64,000 nt of DNA from positions 67,922 to 131,921 of the forward strand of contig NZ_FWER01000025.1 in the NCBI RefSeq assembly GCF_900169785.1, written 5' to 3'. This document shows positions 1 to 64,000 of the stretch, piece after piece. Source of the stretch: Rhizobium sullae (GTDB lineage Bacteria; Pseudomonadota; Alphaproteobacteria; Rhizobiales; Rhizobiaceae). Position numbers and translations under genes: made by a program. Below the pieces are notes generated by a model. That model was not told where the DNA came from and did no database searches. It was given only the letters and a program-made list of their open reading frames with translations. Each line of letters begins with the position of its first letter. Position 1 is the stretch's first letter.

Positions 1-24
1 CCCCCTTCCGTATCCGGGTTCGCT

Positions 25-948
25 TCAAAAGTAGATCGACATGACCAGATCCTGGTCGAAATCCCCGAAACCCTTGCCGAAAATGTTCATGCCGCCCGGA
101 TTGTCCGCCTTCTCGTCAATGCCGATGCGGAAGCGAATGGAATGATGATCGGCGATGCCAAGCGAGACGATCGTCTGTGTCGAGACCATCGCACCATCGA
201 TCCAGGTTCCTTTGTCGTCGATCGTCCAGGTCTTGAGCTTGCCGTATTGCGAGCCGCTGAGTTTCCACCAGGCGGGCGAATACATGCCGCGCCGGTCACC
301 GAAATCACCCGGCGACGTCCAGTGACCGGCCTTGATGCCATTCACCCAGATCGAAATATCGGACGGCCAGTTGGCATTGGTCGCCGGCGTCTCGGAGCTG
401 AGCTCGGCCGAAAACTCCAACTTGCGGATCTTTCTGCCCGTGACCCTGGCATTGTTCGGGAATTTGTATTCCACGTAGCCACGGGTGAACCACAAAAGCC
501 CGGCCTGCATGCGCTGCGGGTCGAGGAAAACTTCCTGCACGTCCAGCATGCCGATGACATTATTGACCGAGCACAGGCCGCAGGGCGCCTCCACTTCGAA
601 TTCCGTAAAGAGTCCGATCGGCATGCTGACGGTAACGACGTCGCCGGAGGACTTCGTGCCGTTCGTGTCGAAGCGGATAAGAATCTCGTCATAGATGCTG
701 GAGCAGACCTTCTGATTGCCTTTCGTCGCCTTCATCGTCTGTGTCTGGATAAGACCCGCCTGTTCCAGCGCTTTCAAATTGGTCGCCGTCGTCGACTGCG
801 GCAAGCCCATGTGACCGGCGATGTCGTTGACATTCAAAGGGCCTTTCTGGCGCAGCAGATTGAGCATTTCGATGCGCGTCGCTGATCCTAGGGCGTGGAC
901 GACTTCGCCATCCTTCATCGGATCGACTGTTAGAAGCTTAGTCTCCAT
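25..948 (-). CDS. ArsR-like winged-helix regulator with long beta-rich C-terminal domain
   Basis: Probable transcriptional regulator of the arabinoside uptake operon that lies upstream on the same strand. The first ~80 of 307 residues form an ArsR-type winged helix: 'HALGSATRIEMLNLL' (helix 1-2), 'DIAGHMGLPQSTTATNLKAL' (recognition helix, residues ~42-61) and 'EQAGLI' into the wing. The remaining ~225 residues are not ArsR-like; they are rich in aromatic and beta-strand-like sequence (SIWVNGIKAGHW, YSPAWWKLSG) and hold a Cys pair C123/C126 (APCGLC). A typical ArsR repressor is only 90-120 residues, so the C-terminal part is probably a ligand domain, perhaps for a sugar; that is inference. It is the last gene of the operon, 165 bp after the permease gene. 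Confidence 0.8.
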   Translation of the reverse strand: METKLLTVDPMKDGEVVHALGSATRIEMLNLLRQKGPLNVNDIAGHMGLPQSTTATNLKALEQAGLIQTQTMKATKGNQKVCSSIYDEILIRFDTNGTKSSGDVVTVSMPIGLFTEFEVEAPCGLCSVNNVIGMLDVQEVFLDPQRMQAGLLWFTRGYVEYKFPNNARVTGRKIRKLEFSAELSSETPATNANWPSDISIWVNGIKAGHWTSPGDFGDRRGMYSPAWWKLSGSQYGKLKTWTIDDKGTWIDGAMVSTQTIVSLGIADHHSIRFRIGIDEKADNPGGMNIFGKGFGDFDQDLVMSIYF

Positions 949-1034
949 GCTCGACTACCGGTTCTCCAGTCTTTCTTGGTTGTATTTCGCTGATATCATG
1001 CGGCATGGACAGTGTCGCCGTCTTTTCTGAAGGT

Positions 1035-1071
1035 GCCGGCCCGCGCCTCGGGAGAGCCATCGCGGACCGGC
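1035..1071. repeat. GC-rich inverted repeat between permease and regulator genes
   Basis: Arms at 1035-1045 (GCCGGCCCGCG) and 1061-1071 (CGCGGACCGGC) pair over 11 bp with one G-U in RNA, around a 15-base loop. No U-tract follows on either strand, so it looks like an intercistronic mRNA hairpin or REP-like element rather than a strong terminator. It may lower read-through into the regulator gene. Confidence 0.5.
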
Positions 1072-1113
1072 GGGGCCTTCTCACCTCGGCCCGAAAGGTA
1101 TGCTTCATTCGTC

Positions 1114-1938
1114 TTACCCCTTGATGCCGGAAGAGAGCATGAGCGCCTGTGTCACGCGCTTCTGGAAGAGCAGATAAGCCACTGCGACCGGCATGGCTGC
1201 GAGGATCGCGACGGCCATGTCACGGGCATATTTGACGCCGAAGGCATCGCTGATCTGGGTAATGCCGACGGTGACCGTCATCATGTTCTCGGAGCTCGTG
1301 ACGAGGAAGGGCCACAGGAAGGCGTTCCAGGCCATGATGTAGGTGATGATCGCCAGTGCTGTGGTAATGCCCCAGTTCAGCGGCAGATAGAGCTTGAAGA
1401 GGATCTGGAACTCGCCGCACCCGTCGAGCTTTGCCGCTTCTCGCAGTTCTTTCGGAACAGAATCGAAGAACTGCTTGTAGACGATGACGACGACCGGCAC
1501 GATCAGCTGCGGCAGAATGATGCCACCCCAGGTGTTGATCAGGCCAAGCCGGTGCATGAGCACGAATTGCGATACCACAAGGGCTTGCGACGGCACCATG
1601 AAGCTCGCGAGGATTATACCGTAGAGCAGCTTTCGCCCCGGAAACACGATCTGCGACAGCGCATAGGCGCACATCACGCTGATGACGATGACGACGACGG
1701 TGACGGTTATCGAAGTCACGATCGAATTCAGGTACCAGGTGGCGAGATTGGTCTGAAACAGGGCAAAGTAATAGGCGGAGAAATTGAAGACCTCCGGAAT
1801 GAAGGTCGTTTTCATCACCACCTCCTGCTCCGGCTTGATCGACGTGACGACTGCCCAATAGATCGGGAAGGCCCACATGCAGGCGATGCAGAAGGTGAGA
1901 ACGAGAAGAAGCGCGTTACCGATGGTCTTGCCGGGCAT
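1114..1938 (-). CDS. ABC sugar transporter permease, MalG/UgpE type
   Basis: Inner-membrane permease of a carbohydrate ABC importer (CUT1 type). It has 274 residues with about six hydrophobic segments, starting with 'LLLVLTFCIACMWAFPIYW'. The cytoplasmic EAA loop that docks the ATPase is at residues 167-187 (REAAKLDGCGEFQILFKLYL). 'VTSIKPEQEV' after the first segment is typical of the MalG branch. The start codon lies 3 bp after the stop of the neighbouring permease gene, implying translational coupling. From the linked GH51 enzyme the substrate is probably an L-arabinose-containing oligosaccharide; the specificity is inferred from context. Confidence 0.9.
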   Translation of the reverse strand: MPGKTIGNALLLVLTFCIACMWAFPIYWAVVTSIKPEQEVVMKTTFIPEVFNFSAYYFALFQTNLATWYLNSIVTSITVTVVVIVISVMCAYALSQIVFPGRKLLYGIILASFMVPSQALVVSQFVLMHRLGLINTWGGIILPQLIVPVVVIVYKQFFDSVPKELREAAKLDGCGEFQILFKLYLPLNWGITTALAIITYIMAWNAFLWPFLVTSSENMMTVTVGITQISDAFGVKYARDMAVAILAAMPVAVAYLLFQKRVTQALMLSSGIKG

Positions 1939-1941
1939 GTG

Positions 1942-2820
1942 TCAGCGCTCCCTTACGCGCAGAAGCTGGTACTGCAGCACGGAAACGACAACGATGATCA
2001 GGAAGAGCATCACTGCGACGGCCGAGCCGACGCCACCGTGGTTGAGGCGGAAAGCCTCGCGATAAACGAGCTGCAGCAGCACATAGGTGGAATTGAACGG
2101 TCCGCCCTCGGTCATCAGATAGACCTGGTCGAAGATCTTCAGCTGCAGGATGAGCTGAAGAGTGAGAACGAGCGCTGTAACCGGCCAGATCAGCGGCCAG
2201 GTGATGCGGCGGAAGCATTGGAGGCGCGTCGCACCGTCGAGCATCGCAGCCTCGTAATAGTCCTGCGGAATGTTGCGCAGTCCGGCGATGAAGAGCAAAA
2301 GGTTGAAGCCGTTCGTCCACCAGACCGTCACGAGTGCCACCATCGGCATCGCCCAGACGGGGTCACGGAAAACGCTGACGCGCTTGCCGGTGAAGAATTC
2401 GATGATGTGCTGCGCGATGCCGAACTGCTGGTCGAGAACCCATTGCCATATCTGCGTCACGACCGATACCGGCAGGATATAGGGGATGAAGAAGAGCACG
2501 AGTATCAGGCTCTGCAGCCAGCCCTTCAGGCGCACGACCATCAGCGCCAGGCCAAGTCCGATCAGCGTGTTCGGAATGACGGTCAGCACGACGAAATAAC
2601 CGGTGTTCCACACCGAGGTGTAGAAGAGCTTCTGGCCGAAGAGCTTCACATAGTTGCCGAAGCCCACCCACTGGCCCTCGCCGATCAGCGGCGCGTCGGT
2701 GAAGCTCAACGCAAACATCTTGTAGACCGGATATGCAAAAACGACCAGATAGGCGATCAGAAACGGCGCGATCATGACGATTGCCGTCAGCGTCTTGCCT
2801 CGTCTTTCACTGCTGAACAC
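1942..2820 (-). CDS. ABC sugar transporter permease, MalF/UgpA type
   Basis: Second membrane subunit of the same CUT1 importer, 292 residues. It begins with a short basic N-terminus and the segment 'AIVMIAPFLIAYLVVFAYP', followed by the MalF/UgpA-like 'MFALSFTDAPL' stretch and further membrane helices. The EAA loop is at about residues 190-210 (EAAMLDGATRLQCFRRITW). It should form the heteromeric channel with the adjacent MalG-type subunit and use the ATPase encoded upstream in the operon. A strong intercistronic hairpin separates it from the binding-protein gene. Confidence 0.9.
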   Translation of the reverse strand: MFSSERRGKTLTAIVMIAPFLIAYLVVFAYPVYKMFALSFTDAPLIGEGQWVGFGNYVKLFGQKLFYTSVWNTGYFVVLTVIPNTLIGLGLALMVVRLKGWLQSLILVLFFIPYILPVSVVTQIWQWVLDQQFGIAQHIIEFFTGKRVSVFRDPVWAMPMVALVTVWWTNGFNLLLFIAGLRNIPQDYYEAAMLDGATRLQCFRRITWPLIWPVTALVLTLQLILQLKIFDQVYLMTEGGPFNSTYVLLQLVYREAFRLNHGGVGSAVAVMLFLIIVVVSVLQYQLLRVRER

Positions 2821-2843
2821 TAAGCTTCTCCTTCAAGAGCAGC

Positions 2844-2872
2844 CGCCGGCCGGAGGGTGGCTCCGGCCGGCG
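2844..2872. repeat. 12-bp perfect hairpin downstream of the binding-protein gene
   Basis: CGCCGGCCGGAG (2844-2855) and CTCCGGCCGGCG (2861-2872) form a perfect 12-bp stem with a five-base loop, six bases past the binding-protein stop codon. The place matches hairpins between malE-like and malF-like genes, which protect the 3' end of the binding-protein mRNA and raise its level relative to the permeases. There is no U-tract on the minus strand. Confidence 0.65.
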
Positions 2873-2877
2873 AATTT

Positions 2878-4146
2878 TCACATCTGGCTCTTCAGTTCTT
2901 CGCGCATCTGTTCGATCGCGTCTTCCGGTTCGAGCTGTCCGTTCAATGCCGGAACCACGAAGTTCTGCGTCGCTTCGTAGATCGGACCGCCAACGCCCGC
3001 GAGTTTGGAGACCGGATCGAAGACGGCCGTATCTGCGAGCTTTGCATAGGTCGCATTCGGCTGCATTTCCTTGAATTCCTTACTGTCGGTCACCGGCTTG
3101 TAGGCCGGGATGTGGCCGGCGTTAGCCCAGGAAATGCTATGCTCGTTCATCCAGTTGATGATCTCGAGCACGATCTTCACCTTCTCCGGAGAGATCGGCC
3201 TGGCTTCGCTGTTCGGAATTGCGAAGGAGTGTGAGTCCGCCCAAGTCGCCTGCGTGCCCATCAGGTTCGGGATTTCGATGGCGCCCCATTCGAAACCGAG
3301 ATTGCCATTCTTCTGCAGATCGGCCATCGTCGGCACCTCCCAGACGCCGTTGATATGCATGGCGGCCTTGCCGGAGGTAAAAAGCGCAATCGAGGCTTCA
3401 TAGGAAATCAGCTTCGGCGAATAGCCGGTGGAGACCCAGTTTGCCATGGTCTTCAGCGCATTGACGCCGGCATCGCCCGGCAAGATCTCGTCTCCCTCGA
3501 TGAACTTCGCGCCCTGCTGGGCGAGCAAGGTATAGAAGACACGCCACATCGAGCCGCCTTCGTCGGTGTGCAGCGACAGCGGATACTCGACCTTGCCCGT
3601 TGCCTTGATCTTTTCAAGCGAGGCATTGAAATTGTCGAGTCCGTCGAGACCCTTAGGCAGGCCATCGTCGCCGAGCAGGCCGGCTTCCTTCAGGATGGTC
3701 TTGTTGTAGTAAAGAACTATCGAGTGAATATCGAAGGGAATGCCGTAGACCTTTCCGTCGGAGGTCGCCTGCTTCCAGCTGGCGTCGACGTAGTTCTCCT
3801 TCTTGATGCCTGCCGCTTCCAGTTCTTCCGGCGCCAGCGGGCGAAGGATGCCGCTCGGCACGGCCAGCGGATAGCGCGACATGTGATAGGTCATGATATC
3901 CGGCTGCTGGCCGACGGCCGCAGCCGTCTGGACCTTGGTGTAGAACGGCACGCCCCACTCAAGTGTCGTGGCGTTGATCTTGATATCCGGATGGGTATCG
4001 TTGAACTCCTTGATCAGCGCCTTCATGCGGACGCCGTCGCCTCCGCTTAAGAAGTCCCACCAGGTAACGTCCGTCTGTGCGAATGCGGCTGCCGAGGGCA
4101 GCAATGCGATTGCCGCCGAAACGGCCAGTTTCAGTATCTTTTTCAC
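2878..4146 (-). CDS. Extracellular sugar-binding protein of ABC importer (family 1)
   Basis: Periplasmic solute-binding protein, 422 residues. The GTG start at 4146 is chosen because a strong ribosome-binding site (GAGGAGG) lies about 7 bases upstream and a clean signal peptide follows (KKILKLAVSAAIALLPSAAAFA, cleavage after AFA). The mature protein opens with 'QTDVTWWDFLSGGDG' and contains 'FNDTHPDIKINATTLEW', typical of family-1 sugar-binding proteins. It lies between the ATPase gene and the permease genes of the same operon. An in-frame ATG 29 codons upstream has no ribosome-binding site. The ligand is inferred from the linked arabinofuranosidase to be an arabinoside. Confidence 0.9.
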   Translation of the reverse strand: MKKILKLAVSAAIALLPSAAAFAQTDVTWWDFLSGGDGVRMKALIKEFNDTHPDIKINATTLEWGVPFYTKVQTAAAVGQQPDIMTYHMSRYPLAVPSGILRPLAPEELEAAGIKKENYVDASWKQATSDGKVYGIPFDIHSIVLYYNKTILKEAGLLGDDGLPKGLDGLDNFNASLEKIKATGKVEYPLSLHTDEGGSMWRVFYTLLAQQGAKFIEGDEILPGDAGVNALKTMANWVSTGYSPKLISYEASIALFTSGKAAMHINGVWEVPTMADLQKNGNLGFEWGAIEIPNLMGTQATWADSHSFAIPNSEARPISPEKVKIVLEIINWMNEHSISWANAGHIPAYKPVTDSKEFKEMQPNATYAKLADTAVFDPVSKLAGVGGPIYEATQNFVVPALNGQLEPEDAIEQMREELKSQM

Positions 4147-4180
4147 GTCGGTTCCTCCTCGATTAAAGCATCGGTTATGA

Positions 4181-4201
4181 CCATCCCGCAGCACGGGATG
4201 G
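4181..4201. repeat. Intercistronic hairpin upstream of the binding-protein gene
   Basis: CCATCCCG (4181-4188) and CGGGATGG (4194-4201) form a perfect 8-bp stem with a 5-base loop, in the 143-bp gap between the ATPase gene and the binding-protein gene. There is no U-tract. It could be a processing or pausing site. Confidence 0.45.
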
Positions 4202-4289
4202 CTTTCGTTGCGAACCTCCTCCAAGGCCCACAATCCTCATTCCAGCATTTATTTCCGAAATCCGGGTTCAGACGCCCAGATTCCGGGTA

Positions 4290-5375
4290 TCAGCTGAGCC
4301 TTCTGCCTTCGCTGTCGAAGGCCAGCATTTCGGGCACTCTCAGAGAGAGGCTGATCTTTTCCTTGGGCTGCGGGCGGCTGTCGCGGCACTCGACCGTCAT
4401 TTCAGTACCGCTTTTAGTTAGGATGTGCAGGTAGCCGGTCCCTCCCAGCTCCTCGATGAACTCGGCCACGGCCGCAAGCGTCACGGTGCCTTCGCTCGCC
4501 ACAAGCCCGATGTGCTCGGGACGGACGCCGACATGGACAGATGTGCCCCGCGCGAGGCTCGCGCCGGTCGGCAAGTCGAATGGTTGGCCGGGCGCGTCGT
4601 CAAGCTCGACCCGCAAGGAGCCTTGCCCGGCGCTCATGACTTTTGCCTTCAGGAAGTTCATGCCCGGCGAGCCGATGAAGCCTGCGACAAACATGTTTTG
4701 CGGATCCCGATAAAGTTCGAGCGGCGCGCCGACCTGCTGGACGACACCGTCCCTCAGCACGACGATCTTGTCGGCAAGCGTCATCGCCTCCACCTGGTCA
4801 TGCGTGACGTAGACCATGGTCGCGCCGATCTGCCGGTGCAGACGGGCGATCTCCATGCGCATCTTCACGCGCAGTTCCGCATCAAGGTTGGACAGCGGTT
4901 CATCGAACAGGAAGACGCGCGGCTCGCGCACGATCGCCCGGCCGATCGCCACGCGCTGACGTTGGCCGCCGGAAAGCTGGCTCGGCTTGTGACCGAGGTA
5001 GTCGCCGAGACGCAGAATATCCGCCGCCGCCTTTACCTTCTGCTGAATCTCCGCCTTCGGCCGGCGTGCGATCGATAGGCTAAACGCCATGTTTTCGAAA
5101 ACGGAGAGATGCGGATAAAGCGCGTAGGACTGGAAGACCATCGCCACGCCACGCTTGGAAGCCTCCCTGTGCGTCACGTCGTCGTTCTCGATACGGATTT
5201 CCCCGCCGCTCGTCTCCTCCAGTCCCGCGATCATTCTGAGCAACGTCGACTTTCCGCAGCCCGAAGGGCCGACAAAGACTGCGAACTCACCCTGTTCGAT
5301 CTCGATATCGACGCCATGAATGACCTTGAACGCGCCGAACGACTTGCTGACATTCGTCAGCTTGATACCAGACAT
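4290..5375 (-). CDS. ABC sugar transporter ATP-binding protein, UgpC/MalK family
   Basis: Cytoplasmic ATPase energising the sugar importer, 361 residues. Walker [10 protein letters not shown] at 36-44, Q-loop 'FQSYALYPH' near 81-89, signature LSGGQ at 134-138, Walker B 'FLFDEP' at 155-160, and the switch His in 'VTHDQ' at 192. Residues ~240-361 form the TOBE/regulatory domain of MalK-type subunits ([14 protein letters not shown]). The gene sits between the arabinofuranosidase and binding-protein genes, so it is probably dedicated to this importer, although UgpC-type ATPases can serve several CUT1 systems. Confidence 0.93.
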
Positions 5376-5402
5376 GCATCCTCCCGATTGTCGTTTTCAT
5401 CA

Positions 5403-5422
5403 GGGCGGCTCCCCCGCCGCCC
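5403..5422. repeat. Small GC hairpin between arabinofuranosidase and ATPase genes
   Basis: GGGCGGC (5403-5409) and GCCGCCC (5416-5422) form a perfect 7-bp stem in the 59-bp gap after the arabinofuranosidase stop. It is short, GC-only and lacks a U-tract. It is listed because it continues the hairpin-per-gap pattern of this operon. Confidence 0.35.
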
Positions 5423-5434
5423 CATGGCAATCAG

Positions 5435-6955
5435 TTACGCCGAAGCAACAGACAGCAGTATGAAATGATAGGACTTCGCCGGCAGCGAACCGATGAGCGC
5501 ACCCTCGTCGGTGACGGAAAGACCCGACCCCGCCTTGGGAACGATGCGGTTCTGGTCCTCGACCGAGTTCCTGGCTTTCAGTTCCTCGCCGGTCATGACG
5601 TGATGCTGCATGACCGTGAGGCCCTTGAAGCCCTGCAGGTCGACGCTCAAGTCCATCGCCTCGTTAAGGCTGCGGTTTATCGCAAAGAGCGCAATGCTCT
5701 TGCCGTCGTCGTGCAGCACTGCCGACAAGTCGAGATAGGGAACGTCCTGGGCAACATCGCAGTCATAGGTTGGACCAGAGGCGGAAACCGTCAGCGCCGT
5801 GCCGCGTCCGTATTTCGAGGCAAACTGCAGCGGATAATAGATCGACTGGCGCCATGCAGGGCCGCCTGCCCTGGTAAGGATTGGTGCAATCACGTTCACC
5901 AACTGCGCCATGCAGGCGATCTTGACGCGGTCGGAGCGGCGGATGAAGACATTGATCAGCGAAGCGACGAAGATCGCATCCTCGAGATTATAAAGCTCCT
6001 CGAGAAGCGGCGGTGCTTCCGGCCAATCCCAACTGGCGATACGCTCGCCGTCTTCCTTGCGGTCGTGATACCAGACGTTCCATTCGTCGAAGCAGATCTT
6101 CACGTCGCGCTTCGACCGCTTCTTCGCCTTGATGTAGTCGATCACACCGCCGATGGTGACGATATAGCGGTCAAGCTCGATCGCCTTGGCATAGTAGTTC
6201 AGCGTGTCGTTTTCTTCATTGCCGAAGTACTTGTGCAGCGAAATGTAGTCGACGCTGTCATAGCTGGCATCGAGAACCGTCGCTTCCCATTCGGGATAAC
6301 TCTTCATCTTGTCGTTGGACGAGCCGCAGACCACTGTCTCCAAAGTCTTGTCGAAATACTTGAAGGCCTTGCTGACCTCATTGGCGAGGTGACCGTATTC
6401 GGCGGCACTCTTGTGGCCGACCTGCCAGGGACCGTCCATTTCGTTTCCGAGGCACCAGATACGGACATCGTGCGGATCCTTGTAACCGTGCTTGACGCGA
6501 AGGTCGCTCCAGTACGTTCCGCCCGGATGATTGCAATATTCGAGGAAGTTGCGCGCATCGTTCAGACCGCGCGAGCCGAGGTTCATGGCGAGCATCATCT
6601 CGGTATTTGCGAGCTTCGACCAGTCGGCGAATTCGTTGATGCCCATCTGATTGGTTTCACGCGTCCGCCACGCGAGATCAAGCCGCGTCGGACGCTGGTC
6701 CCGGGGGCCGATACCGTCTTCCCAATGATAGGCCGAAACGAAATTGCCGCCGGGATAGCGCACGATCGGCATGTCGAGGTCGCGCACCATATCAAGAACG
6801 TCGGTCCGAAAGCCGTCCTTGTCGGCTTTTTCATGGCCCGGTTCATAAATGCCGGTATAAACCGCACGACCCATGTGCTCCAAGAAGGAGCCGTAGACGC
6901 GTTTGTCGACGGTCGAAATCGTGAATTCCCGGTTAACGGTCGCTTTAGCCTGCAT
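5435..6955 (-). CDS. abfA: Alpha-L-arabinofuranosidase, GH51
   Basis: Intracellular exo-arabinofuranosidase (EC 3.2.1.55) releasing L-arabinose from arabino-oligosaccharides. The 506 residues match GH51 length. The N-terminal family signature 'VYGSFLEHMGRAVYTGIYEP' is at 20-39 and 'RYPGGNFVSAYHWEDGIGP' at 66-84. The acid/base Glu is E172 in 'WCLGNEMDGPW' and the nucleophile E291 in 'CFDEWNVWY'. There is no signal peptide, so it acts on imported oligosaccharides, fitting the linked ABC importer. The start has a GAGGA ribosome-binding site. It is the first gene of the six-gene minus-strand operon ending with the ArsR-like regulator. Confidence 0.95.
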   Translation of the reverse strand: MQAKATVNREFTISTVDKRVYGSFLEHMGRAVYTGIYEPGHEKADKDGFRTDVLDMVRDLDMPIVRYPGGNFVSAYHWEDGIGPRDQRPTRLDLAWRTRETNQMGINEFADWSKLANTEMMLAMNLGSRGLNDARNFLEYCNHPGGTYWSDLRVKHGYKDPHDVRIWCLGNEMDGPWQVGHKSAAEYGHLANEVSKAFKYFDKTLETVVCGSSNDKMKSYPEWEATVLDASYDSVDYISLHKYFGNEENDTLNYYAKAIELDRYIVTIGGVIDYIKAKKRSKRDVKICFDEWNVWYHDRKEDGERIASWDWPEAPPLLEELYNLEDAIFVASLINVFIRRSDRVKIACMAQLVNVIAPILTRAGGPAWRQSIYYPLQFASKYGRGTALTVSASGPTYDCDVAQDVPYLDLSAVLHDDGKSIALFAINRSLNEAMDLSVDLQGFKGLTVMQHHVMTGEELKARNSVEDQNRIVPKAGSGLSVTDEGALIGSLPAKSYHFILLSVASA

Positions 6956-7027
6956 GGATGTTCCTCGTTTATTGAATCTGATTTTTTGCCAAGCTAATCT
7001 GCGAAGTTTTTTTATTCAAGTATTTTG

Positions 7028-7055
7028 TTTTGTATCAGAAAATCAGTTTTACAAA
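7028..7055 (-). promoter_or_regulatory. Candidate operator upstream of the arabinofuranosidase operon
   Basis: The AT-rich gap ahead of the arabinofuranosidase gene contains TTTGTA and TACAAA arms flanking a direct repeat ATCAG-AAA-ATCAG (7034-7046). This dyad lies about 80-125 bp upstream of the start codon. It is the most structured sequence in the gap and could bind the operon's regulator; binding is inference. Confidence 0.3.
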
Positions 7056-7128
7056 GGTATGTACAGGCCGCTGGGCGGCCTGTTGGGGTAGGATGCTTGC
7101 GGTGATCTTTCGATTTGAAAAGAGTGCG

Positions 7129-7740
7129 TTAGAGCTTCGGCGTCAGCATTTCGAAGCGATCGCGGATCGTGCTGCAGGTGTCGCCGCCGAGACGCGCGAT
7201 GGCGTCGACCTCGGCCGGGTCGACGCGCAGCCGCTCGGGATCGACGACCCCGTCGCGATAGTGCGCGTAGATGATCTCACCCAAGATGATCTGCCGCGAT
7301 TTGCCAAGCTCCAGCGTGACATGCCGGCGGCATTCGAAGGCGGCAGGAGCTTCCGCAATCCATGGCGAAACGACCTTTTCGCCGGGCATGGCCGTCAGAC
7401 CAGCCTGCTTCAATTCGTCGACACCGCGCGGAAATTTCGCGCCGCACACATGCATCGCCTCGGCGATCGCAAAGGAGACGATGTTGACGGTGAAAACCTC
7501 GGTCATGCGGATATTGTGGGCAGTATCCTTAAAGGACATGTCCGGATGGTTCTCGACGCCGAGCGCCAGGATCGGCGGATCGGCCGATAGGCAGTTGAAG
7601 AACGAAAAGGGCGCGGCATTGATGCGGCCGTTCTCATCGACCGTCGTCACCAGGGCGATCGGCCGCGGAACGATCGTGCCGATCATCAGCTTGTAGCGCT
7701 CGCGCTCGCTCAGTGCCGTAAAGTCGAAGGAGATGCTCAT
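7129..7740 (-). CDS. Flavin reductase-like FMN-binding split-barrel protein
   Basis: A 203-residue protein of the flavin reductase-like family, which bind FMN and either reduce flavin for a partner monooxygenase or act as oxidoreductases. Diagnostic stretches are 'LMIGTIVPRPIALVTTVD', 'INAAPFSFFNCLSADPPIL' and 'DTAHNIRMTEVFTVNIV'. I place the start at 7740 (MSISFDFTAL), 1 bp after the stop of the racemase-like gene; an upstream in-frame ATG at 7767 would lie inside that gene. It is the last gene of the polyamine-type ABC operon, so it probably acts on the imported compound or its breakdown product. The substrate is unknown. Confidence 0.85.
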   Translation of the reverse strand: MSISFDFTALSERERYKLMIGTIVPRPIALVTTVDENGRINAAPFSFFNCLSADPPILALGVENHPDMSFKDTAHNIRMTEVFTVNIVSFAIAEAMHVCGAKFPRGVDELKQAGLTAMPGEKVVSPWIAEAPAAFECRRHVTLELGKSRQIILGEIIYAHYRDGVVDPERLRVDPAEVDAIARLGGDTCSTIRDRFEMLTPKL

Positions 7741-7741
7741 C

Positions 7742-8485
7742 TCAGCTTGCTGTCCGCATCGGGGCAAAGCTGCTCATCGCGCCCGTGAAGTGCTTGGGAA
7801 TCGGCGAGGCATAAGAGCCGCGCTTGCTGGTCGAAAGCCCGAGCGAAACCAGCGCTTCAGCCTGCTTCACGGCCGCGGCAACGCCATCGACGACCGGAAC
7901 GCCATAGATCTCCTGCAGATCGCGCGCGAGATCGGTCATGCCCGCGCAGCCGAGCACGATCGCTTCGGCACCATCCTCGGACAAGGCCCTTTCGATTTCG
8001 GCGCGGAGCTTTCCGATGGCACCTGAGGCCTCGTTTTCGAGTTCCAGCACCGGGATGTTGGACGCCCTCACCTTCGCCCGGCCGCCCATGCCGTAGCGGC
8101 GGACAAGATTGTCAATGAGTACGCGGGAGCGTTCCAGCGTGGTGACGACGGTGAAGCGCTGCGCGAGAAAGCCAGCCGTCGCAACGGCGGATTCGCAAAG
8201 GCCGAGCACCGGTACATCGGCGATCGTGCGCGCGGCATCGAGGCCGGTATCATCGAAGCAGGCGATGATTGCGGCATCGTAGCCAACGCCCTGGCGTTCC
8301 TTCAGCTCCATCAGCAGTCCCGGGATCGCGAGCGCCCCATCATAATGGCCCTCGATCGAAACTGGCCCCATGCGGGACGTGACGGCGATGATTTCCGTCC
8401 CTGCTGCCGCGACAGTGCGCGCGGCGACCGCAGCCTTTTCGGTCATCGAAGCCGTCGTATTGGGATTTACCATCAATATGCGCAT
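7742..8485 (-). CDS. Asp/Glu/hydantoin racemase family protein
   Basis: A 247-residue member of the Asp/Glu/hydantoin racemase superfamily, cofactor-independent enzymes using two cysteines. The two expected Cys are present: C76 in 'IIACFDDTGLDAA' and C180 in 'VLGCAGMTDL'. The N-terminus 'MRILMVNPNTTASMTEK' is typical of the hydantoin-racemase/arylmalonate-decarboxylase branch. It lies 1 bp from the second permease gene and 1 bp from the flavin reductase-like gene, so it is co-transcribed with the importer. Hydantoin or a hydantoin-like amide is a reasonable substrate guess; allantoin racemase or a maleate isomerase-like activity are alternatives. Confidence 0.85.
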   Translation of the reverse strand: MRILMVNPNTTASMTEKAAVAARTVAAAGTEIIAVTSRMGPVSIEGHYDGALAIPGLLMELKERQGVGYDAAIIACFDDTGLDAARTIADVPVLGLCESAVATAGFLAQRFTVVTTLERSRVLIDNLVRRYGMGGRAKVRASNIPVLELENEASGAIGKLRAEIERALSEDGAEAIVLGCAGMTDLARDLQEIYGVPVVDGVAAAVKQAEALVSLGLSTSKRGSYASPIPKHFTGAMSSFAPMRTAS

Positions 8486-8486
8486 G

Positions 8487-9308
8487 TCAGCTGATCTTTG
8501 CCTGCTGCCGGCTGAGCATCATCATGATGCCGAGCGCGACGAGGATGATGGTGAAGGAGAAGAGCGTCGTCACCGTTCCGAGCGCATAGAGCACCGGCGT
8601 CGTGACGTTCGTCGTCATGCCGTAGATTTCGAGCGGGAGCGTGTTGTAGGTGCCCGACGTCATCAGCGTGCGGGCGAATTCGTCATAGGAGAGCGTGAAC
8701 CCGAAGAGACCGACGCCGATCAGGCTCGGCAGGATCATCGGCAGAACGACATGCCGGAAAGTCTGCCATGCGCTGGCGCCGAGATCACGCGCGGCTTCCT
8801 CGTAGGCGGGAGAGAACCGGTTGAAGACGGCAAACATGATGAGCACGCCAAACGGCAGCGTCCAGGTGAGGTGGGCGCCGAAAGCCGAGGAATACCAAGC
8901 GGGCTTCAGGCCGCCCTGCTGGAAGACGACGCCGATGCCGAGGGAAATGATGATCGAGGGAACAACGAGGCTCGCAACGGTCGCATAAAACAGTGCGGTC
9001 GAGCCGCGGAATTTCCGGCGGAAGGCAAGGCCTGCGAGCAGTGAGACGACGACGGTGACGACCATGACCATCAGCCCCAACGTGAAGGAGCGTTTAAACG
9101 AGGCCCCAAAGTCGCCGACGGCCTGCTTTTCGAAAAGGTTGAAGAACCAGTGAACCGAAACGCCGTTCAGTGGGAACGTCAGGCCGCCGTCCGGCCCCTG
9201 GAATGATAGAATGACAATCGCCGAGAGCGGGCCGTAGAGAAAGAGCACGAAAACGATAAAAAAGACCGCAAGCACGTAGAATTCGAAGGTCCGCTTTTCG
9301 TGGTTCAT
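8487..9308 (-). CDS. ABC transporter permease, PotC type
   Basis: Inner-membrane subunit of a spermidine/putrescine-type importer, 273 residues. It has a short cytoplasmic N-terminus, a first helix 'FYVLAVFFIVFVLFLYGPLSAIVIL', the PotC-like periplasmic 'NGVSVHWFFNLFE', and an EAA loop 'EEAARDLGASAWQTFRHVVLP'. It abuts the PotB-type gene (1 bp) and the racemase-like gene (1 bp). The family imports polyamines, opines, Fe3+ or other small solutes; the real substrate here is unknown. Confidence 0.9.
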   Translation of the reverse strand: MNHEKRTFEFYVLAVFFIVFVLFLYGPLSAIVILSFQGPDGGLTFPLNGVSVHWFFNLFEKQAVGDFGASFKRSFTLGLMVMVVTVVVSLLAGLAFRRKFRGSTALFYATVASLVVPSIIISLGIGVVFQQGGLKPAWYSSAFGAHLTWTLPFGVLIMFAVFNRFSPAYEEAARDLGASAWQTFRHVVLPMILPSLIGVGLFGFTLSYDEFARTLMTSGTYNTLPLEIYGMTTNVTTPVLYALGTVTTLFSFTIILVALGIMMMLSRQQAKIS

Positions 9309-9309
9309 C

Positions 9310-10224
9310 TCAAAGCTCCTTGCGGATGTCGACGACGCGCAGGATGGCGGCGACCATCAAGAGCACGACGACCAGAAGTACCACGGCGTTGGCGGCAGCG
9401 GCCGGATACTGCAGCAGCGACATCTGGTTTTTCATCATCAGTGCGACGGAAGCGCTCTGGCCACCGGACATGACCTGCACGGTCGAAAAATCTGCCATTA
9501 CCAGCGTCACGACGAAGACGGTGCCGATCGCGATGCCGGGTTTTGCTAGTGGGATGACGACGTTCCAGAGGATTTGCCAGCCGCTGGCACCGGCATCGCG
9601 TGCCGCCTCGAACAGCGAGCGGTCGATACGCATCAGCGTGTTGAAGATCGGCGTCACCATGAAGAGTGTGTAAAGATGCACCATGGCGAGGACGACGGCG
9701 AAATCGGAATAAAGCAGCCACTCGATCGGCTGCGGGATGAGCCCCGTCTCGATCAATGTCGTGTTGACGAGCCCATTGCGGCCGAGCACCGGAATCCACG
9801 AGATCATGCGGATGATGTTTGACGTCATGAAGGGGACCGTGCAGACGAGGAAGAGGATCATCTGCGTTGAGGTCTTGCGGATATGGAACGCCAGGAAATA
9901 GGCGACCCAGAAACCGATGAAAAGCGTCAGCGCCCAAACGATGACGGTGAATTTAAGCGTATTGAGATAGGTCTTCCAGGTGACCCACGAACCGAGCGTA
10001 TCGGTGTAGTTCATGGTGAGGAAGGCGGGATAGAGCCCTGCGAAGTCATAATCCCAGAAGCTGACGAGCGCGATCATCGCGATCGGCAGCAGGAAGAAGA
10101 AGCCGAGGATCAGGAAGAGCGGCAACGCCTGGAGATAGGAGATCGCGGAAAGCGGCAGGCGAAAGCCGCCGCTTCGAACGCGCTCAGCCTTCTCACTGGG
10201 TTGTGTGGAAGCGATCGTTGCCAT
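9310..10224 (-). CDS. ABC transporter permease, PotB type
   Basis: Partner membrane subunit, 304 residues. The start at 10224 (MATIASTQPSEKAERV) has an AGAGGA ribosome-binding site; a longer in-frame reading runs into the repeat-rich spacer and is rejected. Hydrophobic segments include 'ALPLFLILGFFFLLPIAMIALVSF' and 'FTVIVWALTLFIGFWVAYFLAF'. The EAA loop is 'FEAARDAGASGWQILWNVVIP'. It should form the translocation channel with the PotC-type subunit. Confidence 0.88.
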   Translation of the reverse strand: MATIASTQPSEKAERVRSGGFRLPLSAISYLQALPLFLILGFFFLLPIAMIALVSFWDYDFAGLYPAFLTMNYTDTLGSWVTWKTYLNTLKFTVIVWALTLFIGFWVAYFLAFHIRKTSTQMILFLVCTVPFMTSNIIRMISWIPVLGRNGLVNTTLIETGLIPQPIEWLLYSDFAVVLAMVHLYTLFMVTPIFNTLMRIDRSLFEAARDAGASGWQILWNVVIPLAKPGIAIGTVFVVTLVMADFSTVQVMSGGQSASVALMMKNQMSLLQYPAAAANAVVLLVVVLLMVAAILRVVDIRKEL

Positions 10225-10255
10225 CTGCCATCCTCTCGGACATTTGCGAAAACCA

Positions 10256-10360
10256 GGGAGGGAAGGGATCCGAAAGACCCCTCCCCGACTCTCCCACGGG
10301 AGAAGGACGTTTTTCTGCCGCAACCTCTCCGGCTACCTCCCGGTGTGGGGAGGCATGGGA
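10256..10360. repeat. Rhizobial GC-rich mosaic repeat between binding-protein and permease genes
   Basis: The 155-bp gap holds short inverted repeats: TCTCCC-AC-GGGAGA (10290-10303) and CCTCCC-6-GGGAGG (10336-10353), within a 'gacccctccccgactctccc' context that resembles interspersed intergenic mosaic repeats in Rhizobium genomes. It lies immediately downstream of the binding-protein gene. Membership of a named repeat family is from memory and unverified. Confidence 0.45.
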
Positions 10361-10379
10361 GGGGAAAGCGGCAAACACC

Positions 10380-11678
10380 TTAGGCAGCGATGAACTCGTT
10401 CCAGCGGCGGAGCATGTAGCGGTCTTCGTCCATGACCGAATTCCAGCAGGCGACAGCACCCATGCGGGCCTCGAAGGAGCCGCCATCGCGCACGGCACCG
10501 GCCTTTTCCATCACCTTGCCTTCCGGAGAGAGGACGTCGCCCTGGGCCGGCTTGCCCTCGATCCAGTAGCCCCATTCGTCAGCCGACATGAAGCCCTTGG
10601 CGGTTTCCATGCAGGCGGAATAGTAGCCCTGGCGGTTGAGGTAGCCGCCGACCCAGCCGGACGTGTACCAGTTGATGTACTCGTAGGCGGCGTCGAGCTG
10701 AGCGCCCTTGAGGTGCGAGGCAAGGCCGAGACCGCCGCCCCATGCGCGGTAGCCTTCCTTGAGGGGCTGGTACTTGCAGGCAATACCCTTGGAACGAACA
10801 GCGGCGACAGCCGGCGACCACATGGACTGGATGACGACTTCGCCCGACGCCATCAGGTTGACCGACTCGTCGAAGCTCTTCCAGAAGGCGCGGAACTGGC
10901 CTTCGCTCTTTGCCTTGATCAGGAACTCGATCGTCTTGTCGATCTCTTCCTTGGTCATGTTGCCCTTGTCGGCATACTTGATGTTGCCCATGGCTTCCAT
11001 GATCATCGCCGCATCCATGATGCCGATCGACGGGATGTTGAGGATCGAGGTCTTGCCCTTGAACTTCGGGTCCATGATGTCGGCCCAGGTCGTGATTTCA
11101 CGGCCGACAAGGTCCGGACGGATGCCGAGCGTATCGGCGTTGTAGATGGTCGGAACCATCGTCATCCATTTCGTCGGTTCCTTGGCGAAGGTCTTGGAAT
11201 CGACCCCTTCGACGAAGCCCACGGTATGCGGTGCAGTACCCTGCGCAATGACGCTGTCCGGTTTCATCTTGCCGTTGATGAACAGCGGCACGATCTTGTC
11301 GAAATATTTCAGCTTCGACGTATCCATCGGCTGAAGAACGCCGGTCGGGAAGACCTTCTTGGCAATCCAGTATTCGATGTCGGCGATGTCATAGCTATCC
11401 GGCTGGGTGACGGCGCGCTGTGCAGCAGCATCCGAGTCCGTTGCCGTCATTTCGAGCGTGATACCGAGATCTTTTTTGCACTGTTCGGCGATCGCATTGA
11501 TGTTGGAGACGCCCGTGCCAAACTGGCGGAGCGTGATGCTGGACTGCGCCCAGATCGTCGGAAAGCCGGTGATCAGGCCCGAGCCGGCGGCAGCGCCGAC
11601 TGCAGCAGCGCTCGTCTTCAGCAGCGAACGGCGGGAAATCCCCTTCTCCGTCTTGGTGGTTTTCGTTTCAGTCGTCAT
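10380..11678 (-). CDS. Tat-exported ABC substrate-binding protein, PotD type
   Basis: Periplasmic binding protein, 432 residues from the ATG at 11678, which has an AAGGGGAA ribosome-binding site. Residues 15-20 carry a twin-arginine motif (SRRSLLK) followed by 'TSAAAVGAAAGSGLITG', so export is probably through Tat. The mature part contains 'LRQFGTGVSNINAIAEQ' and 'LGITLEMTATDSDAAAQRAV', as in PotD/family-1 spermidine-putrescine-like proteins. Its gene follows the ATPase gene and precedes the two permease genes. A longer frame to 11732 would overlap the ATPase gene and is rejected. Confidence 0.9.
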   Translation of the reverse strand: MTTETKTTKTEKGISRRSLLKTSAAAVGAAAGSGLITGFPTIWAQSSITLRQFGTGVSNINAIAEQCKKDLGITLEMTATDSDAAAQRAVTQPDSYDIADIEYWIAKKVFPTGVLQPMDTSKLKYFDKIVPLFINGKMKPDSVIAQGTAPHTVGFVEGVDSKTFAKEPTKWMTMVPTIYNADTLGIRPDLVGREITTWADIMDPKFKGKTSILNIPSIGIMDAAMIMEAMGNIKYADKGNMTKEEIDKTIEFLIKAKSEGQFRAFWKSFDESVNLMASGEVVIQSMWSPAVAAVRSKGIACKYQPLKEGYRAWGGGLGLASHLKGAQLDAAYEYINWYTSGWVGGYLNRQGYYSACMETAKGFMSADEWGYWIEGKPAQGDVLSPEGKVMEKAGAVRDGGSFEARMGAVACWNSVMDEDRYMLRRWNEFIAA

Positions 11679-11706
11679 GTCAGTTCCCCTTTTTTCGATA
11701 GCTAAT

Positions 11707-12789
11707 TCATGCATGGCCGAGGAGGACTGCATCCTCCAGGGCCCAACTCAGAGACACCGCATCGCCGACCGATACGGGTTTGGCGAAGTAATCGCCGTCG
11801 CTCGCGATGACCGTGAAGTCGTCGCTGCCCGCGCCGATTGTGGTGATCTTCACCGAAGCGCCGCGATATTCGATGTTGGATACGACGCCGTGGAAGCCGA
11901 GCGTCTTTTTTGCTGGCGCTTCTAGGCGGACACGATCGGTGCGGACGCCGATATCGACAGCCTCGCCCACCTGCCTGCCCTCACCGCGTACGGAAAATGT
12001 CTGGCCTTCCGGCCCCTTAAATGTGATCACGCCAGCTTCGGCAGAGACGATGCGGCCTGAAAGAACGTTATGGTCACCCATGAAACGGGCGACGAAAGCT
12101 GTTGCCGGGCGCTCGAAGACCTGGCGGGGTGCTGCCGCCTGTTCGATCTTGCCGTCATTCATGATGACCATGATGTCGGCCAGCGCCATCGCCTCTTCCT
12201 GGCTGTGCGTTACATGGACGAAGGTTATGCCGAGCGTCTTTTGAAGTTTCTTGAGTTCGGCGCGCATGCGGATCTTCAGGAACGGGTCGAGGGCCGAAAG
12301 CGGCTCATCAAGCAGCAGCGCTTCCGGATTGGTGATCAGTGCACGGGCCAGCGCCACGCGCTGCTGCTGGCCGCCGGAAAGCTGTGCCGGACGCCTGGTC
12401 GCGTAGGCTTCCATCTGCATCAGCTTCAGCATCTCCAGCGCCTTGGCCCGGCGCTCGTCCTTCCCGATCCCCTTCATCTTCAGGCTGAAGGCGACATTGT
12501 CGACAAGGTCGAGATGCGGAAAGAGCGCATAGGACTGGAACATCATCGCCGTGCCGCGCTTGGCTGGAGGAAAGTCCGTCACGACCGTATTGCCGAGGCG
12601 GATATCGCCGGAGGAGATGCTTTCATGGCCGGCGATCATGCGGAGCGTCGAGGTCTTGCCGCAGCCCGAAGGGCCAAGGAAACAGCAGTACGATCCAGCA
12701 GGAATCTTCAAGCTGATGGCGTGCACAGCGGTTGTCGTGCCATAAACCTTCGAAACGGACGCTATATCGATTTCTGCCGCTTTCAACAT
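11707..12789 (-). CDS. ABC transporter ATP-binding protein, PotA type
   Basis: ATPase of the polyamine-type importer, 360 residues from the ATG at 12789 preceded by GGGGAAG. Walker A GPSGCGKTS is at ~39-47, then 'MMFQSYALFPHLD' (Q-loop), 'QLSGGQQQRVALARAL' (signature), 'LLLDEPLSALD' (Walker B) and 'VTHSQEEAMALADI' (switch His). The C-terminal ~120 residues form a TOBE domain (FMGDHNVLSGRIVSAEAG). It is the first gene of a six-gene operon and lies divergent to the GntR/FCD regulator. Confidence 0.92.
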   Translation of the reverse strand: MLKAAEIDIASVSKVYGTTTAVHAISLKIPAGSYCCFLGPSGCGKTSTLRMIAGHESISSGDIRLGNTVVTDFPPAKRGTAMMFQSYALFPHLDLVDNVAFSLKMKGIGKDERRAKALEMLKLMQMEAYATRRPAQLSGGQQQRVALARALITNPEALLLDEPLSALDPFLKIRMRAELKKLQKTLGITFVHVTHSQEEAMALADIMVIMNDGKIEQAAAPRQVFERPATAFVARFMGDHNVLSGRIVSAEAGVITFKGPEGQTFSVRGEGRQVGEAVDIGVRTDRVRLEAPAKKTLGFHGVVSNIEYRGASVKITTIGAGSDDFTVIASDGDYFAKPVSVGDAVSLSWALEDAVLLGHA

Positions 12790-12961
12790 CACGTCTTCCC
12801 CTGTTCGAGAAAGACGATGCATCCGCCGTGCCAGTTTCCGTCGCCGGCATCAAAACCTTACGAATCCATCGGGATTTGGCAAATCCATCGAGGCGCTTCA
12901 TTGCGTGGCATTCCGCGACCTGCACAGGAAATAGGCTCTTGTCTGCAATTTATGCAGATGA

Positions 12962-12971
12962 TCGTATACAA
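12962..12971. promoter_or_regulatory. FadR/FCD-type operator candidate in the divergent promoter region
   Basis: TCGTATACAA fits the consensus t.GTa.tAC.a known for the FadR/FCD branch of GntR regulators, centred on GTATAC. It lies ~87 bp upstream of the GntR gene and ~173 bp upstream of the divergent ATPase gene. A second inverted repeat CTGCA-N5-TGCAG (12943-12957) is adjacent. Binding by the neighbouring regulator is inferred. Confidence 0.5.
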
Positions 12972-13057
12972 TTTGACCCGTGTTTTGCTTGCAAATTCCG
13001 TTTAACTTTTCTTCCGAAGCTGGCTATCATTGTGACGATTCTTAGGTATCCGATTTC

Positions 13058-13774
13058 ATGAAGCCCACCTCCTCCGACGCAGTTCTGCCGGCAGACGATT
13101 CAGCCGAAACGAGCACCCAGCAAATTCGCGACGCGATCCGCGATGCAATCATCGAGCGACGGCTGTCGCCAGGCACGAAACTTTCCGAGGGCGATGTCGG
13201 CAATCTCTTCAACGTCAGCCGCACGCTTGCCCGCGCCGCGCTCCAGGCCCTGTCCTATGAGGGTCTCGTCAGCGTCGAGAAGAACCGTGGCGCCTTCGTC
13301 GCCTATCCGTCCCCGGAAGAGGCTCGTCAGATCTTCGCTGCCCGCCGGCTGGTGGAGCCTGGAATTCTGCGCGAAGCCGCCGCGCGCATTACGCCTGCGC
13401 AGATCCAGCACCTGAAGCAGCTCTTGCTGGAAGAGGGCCGCCTGATGGGCGAGCGCGGGCAGACCGCACGGCGCGCCGAAATCAAGGCCTCCGGCGATTT
13501 CCACCTGATGCTCGCTTCGGTCTCCTGCAATGCCATCATGCAGCGCTTCATGGAGGAACTCATCGCCCGCTCCTCGCTGGTCATCGCGCTCTACGGTCAG
13601 TCGACCGTATCAAGCTGTGGCCATACGGAGCACGGCGACATCGTTACGGCTATCGAGCGCAAGGATCTCGACACCGCCTGCAGCCTGATGGTGCACCATA
13701 TTTCCCATATCGAAGCCGATCTCGACCTCCGCGAACGCAAGAGCTTCGGGTTAAAAGAAGCCTTTGCAATGTAG
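13058..13774 (+). CDS. GntR-family regulator with FCD ligand domain
   Basis: Transcription factor of 238 residues. The GntR winged helix spans ~22-85 (QIRDAIRDAIIERRLSPGTKL, EGDVGNLFNVSRTLARAALQ, then GLVSVEKNRGAFVAYP). The helical FCD domain covers ~95-225, with 'AARRLVEPGILREAAARITP' and His residues able to bind metal (DFHLML, MVHHISHIE). 'VSRTLARAALQAL' replaces the usual SRTPVREAL, a small variation in the recognition helix. It is divergent from the polyamine-type ABC operon and probably represses it until a carboxylate-type ligand binds. The ribosome-binding site is weak. Confidence 0.9.
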   Translation: MKPTSSDAVLPADDSAETSTQQIRDAIRDAIIERRLSPGTKLSEGDVGNLFNVSRTLARAALQALSYEGLVSVEKNRGAFVAYPSPEEARQIFAARRLVEPGILREAAARITPAQIQHLKQLLLEEGRLMGERGQTARRAEIKASGDFHLMLASVSCNAIMQRFMEELIARSSLVIALYGQSTVSSCGHTEHGDIVTAIERKDLDTACSLMVHHISHIEADLDLRERKSFGLKEAFAM

Positions 13775-13835
13775 GATTCAGCCAGCCTGGCGGACGAAGG
13801 CGAATACCGGCTGTCGGAGCATCGCCAACTCGGCT

Positions 13836-14846
13836 TCACTGCGGTGGCTTATCGGCGAAATGAGCCATGGCAAACTCCGCCGCATGCTGATTGGATCTCC
13901 TGGCTTGGTCGAGCCAGAACGGAAACAACGAGGCCTCATGGAACAGGCCCGGCAAGACGTCCAGTCGCGCATCGACGTTTGCAGCCTTCAGCTTTTCGAA
14001 AAGACGCTGAACATCCCCCCGCAAAGCCTCCTTGTCGCCGATCTGCAGGAGGATCGGAGGAAAACCTGAATAATCGCTATTGATCGGCGACACGGTTTGA
14101 AGCGAGGGGCTCCCCTTCCCCGCATATTCCTTCCCCACCTGCTGCAGCCACTCGCGGCCGACGGAAACCTCGTCTTCACCATGCGCCGGCACCGCCGCAC
14201 CTTCAAAATCGGCAACCGGGCTGATAGCGATCACGGCAGCGGGCTTCTCGCCGTTCTTGGCGATCTGGCGAAGAGACATTTGGAGCGCCAAAGTTCCGCC
14301 GACGGAATCTCCGATCACCACAATGTTTGCCGCCTCGTAGCCGGATTCAAGCAACCATCGAAATGCAGTGACCGCATCCTCGACCTGGCTCGGAAAGCGG
14401 TATTGAGGCAAAAGCCGATATTCGATCAACAGCACATCGGCAGACGACGCCTTCGCGAACGACGCAGCGATGTTGCGATGGCTACGCATGGAGCCGCCAT
14501 AAAAGCCTCCACCGTGGAGAAAGAGAATGGCCCGTTTGCCAAGCGGGTGGTGGAGGCGAGCGGGCCAGATCAATTCGCCCTCAACGCCATCGGCATCGAC
14601 CTGGCGTATCTGCACGCGGGTTGGCTCAGGCGTGGCCCGCATCGCCTCCTCGAAGCGCTGCCTTCGATCGCGAAAATCGGTCTTGTCATCGACAAGCCGC
14701 GTGATGATTTCCTTGGCGCGTGATCGCGGATCCGACTTTGTTGCGCTGGGATTGTCGGCGCGGGCAGTGCCGATCATCGGTGATGATGCCAGAAGCAAGC
14801 ATGCCATCGCCCTGCCAGCCAAACCGGTTTTTGATCGCAATGCCAT
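13836..14846 (-). CDS. Exported alpha/beta-hydrolase, HSL-type esterase
   Basis: Carboxylesterase-like protein, 336 residues from the ATG at 14846, preceded by GGAGAGGAG. The signal peptide is 'GRAMACLLLASSPMIGTARA', so the enzyme is probably periplasmic or secreted. The hormone-sensitive-lipase oxyanion motif HGGG is at 111-114, the nucleophile S181 in GDSVGG, the acid D271 in 'QIGDKEAL' and the base H303 in 'GLFHEAS'. It ends 62 bp from the convergent GntR regulator. The natural substrate is unknown; short acyl esters are usual for the family. Confidence 0.88.
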   Translation of the reverse strand: MALRSKTGLAGRAMACLLLASSPMIGTARADNPSATKSDPRSRAKEIITRLVDDKTDFRDRRQRFEEAMRATPEPTRVQIRQVDADGVEGELIWPARLHHPLGKRAILFLHGGGFYGGSMRSHRNIAASFAKASSADVLLIEYRLLPQYRFPSQVEDAVTAFRWLLESGYEAANIVVIGDSVGGTLALQMSLRQIAKNGEKPAAVIAISPVADFEGAAVPAHGEDEVSVGREWLQQVGKEYAGKGSPSLQTVSPINSDYSGFPPILLQIGDKEALRGDVQRLFEKLKAANVDARLDVLPGLFHEASLFPFWLDQARRSNQHAAEFAMAHFADKPPQ

Positions 14847-15154
14847 GAAGCTCCTCTCCATTCTCGCCTCGCCTGAATATCAGTGGGGTTCGCCAAGACT
14901 GTAGCGGCAATTGCTATCGTGTAAAGAAAGGGCAGCAAGTGCGAGGAGCATTATCCCAAGCCTGCCGCAAGGTCCCCTCAGGCCACTGGCGCGGCCGCTG
15001 GCATTTTGGCTGACGGGCGCGGCGGCTGGTCTGAGCATGGGATAACAGCAGTCTTCGCTGCCGCGTCCGATCGATCGTGTCAGTCAGCGGTTATCGTCGC
15101 TCTATCCCATGTTTCGGCGCGCTGCATCAACGATACCATGATCCACTTGCGCAA

Positions 15155-15270
15155 CGAAAAGCCCGACGCGGGAGGAGATGCGCCGGGCTTCGATCGTGAC
15201 TGACAGCTTGGGAGGAGGAGCGCTGCCCGTCGGACCGAAGCGGCTCGGGAGGAGGTGAATCGCTTCGGAT
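15155..15270 (-). ncRNA. Predicted trans-acting sRNA of the alpha-r14 (NfeR1-like) family
   Basis: On the minus strand, three consecutive hairpins each expose the same anti-Shine-Dalgarno motif CCUCCUCCC or CUCCUCCC in the loop. Hairpin 1 is CCGAAGCG/CGCTTCGG (15235-15268); hairpin 2 is GGCAGC/GCTGTC with one G-U pair (15202-15227); hairpin 3 has an AGCCCGGCGC-like stem (15160-15189) and ends in TTTT, a Rho-independent terminator. Three hairpins with ultraconserved CCUCCUCCC loops and ~115 nt length are the hallmark of the alphaproteobacterial alpha-r14 sRNAs. A possible promoter (TTGCTG, 16 bp, TATGAT) lies just upstream. Such RNAs block translation by pairing to ribosome-binding sites. The family call is from motif and structure, not from a covariance search. 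Confidence 0.75.
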
Positions 15271-15551
15271 CATCATAGGCTAATGCTGCGACGCAGCAAA
15301 TTCAAGCCTCGCGACTGCGCCGATGTCGCATACCTTGAACGGAACAGAAAAGGCCGGGGCGAGCCTCAGCCCCCTAACTGAAACAGGAATACTTGCTGTC
15401 GCAAGAATCGATCGCATAACTTCGAACTTGCGATTGAGTTTTGCGACAGAAATCATCGTGAGCTTTCAGAGCCGGTGATTTTGTTGCGAAGATTAGGATT
15501 TTTCTCTCCTTTGCTTGTTTCGGGCTGGCTTCATTAGGGGCTTGACGGAGT

Positions 15552-15589
15552 TAGGACAAATGACCTAATAGAATAGGACAAGTGACCTA
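15552..15589. promoter_or_regulatory. Two tandem operator-like palindromes upstream of the TetR gene
   Basis: TAGGACAAATGACCTA (15552-15567) and TAGGACAAGTGACCTA (15574-15589) are near-identical 16-bp imperfect palindromes with centres 22 bp apart, i.e. about two helical turns. A CTTGAC box lies at 15541-15546, so the pair overlaps the likely promoter. They lie 64 bp upstream of the TetR start and are probably its autoregulatory operators. Confidence 0.65.
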
Positions 15590-15652
15590 CGCCTCTTTGA
15601 GGACATTCATGGCCGCCGAAAGGCACCGGAAGACCAAGAAGGAAGCACTACG

Positions 15653-16228
15653 ATGGGAAATCGGGCGACACGCGAGGAAATTATCCGCGTAGCCGACGAT
15701 CTTTTCTACCGCAAGGGATTTGATCAAACATCCTTTGCAGACATCGCCGAGCTCGTGAAGATTTCACGCGGCAACTTCTATTACCATTTCAAGACGAAGG
15801 ACGACATTCTAGAAGCGGTGATCGAGAAACGCCTGGCTGATCGCAAGGCGATGCTGGAGCGATGGGAGATGGAGGGCAAGACACCGGTAGAGCGGATCAC
15901 CAGCTTCATCGACATCCTGATCGTGAATGGGGATAAGATCAAGCTATATGGATGCCCGATCGGAACGCTAACGAGCGAGTTGGCGAAGCTGAGCCATGTA
16001 GCGCAGGCAGACGCCAGCAGGTTGTTCATGCTGTTCCGGACGTGGCTTCGCCGTCAGTTCGTCGCACTCGGCCGAGAAGCCGATGCGGATGCGCTTGCCA
16101 TGCATCTTCTCTCCCGCAGCCAGGGTGCTGCGACCCTTTTCAATGCCTTCCAGAATCCAGACTTCGTTCAGCGCGAGGTTGATCAGATGAAGGACTGGCT
16201 GAAGGATATAGCAGCCGAGGGCTCCTAA
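15653..16228 (+). CDS. TetR/AcrR-family transcriptional regulator
   Basis: Repressor of 191 residues with a GGAAG ribosome-binding site. The TetR helix-turn-helix is at ~8-55: 'TREEIIRVADDLFYRKGFDQ', 'TSFADIAELVKISRGNFYYH', then 'FKTKDDILEAVI'. The ligand-binding region carries 'YGCPIGTLTSELAKLSHVAQ', which is seen in the TetR branch controlling quinone- or electrophile-responsive genes. Two tandem palindromes precede it. The next gene, a YciI-like protein 96 bp downstream, is the likely co-regulated target. The inducer is unknown. Confidence 0.92.
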   Translation: MGNRATREEIIRVADDLFYRKGFDQTSFADIAELVKISRGNFYYHFKTKDDILEAVIEKRLADRKAMLERWEMEGKTPVERITSFIDILIVNGDKIKLYGCPIGTLTSELAKLSHVAQADASRLFMLFRTWLRRQFVALGREADADALAMHLLSRSQGAATLFNAFQNPDFVQREVDQMKDWLKDIAAEGS

Positions 16229-16324
16229 CTCACCGAGAAGAGGCCGAACAAACGTGTCCAATGCTGTCATAACGCGGGGACGCCTCTCTCCCACTCCATC
16301 ACAGCTCAAAAAACGGAACAGTTC

Positions 16325-16612
16325 ATGTTTATCGTATTTCTCAGGTTTTCGTCCAACAAGATGCAGGCCGCCCAATTCCTTGAGGGACATAATGCCTGGA
16401 TCAAAGGGGGCTTCGACAGCGGCACTTTTCTTCTTTCAGGCAGCCTCCACCCGAACGCGGGCGGGGCACTCCTCGCCCATAATATTGATCGGAAAAGCCT
16501 TGAAGCTTTGGTCCAGGAAGATCCTTTTGTGGCAGCGCGTGTGGTGAGCGCCGAGATCCACGAAATTACGCCAGGCCGCATTGATGAACGACTTGTTTTC
16601 CTGAAAGGATGA
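16325..16612 (+). CDS. YciI-like protein
   Basis: A 95-residue protein of the YciI family, small ferredoxin-like alpha+beta barrels with a putative His/Asp active site. 'MFIVFLRFSSNKMQAAQFLEGHNAWI', 'GTFLLSGSLHPNAGGALLA' and 'LVQEDPFVAARVVSAEIHEI' follow the family order, with the conserved 'DPF' near residue 66. It sits 96 bp after the TetR gene on the same strand and may be in its operon. The biochemical function of the family is poorly known. Confidence 0.82.
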   Translation: MFIVFLRFSSNKMQAAQFLEGHNAWIKGGFDSGTFLLSGSLHPNAGGALLAHNIDRKSLEALVQEDPFVAARVVSAEIHEITPGRIDERLVFLKG

Positions 16613-16993
16613 TCGGTGGGCGGAACTTTCCTGGGTCATGACAGGCGGTTGCGCTACCGCTGGTGCGCGGCCGCACCGGAGTTTCTTCATTATCATGATG
16701 CAGCGTGGCTGGGGGGCGAGCCAGCCTTGCGACTATCGCATCGCTCAAGCCTACGGGCTGTTCACCGAGATGCCGGACTTGCGGGTCCTTAGCCGAGGCC
16801 GGTGGCGCGGGTCGTTCGCGCCCTCTCTATGATAGCAGTCGCGATGCGTGTCTGAAGGCTGCCGTAGAGAGATATCTGGGCGGCGCGCTCGTAAGTTCTG
16901 TAGGCACGGCCCACTGAATGTCCGCATTGCTCTTCGAAAGCGCCCGAATTGCTACAACGTCGCGAATTGACGCCATCGGTCAACGGCGGACTC
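16613..16993. other. Intergenic stretch, no gene recognised
   Basis: About 380 bp between the YciI-like gene and the convergent NTF2-like gene. Short frames occur on both strands but none has a convincing start, ribosome-binding site or family resemblance. It may hold decayed coding sequence. Confidence 0.4.
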
Positions 16994-17365
16994 TTACTCC
17001 ACGATTTTCCAATACGAGTCCTTGCGAATCACCTTGCCGTCGCGAAACGTATAGAAGTCACAGCCTCGGACTTCCATTCTCGTGCCTTCGAGGGTGGTGC
17101 CAGTGAGGGTCCATTTTGAGACGCCCGTATCGGCAGACGAATCCACAAAATGCTCCACGTTGCCGTAATGGACGTCAGGCAGGCCTTCAAAGCGCGTCGC
17201 CAGCGCTTCTCTTACGCTCCTTTTGCCCTCGCAACGAGAACCCCAAGGCTTACTGCCCCGCGGCATCTCCAAGATACAATCGTCAGAAAAGAACGCCATG
17301 ACGCGATCAAGGTCGTGCGTGTTGAAGGCCTCACATAGCTCCATCAGTGTCGATCGAATGTCCAC
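16994..17365 (-). CDS. SnoaL-like/NTF2-fold protein
   Basis: A 123-residue single-domain protein of the SnoaL-like NTF2 fold. The pattern is clear: 'LMELCEAFNTHDLDRVMAFFSDDCILEMP' (helices 1-2), 'GKRSVREALATRFEGLPDVHY', then strands ending 'MEVRGCDFYTFRDGKVIRKDSYWKIVE'. The fold is used for small polyketide-like cyclases, isomerases and stress proteins, so activity cannot be assigned. It is transcribed alone, divergent from the amino-acid permease with a ~220-bp gap. Confidence 0.85.
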   Translation of the reverse strand: MDIRSTLMELCEAFNTHDLDRVMAFFSDDCILEMPRGSKPWGSRCEGKRSVREALATRFEGLPDVHYGNVEHFVDSSADTGVSKWTLTGTTLEGTRMEVRGCDFYTFRDGKVIRKDSYWKIVE

Positions 17366-17582
17366 CGTCTCCGTTCGTGCGCGCCCGATCTCCGAAATAG
17401 GTCATTACCAGTAGGCATCACCTTCAGCAGCCGCGCTTGCGCCGCCAGCTGCTAAGCCAGCCTCGCGGCAAACACCAACGCTCAACATACCGCTTTTCTC
17501 CCTTAATTTCCGCTCTAGTTGCCAACAAGGCAGAGCCTGACGCTTGAATGCAGTCAGGGCTGTACAGCTAAAAGGAGGGCGC

Positions 17583-18944
17583 ATGAGCGGGATACCGTTG
17601 GAGACGCTGCCAGAGCAGCCGGAATTAAAGCGGGTCATGGGACCCGGTCTGCTCTTGCTTTTCATCGTCGGTGACATTCTTGGAACGGGCATTTATGCGT
17701 TGACCGGACAAGTCGCCAAAGAGGTGGGCGGTGTCGTCTGGCTGCCGTTCCTGGTTGCTTTCGCCGTCGCGCTGCTGACCGCCTTGAGCTACCTCGAACT
17801 GGTGACGAAATATCCGCGCGCCGCCGGTGCGGCACTTTATACGCACAACGCTTTCGGCATCCACTTCCTCACCTTCCTCGTCGCCTTCGCCGTGATGTCC
17901 TCGGGCATAACGTCCGCGTCGACGGCCTCCCGTGCCTTTGCGGCCAACTTCTCGACAGCCTTCGGCTTCGATTTCGGCGGCTATGGCGTGACCTTCATCG
18001 CCATTGCCTTCATCTCGCTTGTCGCGGCAGTCAATTTCCGCGGCGTCGGTGAGAGCGTCAAGCTCAACGTGCTGCTGACAACGGTCGAACTCACCGGCCT
18101 TTTGATCATTATCGGCATCGGCTTTTGGGCAATCGCCGGCGGACAAGGCGACGTTTCCCGAGTCTGGACCTTCCAGCCGAGCGGCGATCGCGGCGTTCTC
18201 TGGTCGGTCATCGCGGCGACCACGCTCGCCTTCTTCGCCATGGTGGGGTTCGAAGATTCGGTCAACATGGCCGAGGAATGCAAGGCACCGAGCCGGATAT
18301 TCCCGAAGGTGCTTCTGGGTGGCCTCGTCATCACCGGCGGCATCTATGTCCTCGTCGCCATATCGGCGATCACCTTGGTGTCCGCTGCCGAACTTGGCGA
18401 AGGCGAAACACCGCTTTTGAAGGTCGTGCAGGCTGGTGCGCCGAATTTCCCGATCGGCATTTTCGGTATCATCACGATGTTCGCTGTCGCGAATTCCGCT
18501 CTCATCAACATGATGATGGCAAGCCGCCTGATTTACGGCATGAGTCGCGAACAGGTTCTGCCGGAAATGCTCGGGAAGGTCCACGCCGCCAGAAGGACGC
18601 CGTATGTGGCAATCGGCTTCACCACGCTGCTTGCCGTCGCGCTGATCATGTTCGCGGGTGGCGTTCCGGCGCTCGGCGGCACCACGGCTCTGCTGCTTCT
18701 CTGCGTCTTTGCGGTGGTCAATATTGCGGTGCTGGTGCTTCGCCGAGACAGCGTCGGACACGCGCATTTCAAAGCACCTGTGATCGCACCGGTGCTGGGC
18801 TCAATCACCTGCATCTTCCTTGCCGGACCATGGACCGGCCGGGATCCGGTTCAGTACCTGATCGCTGCCTTCCTTCTCGGCCTTGGCATCGTGTTGTGGT
18901 TCGTAACGGTCGGCATCATGCGCGTCAGCGGTCAGACCGCCTGA
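17583..18944 (+). CDS. APC-family amino-acid permease
   Basis: Inner-membrane amino acid transporter of 453 residues. The start at 17583 is set by an excellent ribosome-binding site (AAAAGGAGGGCGC); an upstream ATG at 17544 lacks one. The first helix has the APC signature 'GDILGTGIYALTGQVA', followed by 'ALSYLELVTKYPRAAGAALY' and about 12 hydrophobic segments ending 'LLGLGIVLWFVTVGIM'. 'MVGFEDSVNMAEECKAPSR' is the conserved helix-6 region. The GntR regulator and uxuA follow, but a hexuronate link is not evident, so this gene is probably a separate unit. Substrate unknown. Confidence 0.9.
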   Translation: MSGIPLETLPEQPELKRVMGPGLLLLFIVGDILGTGIYALTGQVAKEVGGVVWLPFLVAFAVALLTALSYLELVTKYPRAAGAALYTHNAFGIHFLTFLVAFAVMSSGITSASTASRAFAANFSTAFGFDFGGYGVTFIAIAFISLVAAVNFRGVGESVKLNVLLTTVELTGLLIIIGIGFWAIAGGQGDVSRVWTFQPSGDRGVLWSVIAATTLAFFAMVGFEDSVNMAEECKAPSRIFPKVLLGGLVITGGIYVLVAISAITLVSAAELGEGETPLLKVVQAGAPNFPIGIFGIITMFAVANSALINMMMASRLIYGMSREQVLPEMLGKVHAARRTPYVAIGFTTLLAVALIMFAGGVPALGGTTALLLLCVFAVVNIAVLVLRRDSVGHAHFKAPVIAPVLGSITCIFLAGPWTGRDPVQYLIAAFLLGLGIVLWFVTVGIMRVSGQTA

Positions 18945-19013
18945 GCGAAGATCAATGCACCGGTTGCTGTTTTGCACCCTCTTCTTCGGTCGCCTTGGCA
19001 ACAGAATTGAATT

Positions 19014-19029
19014 GATATACTAGTATGCA
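19014..19029. promoter_or_regulatory. Operator-like palindrome upstream of the GntR-uxuA genes
   Basis: ATACTAGTAT (19017-19026) is a perfect 10-bp palindrome inside TGATATACTAGTATGCA, about 30 bp before the GntR start. Its position over the promoter and AT-rich dyad fit an autoregulatory site of a GntR/FCD protein. The assignment is positional. Confidence 0.4.
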
Positions 19030-19055
19030 CAACGACATCATGTTCAGGCAATGCC

Positions 19056-19778
19056 ATGCGGCAGGCATCCAGCTTCGAAGCCATCGACTTTCCGGCTCTT
19101 TCGGAAAGACCAGCGAAGCTGCGCCGTGTGACGGCGGCGGATGCGATTTTCGGAAAGCTTTATGCCGACATCGTTTCGCTGCGCATGCCGCCAGGAATGG
19201 CGCTTCAGGAAAAGCGTATAGCTGACGAATTCGGCGTCAGTCGCACGCCTGTGCGCGAAGCGCTGCTTCGTCTTTCGGAAGGCGGGCTTGTGGATATCTA
19301 TCCGCAGTCAGGTACCGTTGTTTCACGCGTCCCCGTATCGGCGATTCCCGAAGCCGTTGTCGTTCGCAAGGCGCTTGAGAGCACGACCGTCGAAAGGGCT
19401 GCCAGAATTGCCCAACTGCACCACATCGCCCGGCTCGATGCCATCCTCGCACGACAGAAGGCGCTTGCCGTCGTTGGCGACGTGTCCAGCTTCCATGAAG
19501 AAGACGAGGTCTTTCACCAGGCGCTAACCCAGATCGCCGGCTACCCTGGTATCTGGACCATCCTGAAGACGGTCAAGGTGCAGATCGACCGGGCGCGGCG
19601 GTTGACGCTTCCGGCCTTGGGCCGCATGGACAATGTGGTCCCCGAACACATCGCTATCCGCGATGCGATCGCAGCCCATGATGTGGAAGCCGCCCGCGAC
19701 GCCATGCTTCACCACCTGAGCGCCGTCATCCCGGACGTCGCCGAGCTTCGCACGCGCTATCCCGATTATTTCTGCTGA
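19056..19778 (+). CDS. GntR/FCD-family regulator, likely of hexuronate catabolism
   Basis: Regulator of 240 residues. The winged helix is at ~32-95 (DAIFGKLYADIVSLRMPPGM, 'EKRIADEFGVSRTPVREALL', 'GLVDIYPQSGTVVSRV') and the FCD domain follows (AVVVRKALESTTVERAARI, 'EDEVFHQALTQIAGYPGIW', 'EHIAIRDAIAAHDVEAARDAM'). The His/Asp residues of the FCD metal site are present. It lies 39 bp ahead of uxuA on the same strand and probably responds to a glucuronate- or mannonate-derived ligand. The effector is inferred from the linkage. Confidence 0.9.
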   Translation: MRQASSFEAIDFPALSERPAKLRRVTAADAIFGKLYADIVSLRMPPGMALQEKRIADEFGVSRTPVREALLRLSEGGLVDIYPQSGTVVSRVPVSAIPEAVVVRKALESTTVERAARIAQLHHIARLDAILARQKALAVVGDVSSFHEEDEVFHQALTQIAGYPGIWTILKTVKVQIDRARRLTLPALGRMDNVVPEHIAIRDAIAAHDVEAARDAMLHHLSAVIPDVAELRTRYPDYFC

Positions 19779-19817
19779 AGCAGCCCATAAGCAACGAGAC
19801 AAACAAGGAGGAAACAG

Positions 19818-21005
19818 ATGCGGCAAGGTTGGAGATGGTTTGGGCCTGAGGCGCCCGTCACTCTCGATGAGGTGCGCCAGACGGGCGCAACGAACATCGT
19901 GTCCTCGCTGCATCAGGTGCCGATCGGCCGCGCCTGGACGGAACGCGAAGTCGGCGACCGCAAATCCATGATCGAGAATACGCCGCCAGGCCGTTCGCCC
20001 CTCACATGGTCTGTCGTAGAGAGCATTCCGATCCCCGATGCGGTCAAGCGCAAGGGCGGCCAGGCAAAGGCCGAAATCGACGCATGGATTGCCAGCCTGG
20101 AGGCAGTCGCCGCCTGCGGCATCTCAATCATCTGCTACAATTTCATGCCGGTGGTCGACTGGACACGCACCGAACTCGATTACGAAATATCGACAGGCGC
20201 AACCGCCATGCGCTTCGACCACGAACGCTTTGCTGCCTTCGACCTCTTCGTGCTGCAACGTCAAGGCGCCGATACGGAGTATTCGGCGGAGGACCAGGAA
20301 CGCGCCCGAAAACTCTATGAGACGATGCCCGAAGCGGAGATGGCTGAGATCACCCGCATCATAACCTCGGCACTGCCGGGCTCGACCACCGAGCCTCTGA
20401 CCATCCCCGGCTTCCGCGAAAAGCTTGCCGCTTACGCCGGCATCGACGCCGCTAAGCTCCGCCAGCACCTCATTGAGTTCCTGCAGGCCGTCATACCTGC
20501 CGCCGAAGCGCGCGGCGTCAAGCTCACGCTGCATCCGGACGATCCACCGCGTTCGCTCTTCGGGCTGCCGCGCATTGCCTCGACAGCTGAGGACTATGCC
20601 GCTCTCTTCGAGGCTGTACCATCAGAAGCAAACGGCATGTGCTACTGCACCGGCAGCCTCGGGGTGCGCGCCGACAACAACCTGCCGGCGATCGCCCGCC
20701 GCTTTGCCTCACGCATCTACTTCGCGCATCTGCGCGCCACCAAGCGCGAAGGCGATGGCCGCTCATTCCATGAGAGCGCCCATCTGGAGGGCGACGTCGA
20801 TATGGTCGCGGTTCTCAAGGAACTCGTGACTGAGGACCGCAAGCGCAGCCCGAAAGACGAAATCGTCTTCCGCTCCGACCACGGTCACCGTATGCTCGAC
20901 GATCTCAACAAAACCGTCACGCCGGGCTATCCGGTGATCGGCCGCATGCGCGGACTGGCGGAACTGCGCGGCATCCTGCACGCGCTCGATGCCAAACCAT
21001 CTTGA
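19818..21005 (+). CDS. uxuA: Mannonate dehydratase UxuA
   Basis: Converts D-mannonate to 2-keto-3-deoxy-D-gluconate (EC 4.2.1.8) in glucuronate breakdown. The 395 residues match the family. Signature stretches: 'MRQGWRWFGPEAPVTLDEVRQ', 'GATNIVSSLHQVPIGRAW', 'WSVVESIPIPDAVK' and 'CYNFMPVVDWTRTEL'. The metal-binding core is in 'KLTLHPDDPPRSLFGLPRI', 'GMCYCTGSLGVRADNN' and 'YFAHLRATKREGDGRSFHES', with the late 'VFRSDHGHRMLDD'. A very strong ribosome-binding site (AAGGAGGAAACAG) precedes the ATG. No uxuB or uxaC is visible in the window. Confidence 0.97.
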   Translation: MRQGWRWFGPEAPVTLDEVRQTGATNIVSSLHQVPIGRAWTEREVGDRKSMIENTPPGRSPLTWSVVESIPIPDAVKRKGGQAKAEIDAWIASLEAVAACGISIICYNFMPVVDWTRTELDYEISTGATAMRFDHERFAAFDLFVLQRQGADTEYSAEDQERARKLYETMPEAEMAEITRIITSALPGSTTEPLTIPGFREKLAAYAGIDAAKLRQHLIEFLQAVIPAAEARGVKLTLHPDDPPRSLFGLPRIASTAEDYAALFEAVPSEANGMCYCTGSLGVRADNNLPAIARRFASRIYFAHLRATKREGDGRSFHESAHLEGDVDMVAVLKELVTEDRKRSPKDEIVFRSDHGHRMLDDLNKTVTPGYPVIGRMRGLAELRGILHALDAKPS

Positions 21006-21627
21006 TCCAGAAGTGACTGTGCCAGACCGGCATGGTCCTCTCCATTTCTTTGATCGGCGAAGGTTGCTATAGCGCGGGTGGAGGCGACCCAAGAGAAAGC
21101 CAAAAAGGCTGGCGCCTGGCTTAGCAAAGCCATCGAGGTTGCGCGCGGTTTGCGTTGCCGCCGTTCCGAAGGGGCGAGACAACCGTGGACGCGCAAGACC
21201 TTGCCGTTGGTGTGGGGCAGCGCGAGAAAGGGCGAAAAGCCCATCTCGCGCGCCAACTCGACTGCGGCGAGCGCAACCTTTGGATTGAAATGCGCCGTGA
21301 AGGCACTTGTGCTGGATCCATGCAGAACGCCTGCACCAGAAATCGATGCCGGCGACACCGAAACAGAAACGGCAGGCCGCGGCGATTCGTGATCTCGTCT
21401 GGCGCTTTTTACAAGACGCTGAAGGTCAGGAAACAAGAGCCTTCACTGCAAATCAACGAGTTTCGGCGCAGGTTCGTGATTGCCTCGCATTCGCCATCTT
21501 CGATTTCGGCCCTTGGGAGGACGCCGTGCGGGCAAGTTCGACTGGGTAGCCTTGGGCGAGGGATAAACATTCATCCAGGAGCGTCCAATTCAAACGAGGT
21601 ACGATCGGCATCCGCGAACGGGCCGGA
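21006..21627. other. Degenerate intergenic region, possible FAD/Fe-S oxidase remnant on the minus strand
   Basis: There is no intact gene in about 620 bp. On the minus strand a frame at about 21160-21400 reads 'FNPKVALAAVELAREMGF', 'SPFLALPHTNGKVLRVHG' and 'CLAPSERR', which resembles the C-terminal cysteine-rich half of YdiJ/GlcD-type FAD-linked dehydrogenases. No start, catalytic domain or continuous frame remains. I regard it as a possible decayed fragment; the family call is weak. Confidence 0.3.
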
Positions 21628-22677
21628 CTAGGCGACACCACGAAGGGCCTGGCAGAGTGTGAGCGGGCCTCCATCCCGAAGACTCTTCTCTCGCTGAACA
21701 TGGAAGACATCCCGGACCCAGCCGACCTCCCGTGCCTCTTTTGGCGTCATTCCAAACTCGTGTCTGAAGGCCCGGCTGTATGCGGAGGGATCGTCAAAAC
21801 CCCATTCCTCCGCGATATGGAATATGGCCCGGACGTCATTGCTATTGGAGATTCCCGCACGCGTCCGGACCAGACGCTCATGCCGGATATAGGCCGCCAC
21901 ACCACCCAGCGGCTCGAATAATCGATATAACCGCGAGCGCGAGACACCTAGCTCGCTGCAGATCACCTCGGCAGTGAGCGAGTGGTCGGCAAGTCTCGTG
22001 TTTATCAAGCGCTTGGCGCGTTCCAGGACCACGGCCCCGATTGGTCTGTGAGCGTCTACCAGCCGATCTCGCGAGGGAGCTAGACACGCGATGATAAGGT
22101 TCCTCGTGGCCTCGACCACGTATGGCACCTCTGCCATGGTGACGTCGGCCAACGATCGCGCCAGAAGCACAAGGTAGTCGGCGAGGAGATGGCCCAACGC
22201 GCCCTCGATCTTCCTATGGAGCAGGCTCTCGAGAGTGGACGTCGGGACAACCCCGTCTGACGGAAGAAAGACCGACAATGCACCCTCATCCTCCACCATA
22301 ACCTCGAACGGTTTAGCCAGGCATCGAAGATGGGGCAAGGTCTGCCCTCCAGCGGCGCGCGTCAGGGGCCGGACCGGCAAGCGCAGATACCAGTTATCCA
22401 ATGCAGCCTTCTTCACGTGCCGCCATTCGTGGGCATAGCCTTTTCCTGGCAGGACAGTTGAAACAACTAGCATCGAACCGAGCATCCAGACCTTCAGTCG
22501 GGCGGGAAAGGAACCGTCCGCGCTCTTGCAGAATGTCAGATCAGCGACGCCAACGTGAGCGTTCCTGAATATCTCGAACTGGTTGTCACTGGGAAACGAT
22601 TGGGTACTAACATCTATCGAGCAAGCGAATTTGTGATCGATATCTCGCTCGGCACCCGCCTCTAGCATGTTATCCAT
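21628..22677 (-). CDS. AraC-family transcriptional regulator
   Basis: A ~349-residue regulator. The C-terminal ~100 residues hold the double helix-turn-helix: 'LADHSLTAEVICSELGVSRS', 'RLYRLFEPLGGVAAYIRHER', then 'IFHIAEEWGFDDPSAYSRAF' and 'RHEFGMTPKEAREVGW'. The N-terminal ~230 residues resemble the AraC-binding-like domain of the OruR/FeaR-like branch (KAALDNWYLRLPVRPLTRAA). The ATG at 22677 has GAAGG upstream; one at 22701 is also in frame but lacks a ribosome-binding site. It is divergent from the AbgT transporter operon, which it probably activates. Confidence 0.88.
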   Translation of the reverse strand: MDNMLEAGAERDIDHKFACSIDVSTQSFPSDNQFEIFRNAHVGVADLTFCKSADGSFPARLKVWMLGSMLVVSTVLPGKGYAHEWRHVKKAALDNWYLRLPVRPLTRAAGGQTLPHLRCLAKPFEVMVEDEGALSVFLPSDGVVPTSTLESLLHRKIEGALGHLLADYLVLLARSLADVTMAEVPYVVEATRNLIIACLAPSRDRLVDAHRPIGAVVLERAKRLINTRLADHSLTAEVICSELGVSRSRLYRLFEPLGGVAAYIRHERLVRTRAGISNSNDVRAIFHIAEEWGFDDPSAYSRAFRHEFGMTPKEAREVGWVRDVFHVQREKSLRDGGPLTLCQALRGVA

Positions 22678-22701
22678 GACAATACCTTCGCCGATGTCCA
22701 C

Positions 22702-23015
22702 GAAAGATTATTCCATTTCAAACCTGAGTAGCAGTATCATTTTTTATAACAAACCACAACCGCTACGGAGGTATCTTCAGGTCGTGATATCGCGCTGCAG
22801 CTGCATTTCCCCGCACCGCGCTGTTTGTCTACTTCGCGTTTCTTGTGGCAGCAGCGTCGCCCACTGTGGGATCTTTTCGGGACACCCTGCTCAGATTGTG
22901 GATTCTGCGCTCACGACTCTGCGGCTGCTCCAACTAAGATGAGTTGTAGTTCGTCCGTGTCGGCGATGTCGGCGTTGCGCCTCGCGCTGCGGGGCTGAGG
23001 GGTAGGAGATCACCC
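22702..23015. promoter_or_regulatory. Divergent promoter region between the AraC and AbgT genes
   Basis: The ~315 bp gap has an AT-rich patch near the AraC gene (around 22735-22755) and a GC-rich patch near AbgT. No clear repeated AraC half-sites could be picked out. The AbgT ribosome-binding site GTAGGAGATCACCC is at its right end. Control of both genes from here is inferred from geometry. Confidence 0.35.
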
Positions 23016-24566
23016 ATGTCCACGGCGGGAGCGGCTCCAAAAACCGTTATGCAGAGATTCCTCGACGGGGTCGAAAAGGTGGGCAACATGGTCCCCCACC
23101 CCGTCATAATCTTCCTCACCCTCATCGCCATAGTGATCGCGCTGTCGGCCCTTCTGGGAGCTTTCGGCACCTCGATAACCTTCGAGCGGATCAATCCGGA
23201 AACCCATGAGATCGAGGCCGCCACGACTTCGATCAGGAGCCTGCTGAACACCGACGGCATCCGCTTCATGTACGAGTCGCTCATCCCGAATTTCATGAGC
23301 TTCACCGCGGTCGGACTCATGATAGCCGCGATGATCGGCGCTGGCGTCGCCGAGGAATCCGGCCTTGTGACCGCGCTGATCCGTAAACTGGTGATCGTAT
23401 CCCCGCGCTGGGCTCTGACCTACATCCTTGCTTTCGTCGGAATCATCGCCAGCGTTGCGGCGGACGCTGGTTATCTCGTTCTTATTCCTCTTGCGGGCAT
23501 CGCATATCTTGCTGTCGGGCGTCACCCCCTTGCAGGTCTCGCCTTGGGCTTCGCCGCGGTCGCCGGGGCATTCACCGTCAACATGCTAATCAAGCCGCTC
23601 GACGCAGTCCTTGTCGAGTTCACCAATGACGCCGCCCACCTTGTCGATGCGACCAGATCGATCGGGTTGGCGTCCAATGTCTGGTTCTCTATCGCATCAG
23701 TTCTGTTCCTGACCGTAGTGATTGCCTTCATTTCGGACCGCGTGATCGAACCGAGGCTTGGCACTTACATCCCCGACCAACCAGCGGACGGTGAGCGCCC
23801 GGGCGAAGGAGCGGTACTTTCTGAATCGGAATCACGGGGGCTGCGGTTCGCGTTGTTCGGCCTGATTGGCCTCGTGATCGTGTTCTGCCTTCTGACGCTC
23901 CCCAGCGGCGCACCGCTGCGAAACGCCGAAACGGGCGAGCTTATCGGCAACTCACCCTTCATGAACGGCCTCATCGCGCTGATCATGCTGATCTTCCTCG
24001 TCTCCGGCTGGTGCTACGGTATCGGGGCCGGGACCCTGCGGACGCTCACCGAGGTCATCACGGCGATCGAGAAATCGATAAGGAACCTTGGCGGCACGAT
24101 CTTCCTGTTCTTTGTGCTGAGCCAGTTCGTCGCCTACTTCACCTATACCAATATGGGCACCGTCATGGCCTTGAGCCTTTCCGGAGCGCTGCAAGCCGCC
24201 AACATCGGAGCACTGCCATTGCTCCTCGGCTTTATCATCGTCGTGGCGATCATCGATCTCCTGCTGACGGGTGCCATCGCCAAATGGGCGATATTCGCAC
24301 CAGTCTTTGTGCCCCTTCTGATGAAGCTCGGAGTAGAGCCGGAGGCGGTCCTAGCCGCCTACCGTGTAGGGGACTCTCCGATGAACGCCATCACTCCGCT
24401 GAATGCATACTTCGCGTTGGTCGTGGGTTTCGCCCAGAGGTACGACAAGTCGGCTGGCGTCGGGACCGTTGTATCACTGATGCTGCCTTACGTGGCTTCG
24501 ATGTTCGTGTTGTGGACCTTGCTGTTCGCGGCTTGGAAGATGGTGGGACTTCCGTGGGGGCTATGA
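23016..24566 (+). CDS. AbgT-family transporter
   Basis: Inner-membrane carrier of 516 residues of the AbgT family, whose studied members import p-aminobenzoyl-glutamate or export sulfonamides. Signatures: 'FLDGVEKVGNMVPHPVIIFL' at the N-terminus, 'PNFMSFTAVGLMIAAMIGAG', 'VAEESGLVTALIRKLV', 'SVAADAGYLVLIPLAGI', and the late 'GDSPMNAITPLNAYFALVVG'. About 12 hydrophobic segments and two hairpin-like loops are visible. A GTAGGAG ribosome-binding site precedes it. The M20 peptidase gene follows 39 bp later, as abg-type hydrolases accompany AbgT elsewhere, suggesting uptake and hydrolysis of an acylated or peptide-linked amino acid. Confidence 0.93.
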   Translation: MSTAGAAPKTVMQRFLDGVEKVGNMVPHPVIIFLTLIAIVIALSALLGAFGTSITFERINPETHEIEAATTSIRSLLNTDGIRFMYESLIPNFMSFTAVGLMIAAMIGAGVAEESGLVTALIRKLVIVSPRWALTYILAFVGIIASVAADAGYLVLIPLAGIAYLAVGRHPLAGLALGFAAVAGAFTVNMLIKPLDAVLVEFTNDAAHLVDATRSIGLASNVWFSIASVLFLTVVIAFISDRVIEPRLGTYIPDQPADGERPGEGAVLSESESRGLRFALFGLIGLVIVFCLLTLPSGAPLRNAETGELIGNSPFMNGLIALIMLIFLVSGWCYGIGAGTLRTLTEVITAIEKSIRNLGGTIFLFFVLSQFVAYFTYTNMGTVMALSLSGALQAANIGALPLLLGFIIVVAIIDLLLTGAIAKWAIFAPVFVPLLMKLGVEPEAVLAAYRVGDSPMNAITPLNAYFALVVGFAQRYDKSAGVGTVVSLMLPYVASMFVLWTLLFAAWKMVGLPWGL

Positions 24567-24604
24567 GAGCGGCCTGAGCGTCAAAAATTTACTCGCATCA
24601 ATGG

Positions 24605-25816
24605 ATGGACATGATGGACAACCCCTCGATTCCCTTGGACAGGGCTGCTGCCGAAAAACACCTCATGCGGTTCCTCTCCGTCGAGGGCGTGACAGGTCAT
24701 GAGGCAAACATCGCGTCAGCGGTCATCGAAGCTCTGAAAGCTGTTGGCGTTCCTGAAGCGGATATCCGCTTCGATGACGCCAACGACAGGATTCCTCTGC
24801 CAACGGAAACGGGGAACCTGATCGTCGATCTTCCGGGAACGCGGCCCGGCCCTCGCCTGCTATTCTCCACGCATCTCGACACCGTGCCTTTGTGTGCGGG
24901 GGCAAAGCCACGACGTGAAGGCGACCGTATAGTGTCGGACGGAACAACCGCTCTCGGTGGCGACGCGCGTACAGGAGTAGCGCTTCTAGTGGTGGTGGCG
25001 GAGATGCTGATCAAGCATAACCTCCCGCACCCGCCAATCACCCTCCTGTTCACCGTGCGCGAGGAGAGCGGGTTGCATGGCGCGCGCGAACTCGATCCGG
25101 CCGTCCTCGGCGGACCGGTGATGTGCGTCAACGTCGACGGCCAACTCGCATCGGACCTCATCATTGGAGCAGTGGGGCAGGAGAACTGGGAGGTAGAAAT
25201 CCAGGGAAAGGCGTCCCACGCTGGCGTCGCTCCTGAGAAGGGTATCTCAGCGACGCTCGTGGGAGCTCTTGGCCTTGCCGAGGCCCATGCGGCAGGCTGG
25301 TTCGGGAAAGTCGAGAAACCCGATGGTCACGGCACAAGCAACATCGGAGTGTTCGGGGGGAAAGACGGCAAGCCCGCCGGCGACGCCACTAACGTCGTCA
25401 CCGACTATACGTTCCTGAGAGGCGAGGCCCGCAGCCCGGAACTGACCTTCGCGATGATGATCGCCGAGGGATACAAAGCCGCTTTCGAGAAGGCGAAGAA
25501 CATCGTGAAAGACCACAACGGAGCGACTGCCCGCGTGAGCTTCATCCACAAAATCGCGTACCCACCCTTCAAGCTGGATGAGGATGCCCCCGTCGTAGTT
25601 CGTGCAGCAAAGGCACTGAAGTCGCTGGGTCTCGAGCCAAACTACCTGTTCTCGAACGGGGGGCTCGATGCCAATTGGTTAGACAAGCACGGCATCCCGA
25701 CAATCACGATCGGCGCGGGCCAAGCGGAAATCCATACCGTGAACGAGTACGTTGACCTCGCGGAGTACGAGAAAGGATGTCGCCTTGGCGTGCTGCTTGC
25801 AGCGATGGCGGACTAG
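24605..25816 (+). CDS. M20-family metallopeptidase, PepT-like
   Basis: Cytosolic dizinc aminopeptidase or amidohydrolase of 403 residues. Metal and catalytic motifs: His/Asp in 'LLFSTHLDTVPL', 'ALGGDARTGVA' (bridging Asp), the catalytic 'TVREESGLHGA', 'VNVDGQ', and the C-terminal 'GQAEIHTVNEYVDL' His. The lid domain includes 'QGKASHAGVAPEKGISA'. The N-terminal 'LMRFLSVEGVTGHEANIASA' is typical of the PepT/M20 branch. It follows the AbgT gene and precedes the SLC13-type carrier on the same strand, so it probably cleaves the compound brought in by AbgT. Exact substrate unknown. Confidence 0.9.
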   Translation: MDMMDNPSIPLDRAAAEKHLMRFLSVEGVTGHEANIASAVIEALKAVGVPEADIRFDDANDRIPLPTETGNLIVDLPGTRPGPRLLFSTHLDTVPLCAGAKPRREGDRIVSDGTTALGGDARTGVALLVVVAEMLIKHNLPHPPITLLFTVREESGLHGARELDPAVLGGPVMCVNVDGQLASDLIIGAVGQENWEVEIQGKASHAGVAPEKGISATLVGALGLAEAHAAGWFGKVEKPDGHGTSNIGVFGGKDGKPAGDATNVVTDYTFLRGEARSPELTFAMMIAEGYKAAFEKAKNIVKDHNGATARVSFIHKIAYPPFKLDEDAPVVVRAAKALKSLGLEPNYLFSNGGLDANWLDKHGIPTITIGAGQAEIHTVNEYVDLAEYEKGCRLGVLLAAMAD

Positions 25817-25917
25817 CGAGATCCATCCGGCGACGAAGACGCCCGCGTGACCTCGTGAACACCGATCAAATTTTTTCGCGGGAACCGTTGACGGAGTTTA
25901 GCAAAGGAGCCGAGCCA

Positions 25918-27753
25918 TTGAGTTCGATCGCCTATATCGCCGCCATCGTCGCTATGGCCGTTGTTCTGTTCGTGTGGAACAAGCTGCCTGTGGTTCTGGT
26001 CGCAATGATGACCGCCCTGGCGCTCTGGGTGAGCGGTGTGTTGACGATTGAGCAAGCACTCGGAGGGTTCGGTGATCCTGCTGTCATCTTCATAGCCTCG
26101 CTCTTTGTGATCAGCGCAGGTCTCGAGGTGACCGGAGTGACGGCTTGGGCGGGACAGCTTCTGATCCGTGGAGCAGGCAAGGAAAGCAGGTCCCGCCTGT
26201 TGCTGCTGACCATGTGTCTGGTCGCCCTCCTCACTGCGCTCATCAGCGTCAACGGCGCCGTTGCCGCGCTGCTACCCGTCGTGGTGGTCATCGCGGTGAG
26301 GCTCAGGCGGTTTTCGTCACAACTTCTCATGCCTCTGGTATTCGCCGCTCATGCCGGATCGAAGCTTGCCCTCACGGGCTCTCCGGTGAATGTGCTGGTA
26401 TCGGACGCTGGCGGCGATGCCGGCATAGGTGAGTTCGGCTTCTTCGAATTCGGGCTTGTCGGCATTCCCCTGCTGGCAGGAACTATGGCGATAATCATCC
26501 TCTTTGGCCGCCATCTGCTGCCGGAACGCAACGGGGTGGCGATGCCCGCCGACTTCAGCCAACATGCAAAGACGCTGGTCGAGCAATACGGACTCGAGAG
26601 CGGGATTCATCAGATGCGGGTGCGGGCGAGCTCGCCTTATGTTGGCGCGGCAGCTTCGTCTGTCGATGTCTCCAGGGCCGCAAGTCTTCAACTGGTTGCC
26701 GTGCAGGACGGTGATACGAGCGCCCCCCTGACGAGAGCTGCTATCGCCGAAGGAGACTACCTGCTGGTGCGGGGAGACAACGAGGCTGTTGCTGGTTTTG
26801 CCGCCGAGATGCATCTTGCATTCCGGGAGAAGACCGAATCCTCCAGCGGAGAGGAAATGCTCTTCAATCGCCGATCCGGCCTCGCAGAGGTGGTCATTCC
26901 GCCCCGATCAGGTCTTATCGGCAGGAAGGTCTTCCCTGGTATGATCACGGAAAGCGGTGATCTTATCGTTCTTGCCGTCCAGAGGGGCGGAAACGAAATC
27001 GACGCCGAGGCCGGGGGCGCACGCTCAGGCGGAACGACCCTGCAGGCGGGAGATACCATGCTGCTCCAAGGAACCTGGAAGGCTCTGGATGTCCACCTCG
27101 ACGACCCCGACGTCCTGGTCGTCAGTTCGCCGGAACTCGTCCGGCGTCAGGCCGTTCCGATGGGTCCGGGAGCATGGCAGGCCATCGTCATTCTGATCGG
27201 AATGGTGCTTCTGCTTGCAACCGGAATAGTACCCCCGGCTGTCGCAGGTCTTCTGGCTGCTGGCACGACAATCCTCGCTGGAATTATGACGGTCGAGCAG
27301 TCGTATCGGGCGATCGGATGGACTACCGTGATTCTCGTCGGAGCCATGATACCACTCTCCACAGCGATGGTAGAAACGGGAGCGGCAAAGCTTATGGCCG
27401 AGCAGCTTGTTGATCTCGTCGGCGACGCCGGGCCAATCGCTCTTCTTGCTGGTCTCTTCTTCATGACCGCCGTGCTTGGGCAACTCATCAGCAACACGGC
27501 GACAGCCCTCATCGTCATTCCCATCGGCGTAGCCGCAGCGACGGCCATGGGCGTGTCCCCTCGCCCGGTCCTTATGAGTACGTCAGTCGCGGCAGCGGCA
27601 GCATTCCTGACCCCGATCGCAACGCCGACAAACCTGATGGTCATGGGACCGGGGGGGTATGCGTTCAGCGATTACTGGAAGCTCGGCCTGCCTCTGATGA
27701 TGTGGTTCTTCGTCGTCTCGGTATTCATCGTTCCTCTCATATGGCGCTTCTAG
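25918..27753 (+). CDS. SLC13-family permease with TrkA-C domains
   Basis: A ~611-residue member of the SLC13/DASS anion carrier group with two cytosolic TrkA-C (RCK-C) domains in the middle. I favour the TTG start at 25918, which has AGGAG 8 bases upstream and begins just before the first helix (AYIAAIVAMAVVLFVWNKLP); an earlier ATG at 25777 overlaps the peptidase gene. Helices run to ~210, TrkA-C domains lie at ~225-310 and ~330-410, and helices resume. 'NGAVAALLPVVVVIA' and 'SNTATALIVIPIGVA' are the paired Na+/substrate loops. Anion identity (sulfate, dicarboxylate) is unclear. Confidence 0.87.
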   Translation: MSSIAYIAAIVAMAVVLFVWNKLPVVLVAMMTALALWVSGVLTIEQALGGFGDPAVIFIASLFVISAGLEVTGVTAWAGQLLIRGAGKESRSRLLLLTMCLVALLTALISVNGAVAALLPVVVVIAVRLRRFSSQLLMPLVFAAHAGSKLALTGSPVNVLVSDAGGDAGIGEFGFFEFGLVGIPLLAGTMAIIILFGRHLLPERNGVAMPADFSQHAKTLVEQYGLESGIHQMRVRASSPYVGAAASSVDVSRAASLQLVAVQDGDTSAPLTRAAIAEGDYLLVRGDNEAVAGFAAEMHLAFREKTESSSGEEMLFNRRSGLAEVVIPPRSGLIGRKVFPGMITESGDLIVLAVQRGGNEIDAEAGGARSGGTTLQAGDTMLLQGTWKALDVHLDDPDVLVVSSPELVRRQAVPMGPGAWQAIVILIGMVLLLATGIVPPAVAGLLAAGTTILAGIMTVEQSYRAIGWTTVILVGAMIPLSTAMVETGAAKLMAEQLVDLVGDAGPIALLAGLFFMTAVLGQLISNTATALIVIPIGVAAATAMGVSPRPVLMSTSVAAAAAFLTPIATPTNLMVMGPGGYAFSDYWKLGLPLMMWFFVVSVFIVPLIWRF

Positions 27754-27831
27754 GGCCGGAACTCCTACCGCCATAGCCTCGGTTTATCCCGGAGTTGCCC
27801 GCATGCCGCCGATTATCCCTCGAGGTGCCCG

Positions 27832-28866
27832 ATGACTGAGCGCGCTCCGGCGGCTGTCCCGACCATCCTTACAGCGATCGCCACGACAACAGCCCTTTAT
27901 TTCGCGGACGCGGTGCTGGCACCTGTCGCAGGCGCGCTGTTCATCATCGCCGTGCTGTGGCCGCTTCAAAATCGCCTGCAAACACATCTCCCCAGGGTCT
28001 TTGCGTTGGCCATCGTCGCGGCGCTGCTGTTGGGGATCTTTCTAGTGTTCATGTCCGTCGTGACGTTGAGCTTCGGCAGGATCGGGCGGTCGCTGATGGC
28101 GGATGTCGGTCAGTTTCAGTTGCTTTACACTCGCCTTGCAGAATGGTTGGAGGGGCATGGAATACTTCTGGCCGGAGTCTGGGCGGATAACGTCAACTCT
28201 CGGCTCCTGTTGCGGGCACTGCAAGGAATATCGGCCCGGCTGAACACGATGGTCGCGTTCGGACTCGTAGTTCTCGTCTATGTGATCCTCGGACTTTTGG
28301 AGGTGTCCGACTTGGGAAATCGGATCCGTAGGTTGGCAGACAGCCGAAACGCTGCTCACATCATCAAAGGCTTCGCACTCTCGTCATCGAGGATCCGACG
28401 CTACCTTCTCATCAGGACAATCATGAGCGCGGCGACCGGGCTGGCAGTCTGGGCATTTGCCACTGCATTCGGTCTGCGATTGGCCGCCGAATGGGGAATA
28501 GTCGCGTTCACCCTGAACTACATCCCGTTCATCGGTCCCTGGATCGCGACACTCCTTCCGACATGCTATGCCCTTGCTCAGTTCCAGTCCCCGCAGTCCG
28601 CGCTGGTCGTCTTTGCATGCTTGAGTGCTGTACAGTTTGTGATAGGGAGTTACATCGAGCCAAGAGTGGCCGGAAACACGCTCGGCATCTCTCCGTGGCT
28701 CGTTCTCTTTTCCGTCTTCCTTTGGACGTTTCTCTGGGGAATATTCGGCGCGTTCATCGGCGTGCCCATCACGATTGCGGTCCTCGCGTTCTGCACCCAG
28801 TTCGCCTCGACCAGATGGATAGCGGAACTACTGGGCACAGAGGGCATGGCAGACAGCAGAACTTGA
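27832..28866 (+). CDS. AI-2E/PerM-family transporter
   Basis: A 344-residue polytopic protein of the AI-2E (PerM) family. 'ADAVLAPVAGALFIIAVLWP' and the coiled stretch with 'VGQFQLLYTRLAEWLEGHGI' precede the conserved core 'AEWGIVAFTLNYIPFIGPWI', 'NTLGISPWLVLFSVFLWTFL' and 'GIFGAFIGVPITIAVLAF'. The ribosome-binding site is GAGGTGCCC. It lies 78 bp after the SLC13-type gene and may be co-transcribed with it. Family members have been linked to autoinducer-2 export, Na+/H+ antiport or unknown transport, so the substrate is open. Confidence 0.88.
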   Translation: MTERAPAAVPTILTAIATTTALYFADAVLAPVAGALFIIAVLWPLQNRLQTHLPRVFALAIVAALLLGIFLVFMSVVTLSFGRIGRSLMADVGQFQLLYTRLAEWLEGHGILLAGVWADNVNSRLLLRALQGISARLNTMVAFGLVVLVYVILGLLEVSDLGNRIRRLADSRNAAHIIKGFALSSSRIRRYLLIRTIMSAATGLAVWAFATAFGLRLAAEWGIVAFTLNYIPFIGPWIATLLPTCYALAQFQSPQSALVVFACLSAVQFVIGSYIEPRVAGNTLGISPWLVLFSVFLWTFLWGIFGAFIGVPITIAVLAFCTQFASTRWIAELLGTEGMADSRT

Positions 28867-29202
28867 ACGCAGCGGAAGTTCGATCCGCCGCCGAGCGGTC
28901 CTGTCAAACCGATGTCTGCGAGGAAAGAGAAAGAAAACCAGCCGACGCCGTGTTGCATGGCGATGTCAGCATTTCGAATGTGATCGACTGGGCTCTCCCG
29001 ATCCGGAAAGCCTAGCGTCGGCAAAGGAACAACAACTTCGCAAAGCAAACCGATCAGCGGCGGAACGCCTCTCGGGAGGCACGCCTCCAGTCTTCGATCG
29101 ACCGGCGGCCATGGCTCCTGCTAAGCCGCACACCATCTCAATACCAACAGCAAGAAGGGTATCGGCGGGCAACACGACATAGGCCTGCGACAGAGGGCAT
29201 CC
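28867..29202. other. Intergenic stretch, no gene recognised
   Basis: About 335 bp between the end of the AI-2E gene and the convergent DUF1269 gene. Short frames exist on both strands but none looks like a real gene. No convincing terminator hairpin with a U-tract was found. Confidence 0.4.
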
Positions 29203-29721
29203 TCAGGTCGCAGTAACCTTGTCACTGCTGATAGCGGTCGCCTGCTGTAGCGCCTCGCGCAGCACCTGTTCCTTCTGCTCGTCGAGCGATGTCTGTAGTA
29301 CCACGCCCCCATGGCCCTGGATTTGCTTCAGAACCTTGTCGCCCGTCATGTCCTGGACGAGCAGGAAGAGGGCGGCGTTGCCCGGTTCGATGCTTTCAGC
29401 CAGCCGTCGCATGAAGGCGTCGTTGATGCCAATGTCGCTCAGGGCCCCACTGATGGCCCCGGACATAGCGCCGACCGCTACGCCTACCAGCGGGTTTAGA
29501 AAGAGAACGCCGATCAGCATCCCCCAGAAGCTCCCCGACGCGGCACCGGTCGCGGTAGTATTGATGAGCTGATTGAGTTTGATTTTGCCAGATTCGGTTT
29601 TCGTAGCTATAACGGCGTCGCCGAGCTTGATGATGTATTCCTGCTGCAGCCCGAGCAGGAGCTGGCGGACCTCTTCAGCCTTTGATTCGGTGGGATAGAC
29701 GATCACGATCAGGTCTGACAT
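29203..29721 (-). CDS. DUF1269-family protein
   Basis: A 172-residue protein of the DUF1269 family, found in many proteobacteria as a membrane-associated stress protein of unknown activity. The start at 29721 (MSDLIVIVYPTESKAEEVRQ) has a GGAGG ribosome-binding site. The middle is a Gly-rich hydrophobic hairpin (TGAASGSFWGMLIGVLF, 'LNPLVGVAVGAMSGAISGAL'), followed by 'IEPGNAALFLLVQDMTGDKV', the usual signature. It is transcribed alone. Confidence 0.87.
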   Translation of the reverse strand: MSDLIVIVYPTESKAEEVRQLLLGLQQEYIIKLGDAVIATKTESGKIKLNQLINTTATGAASGSFWGMLIGVLFLNPLVGVAVGAMSGAISGALSDIGINDAFMRRLAESIEPGNAALFLLVQDMTGDKVLKQIQGHGGVVLQTSLDEQKEQVLREALQQATAISSDKVTAT

Positions 29722-29983
29722 GTTGCCTCCTTCGCTAGGTTGATGTTCTATTCGTCGCGCCACTTCTCATCGAACAGATCCATCAACGCTGGTCCTCCTA
29801 TTGACCACCCGGCCTTGCGGTTGCTTTTTCGCGGATCATAATCTTCTCGTAGCAGCAGTCATGAGCCGAGAATCCACGACCTTGACGTTGCGTCCCCAAT
29901 TCATGGAGCAGGTCGCCGTCTTCCTTGACAACCCACAGTCTCAGAGAATGATGCATCCATCGGCACAATCGATGGAGGCCGCG

Positions 29984-30289
29984 ATGGGCAACTTTGTTGT
30001 CGCCAAGCTGCGCCTGGCACTGATCCTGATGACGTTCGTCACCCAGCCCGCGTTCGCGCAATCGGTGGATGTCAATATCCGCATAGGGACAAGTCTCAAC
30101 AATGGCAGGTCGATCACCTGCTCCCAAGGCGAGAGGCTACTTCGCCTCCGGGGATTCCGCGATATCAGGCGCATCGATTGCCGGGGACGCTTCTACATCT
30201 ACCGGGCCTGGCTCGGCATAAGACGGTTCGAGGTCGCATTGAACTCGCGCGATGGGCGGGTGGTGGATATGCGGCCGATCAGGAGATAG
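29984..30289 (+). CDS. Small exported protein of unknown function
   Basis: A 101-residue protein with a likely signal peptide (AKLRLALILMTFVTQPAFA, cleavage after AFA). The ATG at 29984 is preceded by TGGAGGCCGCG. The mature part is basic and contains 'ITCSQGERLLRLRGFRDIRR' and 'DCRGRFYIYRAWLGIRRFEV', a two-Cys PepSY-like short pattern seen in rhizobial exported hypotheticals. No function is assigned. It lies ~80 bp before the Abhydrolase_9 gene on the same strand. Confidence 0.65.
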   Translation: MGNFVVAKLRLALILMTFVTQPAFAQSVDVNIRIGTSLNNGRSITCSQGERLLRLRGFRDIRRIDCRGRFYIYRAWLGIRRFEVALNSRDGRVVDMRPIRR

Positions 30290-30367
30290 TGGCTTCCCTA
30301 CGGCCACGCACGGCAACCTATGCTCGTCGTCGTATGCCATTGAGGCGAGGAAGCGACTATCCAGAAG

Positions 30368-32038
30368 GTGTCTCGATTGCCCCAATTGATCGAAAGGCTC
30401 AAGCTGCACTCGCGCGTGGGAGCAATGATGGCGCTGTTGTTTTTCGCCGGGTCTCTGACGCCCAGCATGATACCGAGAACCGACCTCATTCAGGGAGTAC
30501 TATCCGGGCTAGCGACAGCGCTCGGGTATGGCATCGGACTTTCGGTAGCCGCGACATGGACTTTCCTCCAGCTTCCAGCGGCGAAGGTGCGGACTGCGCG
30601 CGTGATAGCTACGGCGGCCGTCCTCGCATGCGCGGTAGCCGCGCTTGCGGCTCTTTGGAAAATGCCTGATTGGCAGAACTCCGTCCGGCTGTTGATGGAA
30701 CTGGAAGCAGTCGAGACTGGCAGCCGACTACGGACTGCACTGGTGGCGGCTCTTGTTTTCCTAATGCTTGTCCTTTTGGGGCGTCTCTTCAGGTTCTGCT
30801 TCGTACGAGTCTCGATGACATTCAAGCGCTTCGTTCCCGTGCGGATTTCCTATGTGATCGGTGCGATCGTCGCCACAACCTTGTTCTGGTTCGCCGCCGA
30901 AGGTATTCTCTTTAGGGTGGCGTTGAGGGTGATGGATTCCTCCTTCCAGGAACTCGATGCTCGGATGGAGGACGACATCCCCCGCCCCACACAACCGGGA
31001 AAGACTGGAAGCCCGCCGTCTGAGGTGTCATGGGACGATCTGGGGCGGCAGGGACGCCGGTTTGTTTCGTCGGGGCCTACCGAGGCTATGATCCGGGACT
31101 TCTTCTACGGCGAAACACTTGAGCCGATCCGAGTCTATGTCGGAATGAATTCTGCCGGAACCGCAGAGGAACGGGCGGAGCTCGCCCTGCGGGAGCTCAA
31201 GCGGACTGCCGCATTCGAGAGATCGATATTAATCATTGTCGTTCCGACCGGGACTGGGATGGTCGATCCAGCCGCTCTTGATACGGTGGAGTACCTTCAT
31301 CGAGGCGACGTGGCGAGCGTCGCGGTTCAGTATTCCTACCTTGCAAGCTGGCTATCACTCCTCGTCGAGCCCAACTACGGCAGCGAGACAGCCGTGGCCT
31401 TGTTTCGCGCAGTCTACAACTACTGGATCACGCTTCCACGCGACGGCCGCCCCAAGCTCTATCTCCACGGACTAAGCCTTGGTGCCATGAACTCCGAGCT
31501 ATCGGCCGATCTGTACGATATTATTGCTGACCCGTTCCAGGGCGCTCTGTGGAGCGGGCCTCCGTTCCCGAGCAGAACCTGGCGGTCCGTGACGAACGGC
31601 CGCGATCCAAGGACACCGGAATGGCTCCCGCGGTTCCGCGGCGGCTCGGTTTTTCGATTCACGAACCAGAAGAACTCATTGGATATCCCCGGCGCTGTCT
31701 GGGGACCGATGCGGATCGTCTACCTCCAATACGCCAGCGACCCGATCACCTTCTTCGACACTGCCACATTATACCGGGAGCCGGACTGGCTCCGTCCACC
31801 ACGAGGCCCCGACGTCTCGACGGAAATCGCGTGGTATCCAGTCGTCACGATGTTGCAGCTCGCGGTCGACATGGCAATCGCGACAACGTCGCCAATGGGC
31901 TACGGGCACGTGTTCGCCCCGGAGCACTACATCGACGGATGGGTGGCGGTGACCGATCCGCCGAACGTAACAGCCGACGACATCTTGCGGCTGAAGACAT
32001 TCTTCGCCAATCGCCGAACCGGACGCGGAACCGAATGA
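30368..32038 (+). CDS. Membrane alpha/beta-hydrolase, Abhydrolase_9 type
   Basis: A 556-residue integral-membrane hydrolase. The N-terminal ~190 residues match the Abhydrolase_9 N-terminal membrane domain (FAGSLTPSMIPRTDLIQGVL, then further helices), and the catalytic domain follows. The nucleophile is in 'YLHGLSLGAMNSE' (GLSLG, about residue 370), with the late His probably in 'GYGHVFAPEHYIDGW'. The start is a GTG (30368) with a poor ribosome-binding site; two ATGs 18-19 codons inside are alternatives. The family is uncharacterised and probably acts in the envelope. Confidence 0.83.
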   Translation: MSRLPQLIERLKLHSRVGAMMALLFFAGSLTPSMIPRTDLIQGVLSGLATALGYGIGLSVAATWTFLQLPAAKVRTARVIATAAVLACAVAALAALWKMPDWQNSVRLLMELEAVETGSRLRTALVAALVFLMLVLLGRLFRFCFVRVSMTFKRFVPVRISYVIGAIVATTLFWFAAEGILFRVALRVMDSSFQELDARMEDDIPRPTQPGKTGSPPSEVSWDDLGRQGRRFVSSGPTEAMIRDFFYGETLEPIRVYVGMNSAGTAEERAELALRELKRTAAFERSILIIVVPTGTGMVDPAALDTVEYLHRGDVASVAVQYSYLASWLSLLVEPNYGSETAVALFRAVYNYWITLPRDGRPKLYLHGLSLGAMNSELSADLYDIIADPFQGALWSGPPFPSRTWRSVTNGRDPRTPEWLPRFRGGSVFRFTNQKNSLDIPGAVWGPMRIVYLQYASDPITFFDTATLYREPDWLRPPRGPDVSTEIAWYPVVTMLQLAVDMAIATTSPMGYGHVFAPEHYIDGWVAVTDPPNVTADDILRLKTFFANRRTGRGTE

Positions 32039-32072
32039 CAGGAAGAAAGTCGAAATAAGGAAGAATCAGGAC

Positions 32073-32573
32073 ATGGGACCGTTCGGTAGGTTTGGCATGC
32101 TCGGGTTGATCGTGACTTGTATCTGCATGTCTCCTTTCCCAGGGTCCGCGTCCGACCTCAGAATTTCCGGGGAAGCGTTCTATCGGGAACGCATATTGTT
32201 GCCCGACGACGGCACGTTGGTGGTGGGACTCCTTGAACTGTCGGGGTCGTCGGTGCTCGGCGCGACCACGGTCTCGCCGTCCGGCCAGGTACCGATCTCC
32301 TTCACGTTGTCAGTTGCTTCCGATCAGGTTCCTGCAGGACGCAACCATGGACTTCGGGCGCGGATCGTAGCCGACGGCAAGATCTGGTTCACGAGCGATG
32401 TCCTCTTGCCGCTCGATCCCAGGAATGAGGAGAAGCAGCCGTCGCTTCTCCTTGTTCGCCACCACGACGAGCCTGATTCCTCCACCTCAGCGGCATTGCC
32501 GCTCGGCATCACCTCTGCAACTCCAAGGCCGAATACAAGCCTGACACGCCGCGGCTTTGTCGCCGGCACTTGA
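32073..32573 (+). CDS. YscW/YbaY-like exported protein
   Basis: A 166-residue protein with an N-terminal signal (GMLGLIVTCICMSPFPGSAS). The mature part follows the YscW/YbaY beta-rich pattern: 'ISGEAFYRERILLPDDGTLV', 'VGLLELSGSSVLGATTVSPS' and 'GQVPISFTLSVASDQVPAGR', ending 'HGLRARIVADGKIWFTSD'. In enterobacteria the domain occurs in a type III secretion pilotin (YscW) and in the lipoprotein YbaY; here no secretion genes are near, so the envelope role is unknown. It begins 35 bp after the Abhydrolase_9 stop, so they are probably co-transcribed. No lipobox Cys is obvious at the cleavage site. Confidence 0.75.
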   Translation: MGPFGRFGMLGLIVTCICMSPFPGSASDLRISGEAFYRERILLPDDGTLVVGLLELSGSSVLGATTVSPSGQVPISFTLSVASDQVPAGRNHGLRARIVADGKIWFTSDVLLPLDPRNEEKQPSLLLVRHHDEPDSSTSAALPLGITSATPRPNTSLTRRGFVAGT

Positions 32574-33124
32574 GCATCCCTTGCGACGATGGCGGCGTCG
32601 GGCTTCCCCCCATGTCTATTTTTTGCGGCGCCGATGGCATTGACCGGTATCAAATCCGCTTCCAATCCTGCCGCAACCTGAGGCACCTATCTTAGCCGCG
32701 CCCTCGGCCATCCCGGCGACGCTGGCTACATCGGGCGATAGGCCGCGAGAAGAGAGCAGCGCTTTGAAGAATATCGTCTGATGTAGGACGAGACGCACAG
32801 TTTTGGAATTCTGAGCCAATGGCAGGGCGGCCAGAAGACGCTATCTTCAACGACTGAAACGGAACTGATTAGCGTTGACTATCCCATTGCTGATTATCTG
32901 GATGGTAGGTGGGAAGTAACAGAACAACAACGGCGGCGATGCGCTGCTTGCGCTCACACATGCAGGCATTGTGAGCTGTCCTCAAACTGTAGCCACGATC
33001 CACCGGCTATTGCAAACGGGGTCCAGGCATTGCCATTGCTCAGATGTCGATCGAGCTAAGTCATGACATGACAGGAAATTTAAGTGTCCGTCATCCTAAC
33101 CTAGATTTCACAAAGGACTTCATC
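32574..33124. other. Intergenic region, no intact gene
   Basis: About 550 bp before the AstE-like gene. Minus-strand frames with protein-like stretches (for example 'GLEADLIPVNAIGAA') exist but break repeatedly and match no family I recognise. The last 60 bp hold the AAAGGA ribosome-binding site of the AstE-like gene. Confidence 0.4.
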
Positions 33125-34330
33125 ATGTCGGGCAAATCCAAAAAAGGCCTCGACCGTCGCGATCTGCTAATAGCATCCATCGCCACGGTCGGCGCCGCGG
33201 CCACTCTCGCAACCCACGCTGGCTCGGTGCAAGCACAGGACGCAGCGGCCTCGTCTGCCGACGCCGCATCCGGTGGGTCTCCAGGAACGGTCTATACCGG
33301 CGAAATGATCCAGGGGAAAAAGGTCGTCAGTGCGCTCGACGCCGACGACCTGGAAGCCGGGCAGAAGCACCACTTGTATTTTCAGGGCGTGCAGATGCCC
33401 ACCGGACAGTACTGGTATGTTTCCGTGACGGTCGCCAAGGGGGCGAAGCCGGGCAAGCGCGTCGTCATGACCAGCGGCGTGCATGGCGACGAGATGAGTT
33501 CCATGCATACGGTCCAGACCGTGATGAACCAGCTCGATCCGATGCAGATGTCGGGCACGGTGATGGCGGTTACCGACGTCTCCCGCCCGGCCATCGAAGG
33601 CATGCAGCGCAGATGGCCCAATTTCGGCAGGGGCAGCGATCTCATCGACATGAACCGCGAATGGCCCGGGAACGAGAACGGCGCCACCGCGCCCAGCCGG
33701 CACGCCGGGCTCCTGTTCAACCGGCTGCTGCGGCCGAACGCCGACACCGCAATCGACTTCCACACCGGGACAAGCGGTTTCGATGTCACCGCATTCAACA
33801 TCGGCGGCATGGACGTACCCGAGATCAAGGCGATGTTGGAACTCTACCCAGTCGGCCAGATCTTCGACAGTCATGTGTATCCCGGTGTCCTTCACAACGC
33901 TTTTGTCGATGCGGGCATCCCGGCCTTTTGCCCGGAGATCGGCGCTGCACGGGTCTTGGACCTCGAGATGATCTCGCTGTTCGTGGAAGGCACGATGAAC
34001 GTCCTCAAGCATCACGGCATCATTGCTGGACCTATGGGACGCACAGGCAAGGACGTGAGTGTTTTTATTGGCAACAGTGCGTTCCCGATACTGGCAACAG
34101 AGGGCGGGATCGTCGAGCACCTGGTCAAGCTCAACGACAAGGTCGAAGCCGGGCAGAAGGTGGCGATCCAGCGCAACAGCTTCGGCGAGGTTGTCGCGGA
34201 ATATACAAGCGGCGTTTCCGGAGAGGTGACGGGCCAGCGCAGCGACGCAATGTCCGAGCCCGCCAACCCCCTTGTATTCATCCTTTTCCACAAGCCGCCG
34301 CCGGAGGGCGTCGAGGCTTACCCTGAGTGA
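33125..34330 (+). CDS. Tat-exported AstE/aspartoacylase-family hydrolase
   Basis: A 401-residue metallohydrolase of the succinylglutamate desuccinylase/aspartoacylase family. The ATG at 33125 has AAAGGA upstream. Its N-terminus carries a twin-arginine motif (DRRDLLIAS) and 'VGAAATLATHAGSVQA', so it is probably exported folded. Zinc ligands: 'SGVHGDEM' (H and E) and the later 'TAIDFHTGTSG' His. 'DMNREWPGNENGATAPSRHA' is the substrate loop. Family members cleave N-acyl amino acids or peptide-like amides; export is less usual. A longer frame to 33044 lacks a ribosome-binding site. Confidence 0.87.
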   Translation: MSGKSKKGLDRRDLLIASIATVGAAATLATHAGSVQAQDAAASSADAASGGSPGTVYTGEMIQGKKVVSALDADDLEAGQKHHLYFQGVQMPTGQYWYVSVTVAKGAKPGKRVVMTSGVHGDEMSSMHTVQTVMNQLDPMQMSGTVMAVTDVSRPAIEGMQRRWPNFGRGSDLIDMNREWPGNENGATAPSRHAGLLFNRLLRPNADTAIDFHTGTSGFDVTAFNIGGMDVPEIKAMLELYPVGQIFDSHVYPGVLHNAFVDAGIPAFCPEIGAARVLDLEMISLFVEGTMNVLKHHGIIAGPMGRTGKDVSVFIGNSAFPILATEGGIVEHLVKLNDKVEAGQKVAIQRNSFGEVVAEYTSGVSGEVTGQRSDAMSEPANPLVFILFHKPPPEGVEAYPE

Positions 34331-34689
34331 TCTTAAGCAGTCTCGGCCGCGGCAAAGCCAACCCGGTCGGATGGTCGAGCCCAGCGACCTTGCGGAAGTA
34401 CAGAGAGGTCGAAGCGCCCACCGACGCGATGATCAACGGGTTTCAGCGCAGGTTCGACCGGATATTCAACCCTCCGAAACCGCCCTGCGGGCTTTCGTCA
34501 TCCGGAGGAAGATCTCCGGCGACACCATAAGCTTGACGGTGGCATCGCCCGCGATGTCATCGCTTGGTCTGATGAAGACATGCTAAAAGCTCCGCATCTC
34601 GTGTTACCACCATCTCGGCGATCGGCTCGGCTGGAACCCCGGCAAGCCAATACCGCCTCCGTCGGGTTCGTCATTACTCCGGCCGGAGT
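34331..34689. other. Intergenic stretch, no gene recognised
   Basis: About 360 bp between the AstE-like gene and the convergent small gene. Only short, low-quality frames are present, and no structured RNA or strong terminator stands out. Confidence 0.4.
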
Positions 34690-35010
34690 TTAGACCTTTC
34701 TCGAAAAGGGCACGAGCTTGCCGCCCTGCAATTCCCCAGCACGCTTTTCTTTTCGCAACAGCTGCGGTGAGACATTCCATTGGCGGGCGTTGTCGCCGTG
34801 CACCGTGACCGTCTTGCGGTTTCTACGGATCACGATTCCTGCCTGCGTCCGGCCGTCATTGTCTTCGAACATCACACGCTCACCGATCGCCAGTTCAAGC
34901 AGCGCGCGGGTTGTCTTCTGTTGATGCAGAAACTGCAGCCGATCGACGATCTTATCGTGCAACTCGATCAGGTCTGCTTCACTCAAGCCGTCAAGGTTGA
35001 TCCCGTGCAT
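34690..35010 (-). CDS. Conserved small protein, possibly KOW/SH3-like
   Basis: A 106-residue protein. The ATG at 35010 (MHGINLDGLSEADLIELHDK) has a strong GGAGG ribosome-binding site; a longer frame to 35115 lacks one. An N-terminal amphipathic helical part (IVDRLQFLHQQKTTRALLEL) is followed by a short beta-like region 'AIGERVMFEDNDGRTQAGIV' and 'IRRNRKTVTVHGDNARQWNV', suggesting a small barrel that might bind nucleic acid. I know this type only as a conserved proteobacterial hypothetical; no function is assigned. Confidence 0.65.
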   Translation of the reverse strand: MHGINLDGLSEADLIELHDKIVDRLQFLHQQKTTRALLELAIGERVMFEDNDGRTQAGIVIRRNRKTVTVHGDNARQWNVSPQLLRKEKRAGELQGGKLVPFSRKV

Positions 35011-35525
35011 GCTGGGCCTCCATTCATGACGATGCTCGCCCCGAACATGCGCCAATGCAATCGCCCTGATCCTCCGGCAAAGGGAAATCCGGCCTCGCCA
35101 GCTAGTTTGCCCCATGTACTATCTCTATACCGCGCAGCCGGCGTCGCGGCCCTCTAAATGCTTGATTGACCATCTTTTTACGGAGGACCATCCTTCGCGG
35201 CAGAAGCTCGTAGCGCTTGCCCCTTTCGCATGGCTAATTCCGCGTTCGTTTCCTTGAGCTCCAGCTGTAATCCAACTCACCCTGTTTTTGCGCCTGCAAG
35301 TATATCAGGTTGAGTAAAACTTGACCCACTGCGCTTTATGATTGTCGTCAACTTGATAGTGAACAAGAATTACTGGATTTGTGCGAAATTCGAGCACTAT
35401 CATTCGAATATTCACATATCTTAAACTCCTTCATCGGAGAATTGGTACTATCAAGAATGATGGTCGCTCGTGGCTTGCCGCGTGAACCTCGCTTGCCCGT
35501 CCAACCACAGGCTTTGGGGGAATAA
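35011..35525. other. Intergenic region upstream of the chemoreceptor gene
   Basis: About 515 bp. It becomes AT-rich near 35340-35430, which is the likely promoter region of the chemoreceptor. No further gene or structured RNA was identified. The chemoreceptor ribosome-binding site (GGGGGAATAA) is at the end. Confidence 0.4.
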
Positions 35526-37316
35526 ATGTTAGGATTTGGCGCCGGCGCTGACGCAAAGGCCATTCTCGAAGCGATGAGCAAGTCTCAGGCGATCATCGAG
35601 TTCAAACTAGACGGCACGATCATCACCGCGAACGAGAACTTCTGTCGGGCGCTTGGTTATCAGCGGTCCGAAATCCTTGGCCAGCACCACCGCCTTTTTG
35701 TCGATCCGGCGGAAGCCGACACCTCTGACTACAAGGATTTCTGGGCAAAGCTCGCGCGTGGAGAATTCGACCGTCGCCAGTACAAGCGGATTGGCAAGGG
35801 CGGCAGGGAGGTCTGGATCGAGGCCTCCTACAATCCGGTGTTCAGCGGTGGAAAGCCCTATAAGGTCATCAAATTCGCGACCGACATCACCGAACAAAAA
35901 CTGAAGAGTGCTGAAGATGCCGGCAAGCTCGACGCGATTTCGCGTGCGCAGGCGGTCATCGAGTTCACGCCGAAAGGCGATATTCTCAACGCCAACGAGA
36001 ACTTCCTTCAGACGCTGGGCTATCAACCGTCAGAGGTCCTGGGCAAGCATCATTCGATGTTCTGTGAGCCAAGCTTCGCAAACAGCGAAGAGTATAGGCG
36101 CTTTTGGGCAAGGCTTGCTGGTGGTGAATTCATTGCGGACGAATTCATGCGCATCGGAAAAGGTGGTAAAAGGGCCTATATCCAGGCTTCCTACAACCCC
36201 ATCTTCGACATGAACGGCAAGGTCTTCAAGGTCGTGAAGTTCGCGACCGACGTCACCACACGCGTGGGCAACGTCGACCAACTCGCAAGTTCCCTGAAGG
36301 CTCTGTCGGAAGGCGACCTGATGCAGACCCTCGCCACACCTTTCCTGCCTTCGCTGGAGAAGTTGAGAGTAGACTTCAACGAGGCTTCTTCCAAGCTTCG
36401 TGTCACACTGCAGACGGTCTCCCAGAACGCCGGCGCCATTGCCGCTGCATCGCAACAGATCCAATCCGCCTCCAACGATCTCTCCAAACGCACCGAGCAA
36501 CAGGCCGCTTCCGTTGAGGAGACCGCTGCGGCGCTTGAGGAAATCACAACGACGGTAACCGACTCCAGCCACCGAGCCCAGGAAGCCGGCCAGCTCGTGC
36601 GCAAGACAAAGGAAAATGCCGAGCACTCGGGCAACGTCGTCGGTCAAGCGGTCGAAGCCATGGGCAAGATCGAGAAATCGGCAGGCGAAATTGCCAACAT
36701 CATCGGCGTTATCGATGAGATCGCTTTTCAGACCAATCTTCTGGCACTCAACGCCGGTGTTGAGGCAGCCCGTGCAGGCGACGCCGGCAAAGGCTTTGCT
36801 GTCGTCGCACAAGAAGTTCGCGAGCTTGCCCAGCGTTCCGCCAAGGCGGCAAAAGAGATTAAGGAGCTGATCAATACATCGAATGAGCATGTAAAAAGCG
36901 GGGTCGCATTGGTCGGCAATACCGGCAAGGCATTGCAGGAAATCGTAACACAAGTCGTGCAGGTGGATGGCAACGTCGGCGCCATCGTCGAAGCCTCCAA
37001 GGAACAGGCAACGGGCCTCAAAGAAATCAACACGGCCGTCAACACGATGGATCAGGGCACACAGCAGAATGCGGCCATGGTCGAAGAAACGACCGCGGCC
37101 GCCCACAGCCTCGCCAGGGAAGCAGAGCAGCTGTTTGGGCTCCTGGAACAATTCAATATCGGGACAGGGGCGACGACACATCGTGCCGCGCCGGCTGCGG
37201 TTAACCAGCATTCGCGCCCTGTGGTATCGCCAGCTCGCCGGATGACGGCCAAAGTAGCCCAGGCATTCAACGGCAATGCGGCGCTCAAGGGCGGCGACAG
37301 CTGGGATGAGTTTTGA
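35526..37316 (+). CDS. Cytosolic PAS-PAS methyl-accepting chemotaxis protein
   Basis: A soluble chemoreceptor of 596 residues with no transmembrane segment. Two PAS domains occupy ~12-120 ('[20 protein letters not shown]', then '[14 protein letters not shown]') and ~135-245 ('[20 protein letters not shown]', then '[12 protein letters not shown]'), near-duplicates of each other. A HAMP-like linker ([17 protein letters not shown]) precedes the signalling coiled coil, whose tip reads '[20 protein letters not shown]' and '[19 protein letters not shown]'. The C-terminus ends in SWDEF, resembling the NWETF-type CheR/CheB tethering pentapeptide. cheW follows with a TGATG overlap. PAS suggests sensing of redox, oxygen or a metabolite; the ligand is unknown. 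Confidence 0.94.
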
Positions 37317-37795
37317 TGTCGCAGATGGAGCCTTCGATCAGTCTCGATAACAAGCAGATGGAAATAATCGCCTTCCGGCTTCAAGGTCAGGAGTTCTGCG
37401 TTCTGACCAAGATCATCCGCGAGATTCGCGGCTGGTCACCCTCCACTCCGGTTCCCCGCTCCCCCCGTGAAATGCTTGGAGTGATGAACCTGCGCGGCGT
37501 CGTGATCCCGATCATCGATCTGGCGACCAAACTTGAAATGATGCCGACCGTCCCGAACGAGCGGAGCGCGATTATTGTCGCTGAGATCCACACGATGATC
37601 GTCGGCTTGCTGGTTGACCAAGTCTCCGACATTCTGACGGTCAAGGCGAGCCAGATTCAGGCAATCCCTGAAATCGTCACTTCGTTTGATCGTGGCTTCT
37701 CCGACGGAATCATTACGCAAGAGAACGGGATGATCTGCTTTCTCAATCTGGCCCAGATGTTCCGGGCTAACGATACAGAAGCCTACGCAGCGTAG
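37316..37795 (+). CDS. cheW: Chemotaxis coupling protein CheW
   Basis: Adaptor of 159 residues linking the chemoreceptor to CheA. Signatures: 'IIAFRLQGQEFCVLTKIIRE', 'IRGWSPSTPVPRSPREMLGV' and 'MNLRGVVIPIIDLATKLEM', then 'VGLLVDQVSDILTVKASQIQ', all in CheW order. The ATG overlaps the chemoreceptor stop as TGATG, so translation is coupled and the pair is one functional unit. No cheA, cheY, cheB or cheR is in the window, so it must use kinases encoded elsewhere. An upstream TTG at 37313 is a less likely start. Confidence 0.95.
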   Translation: MSQMEPSISLDNKQMEIIAFRLQGQEFCVLTKIIREIRGWSPSTPVPRSPREMLGVMNLRGVVIPIIDLATKLEMMPTVPNERSAIIVAEIHTMIVGLLVDQVSDILTVKASQIQAIPEIVTSFDRGFSDGIITQENGMICFLNLAQMFRANDTEAYAA

Positions 37796-38071
37796 GCCGG
37801 CTTTTGGGAAGGGAACTGGTCAGGCCATCGATAAGGACAAGGTTCTCATCGCCTGCAACGTAGCCGGGCTCCCAAGGCGCGGGTCGCTTGACCAGTTCCC
37901 ACCCCCCAGGACCGGATAAGCCGGGGTGGAAAGAACCTTCATGAAATCGGCGAGTCCTTCGGGACCCATGCGGATCAGCAGCACCTCAAACAGGCCATGT
38001 GGCACCGACCTGTAGATTGAACCTAGCGAAACACCTCGGTCGCTTTGGCAAAGAGGATTGCAGGGCGCGCG

Positions 38072-39394
38072 TTACCTCCGTCCGCCAAAACGGCTAAACC
38101 GATCCGGGCGCAATGGGCTGAGATCTATTGCTGGCTTCCTTTTCGAGATAAGATCGACCACCAGCAGGCCAGTGATGCCCGCGAGCGTCAGCCCCAGATG
38201 GCCATGCCCGAACGCATAGGTCATATTCGGCGATGTCGGCGAATTGCCGACAACCGGCAGGGAATCCGGCATGGACGGACGAAAGCCGAGCCATTCCCTC
38301 GTGCCTTCCCCAGCCGCTGGCAAAAGGGTTTGCACCCCGTTGCGGATCATCGCCGTGCGGCCGCGATTGGGCGGCGCTTTAAGACCTCCAAGCTCCACCG
38401 TGCCGGCTGCGCGCAACCCATCGGCCATCGGCGTCATGTAAAAACCGTGTTCCGGATAGCAGACCGGGCGTTTCAGGAGAGCCCCCGCAGCAGGAAACAG
38501 AACGTGATAACCTCGTTCTGTATCGAGCAGAACATCATCGCCTATCTTCCTGGCAAGTGCGCGCGACCAGGCACCGCCGGCAACCACAGCATGATCGGCA
38601 TGTAATTCACCGCCGGCAACCCAAACGCGGATACCCGTCTCTGTCGCCTCAAGCCCGCTGGCTTCGCCGCCAACAAACGTACCGCCCCGCCTGACTATCG
38701 CCTCAGCAAGGGCAAACGCCAACAGTCTGGGGCTTGAAAACGTATAGGCGTCGCGAAACAGGACGCCGCGTTGGTAAAGAGGAGCGAGATTGGGTTCCAG
38801 GTCACGAATTGCTGCCTTGTCCAACCGATCTAGGGCGACGCCATGCCGCTCGCGAAAGCTGGCTTCCGATTCCGCTGCCTGAAACTGCGCCTCTGTCTTA
38901 TAAAGATAGAGGCAACCGTCACGTCGCTCCAGCGCTTGCGCGCCTGACTCGTCGATGAGCGGGCGCCATGCGGCATCCGATTGCGCAAGGAGGTTGGAAA
39001 GCACAGTTGCGATCCGCTCGACTTCGACCGTGCCGCTTGATGCCAGAAATGCACGCAGCCAAGGCGACAGATGCGGCAGGTAGCGCCAGACGATGGCCAG
39101 CGGGCCAAGCGGGTTGAGAAGCATCCCAGGGACGCGCCAAGCAACGCCAGGCGTCGCCACGGGCACGACGCTGTGGGGCGCGACCGTACAGGCATTGCCG
39201 TAGGAACAGGCCTGTTCGAAGGATGCGTTGCCAAGCGGTGGTTCACGGTCGACGAGCGTGACACGATGGCCAGCCTTCTGCAGCCATAGCGCTGAACTGA
39301 GGCCGACAAGACCGGCGCCGATCACAAGCACATGCCGTCGTTCCGTTTCGGGCAAGGGCAGCAATCCCAAACCTATCGCGCCCGGCTCCTGCAT
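38072..39394 (-). CDS. FAD-dependent oxidoreductase, DadA-like
   Basis: A 440-residue flavin amine oxidase-type dehydrogenase. The N-terminal Rossmann motif is at ~22-50: 'VLVIGAGLVGLSSALWLQKA', 'GHRVTLVDRE'. 'ASFEQACSYGNACTVAPHSV' and 'VPVATPGVAWRVPGMLLNPL' are characteristic of D-amino acid dehydrogenase DadA. C-terminal 'WLGFRPSMPDSLPVVGNSPT' and 'NMTYAFGHGHLGLTLAGITG' complete the DAO signature. The ATG overlaps the regulator stop codon as TGATG, so the two are translationally coupled. It probably oxidises a D-amino acid or related amine under the MocR regulator; the substrate is unproven. Confidence 0.9.
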   Translation of the reverse strand: MQEPGAIGLGLLPLPETERRHVLVIGAGLVGLSSALWLQKAGHRVTLVDREPPLGNASFEQACSYGNACTVAPHSVVPVATPGVAWRVPGMLLNPLGPLAIVWRYLPHLSPWLRAFLASSGTVEVERIATVLSNLLAQSDAAWRPLIDESGAQALERRDGCLYLYKTEAQFQAAESEASFRERHGVALDRLDKAAIRDLEPNLAPLYQRGVLFRDAYTFSSPRLLAFALAEAIVRRGGTFVGGEASGLEATETGIRVWVAGGELHADHAVVAGGAWSRALARKIGDDVLLDTERGYHVLFPAAGALLKRPVCYPEHGFYMTPMADGLRAAGTVELGGLKAPPNRGRTAMIRNGVQTLLPAAGEGTREWLGFRPSMPDSLPVVGNSPTSPNMTYAFGHGHLGLTLAGITGLLVVDLISKRKPAIDLSPLRPDRFSRFGGRR

Positions 39395-40788
39395 CAGACA
39401 TGCCCGATCAGCGCGCGGGGGCGATCGGCGAGCGTGGAGGCGATGATGCGTAGCGCCGTCGCCAGTTCCTCCCGCGAGGAAGCACAACCGATATTGACGC
39501 GGACGGCATGCTCGACCGGCTGCCTGTCACAGGCAAAGGCCGCGGCGGGCATGACGGCGACGCCGTGGGCCCGCAGGTTGGCGGTGAAATCCTCCGCCCG
39601 CCAGGGTGCTGGCAATCGTAGCCAGATGAACATGCAGCGCGGGTCCGATGCAAATGACTGGCCCGAAAGGATGGTCGTCACAAGCGCGTGGCGTGGCGAC
39701 AGTTCGGCAAGCTGGGCCTTCAGAATGGCGTTGGCGGTGCCATCCTCCAACCATCGGCTTGCAATCAGGAGCGGCAACGGCGCCGGCATCCAGGCGGTGG
39801 TGCGCACCGCTTCCGCGGTCACCTGCGCAAGGCCCGGCGGGCAGGTCAGATAGCCGACCCGCAAGCCCGGCGCCAGGGCCTTGGACAGGGCCGAGATATG
39901 GTAAGTCCGCTCCGGCGCAAGCGTGGCGAGAGCCGGCGCGCGCGCACCAAGCATCGGTCCATAGACATCGTCCTCGATGATCGCCACATCGCGGCGCTCA
40001 GCGACGGCGACAAGTTCGCGACGCCGCGCCTCGCTCATCGTCACGACGCTTGGATTGTGCATCGAGGGAACGGTGAATACCGCCCGAACCGTTTCCCGGC
40101 GGCAAACTTCGTCGAGTTCGACCGCGGACATGCCCTCATCGTCGCTGCTGATACCGACGATCCGGAAACGGAACATCTGTGCGAGCGCCTTCAGGCCATA
40201 ATAGGTGAGCCGGTCCGAGACGATCACGTCGCCCGGCTCAATCAGGCTACTGATTGCCGCCAATAGCGCGTGCTGCGCACCGCTGGTGACGACAATATCA
40301 TTGGCGGAAGGTTCGAAGCCGTTGAGCGCGATCCAGCGTCGGCCAGCGGCACGTGCCCAGGCGGCCCCTTCCGGTGGCTGATATTCCTGTAGTTCCCTGA
40401 AGCGGGGATCGGCGGAAAGCTTAGGCAGTGTTTCAGCCAGCCGTTTCTGGAAATCATCGACCGCCGGGCGGTTGACGGTGAGGTCGATGATACCGGCAGG
40501 CGTCGTCGCGCGGTCGACACGCGGCATCGCACCTTCCGTCATCACGATCGTGCCGCGACGCGTGCTGCCGACGACCAGGTTAAGGTTCTGCAGCTCGCGA
40601 TAGGCCTTTGTCACGGTCGAGACATTGACCGAGCGCTCCTTCGCGAGGTCACGCTGGGGCGGCAACTGGCTTCCGGGCGAAAGCTCACCGGAGCGGATCT
40701 TGGCCTCGATCTCGCTGGCAAGCTCCAGATAGGCCGGCCTGCGTGGCTGTCGCTTCGGATCAGCGCTCTTTGTATGGTTTTTATCCAT
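39394..40788 (-). CDS. MocR/PdxR-type GntR regulator with aminotransferase domain
   Basis: A 464-residue transcription factor. Residues ~15-85 form a GntR winged helix ('YLELASEIEAKIRSGELSPG', 'PPQRDLAKERSVNVSTVTKA'), and ~100-460 a fold-type-I aminotransferase-like domain. PLP-binding residues are visible: D273 and Y276 in 'IIEDDVYGP' and the Schiff-base lysine K303 in 'SALSKALAPGLRVGY'. MocR proteins sense PLP or an amino-acid adduct. It overlaps the DadA-like gene as TGATG and is divergent from the PotABCD-type ABC operon, so it probably controls both. The start at 40788 is close to the candidate promoter; longer frames start inside the intergenic gap. Confidence 0.93.
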   Translation of the reverse strand: MDKNHTKSADPKRQPRRPAYLELASEIEAKIRSGELSPGSQLPPQRDLAKERSVNVSTVTKAYRELQNLNLVVGSTRRGTIVMTEGAMPRVDRATTPAGIIDLTVNRPAVDDFQKRLAETLPKLSADPRFRELQEYQPPEGAAWARAAGRRWIALNGFEPSANDIVVTSGAQHALLAAISSLIEPGDVIVSDRLTYYGLKALAQMFRFRIVGISSDDEGMSAVELDEVCRRETVRAVFTVPSMHNPSVVTMSEARRRELVAVAERRDVAIIEDDVYGPMLGARAPALATLAPERTYHISALSKALAPGLRVGYLTCPPGLAQVTAEAVRTTAWMPAPLPLLIASRWLEDGTANAILKAQLAELSPRHALVTTILSGQSFASDPRCMFIWLRLPAPWRAEDFTANLRAHGVAVMPAAAFACDRQPVEHAVRVNIGCASSREELATALRIIASTLADRPRALIGHV

Positions 40789-41028
40789 TATCCGTATCAT
40801 ACAAACTTCCGCATCTGAGACCATCCGCCAGACCAAGCGAATGCATTCTTTCGTGTGTTTCACGTTATTTCCTCGCTGTTACCATTTTTTACAGCAAATT
40901 TCGAGAGGGTACTCACTCGCCGGACAAAATTATTTGTGTGGCTTGACAAAACAACTGCGAGCGAGACAATATCGAACAAACACCGAGACAAACGGCAACG
41001 AACCCGGCCGGTGACTGGAGAATATCTC

Positions 41029-42111
41029 ATGACCGAGCGTTTCATCGCCTTCGAGGGCGTGCGCAAATCCTATGACGGCAAGAGCTACGTCGTGCGCGGG
41101 CTCGATTTGCATGTTGCGCAGGGCGAGTTTCTCACCCTGCTCGGACCTTCCGGCTCGGGCAAAACAACGACGCTGATGATGCTTGCCGGGTTCGAGGCGC
41201 CGACCCACGGCACCATCACACTCGACGGCAATCGCATCGACAGCGTGCCGCCGCACCGCCGCAATATCGGCGTCGTCTTCCAGAACTATGCCCTCTTCCC
41301 GCACATGACCGTCGGCGAAAACGTGGCCTTCCCCTTGAAAATGCGGCGGCATGGCAAGGCAGAACTAACAGAACGCGTCCGCCGCGCGCTGGATATGGTT
41401 CGCATGGCAAGTTTTGAGACGCGGCGGCCCAACCAGCTTTCCGGCGGCCAACAGCAACGCATTGCGCTGGCCCGCGCGCTGGTGTTCGAGCCGCAGCTTG
41501 TCCTGATGGATGAGCCGCTTGGCGCTCTCGACAAACAACTGCGCGAGCATATGCAACTAGAAATCAAGCATCTGCACGGCCGCCTCGGCATCAATGTCGT
41601 CTATGTAACACACGACCAGAGCGAAGCGCTGACCATGTCCGACCGCGTTGGTGTCTTCAATGACGGCACGTTGCAACAGGTCGCCTCACCGCATGCTCTG
41701 TACGAAACACCGGCCAACCCGTTCGTCGCCACCTTCATCGGCGAGAACAATGCGATTGCCGGCGAAGTGGTCGAGCTTTCCGGACAGAATTGCCGGATCA
41801 GAACGACCGACGGCTCGGTTATCGCAGCACTGGCCGGCGAGGGGCTGAAGCAGGGAGCCCGAACGACGCTGGTGCTGCGGCCCGAACGCATCACACTATC
41901 GCCTGCACTCGGAAGTCCAAACTGTTTCACGGCCAAGATCGATGAACTGATCTATCACGGCGACCACCTGCGGCTGCGCCTCCGGGCCTGCGGCTGCGAC
42001 GACGTGCGGGTGAAGGTGCCCGCAACGCAGGCACACAGCTTTCAGGCATCGGGCGCCGAGATTGGCATCGGCTGGGCGCCGGAGGACTGCCGGGCATTGG
42101 CTCTATCCTAA
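41029..42111 (+). CDS. ABC transporter ATP-binding protein, PotA type
   Basis: ATPase of 360 residues with GGAG upstream of the ATG at 41029. Walker A 'GPSGSGKTTTLMMLAGFEAP', Q-loop 'VVFQNYALFPHMTVGENVAF', signature 'NQLSGGQQQRIALARALVFE', Walker B 'LVLMDEPLGALD' and switch 'VYVTHDQSEALTMSD' are all intact. The C-terminal TOBE domain ends 'IGWAPEDCRALALS'. It is the first gene of a four-gene ATPase/binding protein/permease/permease operon divergent from the MocR regulator; a longer frame to 40855 extends into the promoter region and is rejected. Confidence 0.94.
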   Translation: MTERFIAFEGVRKSYDGKSYVVRGLDLHVAQGEFLTLLGPSGSGKTTTLMMLAGFEAPTHGTITLDGNRIDSVPPHRRNIGVVFQNYALFPHMTVGENVAFPLKMRRHGKAELTERVRRALDMVRMASFETRRPNQLSGGQQQRIALARALVFEPQLVLMDEPLGALDKQLREHMQLEIKHLHGRLGINVVYVTHDQSEALTMSDRVGVFNDGTLQQVASPHALYETPANPFVATFIGENNAIAGEVVELSGQNCRIRTTDGSVIAALAGEGLKQGARTTLVLRPERITLSPALGSPNCFTAKIDELIYHGDHLRLRLRACGCDDVRVKVPATQAHSFQASGAEIGIGWAPEDCRALALS

Positions 42112-42163
42112 GCATAACGTCCGTCGCGACTGACTGAATTCAACCAGAACAGGGGAACTGAAA

Positions 42164-43213
42164 ATGAACCGCATATCGCTTTTGCTTCAAACATCCGTGC
42201 TTTCCCTCGCCATGATCGCACCCGCACTCGCAGAGGAGACGTTGACGGTCACGTCCTGGGGCGGCGCCTACACCAAAAGCCAGGAGCAGGCTTTCTTTAC
42301 GCCCTTCTCCAAGGAAACCGGAGACAAGATTCTCCAGGACGAATGGGATGGCTCGACCGCCAAGTTGAAGGGTATGGTCGAAACCGGCCAGGTCACCTGG
42401 GATGTCGTCGATGTCGAGCCGGGGCATGCCTTGCAGGGTTGCGATGAAGGATGGCTCGACGAAATCGACTACTCCAAGCTCGGCGGCAAGGAAGCCTTCA
42501 TCGAAGGCGCTGCTATGGATTGTGCCGCAGCGACGATCGTTTTCGGCACGATCTACGCTTATGACGCCGCAAAATTCCCAAATGGCGGCCCGACGACCAT
42601 GGCCGACCTGTTCGACACGCAGAAGTTCCCCGGACCCCGCGCGCTGCGCAAGGCGCCGAAGACGACGCTCGAATTCGCGCTGATCGCCGACGGCGTCGCG
42701 CCCGCCGAAGTCTACGACGTACTTGGCACGCCGGAAGGCGTCGATCGCGCCTTCAAGAAACTCGACACGATCAAGAAGGACGTGAAAGTCTGGTGGACGG
42801 CCGGCGCGCAGCCGCCGCAGCTTCTGGCCGACGGCGAAGTGCTGATGACAACCGCCTGGAACGGCCGCATCTACGATGCCGTCAAGAACAGCGGCAAGGA
42901 TTTCAAGATTGTCTGGGACGGCCAGGGCATGGACTTCAACCTCTGGGCTCAGCCGAAGGGTTCGCAGCACAAGGAGACGGCCGATAAGTTCATCGCCTAT
43001 ACGATGAACCCGGACGTTATGGCCCGGCAGTCACAGTACATCTCCTATGGCCCGACGCTGAAGGCCGCGATTGCCAAGGTTCCGGCCGACATCCTGCCTG
43101 ACCTTCCGACAGCTCCGGAAAACACCAAGACTGCTTTCGTGGTTTCTGCGGAGTTCTGGGCCGATCATGACGAGGAGCTGACCGAGCGCTTCAACAAGTG
43201 GCTGGCGCAGTAA
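42164..43213 (+). CDS. ABC substrate-binding protein, PotD type
   Basis: Periplasmic binding protein of 349 residues. The signal peptide is 'LLLQTSVLSLAMIAPALA' with cleavage after ALA. The mature protein begins 'EETLTVTSWGGAYTKSQEQA', a common opening in this PotD/family-1 group, and includes 'DEWDGSTAKLKGMVETGQVT', 'WDVVDVEPGHALQGCDEGWL' and 'FPNGGPTTMADLFDTQKFPG'. It follows the ATPase gene by 52 bp; a perfect hairpin separates it from the permease genes. Substrate unknown; a polyamine, amino acid or opine is plausible given the DadA-like partner. Confidence 0.93.
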   Translation: MNRISLLLQTSVLSLAMIAPALAEETLTVTSWGGAYTKSQEQAFFTPFSKETGDKILQDEWDGSTAKLKGMVETGQVTWDVVDVEPGHALQGCDEGWLDEIDYSKLGGKEAFIEGAAMDCAAATIVFGTIYAYDAAKFPNGGPTTMADLFDTQKFPGPRALRKAPKTTLEFALIADGVAPAEVYDVLGTPEGVDRAFKKLDTIKKDVKVWWTAGAQPPQLLADGEVLMTTAWNGRIYDAVKNSGKDFKIVWDGQGMDFNLWAQPKGSQHKETADKFIAYTMNPDVMARQSQYISYGPTLKAAIAKVPADILPDLPTAPENTKTAFVVSAEFWADHDEELTERFNKWLAQ

Positions 43214-43222
43214 TCCTCTCTT

Positions 43223-43252
43223 CGGGCAGGCCTCTCCTCCCGGGCCTGCCCG
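43223..43252. repeat. 10-bp hairpin downstream of the binding-protein gene
   Basis: CGGGCAGGCC (43223-43232) and GGCCTGCCCG (43243-43252) form a perfect stem with a ten-base loop that includes CTCCTCCC. It begins 9 bases after the binding-protein stop, the same position as the hairpins at 2844-2872 and 61764-61790. Confidence 0.55.
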
Positions 43253-43282
43253 CCTCCTTCTTTACAAATGAAGGCGCTTGCC

Positions 43283-44539
43283 ATGGCGATCACGCTCACA
43301 GATGAAGTCGTCCGGAATGCAGTCGACACGGCCACCCTCACCCGCCGGCTGCGTGGTCTGCGGCGCAAGGGCCAACTGAGAGCGCTGCTGTTGGTCGCAC
43401 CGCTGATGCTTTTTTTGCTGACGATCTTTGTCCTGCCGATCGGCATGCTTCTGACGCGAAGCGTCGACAACAGCGACGTGGCGCGGACGCTGCCGAGCAC
43501 CGTAGCCGCACTTGCCTCCTGGAATCTCGAGGCCGTACCTGACGAGACGATCTATGCCGCCTTCGCCGCCGACCTGAAGGCATCGCCGCGCGACGATGTG
43601 GCCGAGGTCGCCAAACGACTCAACTATTACGAAACCGGCATGCGCTCGATGCTGCTGAAGACGGCACGTACGATCCGCAATGCCGACGCGCCCTACAAGG
43701 ACGCCTTCATCGCCATCGATGAGCAATGGGGCACACCACGCTACTGGCTGATCTTGAAGCAGGCGATTCCGGAGCTGACCGATTTCTACCTGCTCGCAGC
43801 CCTCGACATGAGCCGCAACGAGGCCGGCGCGATTGCCGGTATCGCCCCCGAAAACGCCGTGCATGTCGACGTGCTCCTGCGCACCTTCGCCGTCAGCGCC
43901 TCCGTGACATTGCTCTGCCTGCTGCTCGGCTATCCGCTGGCAGCGCTGATCGCCCGCTCGAAAGGGGCTGTCGCCAATACTCTGTTGATCCTCGTGCTCC
44001 TGCCCTTCTGGACGTCCCTTTTGGTGCGCACCAGCGCCTGGGTCGTGCTGCTGCAGAGCCGCGGCGTGGTCAACTCCGCTGTTGCCTGGCTCGGCATCAT
44101 CAATCCATCGCAGCCGCTGGAGCTGATCTACAACCGCATCGGCGTGCTGATCGCTATGACCCATATCCTCCTGCCTTTCATGGTGCTGCCGATCTACAGT
44201 GTCATGAAAAGCATTCCGCCGGTCTATCTGCGCGCTGCCTCATCGCTCGGTGCGCCGCCACTATCGGCCTTCTGGCGGATTTATCTGCCGATGAGCATGC
44301 CGGGCGTCAGCGCCGGCGGGTTGCTCGTCTTCATCCTGGCGCTCGGCTATTACATCACCCCGGCGCTCGTCGGCGGCCCGCGCGACCAGATGGTCAGCTA
44401 TTACATCGCCTACTACTCCAACCAGGTGACCAATTGGGGCATGGCCGCAGCACTCAGCGCCATTCTCCTCGTCGCGGTGCTCATCCTTTACGCCATCTAC
44501 AACCGCGTCGTCGGTATCGACCGTCTGAGGATAGGCTGA
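43283..44539 (+). CDS. ABC transporter permease, PotB type
   Basis: A 418-residue membrane subunit, longer than the usual ~290 because of a large periplasmic insertion between the first helix ('LLLVAPLMLFLLTIFVLPIG') and the second ('FAVSASVTLLCLLLGYPLAA'). The inserted ~150 residues include 'DETIYAAFAADLKASPRDDV' and 'GAIAGIAPENAVHVDVL'. The EAA-type loop is 'LRAASSLGAPPLSAFWRIYL'. The ATG at 43283 has AAGG upstream; an ATG at 43268 is also in frame. The stop overlaps the next start as TGATG. Confidence 0.9.
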   Translation: MAITLTDEVVRNAVDTATLTRRLRGLRRKGQLRALLLVAPLMLFLLTIFVLPIGMLLTRSVDNSDVARTLPSTVAALASWNLEAVPDETIYAAFAADLKASPRDDVAEVAKRLNYYETGMRSMLLKTARTIRNADAPYKDAFIAIDEQWGTPRYWLILKQAIPELTDFYLLAALDMSRNEAGAIAGIAPENAVHVDVLLRTFAVSASVTLLCLLLGYPLAALIARSKGAVANTLLILVLLPFWTSLLVRTSAWVVLLQSRGVVNSAVAWLGIINPSQPLELIYNRIGVLIAMTHILLPFMVLPIYSVMKSIPPVYLRAASSLGAPPLSAFWRIYLPMSMPGVSAGGLLVFILALGYYITPALVGGPRDQMVSYYIAYYSNQVTNWGMAAALSAILLVAVLILYAIYNRVVGIDRLRIG

Positions 44540-45351
44540 TGAACCACTCGCTCTCTTTCACCCGCCTCTTCCCGGTATTGCTTTGGCTTGCCGGCGGTGC
44601 CGTGGTCCTCTTCCTGATCGCACCGATCATCGCGATCGTGCCGTTGTCCTTCAACGCGGAACCCTTCTTCACCTATCCGATGCCCGGCCTGTCGCTGCGC
44701 TGGTACGAGGAGTTCTTTTCCTCCGACGTGTGGCAACTGGCCCTGAAAAACAGCATCATCGTCGCTGTCTGCGCGACGCTGTTGTCAACCGCGCTCGGCA
44801 CGCTGGCGGCCATTGGCCTCAGCCGGCCGGACTGCCCCTTTCGCGCGACGCTGACCGCCATCCTGATTTCGCCAATGATCGTTCCCGTCATCGTCTCGGC
44901 GGTCGGCATCTACTATGCCTTTGCTGCGGTCGGTCTACTTAACAGCCTGACCGGTTTGGTCCTTGCCCATACCGCAATCGGAGCACCCTTTGTCGTCATC
45001 ACCGTGACGGCAACGCTCGCCAGTTTCGATCACAATCTGATGCGCGCCGCCGCGAGCCTCGGCGCGACGCCGGTTGAAGCGGTGCTGCGCATCATGCTGC
45101 CGATCATCGCGCCGGGTGTCGTGTCAGGGGCACTGTTTGCCTTCGTCACGTCCTTCGATGAGGTGGTGATTGCGCTCTTCATCGCCGGCTCCGAGGAACG
45201 CACCCTCCCCCGTCAGATGTGGAGCGGCGTGCGCGAGACTCTCAGCCCCACCATTGCTGCCGTTGCGACGCTGCTGATCCTGTTTTCGACACTGTTCCTC
45301 GCCACCATCCAGTGGCTGCAGCGCAGGGCGGAACGGCAAAAGCTGATGTGA
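44539..45351 (+). CDS. ABC transporter permease, PotC type
   Basis: A 270-residue membrane subunit. Helix 1 is 'FPVLLWLAGGAVVLFLIAPI', followed by the PotC-like 'FFTYPMPGLSLRWYEEFFSS'. The EAA-type loop reads 'MRAAASLGATPVEAVLRIML'. Its ATG overlaps the preceding stop as TGATG, so both permeases are translationally coupled and form one channel. A longer frame to 43726 lies inside the PotB-type gene and is rejected. It ends the operon; a DUF2092 remnant starts directly behind it on the other strand. Confidence 0.92.
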   Translation: MNHSLSFTRLFPVLLWLAGGAVVLFLIAPIIAIVPLSFNAEPFFTYPMPGLSLRWYEEFFSSDVWQLALKNSIIVAVCATLLSTALGTLAAIGLSRPDCPFRATLTAILISPMIVPVIVSAVGIYYAFAAVGLLNSLTGLVLAHTAIGAPFVVITVTATLASFDHNLMRAAASLGATPVEAVLRIMLPIIAPGVVSGALFAFVTSFDEVVIALFIAGSEERTLPRQMWSGVRETLSPTIAAVATLLILFSTLFLATIQWLQRRAERQKLM

Positions 45352-45355
45352 GCAA

Positions 45356-45660
45356 CAGAAAAACCTGTGCCGGGGACCTCGACCTGCGTGTAGAGATTAG
45401 CGTCCTTGCCGAACAGCGCCACGGTCTCGCCGTCGAAGACCATCTCGACTTTGGCGAAGCCGCCCATTCGTGTCGCACGCAACTTATCCGGCCGTCCCAA
45501 CTCGATCTTGCCGGAACCGGCCAGCAACAGCTTCCGGTGATCCTTGGTGACGACTTCGAGATTGGTGTCATAGGGCAAATGAAATCGCCTGCTGCGAGGC
45601 GAGATAGTCGGACATCGCCTTGAGCAGGATCTTGGCCACCTCTTCTCCGGCCTATGCCTC
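45356..45660 (-). pseudogene. DUF2092 protein remnant
   Basis: On the minus strand the DUF2092 core is recognisable: 'LLKAMSDYLASQQ', then after a frame change 'YDTNLEVVTKDHRKLLLAGS', 'GKIELGRPDKLRATRMGGFA' and 'KVEMVFDGETVALFGKDANL', ending 'YTQVEVPGT'. A +1 shift lies near 45575 (after ISFA). The C-terminal half of the family is missing, cut where the ABC operon ends, and no signal peptide remains. It is a truncated, frameshifted remnant. Confidence 0.7.
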
Positions 45661-45806
45661 TCGTTGCGTGGCATGCGGCAATCGCCGACTGACGACTGTC
45701 ATCGGCGAAACTCTACGAGCAGATAGAGCGAAACGCCGTAGCATCTGGTATACACTGGGCAGTGGAACCCGTGGAATCCGTCCATACGGCGAGGCGGCCA
45801 AAGGGC

Positions 45807-47624
45807 TCAGAAGCCGTTTGACGCGGGGGACGCCAGGAGCCTGGCTTCGACGTCCACTGCACCCGGCACGGGCAGGCCAGCCTTGCGAAGCGAGGCGATC
45901 ATGCGGATATTGTCCTTCGGCTGGATGTTGCGCTTCCTGTTCTCTTCGATGACGTCGCGGATGTACTCAGGACGCATCTTCATGAAGACCTCTCCCTCGC
46001 GCTTCGCATCGTCGATCAGGCCGGCCTCGGCATAGATTGCGGCTGCAACGGCATGAAACAGAGGGAACTTCTGCAGGTCGGCTTTCCGGATTAGGCTCAC
46101 CGCCTTTTCGTGATCGTTGAGCATATAGGCGGCAAGCGCGCGTGTCCCGTTATAGTAACCGGCCCCACCAGGGTTCAGTGCAAGCGCCCGATCAAGCAAA
46201 TCCGCCCCCCGCCTCCACTGCCCGCACATGGCAACCCGCGTCCCGAACTCTGCCAGCAGTTCCGTGTCGTTGGGATTGGTCGCCAGTGCCTCGTCGCCGA
46301 CCTCGAGCGCTTCGGTCAGTTGCTGGTTGAAGAACAAGGCAATCATCAGAGATTGAAGCGCGCGCGTGTTACGCGGTTCGATGTCGATCGCGCGACGGGC
46401 AGCGCTCAGCGCCCGTTCCATCGGCGCTGGCTGGCCAGGCTTCAGGTTGTACCTGAAGCGGTCTTCATCGAGATAGGCGATAGACAGCATGGCCCATGCC
46501 GTCGCATAGGTCGGGTAGCGTGCGACGGCGCTTTCCAGGCAAGCACGTGCCGTCAGATGCGTTTCCGGACTGAGTTCTGCGCGGTAGGCGTAGAAGCGAA
46601 GGGTGCAGTCGTAGACGCCAAGGTCGTCCGGGGGAGGATTGGCCGTCACGGCCTGCGCAATGATGCCGTAAGGCTGGGCGACGGCCGTGGCGACCTTGCT
46701 TGCGACGTCGGACTGGATGGTGAACAGCTCTCGCGTGGTCAGATCGTCATCGTAGTTCTGCGACCAGAGGATCGCACCGTCCGATGTGTCGACAAGCCGA
46801 GCCGTCACCCGAACCCTCGGGCCTGACACCCTGACGCCGCCAGCGAGCAGATAGCGAGCGCCGAGCCCCCCACGCACTTCCGACGCCTGCACTTCCGGTG
46901 GCAGCGATTTCGACGTCTCGCGCCCGAACACTCTGATCTCCTTGAACCGGGGCAGTGCGGTCAGCAACTCCTCGGTCAATCCCACGGTATATAGCTCGGC
47001 CTGCGGACCATCACCGAGATTGGCGAAGGGTGCGATCACCAGGGTCGGTTCGTCAGGCGCCTCGGTGACGTTGGACTGTCTCGCGCCGGCGACGAAACGG
47101 TCGGTTGCCCAATACGTGAGCGCCGCCGTGCAGACGACACCGACGAGACCAGCAAGGATCGGCAACCGGGGCCGCAGCCAGCCTTGGCCAGGGCGCTTGC
47201 CGGGGTTCTCGACTGCGGCTTCCTTGCGGTCCGTGATCGCCGCATCGTTCCATGCGAAAGACGGAGCATAACCGCCTTTTGGGATGTCGATCTTGATGGG
47301 ATCGCGCTGTCCGGCGACGAGATAGTAGCGCTCGAGGGTGCGCCGCAGCCGCCCCGCTTCGATGCGGACGACAGGATCGTCCTGGGTGAAGCCATCGCTG
47401 CGCTTGAACACCTCGACCGCGACGGTATAGCCCTTCAGGCGCTGTGCGCGGCCAGACAGTGCCTCCTCGACAACGAAGGTTAGAAACGCTGCGCCACGCC
47501 CGGCTTTCGGAAACTCCGGACTGGAAATAATGCGTGCGAGTTGCGCGCGAATCTCGTCCGGACCCGGCGACGGACATGGTAACGGCTCCGCGTCCCCGGA
47601 CGCGTCTGTCACAGAGGTGTCCAT
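45807..47624 (-). CDS. Membrane protein with TPRs and FlgO/TolB-N-like domain
   Basis: A 605-residue protein of a type common in rhizobia and often labelled 'adenylate cyclase-like', though no cyclase catalytic domain is present. N-terminal ~25-120 is a conserved soluble module ('QLARIISSPEFPKAGRGAAF', 'YTVAVEVFKRSDGFTQDDPV'). A single transmembrane helix follows near 155-175 (LPILAGLVGVVCTAALTYWA). Residues ~190-325 resemble the FlgO/TolB N-terminal fold ('EPTLVIAPFANLGDGPQAEL', 'VGLTEELLTALPRFKEIRV'). The rest is TPR-like helices. It probably scaffolds or senses in the envelope; role unknown. Confidence 0.8.
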   Translation of the reverse strand: MDTSVTDASGDAEPLPCPSPGPDEIRAQLARIISSPEFPKAGRGAAFLTFVVEEALSGRAQRLKGYTVAVEVFKRSDGFTQDDPVVRIEAGRLRRTLERYYLVAGQRDPIKIDIPKGGYAPSFAWNDAAITDRKEAAVENPGKRPGQGWLRPRLPILAGLVGVVCTAALTYWATDRFVAGARQSNVTEAPDEPTLVIAPFANLGDGPQAELYTVGLTEELLTALPRFKEIRVFGRETSKSLPPEVQASEVRGGLGARYLLAGGVRVSGPRVRVTARLVDTSDGAILWSQNYDDDLTTRELFTIQSDVASKVATAVAQPYGIIAQAVTANPPPDDLGVYDCTLRFYAYRAELSPETHLTARACLESAVARYPTYATAWAMLSIAYLDEDRFRYNLKPGQPAPMERALSAARRAIDIEPRNTRALQSLMIALFFNQQLTEALEVGDEALATNPNDTELLAEFGTRVAMCGQWRRGADLLDRALALNPGGAGYYNGTRALAAYMLNDHEKAVSLIRKADLQKFPLFHAVAAAIYAEAGLIDDAKREGEVFMKMRPEYIRDVIEENRKRNIQPKDNIRMIASLRKAGLPVPGAVDVEARLLASPASNGF

Positions 47625-47784
47625 AACTCGCTCCCCCTCACACCCTCAGGCGCAGCAATCACAGATTTAGTTAGCGTGCCCGGTGTAACCTACGCCACCA
47701 AGGCGGCCCCGTCCAGAAACATAGCAAGCCTTCATGAACGTTATTGTTGAGCTGATCCGATTCACTACCGCAGTGGTGGGTACA

Positions 47785-48275
47785 TGTATCGGGGCATGTG
47801 GGTCGACGGCAACACCCACAATTTCGGCTATATCGGCACGTGCGCCACGGGGACCGAGGCGGGCGACTGGTGGTCGGCCCCGATTGGAAAGGTGAAACGC
47901 CGATAAGGATCAAGAAGGTCTTCCAATTGACGGCGCCGTTCACGCTCGCGCTTATCCGCCCTCATTCCCGACGACATGCCGAACGTCGAGATAATTCAGC
48001 ATAGAAGAAGCGGGTTTCGTCCGCCTCTCCGTCGCAAGGTTGTTGCGATACCCGCGTGCCGGCAGCCAAACATGCCCATCGCCCGCTGCCGCGGCCGACG
48101 CGGACGGCTCTACGACGATCTATTTCGGTCCGGAGCAGCCGGAGGGCGTGAAACGCGGCAACTGGATTCAGAAGATGCCAGGCAGGGCGGGTTCACGCTC
48201 CTGCGCCTTTACAGGCCGCTCGAGCCGTTCTTCACGAAGGAATGGCGGTTAAGCGAGATCGAACTGGTTCCCTGA
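47785..48275 (+). pseudogene. DUF1254/DUF1214 protein remnant
   Basis: Plus-strand pieces of one family read in changing frames: 'YRGMWVDGNTHNFGYIGT', then 'LVVGPDWKGETPIRIKKVFQ', 'LIPDDMPNVEIIQHR', 'DADGSTTIYFGPEQPEGVKR' with 'GNWIQ', and 'GGFTLLRLYRPLEPFFTKEW' with 'RLSEIELVP'. These follow the order of DUF1254 then DUF1214. At least three frameshifts and internal deletions are present and the N-terminus is missing, so it is a decayed gene. Confidence 0.7.
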
Positions 48276-48287
48276 GGCTGAAACAAT

Positions 48288-48321
48288 ATAAGAGGTCCGC
48301 GGCGACGTGCGGACCTCTTAT
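48288..48321. terminator. Perfect 13-bp stem, probable bidirectional terminator
   Basis: ATAAGAGGTCCGC (48288-48300) and GCGGACCTCTTAT (48309-48321) form a perfect 13-bp stem with an 8-base loop. It lies 35 bp past the stop of the small exported Cys-rich gene on the minus strand, where it is followed by ATTGTTT, and 13 bp after the DUF1214 remnant on the plus strand. Confidence 0.75.
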
Positions 48322-48355
48322 CATACCCCCGGTTCGGGCAGCGGAGACCTTTGGG

Positions 48356-48736
48356 TCAGTTCGGGCAGACATCCCAGAAACCTGTCGTGCGGGCACTATT
48401 CGTATAGTACCAGCAATAGCCTGACTGCGGCGGTGACCCCGCGACGGACGCTGCGGCTGCGCCTGCGAGGAAGCCTACGGCAGCACCCGCTGCGATCGCT
48501 CCACCGGGCCTCCAGTAACGGTTTGGACTGAGGACCACGACACCACGTGGCCGACGGGTGGCGGCAGCGGCAGCGCATCCTCGGGGGCCGCATGCGGCAG
48601 CCGCGCAACCATGGCGGCCACAGGCTGCGGCAGCCTGGCGGGCCTCGGCGGGAATCGCCGACAAGACCGGTGCGCCCGCGAGGACGAGGGTTACGACGAC
48701 GGTTGCAACGTTCAGCATGAGTAACAGAGGTTTCAT
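48356..48736 (-). CDS. Small exported Ala/Cys-rich protein
   Basis: A 126-residue protein with a signal peptide (LLLMLNVATVVVTLVLAG, cleavage near LSA). The mature part is unusual: repeats of 'AAACGRHGCAAAACGPRGCA' with evenly spaced cysteines, then a hydrophobic Gly/Ala segment (GGAIAAGAAVGFLAGAAAAS) and the C-terminal 'GYCWYYTNSARTTGFWDVCP' seen in rhizobial exported hypotheticals. It may bind metal or anchor in the envelope. A terminator lies 35 bp downstream. Function unknown. Confidence 0.7.
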   Translation of the reverse strand: MKPLLLMLNVATVVVTLVLAGAPVLSAIPAEARQAAAACGRHGCAAAACGPRGCAAAAATRRPRGVVVLSPNRYWRPGGAIAAGAAVGFLAGAAAASVAGSPPQSGYCWYYTNSARTTGFWDVCPN

Positions 48737-48781
48737 CTGCTTGTCCTCGTTTCGTGCGAGAGGGGGGTGAGGTTGGTTCCC

Positions 48782-49120
48782 TTAGAGACGGGGCCAGGTC
48801 TGCGATTCGCAGACGACCTTGAGGACGCAGCCTTTCATCTTCAACGCACTGCCGGAGACTGTCAGCGAGCCGTCGTACGTCTTGTTGGCATCGGGATCGG
48901 TGATCTTGCCTGAATAGCTGCCATCCTTGCCGCTGAAAGTGCCGATCTGCTTGCCCGCGTGCTTGCCCGATTTCAACGTGATGCAGTAGCCGGCGCCACA
49001 TGGAGCGATGGCGGCGGTGTCGCCGAGCTCAGTCTTCCAGTTGCCGATGATCGGGTCTCCGGCATGGGCGACGGTGGTGGTAATCGCGAGTGCGGCGGCA
49101 ATGAAGATGATGCGTTTCAT
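48782..49120 (-). CDS. DUF2147-family exported protein
   Basis: A 112-residue protein with a signal peptide (RIIFIAAALAITTTVAHA). 'GDPIIGNWKTELGDTAAIAP', 'CGAGYCITLKSGKHAGKQIG' and 'SYSGKITDPDANKTYDGSLT', ending 'KMKGCVLKVVCESQTWPRL', match the DUF2147 pattern with its two Cys pairs. The ATG at 49120 has AAGGAG upstream; a longer frame to 49147 does not. Family function unknown. It is followed by the small Cys-rich gene 45 bp downstream on the same strand. Confidence 0.85.
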   Translation of the reverse strand: MKRIIFIAAALAITTTVAHAGDPIIGNWKTELGDTAAIAPCGAGYCITLKSGKHAGKQIGTFSGKDGSYSGKITDPDANKTYDGSLTVSGSALKMKGCVLKVVCESQTWPRL

Positions 49121-49483
49121 AGGAGCTCCTTCGGTTGCCGACCGCAAGGGGTCGGCGTTTTGACGTGACGTCGTGAGCCTACGCGCGCTCGGCGTCGGAC
49201 ACCCGTAACATCTCGTATGCTCTGTGTGGGGAGGTTAGGGCGGTGTGTCTCGCATCGGGAAAAGGCGTCGCGCCGAAAGGCGCTAACTCGGTGTTGCTGT
49301 AACTTACACCCCAAAACCGAAACGTTGGGGCATCATGCGATGCCGACGGCAAGTCCGTCATGCGGTAAAGGGTATTGGGGAGGCATACATGGGATACGAC
49401 GTCGCTTTCGTGAAACGATGCTTTCCCGCCCGAGCCAGACTGATCGACGAACTCGCCGCACGTGACACGGGTGGCCCCGAATG
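49121..49483. other. Intergenic stretch, no gene recognised
   Basis: About 360 bp between the DUF2147 gene and the end of the RND permease gene. Short frames are present on both strands, none convincing. The left end is the upstream region of the DUF2147 gene. Confidence 0.4.
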
Positions 49484-52400
49484 CTAGGGATGTGCGGGTT
49501 GCCGCTGCTCCAGATTCTCCTCCTTCGGTATCCGGAACCACGCCACATAGAGTGCCGGAAGGAAAAGAAGCGTCAGTGCGGTACCGACAACGATGCCCCC
49601 CATCATGGCATAGGCCATGGGACCCCAGAAGACTTCCCGGGAGATTGGAATGAGCGCGAGAGTCGCGGCGGCCGCCGTCAGCATGATCGGACGCATCCGG
49701 TGCTCAGTCGCCTCGACGACGGCGCGCCATGGCGCTACGCCTTCGCTCCGAAGCTGTTCGATCTGCACGACCAGGATGACAGAGTTCCGGATCAGAATCC
49801 CTATCAGCGCAAGCACACCAAGGATTGCGACAAATCCCATAGGCGCGTTACTGAAGAGCAACGCTACAACCACACCGATAAGCGCCGTCGGAGCCACTGC
49901 GAACACCAGGAACAGCCTGCTGAAGCTTTGCAACTGGATCATGAGGATCGTCGCCATGGCAAATAGCATCAGCGGCGCGACCGCAGCGATCGGCCCTTGC
50001 GCCTTTGCGCTTTCCTCGACGGAACCACCGTTGGCGATGCTGTAGCCGGCTGGAAGGCCCTTGCGGAACGCGTCGACTTTGGGTTGTAGTTCGTTGACGA
50101 TGGTCGCGGGCTGTGTCGGCCCGACGACGGCAGCCTTGATGGTGATTGTCGGCGTGCGCGTGCGACGCCAGATCGTCGGCTGCTCCAGCTCGTAGCGGAA
50201 ATTGGCAACCGCCGAGAGCGGTACCGATTTGCCATTTGAGCCAGGCAGCTGAAGGTTCTGCAGTGTCTCGATGGAGCCGCGCTCCGAGGTTTGGGCCCTG
50301 CCGATCACATCGATGAGATAGATGTTGTCCCTGATCTGCGTGGCCGACGATCCCTCCACGATCCCGTTAAGGGTTGTTGCAATGTCTTGCGACGAGACGC
50401 CCAGTTGCCGCGCTTTGTCCTGCAGAACATCGACCTTCACGACACGAGACGGCTCATTCCAGTCAAAGGTCATGTTGGAGAGTAGCGGATGCTCGCCGAC
50501 GATGCCGGCAAATTGCTGCGCGATATCCCGAACCTTCTGGATATCCGGCCCGCTAATGCGATATTGCACAGGCTTGCCGACCGGAGGCCCGATGTCGAGG
50601 AGCTTTACGAACGCATCAGTTCCGGGGAAGGTTTTCGTCAGATAATCCTGCAGTTCGCTTTTGACCTTGTCGCGAACATCAAGCCCCTTGGTCACGATAA
50701 TGGTCTGCCCGAAAGACACGTCGGGCGTCTGAACATCAAAGGACAGGATGAAGCGGGGAGCACCTTGTCCGACATAACTCGTCCAGTGCTCGATATCCTT
50801 GTTGTTCGCGAGCATCTCCTGCTCGAACTTGGCCATCTGCCTGTTCGTCTCGGAGATCGAACTGTTGTGCGGCAGATTCCAATCGACGATCAGTTCGGGT
50901 CTGTCCGAGGACGGAAAGAACTGTTGCTGCACCAGGCTCATTCCACCGATGGAGAGCGCGAAGGCCACGACTGTCGCGCCGATCGTGATCCAGCGCCACC
51001 GCATCGAAAGGGTCAATAGCCAGGAAAAAGTTCTCGCCAGCCGGCCTTTCTGATCATGATGCGACTTCATTGTCTTCGGAAGGATGCTCACGCCCAAAAG
51101 TGGCGTGAACAACACAGCGACGATCCACGAAACTACGAGCGAGACGGCAATCACCACGAAAAGCGTGAAGGTGAATTCGCCCGCGGCACTGTTGTTCAAG
51201 CCTATGGGAATGAAGCCGGCGACCGTTACGAGCGTGCCCGTGAGCATCGGGAAGGCCGTAGACGTGTAGACATGTGTTGCAGCTTTTTTCAGATCGTCTC
51301 CTGCCTCCAGCCGGGCGACCATCATCTCGACGGCAATCATCGCATCGTCAACGAGAAGGCCAAGCGCAATGATCAGCGCGCCGAGCGAAATACGCTGCAG
51401 CGAAATGCCCGAATAGGCCATTACGAGGAACGTGATCGCCAGCACAAGCGGGATCGAGATCGCGACAACCAGACCCGCGCGAACGCCCAGGCTGATAAAA
51501 CTGATCGCAAGAACAATGACAATCGCCTCGAACAGGGCGCGCGTGAAGCCCGACACTGCTTCGTCCACGACTTGCGGCTGATCGGAAACGCGTTGAACAT
51601 CCACACCGATCGGCAGATCGGTCACGACGCGATCCATCTGCTGGTCGAGTGCCTTGCCGAATTCCAGCAGATTTGCGCCGGTCTTCATGCCAATGGCGAG
51701 ACCGATTGCGGGCTGACCGTTATACCTGAACAGCGACGACGGAGGATCAATATAGCCGCGTTTAATTGTGGCAACATCGGTCAGCGGAAAGAACCGGTCG
51801 TTGACACGCAGATTGATCGACCTGAGGCTTTCCTCCGACGTAAACTGACCGCCCACACGCAAAGCGATACGCTCGGGGCCGGCGTCAACGAAGCCCGACT
51901 GAGTGACGGCGTTCTGCGCCTCCAGCGTCTCGATAACCGATTGCTGGTCGATACCAAGGGCCGCAATCTTTCGGGTCGAAAATTCAAGATAGATCGCTTC
52001 GTCTTGCGCACCGATAATGTCCACCTTACCGACATTTTGAACGGTCAAGACTTTTGCGCGGGCGTCCTCGACAAGGTCGCGAAGCTGGCGCTGCGTGAGC
52101 CCGTCGCTGGTGAAGGCGTAGATATTGCCGAAAACGTCGCCGAAGCGGTCGTTGAAAAACGGCCCCACGACGCCGCTCGGGAAATCTCCCTTGATGTCGT
52201 CGATCATGTTGCGGACGCGCACCCAGGTTGGGTTGACATCCCTGGCCTTCGTGGTCGGCAAGAGTTCAACGAAAATCGTTGTCCGGCCGGCAACCGTCTG
52301 ACTGCGGGTGTAGTCAAGCGACTCCAGCTCTTCGAGCTTCTTCTCGATGCGGTCGGTGACCTGCTTGGTCACTTCCTCGGCGGATGCACCAGGCCATTGC

Positions 52401-52555
52401 GCTTGGATGATCATAGTCTTGATGGTAAACGCCGGGTCTTCTTCACGACCGAGACCGATGTAGGAAAACGCGCCGGCAAGAATGAAGACGATCATGAAGT
52501 ACCAGACGAGCGAACGGTGCTCGAGCGCCCAGTCGGAAAGATTGAATTTTTTCAC
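49484..52555 (-). CDS. RND efflux pump inner-membrane transporter, HAE1/AcrB family
   Basis: A 1,023-residue proton-driven multidrug efflux transporter. It opens with 'LSDWALEHRSLVWYFMIVFI' and carries the usual two halves. The proton-relay Asp pair in TM4 is intact ('IIALGLLVDDAMIAVEMM'). Other signatures: 'TIKTMIIQAQWPGASAEEVT' (porter domain) and 'FVAILGVLALIGILIRNSVI' near the C-terminus. The ATG overlaps the adaptor stop by 4 bp (ATGA). With two adaptor genes upstream it should form a tripartite pump, but no outer-membrane factor is encoded here. Confidence 0.95.
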   Translation of the reverse strand: MKKFNLSDWALEHRSLVWYFMIVFILAGAFSYIGLGREEDPAFTIKTMIIQAQWPGASAEEVTKQVTDRIEKKLEELESLDYTRSQTVAGRTTIFVELLPTTKARDVNPTWVRVRNMIDDIKGDFPSGVVGPFFNDRFGDVFGNIYAFTSDGLTQRQLRDLVEDARAKVLTVQNVGKVDIIGAQDEAIYLEFSTRKIAALGIDQQSVIETLEAQNAVTQSGFVDAGPERIALRVGGQFTSEESLRSINLRVNDRFFPLTDVATIKRGYIDPPSSLFRYNGQPAIGLAIGMKTGANLLEFGKALDQQMDRVVTDLPIGVDVQRVSDQPQVVDEAVSGFTRALFEAIVIVLAISFISLGVRAGLVVAISIPLVLAITFLVMAYSGISLQRISLGALIIALGLLVDDAMIAVEMMVARLEAGDDLKKAATHVYTSTAFPMLTGTLVTVAGFIPIGLNNSAAGEFTFTLFVVIAVSLVVSWIVAVLFTPLLGVSILPKTMKSHHDQKGRLARTFSWLLTLSMRWRWITIGATVVAFALSIGGMSLVQQQFFPSSDRPELIVDWNLPHNSSISETNRQMAKFEQEMLANNKDIEHWTSYVGQGAPRFILSFDVQTPDVSFGQTIIVTKGLDVRDKVKSELQDYLTKTFPGTDAFVKLLDIGPPVGKPVQYRISGPDIQKVRDIAQQFAGIVGEHPLLSNMTFDWNEPSRVVKVDVLQDKARQLGVSSQDIATTLNGIVEGSSATQIRDNIYLIDVIGRAQTSERGSIETLQNLQLPGSNGKSVPLSAVANFRYELEQPTIWRRTRTPTITIKAAVVGPTQPATIVNELQPKVDAFRKGLPAGYSIANGGSVEESAKAQGPIAAVAPLMLFAMATILMIQLQSFSRLFLVFAVAPTALIGVVVALLFSNAPMGFVAILGVLALIGILIRNSVILVVQIEQLRSEGVAPWRAVVEATEHRMRPIMLTAAAATLALIPISREVFWGPMAYAMMGGIVVGTALTLLFLPALYVAWFRIPKEENLEQRQPAHP

Positions 52556-53637
52556 GGGTTTTCCCCTTGATCCACCCTGACAGCCTGGCCGTCAGTAAGC
52601 TTGTGAACACCAGCGACGACGATGCGTTCGCCCGGATTGACTCCCTCAGCGATGCGAACGGCGCCTCCCTCGGCAATATCTCCGTCCATCGCGATCGCCC
52701 GAATGGAGACCTTGCTGGCTGCGGTATCGACGACCCAGACGTTCGGTTTCCCGTCTTTCATCAGCACCGCGGACGATGGCAGCAGGATCAGTGGCTGGGC
52801 CACGATGGTCGCAGTAGCCGTCACGACCGAGCCCAAGCGAAACGCCGCGGGCGGATTGACGAGCGTTATTCTCGTGCGGCGGGTACGGGTCGTCGTCTCG
52901 GCTTCGGGTGCGATTTCTCTCACGACGCCGCTCGCGCGAATGGTTGGGTCTAACTGGAGGGAGACCTCAAAGGGTGACCCCACTTTGAGGCCGTCGAAGC
53001 TCGCATCCGGTATATCGATGACCGCATCCCGCTGATCGGGGCGGGCAATGGTGGCGATGCTCTGGCCTGCGGCGACAACTTGGCCCACCTCCGCAGAGGT
53101 GGCCGTCACAACGCCATCGAATTCTGCGCGAAGCTGCGCGTAGCTTAGTTGTTCTTTGGCCTTGTCCAGATTGGCCTGCGCTTTTGCAACGGCAGCAACC
53201 GCACTCCGCTGTCCCAGTTGAGCCTCTTCGAAAGCGGCCTCGCTTCCGGATCTCGTTTCAGTCAAACTCCGCTGGCGCTCTTCCGTGGAGACGGCATTTG
53301 TCAGTTGCGCCTGCGCATTGGAGAGCTCGGACTGCGCGCTTCTGAGCGCAAGCTCCAGAGCCAGCGGATCAATGGCGGCAACGACGTCACCTTTCTTGAC
53401 GATGTCGCCGACGCTGACCTTGCGGGCTATCACCCGCCCGAGGACGCGAAATCCAAGCTCGGTCTCGATCTTGGCCTCGACCGTGCCTGGCAGGCTCAGG
53501 GACAAAGCGGCTGTTGATTTGGCGACAACGGAAAGAACGGGGCGGGGCGGCTCCTCACGCGCTTCATCCTGCTTCTGGCAAGACGACAGCAGCAACGGCC
53601 CAAGGAGCAGCAGGCCGGGTGTCACTCGGATACTCAT
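52552..53637 (-). CDS. RND efflux periplasmic adaptor (second MFP), lipoprotein
   Basis: A 361-residue membrane-fusion protein. The signal ends in a lipobox 'LLLSSC', so it is probably anchored in the inner membrane. Then come the lipoyl half-motifs ('ELGFRVLGRVIARKVSVGDI', 'GDVVAAIDPLALELALRSAQ'), an alpha-hairpin ('QLTNAVSTEERQRSLTETRS') and the beta-barrel ('PSSAVLMKDGKPNVWVVD'). It overlaps both neighbours by 4 bp, so the three genes are translationally coupled. Confidence 0.93.
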   Translation of the reverse strand: MSIRVTPGLLLLGPLLLSSCQKQDEAREEPPRPVLSVVAKSTAALSLSLPGTVEAKIETELGFRVLGRVIARKVSVGDIVKKGDVVAAIDPLALELALRSAQSELSNAQAQLTNAVSTEERQRSLTETRSGSEAAFEEAQLGQRSAVAAVAKAQANLDKAKEQLSYAQLRAEFDGVVTATSAEVGQVVAAGQSIATIARPDQRDAVIDIPDASFDGLKVGSPFEVSLQLDPTIRASGVVREIAPEAETTTRTRRTRITLVNPPAAFRLGSVVTATATIVAQPLILLPSSAVLMKDGKPNVWVVDTAASKVSIRAIAMDGDIAEGGAVRIAEGVNPGERIVVAGVHKLTDGQAVRVDQGENP

Positions 53638-54710
53638 TTCGCGGCTTCCTTGTCATATGAGACGACCTCGTTGGGCCGTAGGAATTTGGTGCCATCGGAT
53701 ACGACGATTTCACCTGGCGACACGCCCGCGCGCACGGCGAACCGGCCGGTCCCATAGCTGGAAACATCGACCGGCCGGATGGACACGCTGGACGACGACG
53801 GGTCCACGATCCAGACGGCCGGATGGCCATCCTTCGAGGTCATTGCCGACCACGGCAATTCGATTGTGTCCTGTGCGATGGAACGGAAGGAGCCGACGAC
53901 CGGAGCGCCAAGCTGCATGTTCGGCGCCCCTTCGAGACCCACCTTCACCCTGATTGTTCCCGTCGACGCATCGATGGTCGGCGAGATTTCGCGTACGGCC
54001 GCATCTATTTTCTGGGATGAACTCGAAAGCAGGCCGACCGTGACATTGTTCTCAAGCTTTCGTCCGAGATAGAGGGATTCAAAGACGTTGAAGACCGCGT
54101 CACGCGGTCCTTCATGGGCAAGCGTGAAGATCCGTTGCGCGGCCTGCGCGACCTGGCCGATCTCGGCGTTTCGCGCCGTGATCACGCCGTCGGCATCGGC
54201 GCGCAATTCCGTGTACGAGAAAGCGTCTCGCGCTGTGTCGAGCTGGGCTTGCGCCGATTCGACGCTTCCTTGGGCAGTCAGCAGCGCCTCCTGGGCTTGA
54301 TCAAGTGCTGCGCGGGTCGTGACTTGCGCCTTGAAAAGATTCCGCTGCCGGTCGAATGCCAGCTGGGCTTGTGTCTGCTGGGCTTGGACTGACTGCAGGT
54401 TCGCCGTGGCGACATCCAGATCGGCCCTCTGCTCTTGAGCGTCGATGCGCGCAAGCACCTGCCCTGCCTTTACGGGCGCACCGACATCGACCAGACGCTC
54501 GACGATCCGTCCACTGACCCTGAAGGACAGGTCACTCTGCACGCGAGCGTTTATCTCGCCGGTAATGAAGTTGACTTCTGCGACAGGCGCGGTCTTCACC
54601 ACGACGGTCTCGACCCTCTTGGACTTCACCTCATTCGTGGCCTGCTTCTCGCACGATGAAAGCGCGACTGCGCCCATGGCCAGCAAAGCGGCAACAAGGA
54701 TAGTTCTCAT
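53634..54710 (-). CDS. RND efflux periplasmic adaptor (first MFP), lipoprotein
   Basis: A 358-residue membrane-fusion protein and first gene of the efflux operon. Lipobox 'VALSSC' near residue 20; lipoyl motifs 'DLSFRVSGRIVERLVDVGAP' and 'VKAGQVLARIDAQEQRADLD'; hairpin 'QAQLAFDRQRNLFKAQVTTR'; and later 'AAQRIFTLAHEGPRDAVFNV'. It is a distinct sequence from the second adaptor, not a tandem duplication of it. Two adaptors with one pump recalls TriAB-TriC of Pseudomonas, where both are required. Confidence 0.93.
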   Translation of the reverse strand: MRTILVAALLAMGAVALSSCEKQATNEVKSKRVETVVVKTAPVAEVNFITGEINARVQSDLSFRVSGRIVERLVDVGAPVKAGQVLARIDAQEQRADLDVATANLQSVQAQQTQAQLAFDRQRNLFKAQVTTRAALDQAQEALLTAQGSVESAQAQLDTARDAFSYTELRADADGVITARNAEIGQVAQAAQRIFTLAHEGPRDAVFNVFESLYLGRKLENNVTVGLLSSSSQKIDAAVREISPTIDASTGTIRVKVGLEGAPNMQLGAPVVGSFRSIAQDTIELPWSAMTSKDGHPAVWIVDPSSSSVSIRPVDVSSYGTGRFAVRAGVSPGEIVVSDGTKFLRPNEVVSYDKEAAK

Positions 54711-54747
54711 GAATTGACCTCTTGCATCAGTTGGCGCATTCGATATT

Positions 54748-54769
54748 ATTGACTGACCTATTAGTCAAT
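54748..54769. promoter_or_regulatory. TetR operator candidate in the divergent efflux promoter region
   Basis: ATTGACT (54748-54754) and AGTCAAT (54763-54769) form a perfect inverted repeat around 8 bases, between the efflux operon (start 54710) and the TetR gene (start 54834). The spacing and dyad fit a dimeric TetR repressor controlling both directions. Confidence 0.65.
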
Positions 54770-54833
54770 AGAACTCGGCAGAAATTGTCCTGGCGGCGAG
54801 CCACGGAATGATAAGGAGCGCTCAAGGTGAGAC

Positions 54834-55451
54834 ATGCCTGATACGAAGAAACTGACGCGTGCGGAGCAGAAAGCTCGCCGCCCTGCACAGATTCTCGATG
54901 CGGCCTTTGAAGAGTTCGTGGAGCGCGGCTACGTGGCGACACGCGTCGAGGATATTGCCGAAAGGGTTGGGGTAACGAAGGGGACGATCTATGTTTATTT
55001 CGAAACCAAAGAGCAGCTTTTTGAAGCGATGATCCGGCACATCTCGGTGCCCTTCGAAGATCTCTTGGCTAGCGCCCACGAACTGACCGGAACCTGTGCG
55101 GAGCGACTCGAAGGGTTTATAGCGCTAGTCTACGACCGCCTTGTCGAGAACCGCAGACTGCGGGAGTTGATGAGGTTCGTCATCGCGGAAGGATCACGCT
55201 TTCCCCAAGTCGTTGACCGGCACCACCAAGAGTTCATCGACCCGCTCAACGCGCATTTGCAGTCCCTCATCGATGAGGGCGTGAAACACGGGGAGTTCCG
55301 GCCGGCGCCAGCCGCATTCGCTGACGCGGTAGCGGCTCCTGCTATCGCCATGCTGGTCTTCAAGCTCATCTTTGGTGACCGACGAATTTTGGATAAGACG
55401 ACTTACCTGGAAGCACATGTCGATCTGATTTTGCACGGTTTGATACCTTGA
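54834..55451 (+). CDS. TetR-family regulator of the RND efflux operon
   Basis: A 205-residue repressor. The TetR HTH is at ~15-62: 'RRPAQILDAAFEEFVERGYV', 'ATRVEDIAERVGVTKGTIYV', 'YFETKEQLFEAMIRH'. The ligand domain follows (LMRFVIAEGSRFPQVVDRHH), a pattern found in AcrR-type efflux repressors with large hydrophobic pockets. It is divergent from the two-adaptor RND operon, with an ATTGACT dyad in the gap. Control of the pump is inferred from this arrangement. Confidence 0.93.
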   Translation: MPDTKKLTRAEQKARRPAQILDAAFEEFVERGYVATRVEDIAERVGVTKGTIYVYFETKEQLFEAMIRHISVPFEDLLASAHELTGTCAERLEGFIALVYDRLVENRRLRELMRFVIAEGSRFPQVVDRHHQEFIDPLNAHLQSLIDEGVKHGEFRPAPAAFADAVAAPAIAMLVFKLIFGDRRILDKTTYLEAHVDLILHGLIP

Positions 55452-55555
55452 CTGCTTCATGTGCCCAAAATTAAAGGGTAGGCAGCTGCGATTGCGTCTC
55501 ATTTCAGCACTCAGGACAGTCTTGGTTGACGCTTCCAACGCGGCCAGGAGCAGCG

Positions 55556-55848
55556 TCAGTATTTCGACGGCGCATAGAGCTCCGGCGGAAGGACCTTGCG
55601 TTCGTAATTGGGATTGAACACCCGCTCGGGAAACGTGATGTCGTCGTGCGGTACGTCTTCGTAGGAACCCGCGTGAGCAGGTGATCGATGCAGTTGATTG
55701 CCTCGACGATGTACCAGGGCGCCTCACGGATGTTCGTGCAGGCGAAGGTTTTCCTTGGCCTCGGTCTAGGGCTTCCCAGCGTACGCGCGATTGCAGGTCC
55801 ATCGGCGACAGCTTCCACTGCTTCAGGGGATCGTGGATCGGTACAGCA
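55556..55848 (-). pseudogene. Polyphosphate kinase 2 (PPK2) C-terminal remnant
   Basis: Minus-strand reading gives 'DPLKQWKLSPMDLQSRVRWE', then with a frame change 'KTFACTNIREAPWYIVEAIN' and 'CIDHLLTRVP', and with another 'YEDVPHDDITFPERVFNPNY' plus 'ERKVLPPELYAPSKY' and a stop. These are the last ~95 residues of a PPK2 in the right order, with at least two frameshifts and a short internal deletion. The N-terminal kinase P-loop part is absent. It lies 3 bp past the stop of the CMD-family gene. Confidence 0.8.
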
Positions 55849-55851
55849 CCA

Positions 55852-56463
55852 TCAGAATGCAGCCGCAGGTGTTGGCTCGCCGAGCGAGAGCATCAACCGA
55901 TTGGCCCAATTGAAGAAGGCGGCACCATGGATCGTGTCGGCAATTTCCAGATCGTTCAGGCCTTCGGACCGCAGCCGGGTGACTTCTTCTTCGTCGAAGG
56001 CAGATGGTGTCGCCGTCAAAGCTACCGAGGCCTCAACGATTGCATTCCACCTGCGGCTGCCGAGGTCGGTATGCGTTCCTTGGTCGAGGAGGCGCTGAAC
56101 ATCGCTGGTACGCTTGGAATAATGCGACGCGAAACGGGAATGGACCGAGGCGCAGAAAATGCAGCCGTTCACCCGCGACGCAGCCGTTGCCGTGAGCTCC
56201 CTATCGGCACGCGGCAGACCGGCCGTCGTGTTGTAGAAGATGTCCTTGTCGGTCTTCGTGCGAGCCTCTAGAATCTCCGGATCGCGTGCAAGCAGCATGA
56301 AGTAAGCCGACCTGGCGCGCGATGGATCGACAAGCCCGGCCCAATGCCGGTCGGTCAGTTCCGCTTCTGCGAGAGGCGCCAGCCAGGGTGTCCAGCCGAT
56401 CTCGGCCTGTGTGAAGGCGGTGGGGCGGTTTTCGAACTCAGGATGGATTGCAGTCTCCGTCAT
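55852..56463 (-). CDS. Alkylhydroperoxidase (AhpD/CMD)-family protein, Avi_7169 type
   Basis: A 203-residue AhpD-like protein. The active-site motif is intact: E89, C101 and C104 (NGCIFCASVH) and H108. The N-terminal extension 'FTQAEIGWTPWLAPLAEAEL' and 'LMLLSLGEP'-like C-terminus are typical of the alkylhydroperoxidase branch that travels with this ABC/luciferase-like system. It may remove peroxide made by the flavin monooxygenase or act on the substrate itself. It is the last gene of the operon, 12 bp after the neighbouring CMD gene. Confidence 0.87.
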   Translation of the reverse strand: MTETAIHPEFENRPTAFTQAEIGWTPWLAPLAEAELTDRHWAGLVDPSRARSAYFMLLARDPEILEARTKTDKDIFYNTTAGLPRADRELTATAASRVNGCIFCASVHSRFASHYSKRTSDVQRLLDQGTHTDLGSRRWNAIVEASVALTATPSAFDEEEVTRLRSEGLNDLEIADTIHGAAFFNWANRLMLSLGEPTPAAAF

Positions 56464-56475
56464 GTCATCTTCACC

Positions 56476-57108
56476 TTATTCGGCTGCTGCTGAAGCAAGT
56501 GTCCCCTCGCCCGCCTTGGACAGCGCCGAAAGCCCTCTGACCACACGGATCTGGAATGCAAGGAAGGCGACGATCTGCGAGAGCGTGACGATCGCCGTCG
56601 TGTTCCATCCGGCATCCAGCAGTTTCTGCAAGGCAGCCGGAGAGGCCTCTCGTGGCCGGAAGACGAGCAAGTGGCTGTGGTCCAACGCGGCGGAAAGCCT
56701 GGTCCCGAGAGCGACACGGCCGAAATCGGAAACCTCGAAGATCAGGCCCGACTTGTCTTCAACCGACAGGGGTCCCGCGAGATACTTGCCGTAGGGGCCA
56801 TGTGTGCGCCCCTTCTCGACCTCTGCTCTGACGGCTGCGGCAAGAGAAGCGCCGCCCGTCGTCTCAATGATGCCGGCCGTGTAGAATTCCGCCACCGCTC
56901 TTGCATCGTGCAATCCGGCAACGAAGGCCGCAACGGCAAGCCGTTCCACCCGCAAGAAGTCTACTTCCTGTACCGGTTCGAAAAGTGCGAGATAGCTCTT
57001 CTGCGCATTTGCGCGGGTTTCCGGCCGTTCCGCGCGAATGCGATCGACGAAGGATCCGGTGTGGATGCCAGCCAGAAGATCGATGACGTCAGGTGTCGAG
57101 GAGGTCAT
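56476..57108 (-). CDS. CMD-fold protein, Avi_7170 type
   Basis: A 210-residue carboxymuconolactone-decarboxylase-fold protein. The start at 57108 (MTSSTPDVIDLLAGIHTG) has AAAGGG upstream. 'RVERLAVAAFVAGLHDARAV' is the helix that in AhpD carries the CxxC, but here the cysteines are absent, so classical peroxidase chemistry is unlikely. The rest is helical ('LIFEVSDFGRVALGTRLSAA'). It lies between the luciferase-like and AhpD-like genes and probably works with both. Role unknown. Confidence 0.83.
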   Translation of the reverse strand: MTSSTPDVIDLLAGIHTGSFVDRIRAERPETRANAQKSYLALFEPVQEVDFLRVERLAVAAFVAGLHDARAVAEFYTAGIIETTGGASLAAAVRAEVEKGRTHGPYGKYLAGPLSVEDKSGLIFEVSDFGRVALGTRLSAALDHSHLLVFRPREASPAALQKLLDAGWNTTAIVTLSQIVAFLAFQIRVVRGLSALSKAGEGTLASAAAE

Positions 57109-57139
57109 GGTCGTTACCCTTTCCTGGATAGCCGAAATG

Positions 57140-58189
57140 TCAGGCGGTGGCTGCAAGCCGCCGTTCCTGGTGAAGCGGCGCTTGGCGCATCCAGCCAAGC
57201 GCAGGCGCCACGATTGTTGCGGTCAGTTCCAACGAACGCAGAATGTGCTCATGTGGTGGGTCGACCGAATGCACCTGGAAAACGAGATCGGTCACCCGCG
57301 AGAGCGCGGTATCGGCCTTCAGAGACGCAATCACGTCGTCCGGTGTGCCGACATGTACGTCGAAAGCGTTGATGAGGTCTTCTGTCGTCGTACCCGTGAT
57401 TTTATGGCCGCTTGCGATGAAGCGCTCGACGCTGCGCCTGAGCCCGAGATCGGCAAAATGCAGCGCCTCTTTCCTGTCATCGGCGACAAAGAGACTGCGG
57501 GAGCCGAGAATGCGCGGTTCGCGGCCGTCGGGAAGCGCTTCGAGATAGGTATCTATGATCGGATTCTGTAGCTCCCAAAGCTCTGAATGCGGCGCCTCGG
57601 GCTGACGCGGCTGCGTACGCGAGAGCATCAGACCATCTCCGTCGCGCCCGGCACGCTCGCCGCCGCCAACGGAAAAGGTCGCCTGCCAGATGCGGTCGAG
57701 CATGTGTGGCGCATCCGGATAGAGGCGGTTGCCGCCTTCCAGCTCGCGACCGGCCCAGGCATCGCGCACCGTTTTCAAGCTCTCTGCGTACACTGCGGCG
57801 CGATCGGCACTTTGCAGACCGAACGGCAGAAAGGCTGCAGGCGTTCCGCCCGTGCCGAAACCGATTTCAAGGCGGCCATTCGAAAGGATATCGAGAACCG
57901 CCGTGTCCTCCGCAACACGAACGGCATTCTCCATCGGAAGCGTGATCACGCCTGTCCCGAGCCGGATGCGCGATGTTCTGGCCGCAAGTTCGGCAAGGAA
58001 GACAAGGGGCGAAGGAAGTCCCCCTTCTTCGCCATCGAAGTGGTGCTGGGCAATCCAGGCGCTATCGAATCCGAACTTTTCCGCATGGATGATCTGCTCG
58101 GCGACCAGCCGGTAGCGGGTGGCTGGATCGGTCTGGTCGAGTACGCGACTGAAAAAGCCGAGGCGCTTCGGCTGGACGGGATATGTCAT
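57140..58189 (-). CDS. Luciferase-like FMN-dependent monooxygenase, KPN_01858 type
   Basis: A 349-residue bacterial-luciferase-fold flavin monooxygenase. The N-terminus 'KRLGFFSRVLDQTDPATRYR', 'KFGFDSAWIAQHHFDGEEGG' and 'LAARTSRIRLGTGVITLPME' are diagnostic, followed by 'LDILSNGRLEIGFGTGGTPA' (flavin region). It needs reduced FMN from a reductase. The ATG overlaps the ATPase-gene stop by 4 bp (ATGA). In this operon it probably oxidises the imported compound; the exact substrate of the family is not established. Confidence 0.88.
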   Translation of the reverse strand: MTYPVQPKRLGFFSRVLDQTDPATRYRLVAEQIIHAEKFGFDSAWIAQHHFDGEEGGLPSPLVFLAELAARTSRIRLGTGVITLPMENAVRVAEDTAVLDILSNGRLEIGFGTGGTPAAFLPFGLQSADRAAVYAESLKTVRDAWAGRELEGGNRLYPDAPHMLDRIWQATFSVGGGERAGRDGDGLMLSRTQPRQPEAPHSELWELQNPIIDTYLEALPDGREPRILGSRSLFVADDRKEALHFADLGLRRSVERFIASGHKITGTTTEDLINAFDVHVGTPDDVIASLKADTALSRVTDLVFQVHSVDPPHEHILRSLELTATIVAPALGWMRQAPLHQERRLAATA

Positions 58190-59886
58190 GGATTCGTTCC
58201 TGCATCGGTCAATGACGGCCGCCTGGGGATCGGCGGATATTTCTTTCCGGGAATGGCATCGATCAGTTCTCGTGTGTAGGCGCTCTGTGGATGACCGAAG
58301 ACATCCTCCACCGGTCCGCTGTCGACGAGCTTGCCATCCTTCAGCACCGACACAGTGTCAGCGATCTGCCGGACCACGGCGAGATCATGGGAGACGAAAA
58401 GATAGGTCAGCCCAAGCTCCCGCTGCAGTTTGTCGAGCAATGCCAGGATCTGCGCTTGCACGGTGACGTCGAGTGCAGAAACCGCCTCGTCGAGAACCAG
58501 GATCTGCGGATCAAGAACCAGCGACCGGGCGATCGCAACGCGCTGCCGCTGTCCGCCGGAAAGCGCATGAGGCCTGCGTTGCAGCATATCGAGCGCGAGC
58601 CCGACCCTGTCGATTGTGCTTGCGACCCGCTCGGCCCTCTCAGCGCGCGGAATTGCGTCGAAATTCAGCAGCGGTTCTTCAACAATCCGGGCAATGGTCT
58701 GGCGCGGATCAAGTGAACCGAACGGGTTCTGATAGACGAGCTGGATCCTCTTGCGGAACAACCTGAGCGTTTCGCCGCGCAGCGAAGCAAGGTCGAGCCC
58801 GTCGACGATCACCTTTCCAGCCGTCGGCTTCTGGAAGGCCGCGACGGTGCGGATTGTCGTTGTCTTGCCGGACCCCGATTCACCGACGAGCGCATGCGTC
58901 GTGCCGCGCCGAACCCGGAACGAGACGTCGTCAACGGCGCGAAAGTGGTCATTCTGTCCGCCGAGGCCGAAATCCTGAATCAGATTTTCGACAACGATGA
59001 TATCGTCCGACTCTGTGGCTGGTGCTCCGGCAGCGGCTGGCACGCGCCGTCGACCGGCATTGAGGGACGGCGCGTCGGCAAGAAGCTGTCGCGTATATGC
59101 ACTTTGCGGCGCCCTCAGGATATCGCCGGTACGGCCTTGTTCCTGAATGCGGCCATGCTGCAGCACGACCAGCTTGTCGGCCCGGTCGGCGGCAACTCCG
59201 AGGTCGTGCGTCACCAAAAGTAGCGCCGTCCCGTATTCACGGCGCAGGTCGTCGATGAGATCGAGAATATGCTTTTGGACCGTCACATCGAGCGCGCTCG
59301 TCGGCTCGTCGGCGATAATCAGCGAGGGTCTCAATGCAATTGCGATCGCGATCAGCACACGCTGCTTCATGCCGCCGGAGAGCTCGTGCGGATACTGCTG
59401 GGCGCGCAACGTCGGCTGATAGAGGCCGACGCGCCCAAGTAGTTCGATTGCCTGAGCATAGGCGACCGGGCCGGAAGCCTCGTGGTGGATTGCGAAAATC
59501 TCCGCCACCTGTTTGCCGATCGTCTTGACCGGATTGAGCGCGTTGCCCGGATCCTGCGGTATCAGGCTGACGACCGAACCGCGAATGCCGTCCAACCGCT
59601 TCTCAGGCCAGCCGGCAATCTCTTGCCGGTTCAGCCGGATGCTGCCTTTCTCGAGGCGACCGTTTTCCGGAAGAAGGCCGATGATTGCCTGCGCCGTCGA
59701 GCTCTTCCCCGACCCCGACTCGCCGACAAGCGCCACGACCTCGCCCGGATCGACGCGGAAATCGATCCCACGCACCGCAGTATGCGCTCCGTTTCGATCG
59801 CTGTAGGACACTGTCAGCCCCGATACTTCGAGGACTGCGGAGGGCTGGGTCGCGCCGTTCGGGCGATTGACTGGTTGGATCGTCAT
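58186..59886 (-). CDS. Fused double ATPase of a Dpp/Opp-type ABC importer
   Basis: A 566-residue tandem ATPase replacing the usual separate DppD and DppF. The first Walker A GESGSGKSS is at 55-63 with 'HELSGGMKQRVLIAIAIALR' and 'LIIADEPTSALDVTVQKHIL'; the second half has GESGSGKTT near residue 345, '[20 protein letters not shown]' and 'ILVLDEAVSALDVTVQAQIL'. In the second Walker B the usual DEP is DEA. The start at 59886 overlaps the permease stop by 4 bp. Both halves should form the ATPase heterodimer in cis. Confidence 0.93.
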   Translation of the reverse strand: MTIQPVNRPNGATQPSAVLEVSGLTVSYSDRNGAHTAVRGIDFRVDPGEVVALVGESGSGKSSTAQAIIGLLPENGRLEKGSIRLNRQEIAGWPEKRLDGIRGSVVSLIPQDPGNALNPVKTIGKQVAEIFAIHHEASGPVAYAQAIELLGRVGLYQPTLRAQQYPHELSGGMKQRVLIAIAIALRPSLIIADEPTSALDVTVQKHILDLIDDLRREYGTALLLVTHDLGVAADRADKLVVLQHGRIQEQGRTGDILRAPQSAYTRQLLADAPSLNAGRRRVPAAAGAPATESDDIIVVENLIQDFGLGGQNDHFRAVDDVSFRVRRGTTHALVGESGSGKTTTIRTVAAFQKPTAGKVIVDGLDLASLRGETLRLFRKRIQLVYQNPFGSLDPRQTIARIVEEPLLNFDAIPRAERAERVASTIDRVGLALDMLQRRPHALSGGQRQRVAIARSLVLDPQILVLDEAVSALDVTVQAQILALLDKLQRELGLTYLFVSHDLAVVRQIADTVSVLKDGKLVDSGPVEDVFGHPQSAYTRELIDAIPGKKYPPIPRRPSLTDAGTNP

Positions 59887-60800
59887 CTCTGCACCTTTCC
59901 GATTGCCTGGCTGATCCGGTTTACCGCGAGCACGACGAGCACGACGGCGATGCCGGGTGCAGCCGTCAGCCACCATGCGGTTGCGATATGGTTGCGGCCT
60001 TCGGCAATCAGCAGGCCCCATTCCGGCGTCGGCGGTGGCGCGCCGTAGCCAAGAAAACCAAGTGTCGCAAGTTGCAGGATGGCCGATCCGACCTGCAGCG
60101 CCGCAAACGCGATGACTGAAGTCAACGAATTCGGAAGGACGTGGCGCCACAGTACGTTCAGGAAGGTGCCGCCGCTGCCGAAGGCAGCCTCGACGTATTC
60201 GCTGCGGCGCACCGTCACGACCTCGGAGCGCACGATGCGGGCAAAACTTGCAATCGACGTCACGCCGACGGCGATGGCAGCGTTTGTCGTGCCGAAGCCG
60301 AGAAGGATGATGACGCTAAGCGACAGCAATAGCGCCGGGATCGAGAGCAACACATCGATGAGACGCATGATGACGCCGTCAACCAAACCGCCCGAGGAAC
60401 CCGCAAGAAGGCCGAGCGCGGTGCCGATGGCAAAGCCGATCGCGACGGCGGCAAGTGCGCCGGAAAGCGTGTGAACCGAGCCATAGACGAGCCTCGCATA
60501 AAGATCTCGGCCGAGTGAATCCGTGCCAATCAAGTGCGCCGCGCTAGGCGGCTTCAACTGCTGACCCGCAAGCCCCTGGATCGGGTCATAGACTGTAAAA
60601 AGCGCCGGAGCGACAGCCCATAGAAGCACAACAGCCAGGCTCAGAACAGCAAGCGCAAGGCCCGGCTGGACGCGGACGCCGCGCCTTTTCCCTCCGGCGA
60701 TCCGCGACGCCTCATCGACCGCGGGCGCTGCAGGGATCCAATCGACCGGATTGGGACTGTCGATATTGAGGTGCCGTTCTGCACTGTCGAGACGGGTCAT
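59883..60800 (-). CDS. Dpp/Opp-type ABC permease, DppC-like
   Basis: A 305-residue membrane subunit. A cytoplasmic N-terminus of ~45 residues precedes helix 1 (GLALAVLSLAVVLLWAVAPA), then the DppC signature 'HLIGTDSLGRDLYARLVYGS' and the cytoplasmic loop 'EYVEAAFGSGGTFLNVLWRH'. The ATG overlaps the DppB-like stop and its own stop overlaps the ATPase start, each by 4 bp. Confidence 0.92.
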   Translation of the reverse strand: MTRLDSAERHLNIDSPNPVDWIPAAPAVDEASRIAGGKRRGVRVQPGLALAVLSLAVVLLWAVAPALFTVYDPIQGLAGQQLKPPSAAHLIGTDSLGRDLYARLVYGSVHTLSGALAAVAIGFAIGTALGLLAGSSGGLVDGVIMRLIDVLLSIPALLLSLSVIILLGFGTTNAAIAVGVTSIASFARIVRSEVVTVRRSEYVEAAFGSGGTFLNVLWRHVLPNSLTSVIAFAALQVGSAILQLATLGFLGYGAPPPTPEWGLLIAEGRNHIATAWWLTAAPGIAVVLVVLAVNRISQAIGKVQR

Positions 60801-61741
60801 TGCACGGTCCCTAATTTGGTTCGCAGTCGCGGATCGAGCACGGGATAGAGCAGGTCGATCGCGAGGTTTATGGTGACGAAGGCGGCGGCGGATATCACGA
60901 CGATCGCCTGCAAGACGGCGACATCCTGGAAATTCACCGCCTGTTCGGCGAGGCCGCCGATCCCGTTGAGGCCGAAGACGGCTTCAGTAACGACGGCACC
61001 GGCAAGCAGTTCGCCGAAAAGCACACCGGCGACCGTCAGCACCGGTAGCAATGCATTCTTGGCGACATGGCGCCACAACACCCAGGAATGCGATGCGCCC
61101 TTGGCGCGCACAACCGCCACGAAGGGACGCGCCAGGCCCTCATCGACGTTCCGAAGCAGTATCTGCGCCATCGGCGCGGAAATCGGAACGGCAACGGTCA
61201 GGACGGGAAGGATCAGTCCCTCCCATGGGCCGGGATTGATGACCGGAACGAGCTTGAGGCGGAACGAGAATATCTGGATCAACATGATGCCGAGCCAGAA
61301 GGTGGGAACGGAGACAAACAGCGAGGGGACCGAATGGATGAACGAATGCAGCCGGCCAAAGCCCGAAATGTTGGAAAAGATCGCAAGAATGAGGGCGAGG
61401 ATTAAAGCGGCGGCAAAGCCGTACCCTGCAAGTCGGATGGTCGAAGGCAGATTGGCGGCAAGCTGCGCGCTGACGGCGACACCGCGCTGCAGCGAGTAAC
61501 CGAAATTGCCGGTCAAGAAATTGCCGATCGTTTGGAGATATTGTGACGCCAGAGACCCGTCTGCCGCGTAGGCCGCACGGATGTCGGCCAGTTGTTCCGG
61601 GCTGAGGCCATATTCGGGGCTTTGGAACTTGATCAGCACCGCGTCACCAGGCATTGCCTGCAGCAGCACGAAGGAAATCGTAAAGGCGGCCCAGAGCACC
61701 AGAAGCGCCTGCCCTATGCGTGAAAGAACATATCTTGCCAT
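60797..61741 (-). CDS. Dpp/Opp-type ABC permease, DppB-like
   Basis: A 314-residue membrane subunit. The N-terminus 'MARYVLSRIGQALLVLWAAF' with 'ISFVLLQAMPGD' is diagnostic of DppB, and the coupling loop is 'FVAVVRAKGASHSWVLWRHV'. 'YSLQRGVAVSAQLAANLPST' matches the usual periplasmic region. It follows the binding-protein gene after a 55-bp gap containing a perfect hairpin. Confidence 0.92.
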   Translation of the reverse strand: MARYVLSRIGQALLVLWAAFTISFVLLQAMPGDAVLIKFQSPEYGLSPEQLADIRAAYAADGSLASQYLQTIGNFLTGNFGYSLQRGVAVSAQLAANLPSTIRLAGYGFAAALILALILAIFSNISGFGRLHSFIHSVPSLFVSVPTFWLGIMLIQIFSFRLKLVPVINPGPWEGLILPVLTVAVPISAPMAQILLRNVDEGLARPFVAVVRAKGASHSWVLWRHVAKNALLPVLTVAGVLFGELLAGAVVTEAVFGLNGIGGLAEQAVNFQDVAVLQAIVVISAAAFVTINLAIDLLYPVLDPRLRTKLGTVQ

Positions 61742-61763
61742 GGCAAAACTCCGTCTCAGCGGG

Positions 61764-61790
61764 CGCAGCCCGGCGCCTTACCGGGCTGCG
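61764..61790. repeat. 10-bp hairpin downstream of the binding-protein gene
   Basis: CGCAGCCCGG (61764-61773) and CCGGGCTGCG (61781-61790) form a perfect stem with a 7-base loop, 6 bases past the binding-protein stop. It is the third such hairpin at a binding-protein/permease junction in the window. Confidence 0.6.
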
Positions 61791-61796
61791 AACTCA

Positions 61797-63434
61797 TCAG
61801 TGCTCCGCAAGCCAAGCGCTGTAGAAGCTCGGGCGGCCGACCGCCTCGAACGTAATGCCCTGCACGTAAGGTGCACCGGCAAAGGCCTGCGGCTCTTCGA
61901 AGATCGGGATGGCATAGGCCTGGTCGATCACGTAGGTCTGAACCTCGCCGGCGATCGCGAGGCGCTTTGCACGATCGGGTTCGGAAGAAAGCTGCTCAAG
62001 CAAACCGTTCAGCTTGCCGTCTGCAAAGGACTTCACCTTGTCGCTCAATCCGCCCTTCTGGCGAAGCACGTCGCGGTTCTTCGGATAGTATTGGCTCTTG
62101 ATGACGTCGGGATCGGCGCGGCCGACCATCGCCGGCGAAACGGGCGTCTTTTCCGGATCGAGATCATCGACTGTCTTGCTGCCAGCATCGCCTGCAAGGA
62201 CGTTCAGCGTCACGCCAAGTCTTGCCCATTGCTGCGCGACCAGTTGCAGCGTTTCCTTGTTCTGCGGCTGCGGCGGAGATTCATAGGCTGTCAAGACAAG
62301 CTGCCGGCCGTCGTTTGCGCGCGCGCCATTGGCACCGACCTTCCAGCCGGCATCATCGAGCAGTTTTGCTGCTTCCGCAGGATCGTAGGCGAGCTTGGCA
62401 GACAGATCGACATAACCCTGCGCCGTCGAAGCGATGATCGACTTTGCCTGCGGGTAGTTGGCAGAAAAGAGCGTCGAGACGATCTCTTGCGTATTCGTGC
62501 CGTGCAGTAGCGCCTGGCGGACGCGCAGATCGGCGACAAACGGATTGTCCGGGCGAAAGACAACGCTGTTGTTCACGCCGCGTGTGGGCGGCGCATAGAT
62601 CTTGAAACCCTGGCTTTCGACCTGCTCTTCGTCATAGGCCTGCACTTGGCGGATGAAATCCGCCTGGCCAGAGAGCAGCGCGCCGATGCGCACGCTGTCC
62701 TCGCCGGTAATGACGTATTTGATGCCATCAAGATAGGCGCGACCTTGATGTTCGAGCTTCGCTGGGCCCCAGTTGTAATCTTCGCGGGCCTTCAACGAGA
62801 GCTCCTTGCCGAGCGTTTCGCTTTCGACGACAAAGGGGCCCGAGCCAATGATCTTGGTTGCATCACCGAGCTGTTCGAAGGGTAGAGTCAGCGTCTTGTG
62901 CGAAACCAGGCCGGAGCCGATGACCGACGTTCCCTGCAGAAAGCCCGGCGACGGTCTTTTGAAGTAGAATTTTACAGTCAGCGGATCGATGACTTCGGAA
63001 TGGTCGTAATTGTTGATGACTTCCGAAACCGGCTGCTTCAGCACTTTATTGCCAAGACCAAAGGTGTCGTAGTTCTTCGCAACCGCATTTGCATCGAGCG
63101 GCGACCCGTCCGAGAATGTCACGCCTTTGCGGAGCTTGAAGGTATATTCCGTCGCATTATCGTTGACCGTCCAGGATTCCGCGATCCAGGGCTCGATCTC
63201 GAGCGTCTTCGGATTCTGATAGGTCAATTTATCAGTAACCTGATTGAGCACGCCACCATTCGGATAAAAGCCTCCGGCCGGCGGATAAAGATTGGTGTGC
63301 GGCTGCTGCTCAAGATAGATCAGCGTGCCGCCGTTCACCGGTTTGGCCGCATCTTCCGCGAGACCCGCAGAAGCAGAAAGTGCAAGCGACAATGCCCCAA
63401 TTAAAGTCGCTGCTCCAAAATGTGTGATGCCCAT
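61797..63434 (-). CDS. Family-5 ABC substrate-binding protein, KPN_01854 type
   Basis: A 545-residue peptide/nickel/opine-type periplasmic binding protein. The ATG at 63434 has GAGGGAG upstream; a longer frame is rejected. The signal peptide is 'FGAATLIGALSLALSASAGL' with 'AEDAAK' after. The mature protein begins 'GGTLIYLEQQPHTNLYPPAG' and has 'WIAESWTVNDNATEYTFKLR' with 'KGVTFSDGSPLDANAVAKNY', the family-5 signature. As first gene of the operon it sets the substrate, which is unknown; in related enterobacterial clusters the family is linked to sulfur or nitrogen scavenging only by inference. Confidence 0.92.
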   Translation of the reverse strand: MGITHFGAATLIGALSLALSASAGLAEDAAKPVNGGTLIYLEQQPHTNLYPPAGGFYPNGGVLNQVTDKLTYQNPKTLEIEPWIAESWTVNDNATEYTFKLRKGVTFSDGSPLDANAVAKNYDTFGLGNKVLKQPVSEVINNYDHSEVIDPLTVKFYFKRPSPGFLQGTSVIGSGLVSHKTLTLPFEQLGDATKIIGSGPFVVESETLGKELSLKAREDYNWGPAKLEHQGRAYLDGIKYVITGEDSVRIGALLSGQADFIRQVQAYDEEQVESQGFKIYAPPTRGVNNSVVFRPDNPFVADLRVRQALLHGTNTQEIVSTLFSANYPQAKSIIASTAQGYVDLSAKLAYDPAEAAKLLDDAGWKVGANGARANDGRQLVLTAYESPPQPQNKETLQLVAQQWARLGVTLNVLAGDAGSKTVDDLDPEKTPVSPAMVGRADPDVIKSQYYPKNRDVLRQKGGLSDKVKSFADGKLNGLLEQLSSEPDRAKRLAIAGEVQTYVIDQAYAIPIFEEPQAFAGAPYVQGITFEAVGRPSFYSAWLAEH

Positions 63435-63698
63435 GTTTATCTCCCTCAGATGAAATATGGCTGAAGGATATGGCTTCTGTCTAATAATCCATAGAATTAG
63501 TGTTCTATTTTGCGCATTCGAGATGAAATGAAGAACCACGCAGCAACGAAAACCGGCAATATCCGGCAAACGGCGACGCCCTATCGGCACGCAAATTTTG
63601 CCTACGATCGCTCGCAGCGCCTCCTTGCAGGCTGCCTTGGCGAGATCGGTAACAGTCCGCTGTTACCAACCGCCGGCTGATCGACGGGCTTAAGTTTT

Positions 63699-63722
63699 GT
63701 TGGTTGGGGGCACGCAACCAAC
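63699..63722. repeat. Perfect 8-bp inverted repeat
   Basis: GTTGGTTG (63699-63706) and CAACCAAC (63715-63722) form a perfect stem with an 8-base loop, in the gene-free end of the window about 265 bp upstream of the binding-protein gene. No U-tract follows. It may be a remnant of a mobile element or an RNA hairpin. Confidence 0.4.
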
Positions 63723-64000
63723 GATTCCTGCGATTGGTCGAGCGCGAAATACCGAAATTGGCCGCGTAAAACGATCGCTAGCGACCACACAAAGCGGATT
63801 CACTCTATAGCCCGTCCAAATCTAAACATCATCGGCATCTTTGATCAGCCCCACCGTTTCCTGATCGAGACGCACGTGCTTCCAACTGCTGATTCCGACG
63901 AAGCCGCCCCCTTGTACCGAGATGATTGCGCCCCCTGAATTCCGGGATGATCTCGCCCCCGGGGTCTTGATTGTTTTGAGTTAACGTCGCCTTGAGTCAA
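63723..64000. mobile_element. Possible end of an IS21-family element
   Basis: The last ~100 bp carry three similar units in the same orientation at 63897-63911, 63921-63935 and 63946-63960; two read GATGATTGCGCCCCC and GATGATCTCGCCCCC and the first is CGACGAAGCCGCCCCC. The spacing is 24-25 bp. Multiple terminal repeats with this spacing are a feature of IS21-family ends. No transposase gene is within the window; the element may continue past 64000 or be a solo end. The exact tip cannot be fixed, so the feature limits are approximate. Confidence 0.4.

Follow-up and report, generated by a model that had tools for sequence, protein, structure and literature searches.

The founding member of the alpha-r14 family of small RNAs is NfeR1 (i.e. 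SmelC397/Smr14C2) of S. meliloti, a chromosomally encoded RNA of 123 nt with three redundant anti-Shine-Dalgarno (aSD) loops that is described as Hfq-independent (PMC10746234) and for which a length of 115 nt is given elsewhere (PMC8844928). NfeR1 is abundant in nitrogen-poor medium, after salt shock and in symbiosis, is activated by LsrB and repressed by NtrC, and uses its loops to silence ntrB as well as two mRNAs that encode ABC solute-binding proteins (PMC10746234). Family members occur in three- and four-hairpin versions, genomes hold several copies, with copies on each replicon, and synteny is fragmented (PMC3927594). S. meliloti carries six NfeR1-type copies, one of which is reliably seen by northern blotting (reviewed in PMC7143759). 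The plasmid copy SmelA075 gave 5' RACE and northern signals that were strong after a shift to 40 C (PMC2873474) and was recovered with Hfq from nodules (PMC5928592). The family, structure, multi-copy nature and mechanism of alpha-r14 are hence already known, and the locus described here is an ordinary member of this well-described family; what the sequence comparisons below would add is a plasmid-borne sub-line, csp-linked relatives, a displaced promoter motif and loop loss elsewhere in the genus.

A 64 kb stretch of DNA from Rhizobium sullae (hereafter the window) was examined for the alpha-r14-like RNA that an original prediction had placed on its minus strand. The Rfam family ar14 (RF02344, model length 123 positions) matched at 15273-15154 with a score of 94.9 bits (E 4.3e-16, model positions 1-123; cmscan), well over the gathering score of 58.8 bits, and the proposed name therefore stands. 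ar14 was the sole Rfam family at gathering within the window. The features of the locus and its borders are as follows:

15154-15273, minus strand: alpha-r14 sRNA gene (cmscan; fold z of -4.3; covariation in 60 relatives)
15235-15268, minus strand: hairpin 1, loop with CCTCCTCCC at 15255-15247 (covariance model (CM), fold and motif search)
15198-15231, minus strand: hairpin 2, loop with CTCCTCCTCCC, including CCTCCTCCC at 15218-15210 (CM, fold and motif search)
15154-15191, minus strand: hairpin 3, loop with CTCCTCCC at 15177-15170, followed by a U-run; probable intrinsic terminator (CM and fold)
13836-14861, minus strand: alpha/beta hydrolase gene bordering the gap
15653-16228, plus strand: TetR gene bordering the gap

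The minimum-energy fold of the RNA reached -52.4 kcal/mol as compared to a mean of -36.7 for shuffled sequences (z -4.3), with none of 200 shuffles being as good. As had been proposed, each of three hairpins presents an aSD motif, which is unpaired in every loop of the predicted fold; CTCCTCCC is common to all three loops and loop 3 (i.e. TCTCCTCCC) differs from CCTCCTCCC by one letter. The window has four CTCCTCCC matches, three of them in the sRNA. Motif number alone is unremarkable (at least four CTCCTCCC in 24 of 100 shuffles, at least two CCTCCTCCC in 12 of 100), and the striking part is the arrangement of the motifs, as reflected in the CM score and fold. Hairpin 3 ends in ...GGGCUUUUCGU and was missed by a simple terminator scan because its loop of 10 exceeds the limit of 8 in that scan; the terminator claimed for the end of the RNA is therefore read from the structure as hairpin 3 plus the U-run. 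The predicted transcript runs from about 15270, a start taken from the predicted core promoter and in agreement with the 5' boundary originally given, to 15154, a length of about 117 nt. Family membership, structure, covariation, copy number and the conserved promoter block of the sub-line were all observed or computed. We consider it very likely that this minus-strand element is a genuine gene for a trans-acting alpha-r14 sRNA, an NfeR1 paralogue carried by a Rhizobium sullae-like megaplasmid, which would work by the mechanism set out below.

The RNA lies in a gap between called genes (14862-15652) that holds short ORFs only, in line with the gene-free gap described at the outset. Only short ORFs overlap the RNA, one of which encodes 49 aa on the same strand, and a coding explanation was set aside. 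Positions 9000-22000 of the window match megaplasmid pWSM1592_1 of Rhizobium sullae WSM1592 at 98.8% identity over 91%, and identity in the region of the RNA (15100-15420) is 99.4% over its whole length; the locus is kept at 99% in a same-species genome (L038). Just upstream of the TetR gene are two 18-bp near-palindromes (15551-15568, TTAGGACAAATGACCTAA; 15573-15590, ATAGGACAAGTGACCTAC), which are perhaps operators of the TetR gene itself. Control of the sRNA by the neighbouring TetR was considered and is not favoured; these near-palindromes are unlike the palindrome upstream of the sRNA. Elsewhere in the window, the called genes at 1012-2823 (plus strand, 603 aa) and 56476-57108 (minus strand, 210 aa) had no Pfam match at 1e-6.

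The source genome contains six ar14 matches, all over the cut-off, as compared to none in any of 14 control genomes. All 80 genomes drawn from the genus contained the family, with 3 to 10 matches each under stricter filters by which some weak matches were lost. Within the bacterial family to which the genus belongs, 146 of 151 genomes had a match (E <= 0.001) and 137 had one over the cut-off. At class level, nine of the 190 genomes drawn had a match and only the source genome exceeded the cut-off. The host of the window copy falls within the known occurrence of alpha-r14 (i.e. Rhizobiaceae and near relatives). Two of the copies in the source genome are near-identical four-hairpin aSD RNAs of the SmelA099 type (L003:1501-1623 and L005:1501-1623, in both cases with about 40 nt of upstream sequence). 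Each lies about 300 bases away from the end of a contig; they match this known type and were rejected as something new.

To find relatives of the window copy, the RNA together with 147 nt of upstream sequence was used as a DNA query against 148 genomes of the genus. From the matches listed, 69 sub-line loci were picked by hand for likeness to the window copy, most including the upstream DNA; this set includes the window itself (L037) and the same species (L038) and excludes matches to hairpins 2-3 only. As the loci were chosen for likeness, the conservation of stems and promoter is partly built in. Sub-line relatives lie on named plasmids of R. gallicum, R. leguminosarum, R. ruizarguesonis, S. 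fredii and others. The alignment of distinct RNAs holds 60 of 65 rows: five RNA-identical loci were dropped, and five rows, representing six loci in which the loop-2 part of hairpin 2 is absent, were then left out. All five rows have a match to a cold-shock gene (csp) upstream, and the two that were scored fell under the Rfam cut-off (L211, 52.5 bits; L215, 55.5 bits). These relatives without the loop-2 part are:

L211:194-300
L214:250-356
L215:250-356
L217:250-359
L218:171-278

Over the 60 relatives, 96.1% of pair cells form as compared to 31.6-45.3% in slid controls. Two-sided changes were present in 8 of 32 pairs against a shuffled mean of 3.4, and none of 500 shuffles reached 8, with the relatives having been found by DNA similarity to the window copy and the shuffles ignoring relatedness. 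A count of cells with two-sided change (18, versus 16 when slid by -1 column) is not a decisive measure. The stems of the sub-line are kept by compensatory change, and pairing is supported. Mean column identities for stem and loop were 0.87 and 0.80 for hairpin 1, 0.96 and 0.91 for hairpin 2, and 0.97 and 0.81 for hairpin 3; published accounts of the family describe the opposite, variable stems and constant loops, and the pattern seen here is partly due to how the set was selected. CTCCTCCC was present in hairpins 1, 2 and 3 of 13, 57 and 13 of the 60 RNAs, respectively. All three loops are intact in 13 (including the window copy), only the second in 44 and none in 3, so that loops 1 and 3 lack CTCCTCCC in 47 relatives, a pattern that fits relaxed selection. 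Among 48 copies of other types, 38 have three CTCCTCCC, nine have two and one has one; in each of the ten with fewer, the third loop has CCTCCCCC, so that minor changes in the loops also occur outside the sub-line.

Upstream of the window copy, a standard sigma-70 scan found no consensus promoter. Comparison with the sub-line pointed to the following elements:

15301-15306, minus strand: predicted -35, CTTGAA(T); the position of CTTGAA is kept in the sub-line
15284-15298, minus strand: perfect 15-bp palindrome TGCTGCGTCGCAGCA in the -35/-10 spacer; putative operator
15277-15282, minus strand: TAGCCT, a weak -10 with a 17-nt spacer from the -35; predicted start at about 15270

CTTGAA occupies the -35 place in 59 of the 69 aligned sub-line loci; GTTGACA, which contains the sigma-70 -35 consensus TTGACA, is found in three and the remaining seven differ. 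In the promoter-block count, for which 66 of the 69 loci were used, the distance from the end of CTTGAA to the RNA was 27 nt in 57 loci and 28 nt in one more. DNA upstream of the promoter block in L059 is unrelated to that of the window. The first 12 nt of the palindrome match a motif known from upstream of NfeR1-type RNAs, where its end is 40 nt from the RNA. In 62 CM-anchored copies (a set including two same-species genomes and with the anchors of L009 and L029 set by hand), the motif [TC]GC[TCA]GCNN[TC]GC[AG] ended 40-41 nt before the RNA in 39, all but one of which (38 of 39) also had a TGCR-N6-RCAT box, the published LsrB site in relaxed form, ending at 52-53 nt. A further five, all of the window type and recurring among the 66 sub-line loci, have a motif that stops 12-13 nt short of the RNA, and none of them has a box within 140 nt. 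In the remaining 18, which include nine flagged as four-hairpin copies, no motif of the searched form was present, though several show a variant by eye. When the motif was relaxed further, it was present in the last 40 nt upstream in 54 of the 66 sub-line loci, being at 13 nt in 51. None of these 66 loci has an LsrB-like box at 45-60 nt, and one (L194) has a box at 17 nt. For the window copy, no TGCR-N6-RCAT was found within 213 nt upstream, and the NtrC-type TGC-N11-GCA had no exact match in the same 213 nt or between 13696 and 19872 of the window. We read the CTTGAAT-N17-TAGCCT block as a putative core promoter. Its spacer would hold the old motif, which in the window copy is a perfect 15-bp palindrome, and we infer that the motif may act there as a repressor site.

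The window copy resembles NfeR1 in its three hairpins, CCUCCUCCC-type loops, predicted length of about 115-123 nt, probable 3' terminator and probable ntrB site. The two differ in that NfeR1 is chromosomal with LsrB and NtrC sites, whereas the window copy is on a megaplasmid and lacks exact forms of both within 213 nt upstream. Specifically, both the LsrB-like box about 52 nt before the NfeR1 RNA and the NtrC site about 100-116 nt upstream are absent at the window copy, and the motif is 27 nt closer to the RNA than in NfeR1-type copies. Where NfeR1 has the promoter CTTAGAC-N17-CTATAT, the window copy has CTTGAAT-N17-TAGCCT with equal spacing, a weak match. This comparison draws on NfeR1-type copies of Rhizobium and the published description. 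Most likely the window copy is not controlled by LsrB and NtrC in the manner of NfeR1. SmelA075, a stress-induced RNA of pSymA in S. meliloti, is likewise a plasmid-borne, three-hairpin aSD RNA (Rfam score of 89.9 bits), but its stems have diverged, its motif ends about 44 nt before the 5' end and it falls weakly outside the sub-line of the window in a small tree (support 0.75). RNAs of the SmelA099 type, two of which (L003 and L005) are in the source genome, share the loop motif and the Rfam model but have an extra hairpin at the 5' end (i.e. the four-hairpin type of PMC3927594). AbcR1/AbcR2 (alpha-r15) share aSD-like motifs and ABC mRNA targets (PMC7143759) but form a separate family, and AbcR was ruled out as the identity of the window RNA by the single Rfam family at gathering. 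CcsR1 (RF02791), a stress RNA by its family title, has CCUCCUCCC loops but a shorter model (83 positions); the absence of any window match at its gathering score of 65.3 bits ruled out CcsR as the identity.

Some relatives are linked to a cold-shock gene. In Rhizobium sp. T136 (pT136c) and S. fredii (pSF45436d), a 68-aa csp gene lies directly upstream of the sub-line RNA, 1 to 2 kb from repC. The units of csp plus window-type alpha-r14 are:

L219:2769-3223 (S. fredii pSF45436d)
L222:2773-3234 (Rhizobium sp. T136 pT136c)

A whole csp gene was also detected upstream by tblastn in L041, L042/L171 and L044. Partial matches in L181, L187, L211, L212, L214, L215, L217 and L218 were mostly cut by the end of the stretch, and the gene in L211, L212 and L214 was split into two pieces as if frame-shifted. 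In PLSDB, 929 records matched a csp plus sRNA query, most of them partially, with 23 covering at least 80%. No csp match was found anywhere in the window by tblastn. One further feature of the window bears on this linkage:

15348-15374, minus strand: terminator-like stem, a probable relic of a lost upstream csp gene (terminator scan, 15373-15356 and 15367-15350; alignment)

This stem, located between csp and the RNA, is common to the window, R. gallicum-like and csp-linked loci. As the stem is shared and csp is absent, the lineage of the window has probably lost csp and retained the terminator and RNA. Linkage of alpha-r14 to csp was not found in the literature that was searched, where cold shock protein came up only in a reference title, nor in the part of PMC3927594 that was covered, in which csp 3' UTRs are tied to another family, SmelB053. 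A tentative reading, which we regard as possible though doubtful, is that these RNAs form a distinct plasmid-carried alpha-r14 lineage, perhaps derived from a csp-sRNA cassette of plasmid backbones, with a regulatory input that now works in the opposite sense. The LsrB-like box would be gone and the motif would now lie between -35 and -10 as a dyad, such that its bound factor would repress instead of help transcription; aSD motifs would later have been lost from two of three loops in many Rhizobium genomes, turning a redundant silencer into a single-seed one.

Potential targets were assessed from gene starts given by a home-made caller and scored by duplex energy alone. Two weak calls (13860, 14478) were dropped, starts were replaced for the genes at 11707-12822 and 17544-18944, and three ORFs (13836, 16325 and 16994) were added; a Pfam scan covered 46 of the resulting 47 genes, leaving out 34690-35010. 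The many ABC transporter genes noted for the window were confirmed (13 of 47, four of them encoding solute-binding proteins). Their suggested role as targets found no backing as a preference: median energies of the best duplex between loop and start region were -12.8 kcal/mol for ABC genes versus -10.75 for the other 34, a difference that was not significant (one-sided P = 0.16). The strongest ABC candidates were 4290-5375 (-19.0 kcal/mol) and 10380-11732 (-18.7 kcal/mol), and the four solute-binding genes had energies of -18.7, -13.1, -9.5 and -7.4. The top predicted target was a gene for a TPR protein at 45807-47624 (-23.8). Five of the 47 genes were on a par with the best 5% of random 31-mers, roughly double the number expected by chance. 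In the source genome, the ntrB start region (GCCGGGAGGCGGCAUG), located through ntrC and with the start chosen by eye, is predicted to pair with loop 1 (-19.0 kcal/mol), which agrees with the published ntrB target in S. meliloti. This start region (L176:319-350) has GGGAGG adjoining AUG, a strong predicted site for aSD loops.

By analogy with NfeR1, from which the mechanism is taken, the window copy would be transcribed from its own predicted sigma-70-type promoter, and the transcript is predicted to end at the third hairpin. Any of the three C-rich loops would then pair with purine-rich Shine-Dalgarno sequences of trans-encoded mRNAs, blocking ribosome entry and lowering translation. As only one of the six NfeR1-type copies of S. 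meliloti, NfeR1 itself, is reliably seen on northern blots (PMC7143759), the window copy could be silent, i.e. a decaying paralogue of recognisable structure that is no longer transcribed or needed. The sub-line offers some grounds for this, namely the truncated relatives without the loop-2 part, two of them under the Rfam cut-off, and the 47 of 60 members without the motif in loops 1 and 3. The promoter of the window copy is a weak match to the consensus, which likewise speaks against the preferred reading. We nevertheless hold decay to be unlikely for a copy that retains all three aSD loops, well-paired stems and the core promoter block in a sub-line with covariation, and the northern signal of plasmid copy SmelA075 after a heat shift (PMC2873474) weakens the argument from silent copies.

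Another explanation is that the RNA mainly titrates something else, such as an RNA-binding protein, or acts on Shine-Dalgarno sequences generally with no defined set of mRNAs. Pairing strength does track generic Shine-Dalgarno strength, ABC genes of the window are not preferred, few start regions (the five of 47 given above) reach the best 5% of random 31-mers, and SmelA075 was recovered with Hfq (PMC5928592). Against these points, silencing of ntrB by NfeR1 was loop-dependent in published reporter tests and NfeR1 is described as Hfq-independent (PMC10746234), so that we give this explanation a low probability, somewhat below that of decay. Processing from the mRNA of an upstream small protein, as for a CcsR/cuckoo-type RNA, would account for the shared loop motif and for the related copies just downstream of csp. 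It is highly improbable here: the window had no CcsR1 match at the cut-off, five related sources scored only 28.7-34.0 bits as compared to the 65.3 needed, a conserved promoter-like block separates the csp terminator from the RNA, and csp is missing at the window locus. An alpha-r14 silencer acting in trans in the manner of NfeR1 is the reading that we prefer.

Each of the 80 genomes drawn from the genus holds 3 to 10 ar14 matches, yet in the cited literature function and promoter have been worked out only for NfeR1. A copy with intact loops and a different promoter block is well suited for testing whether paralogues of this kind share out their tasks by when they are expressed or are redundant.
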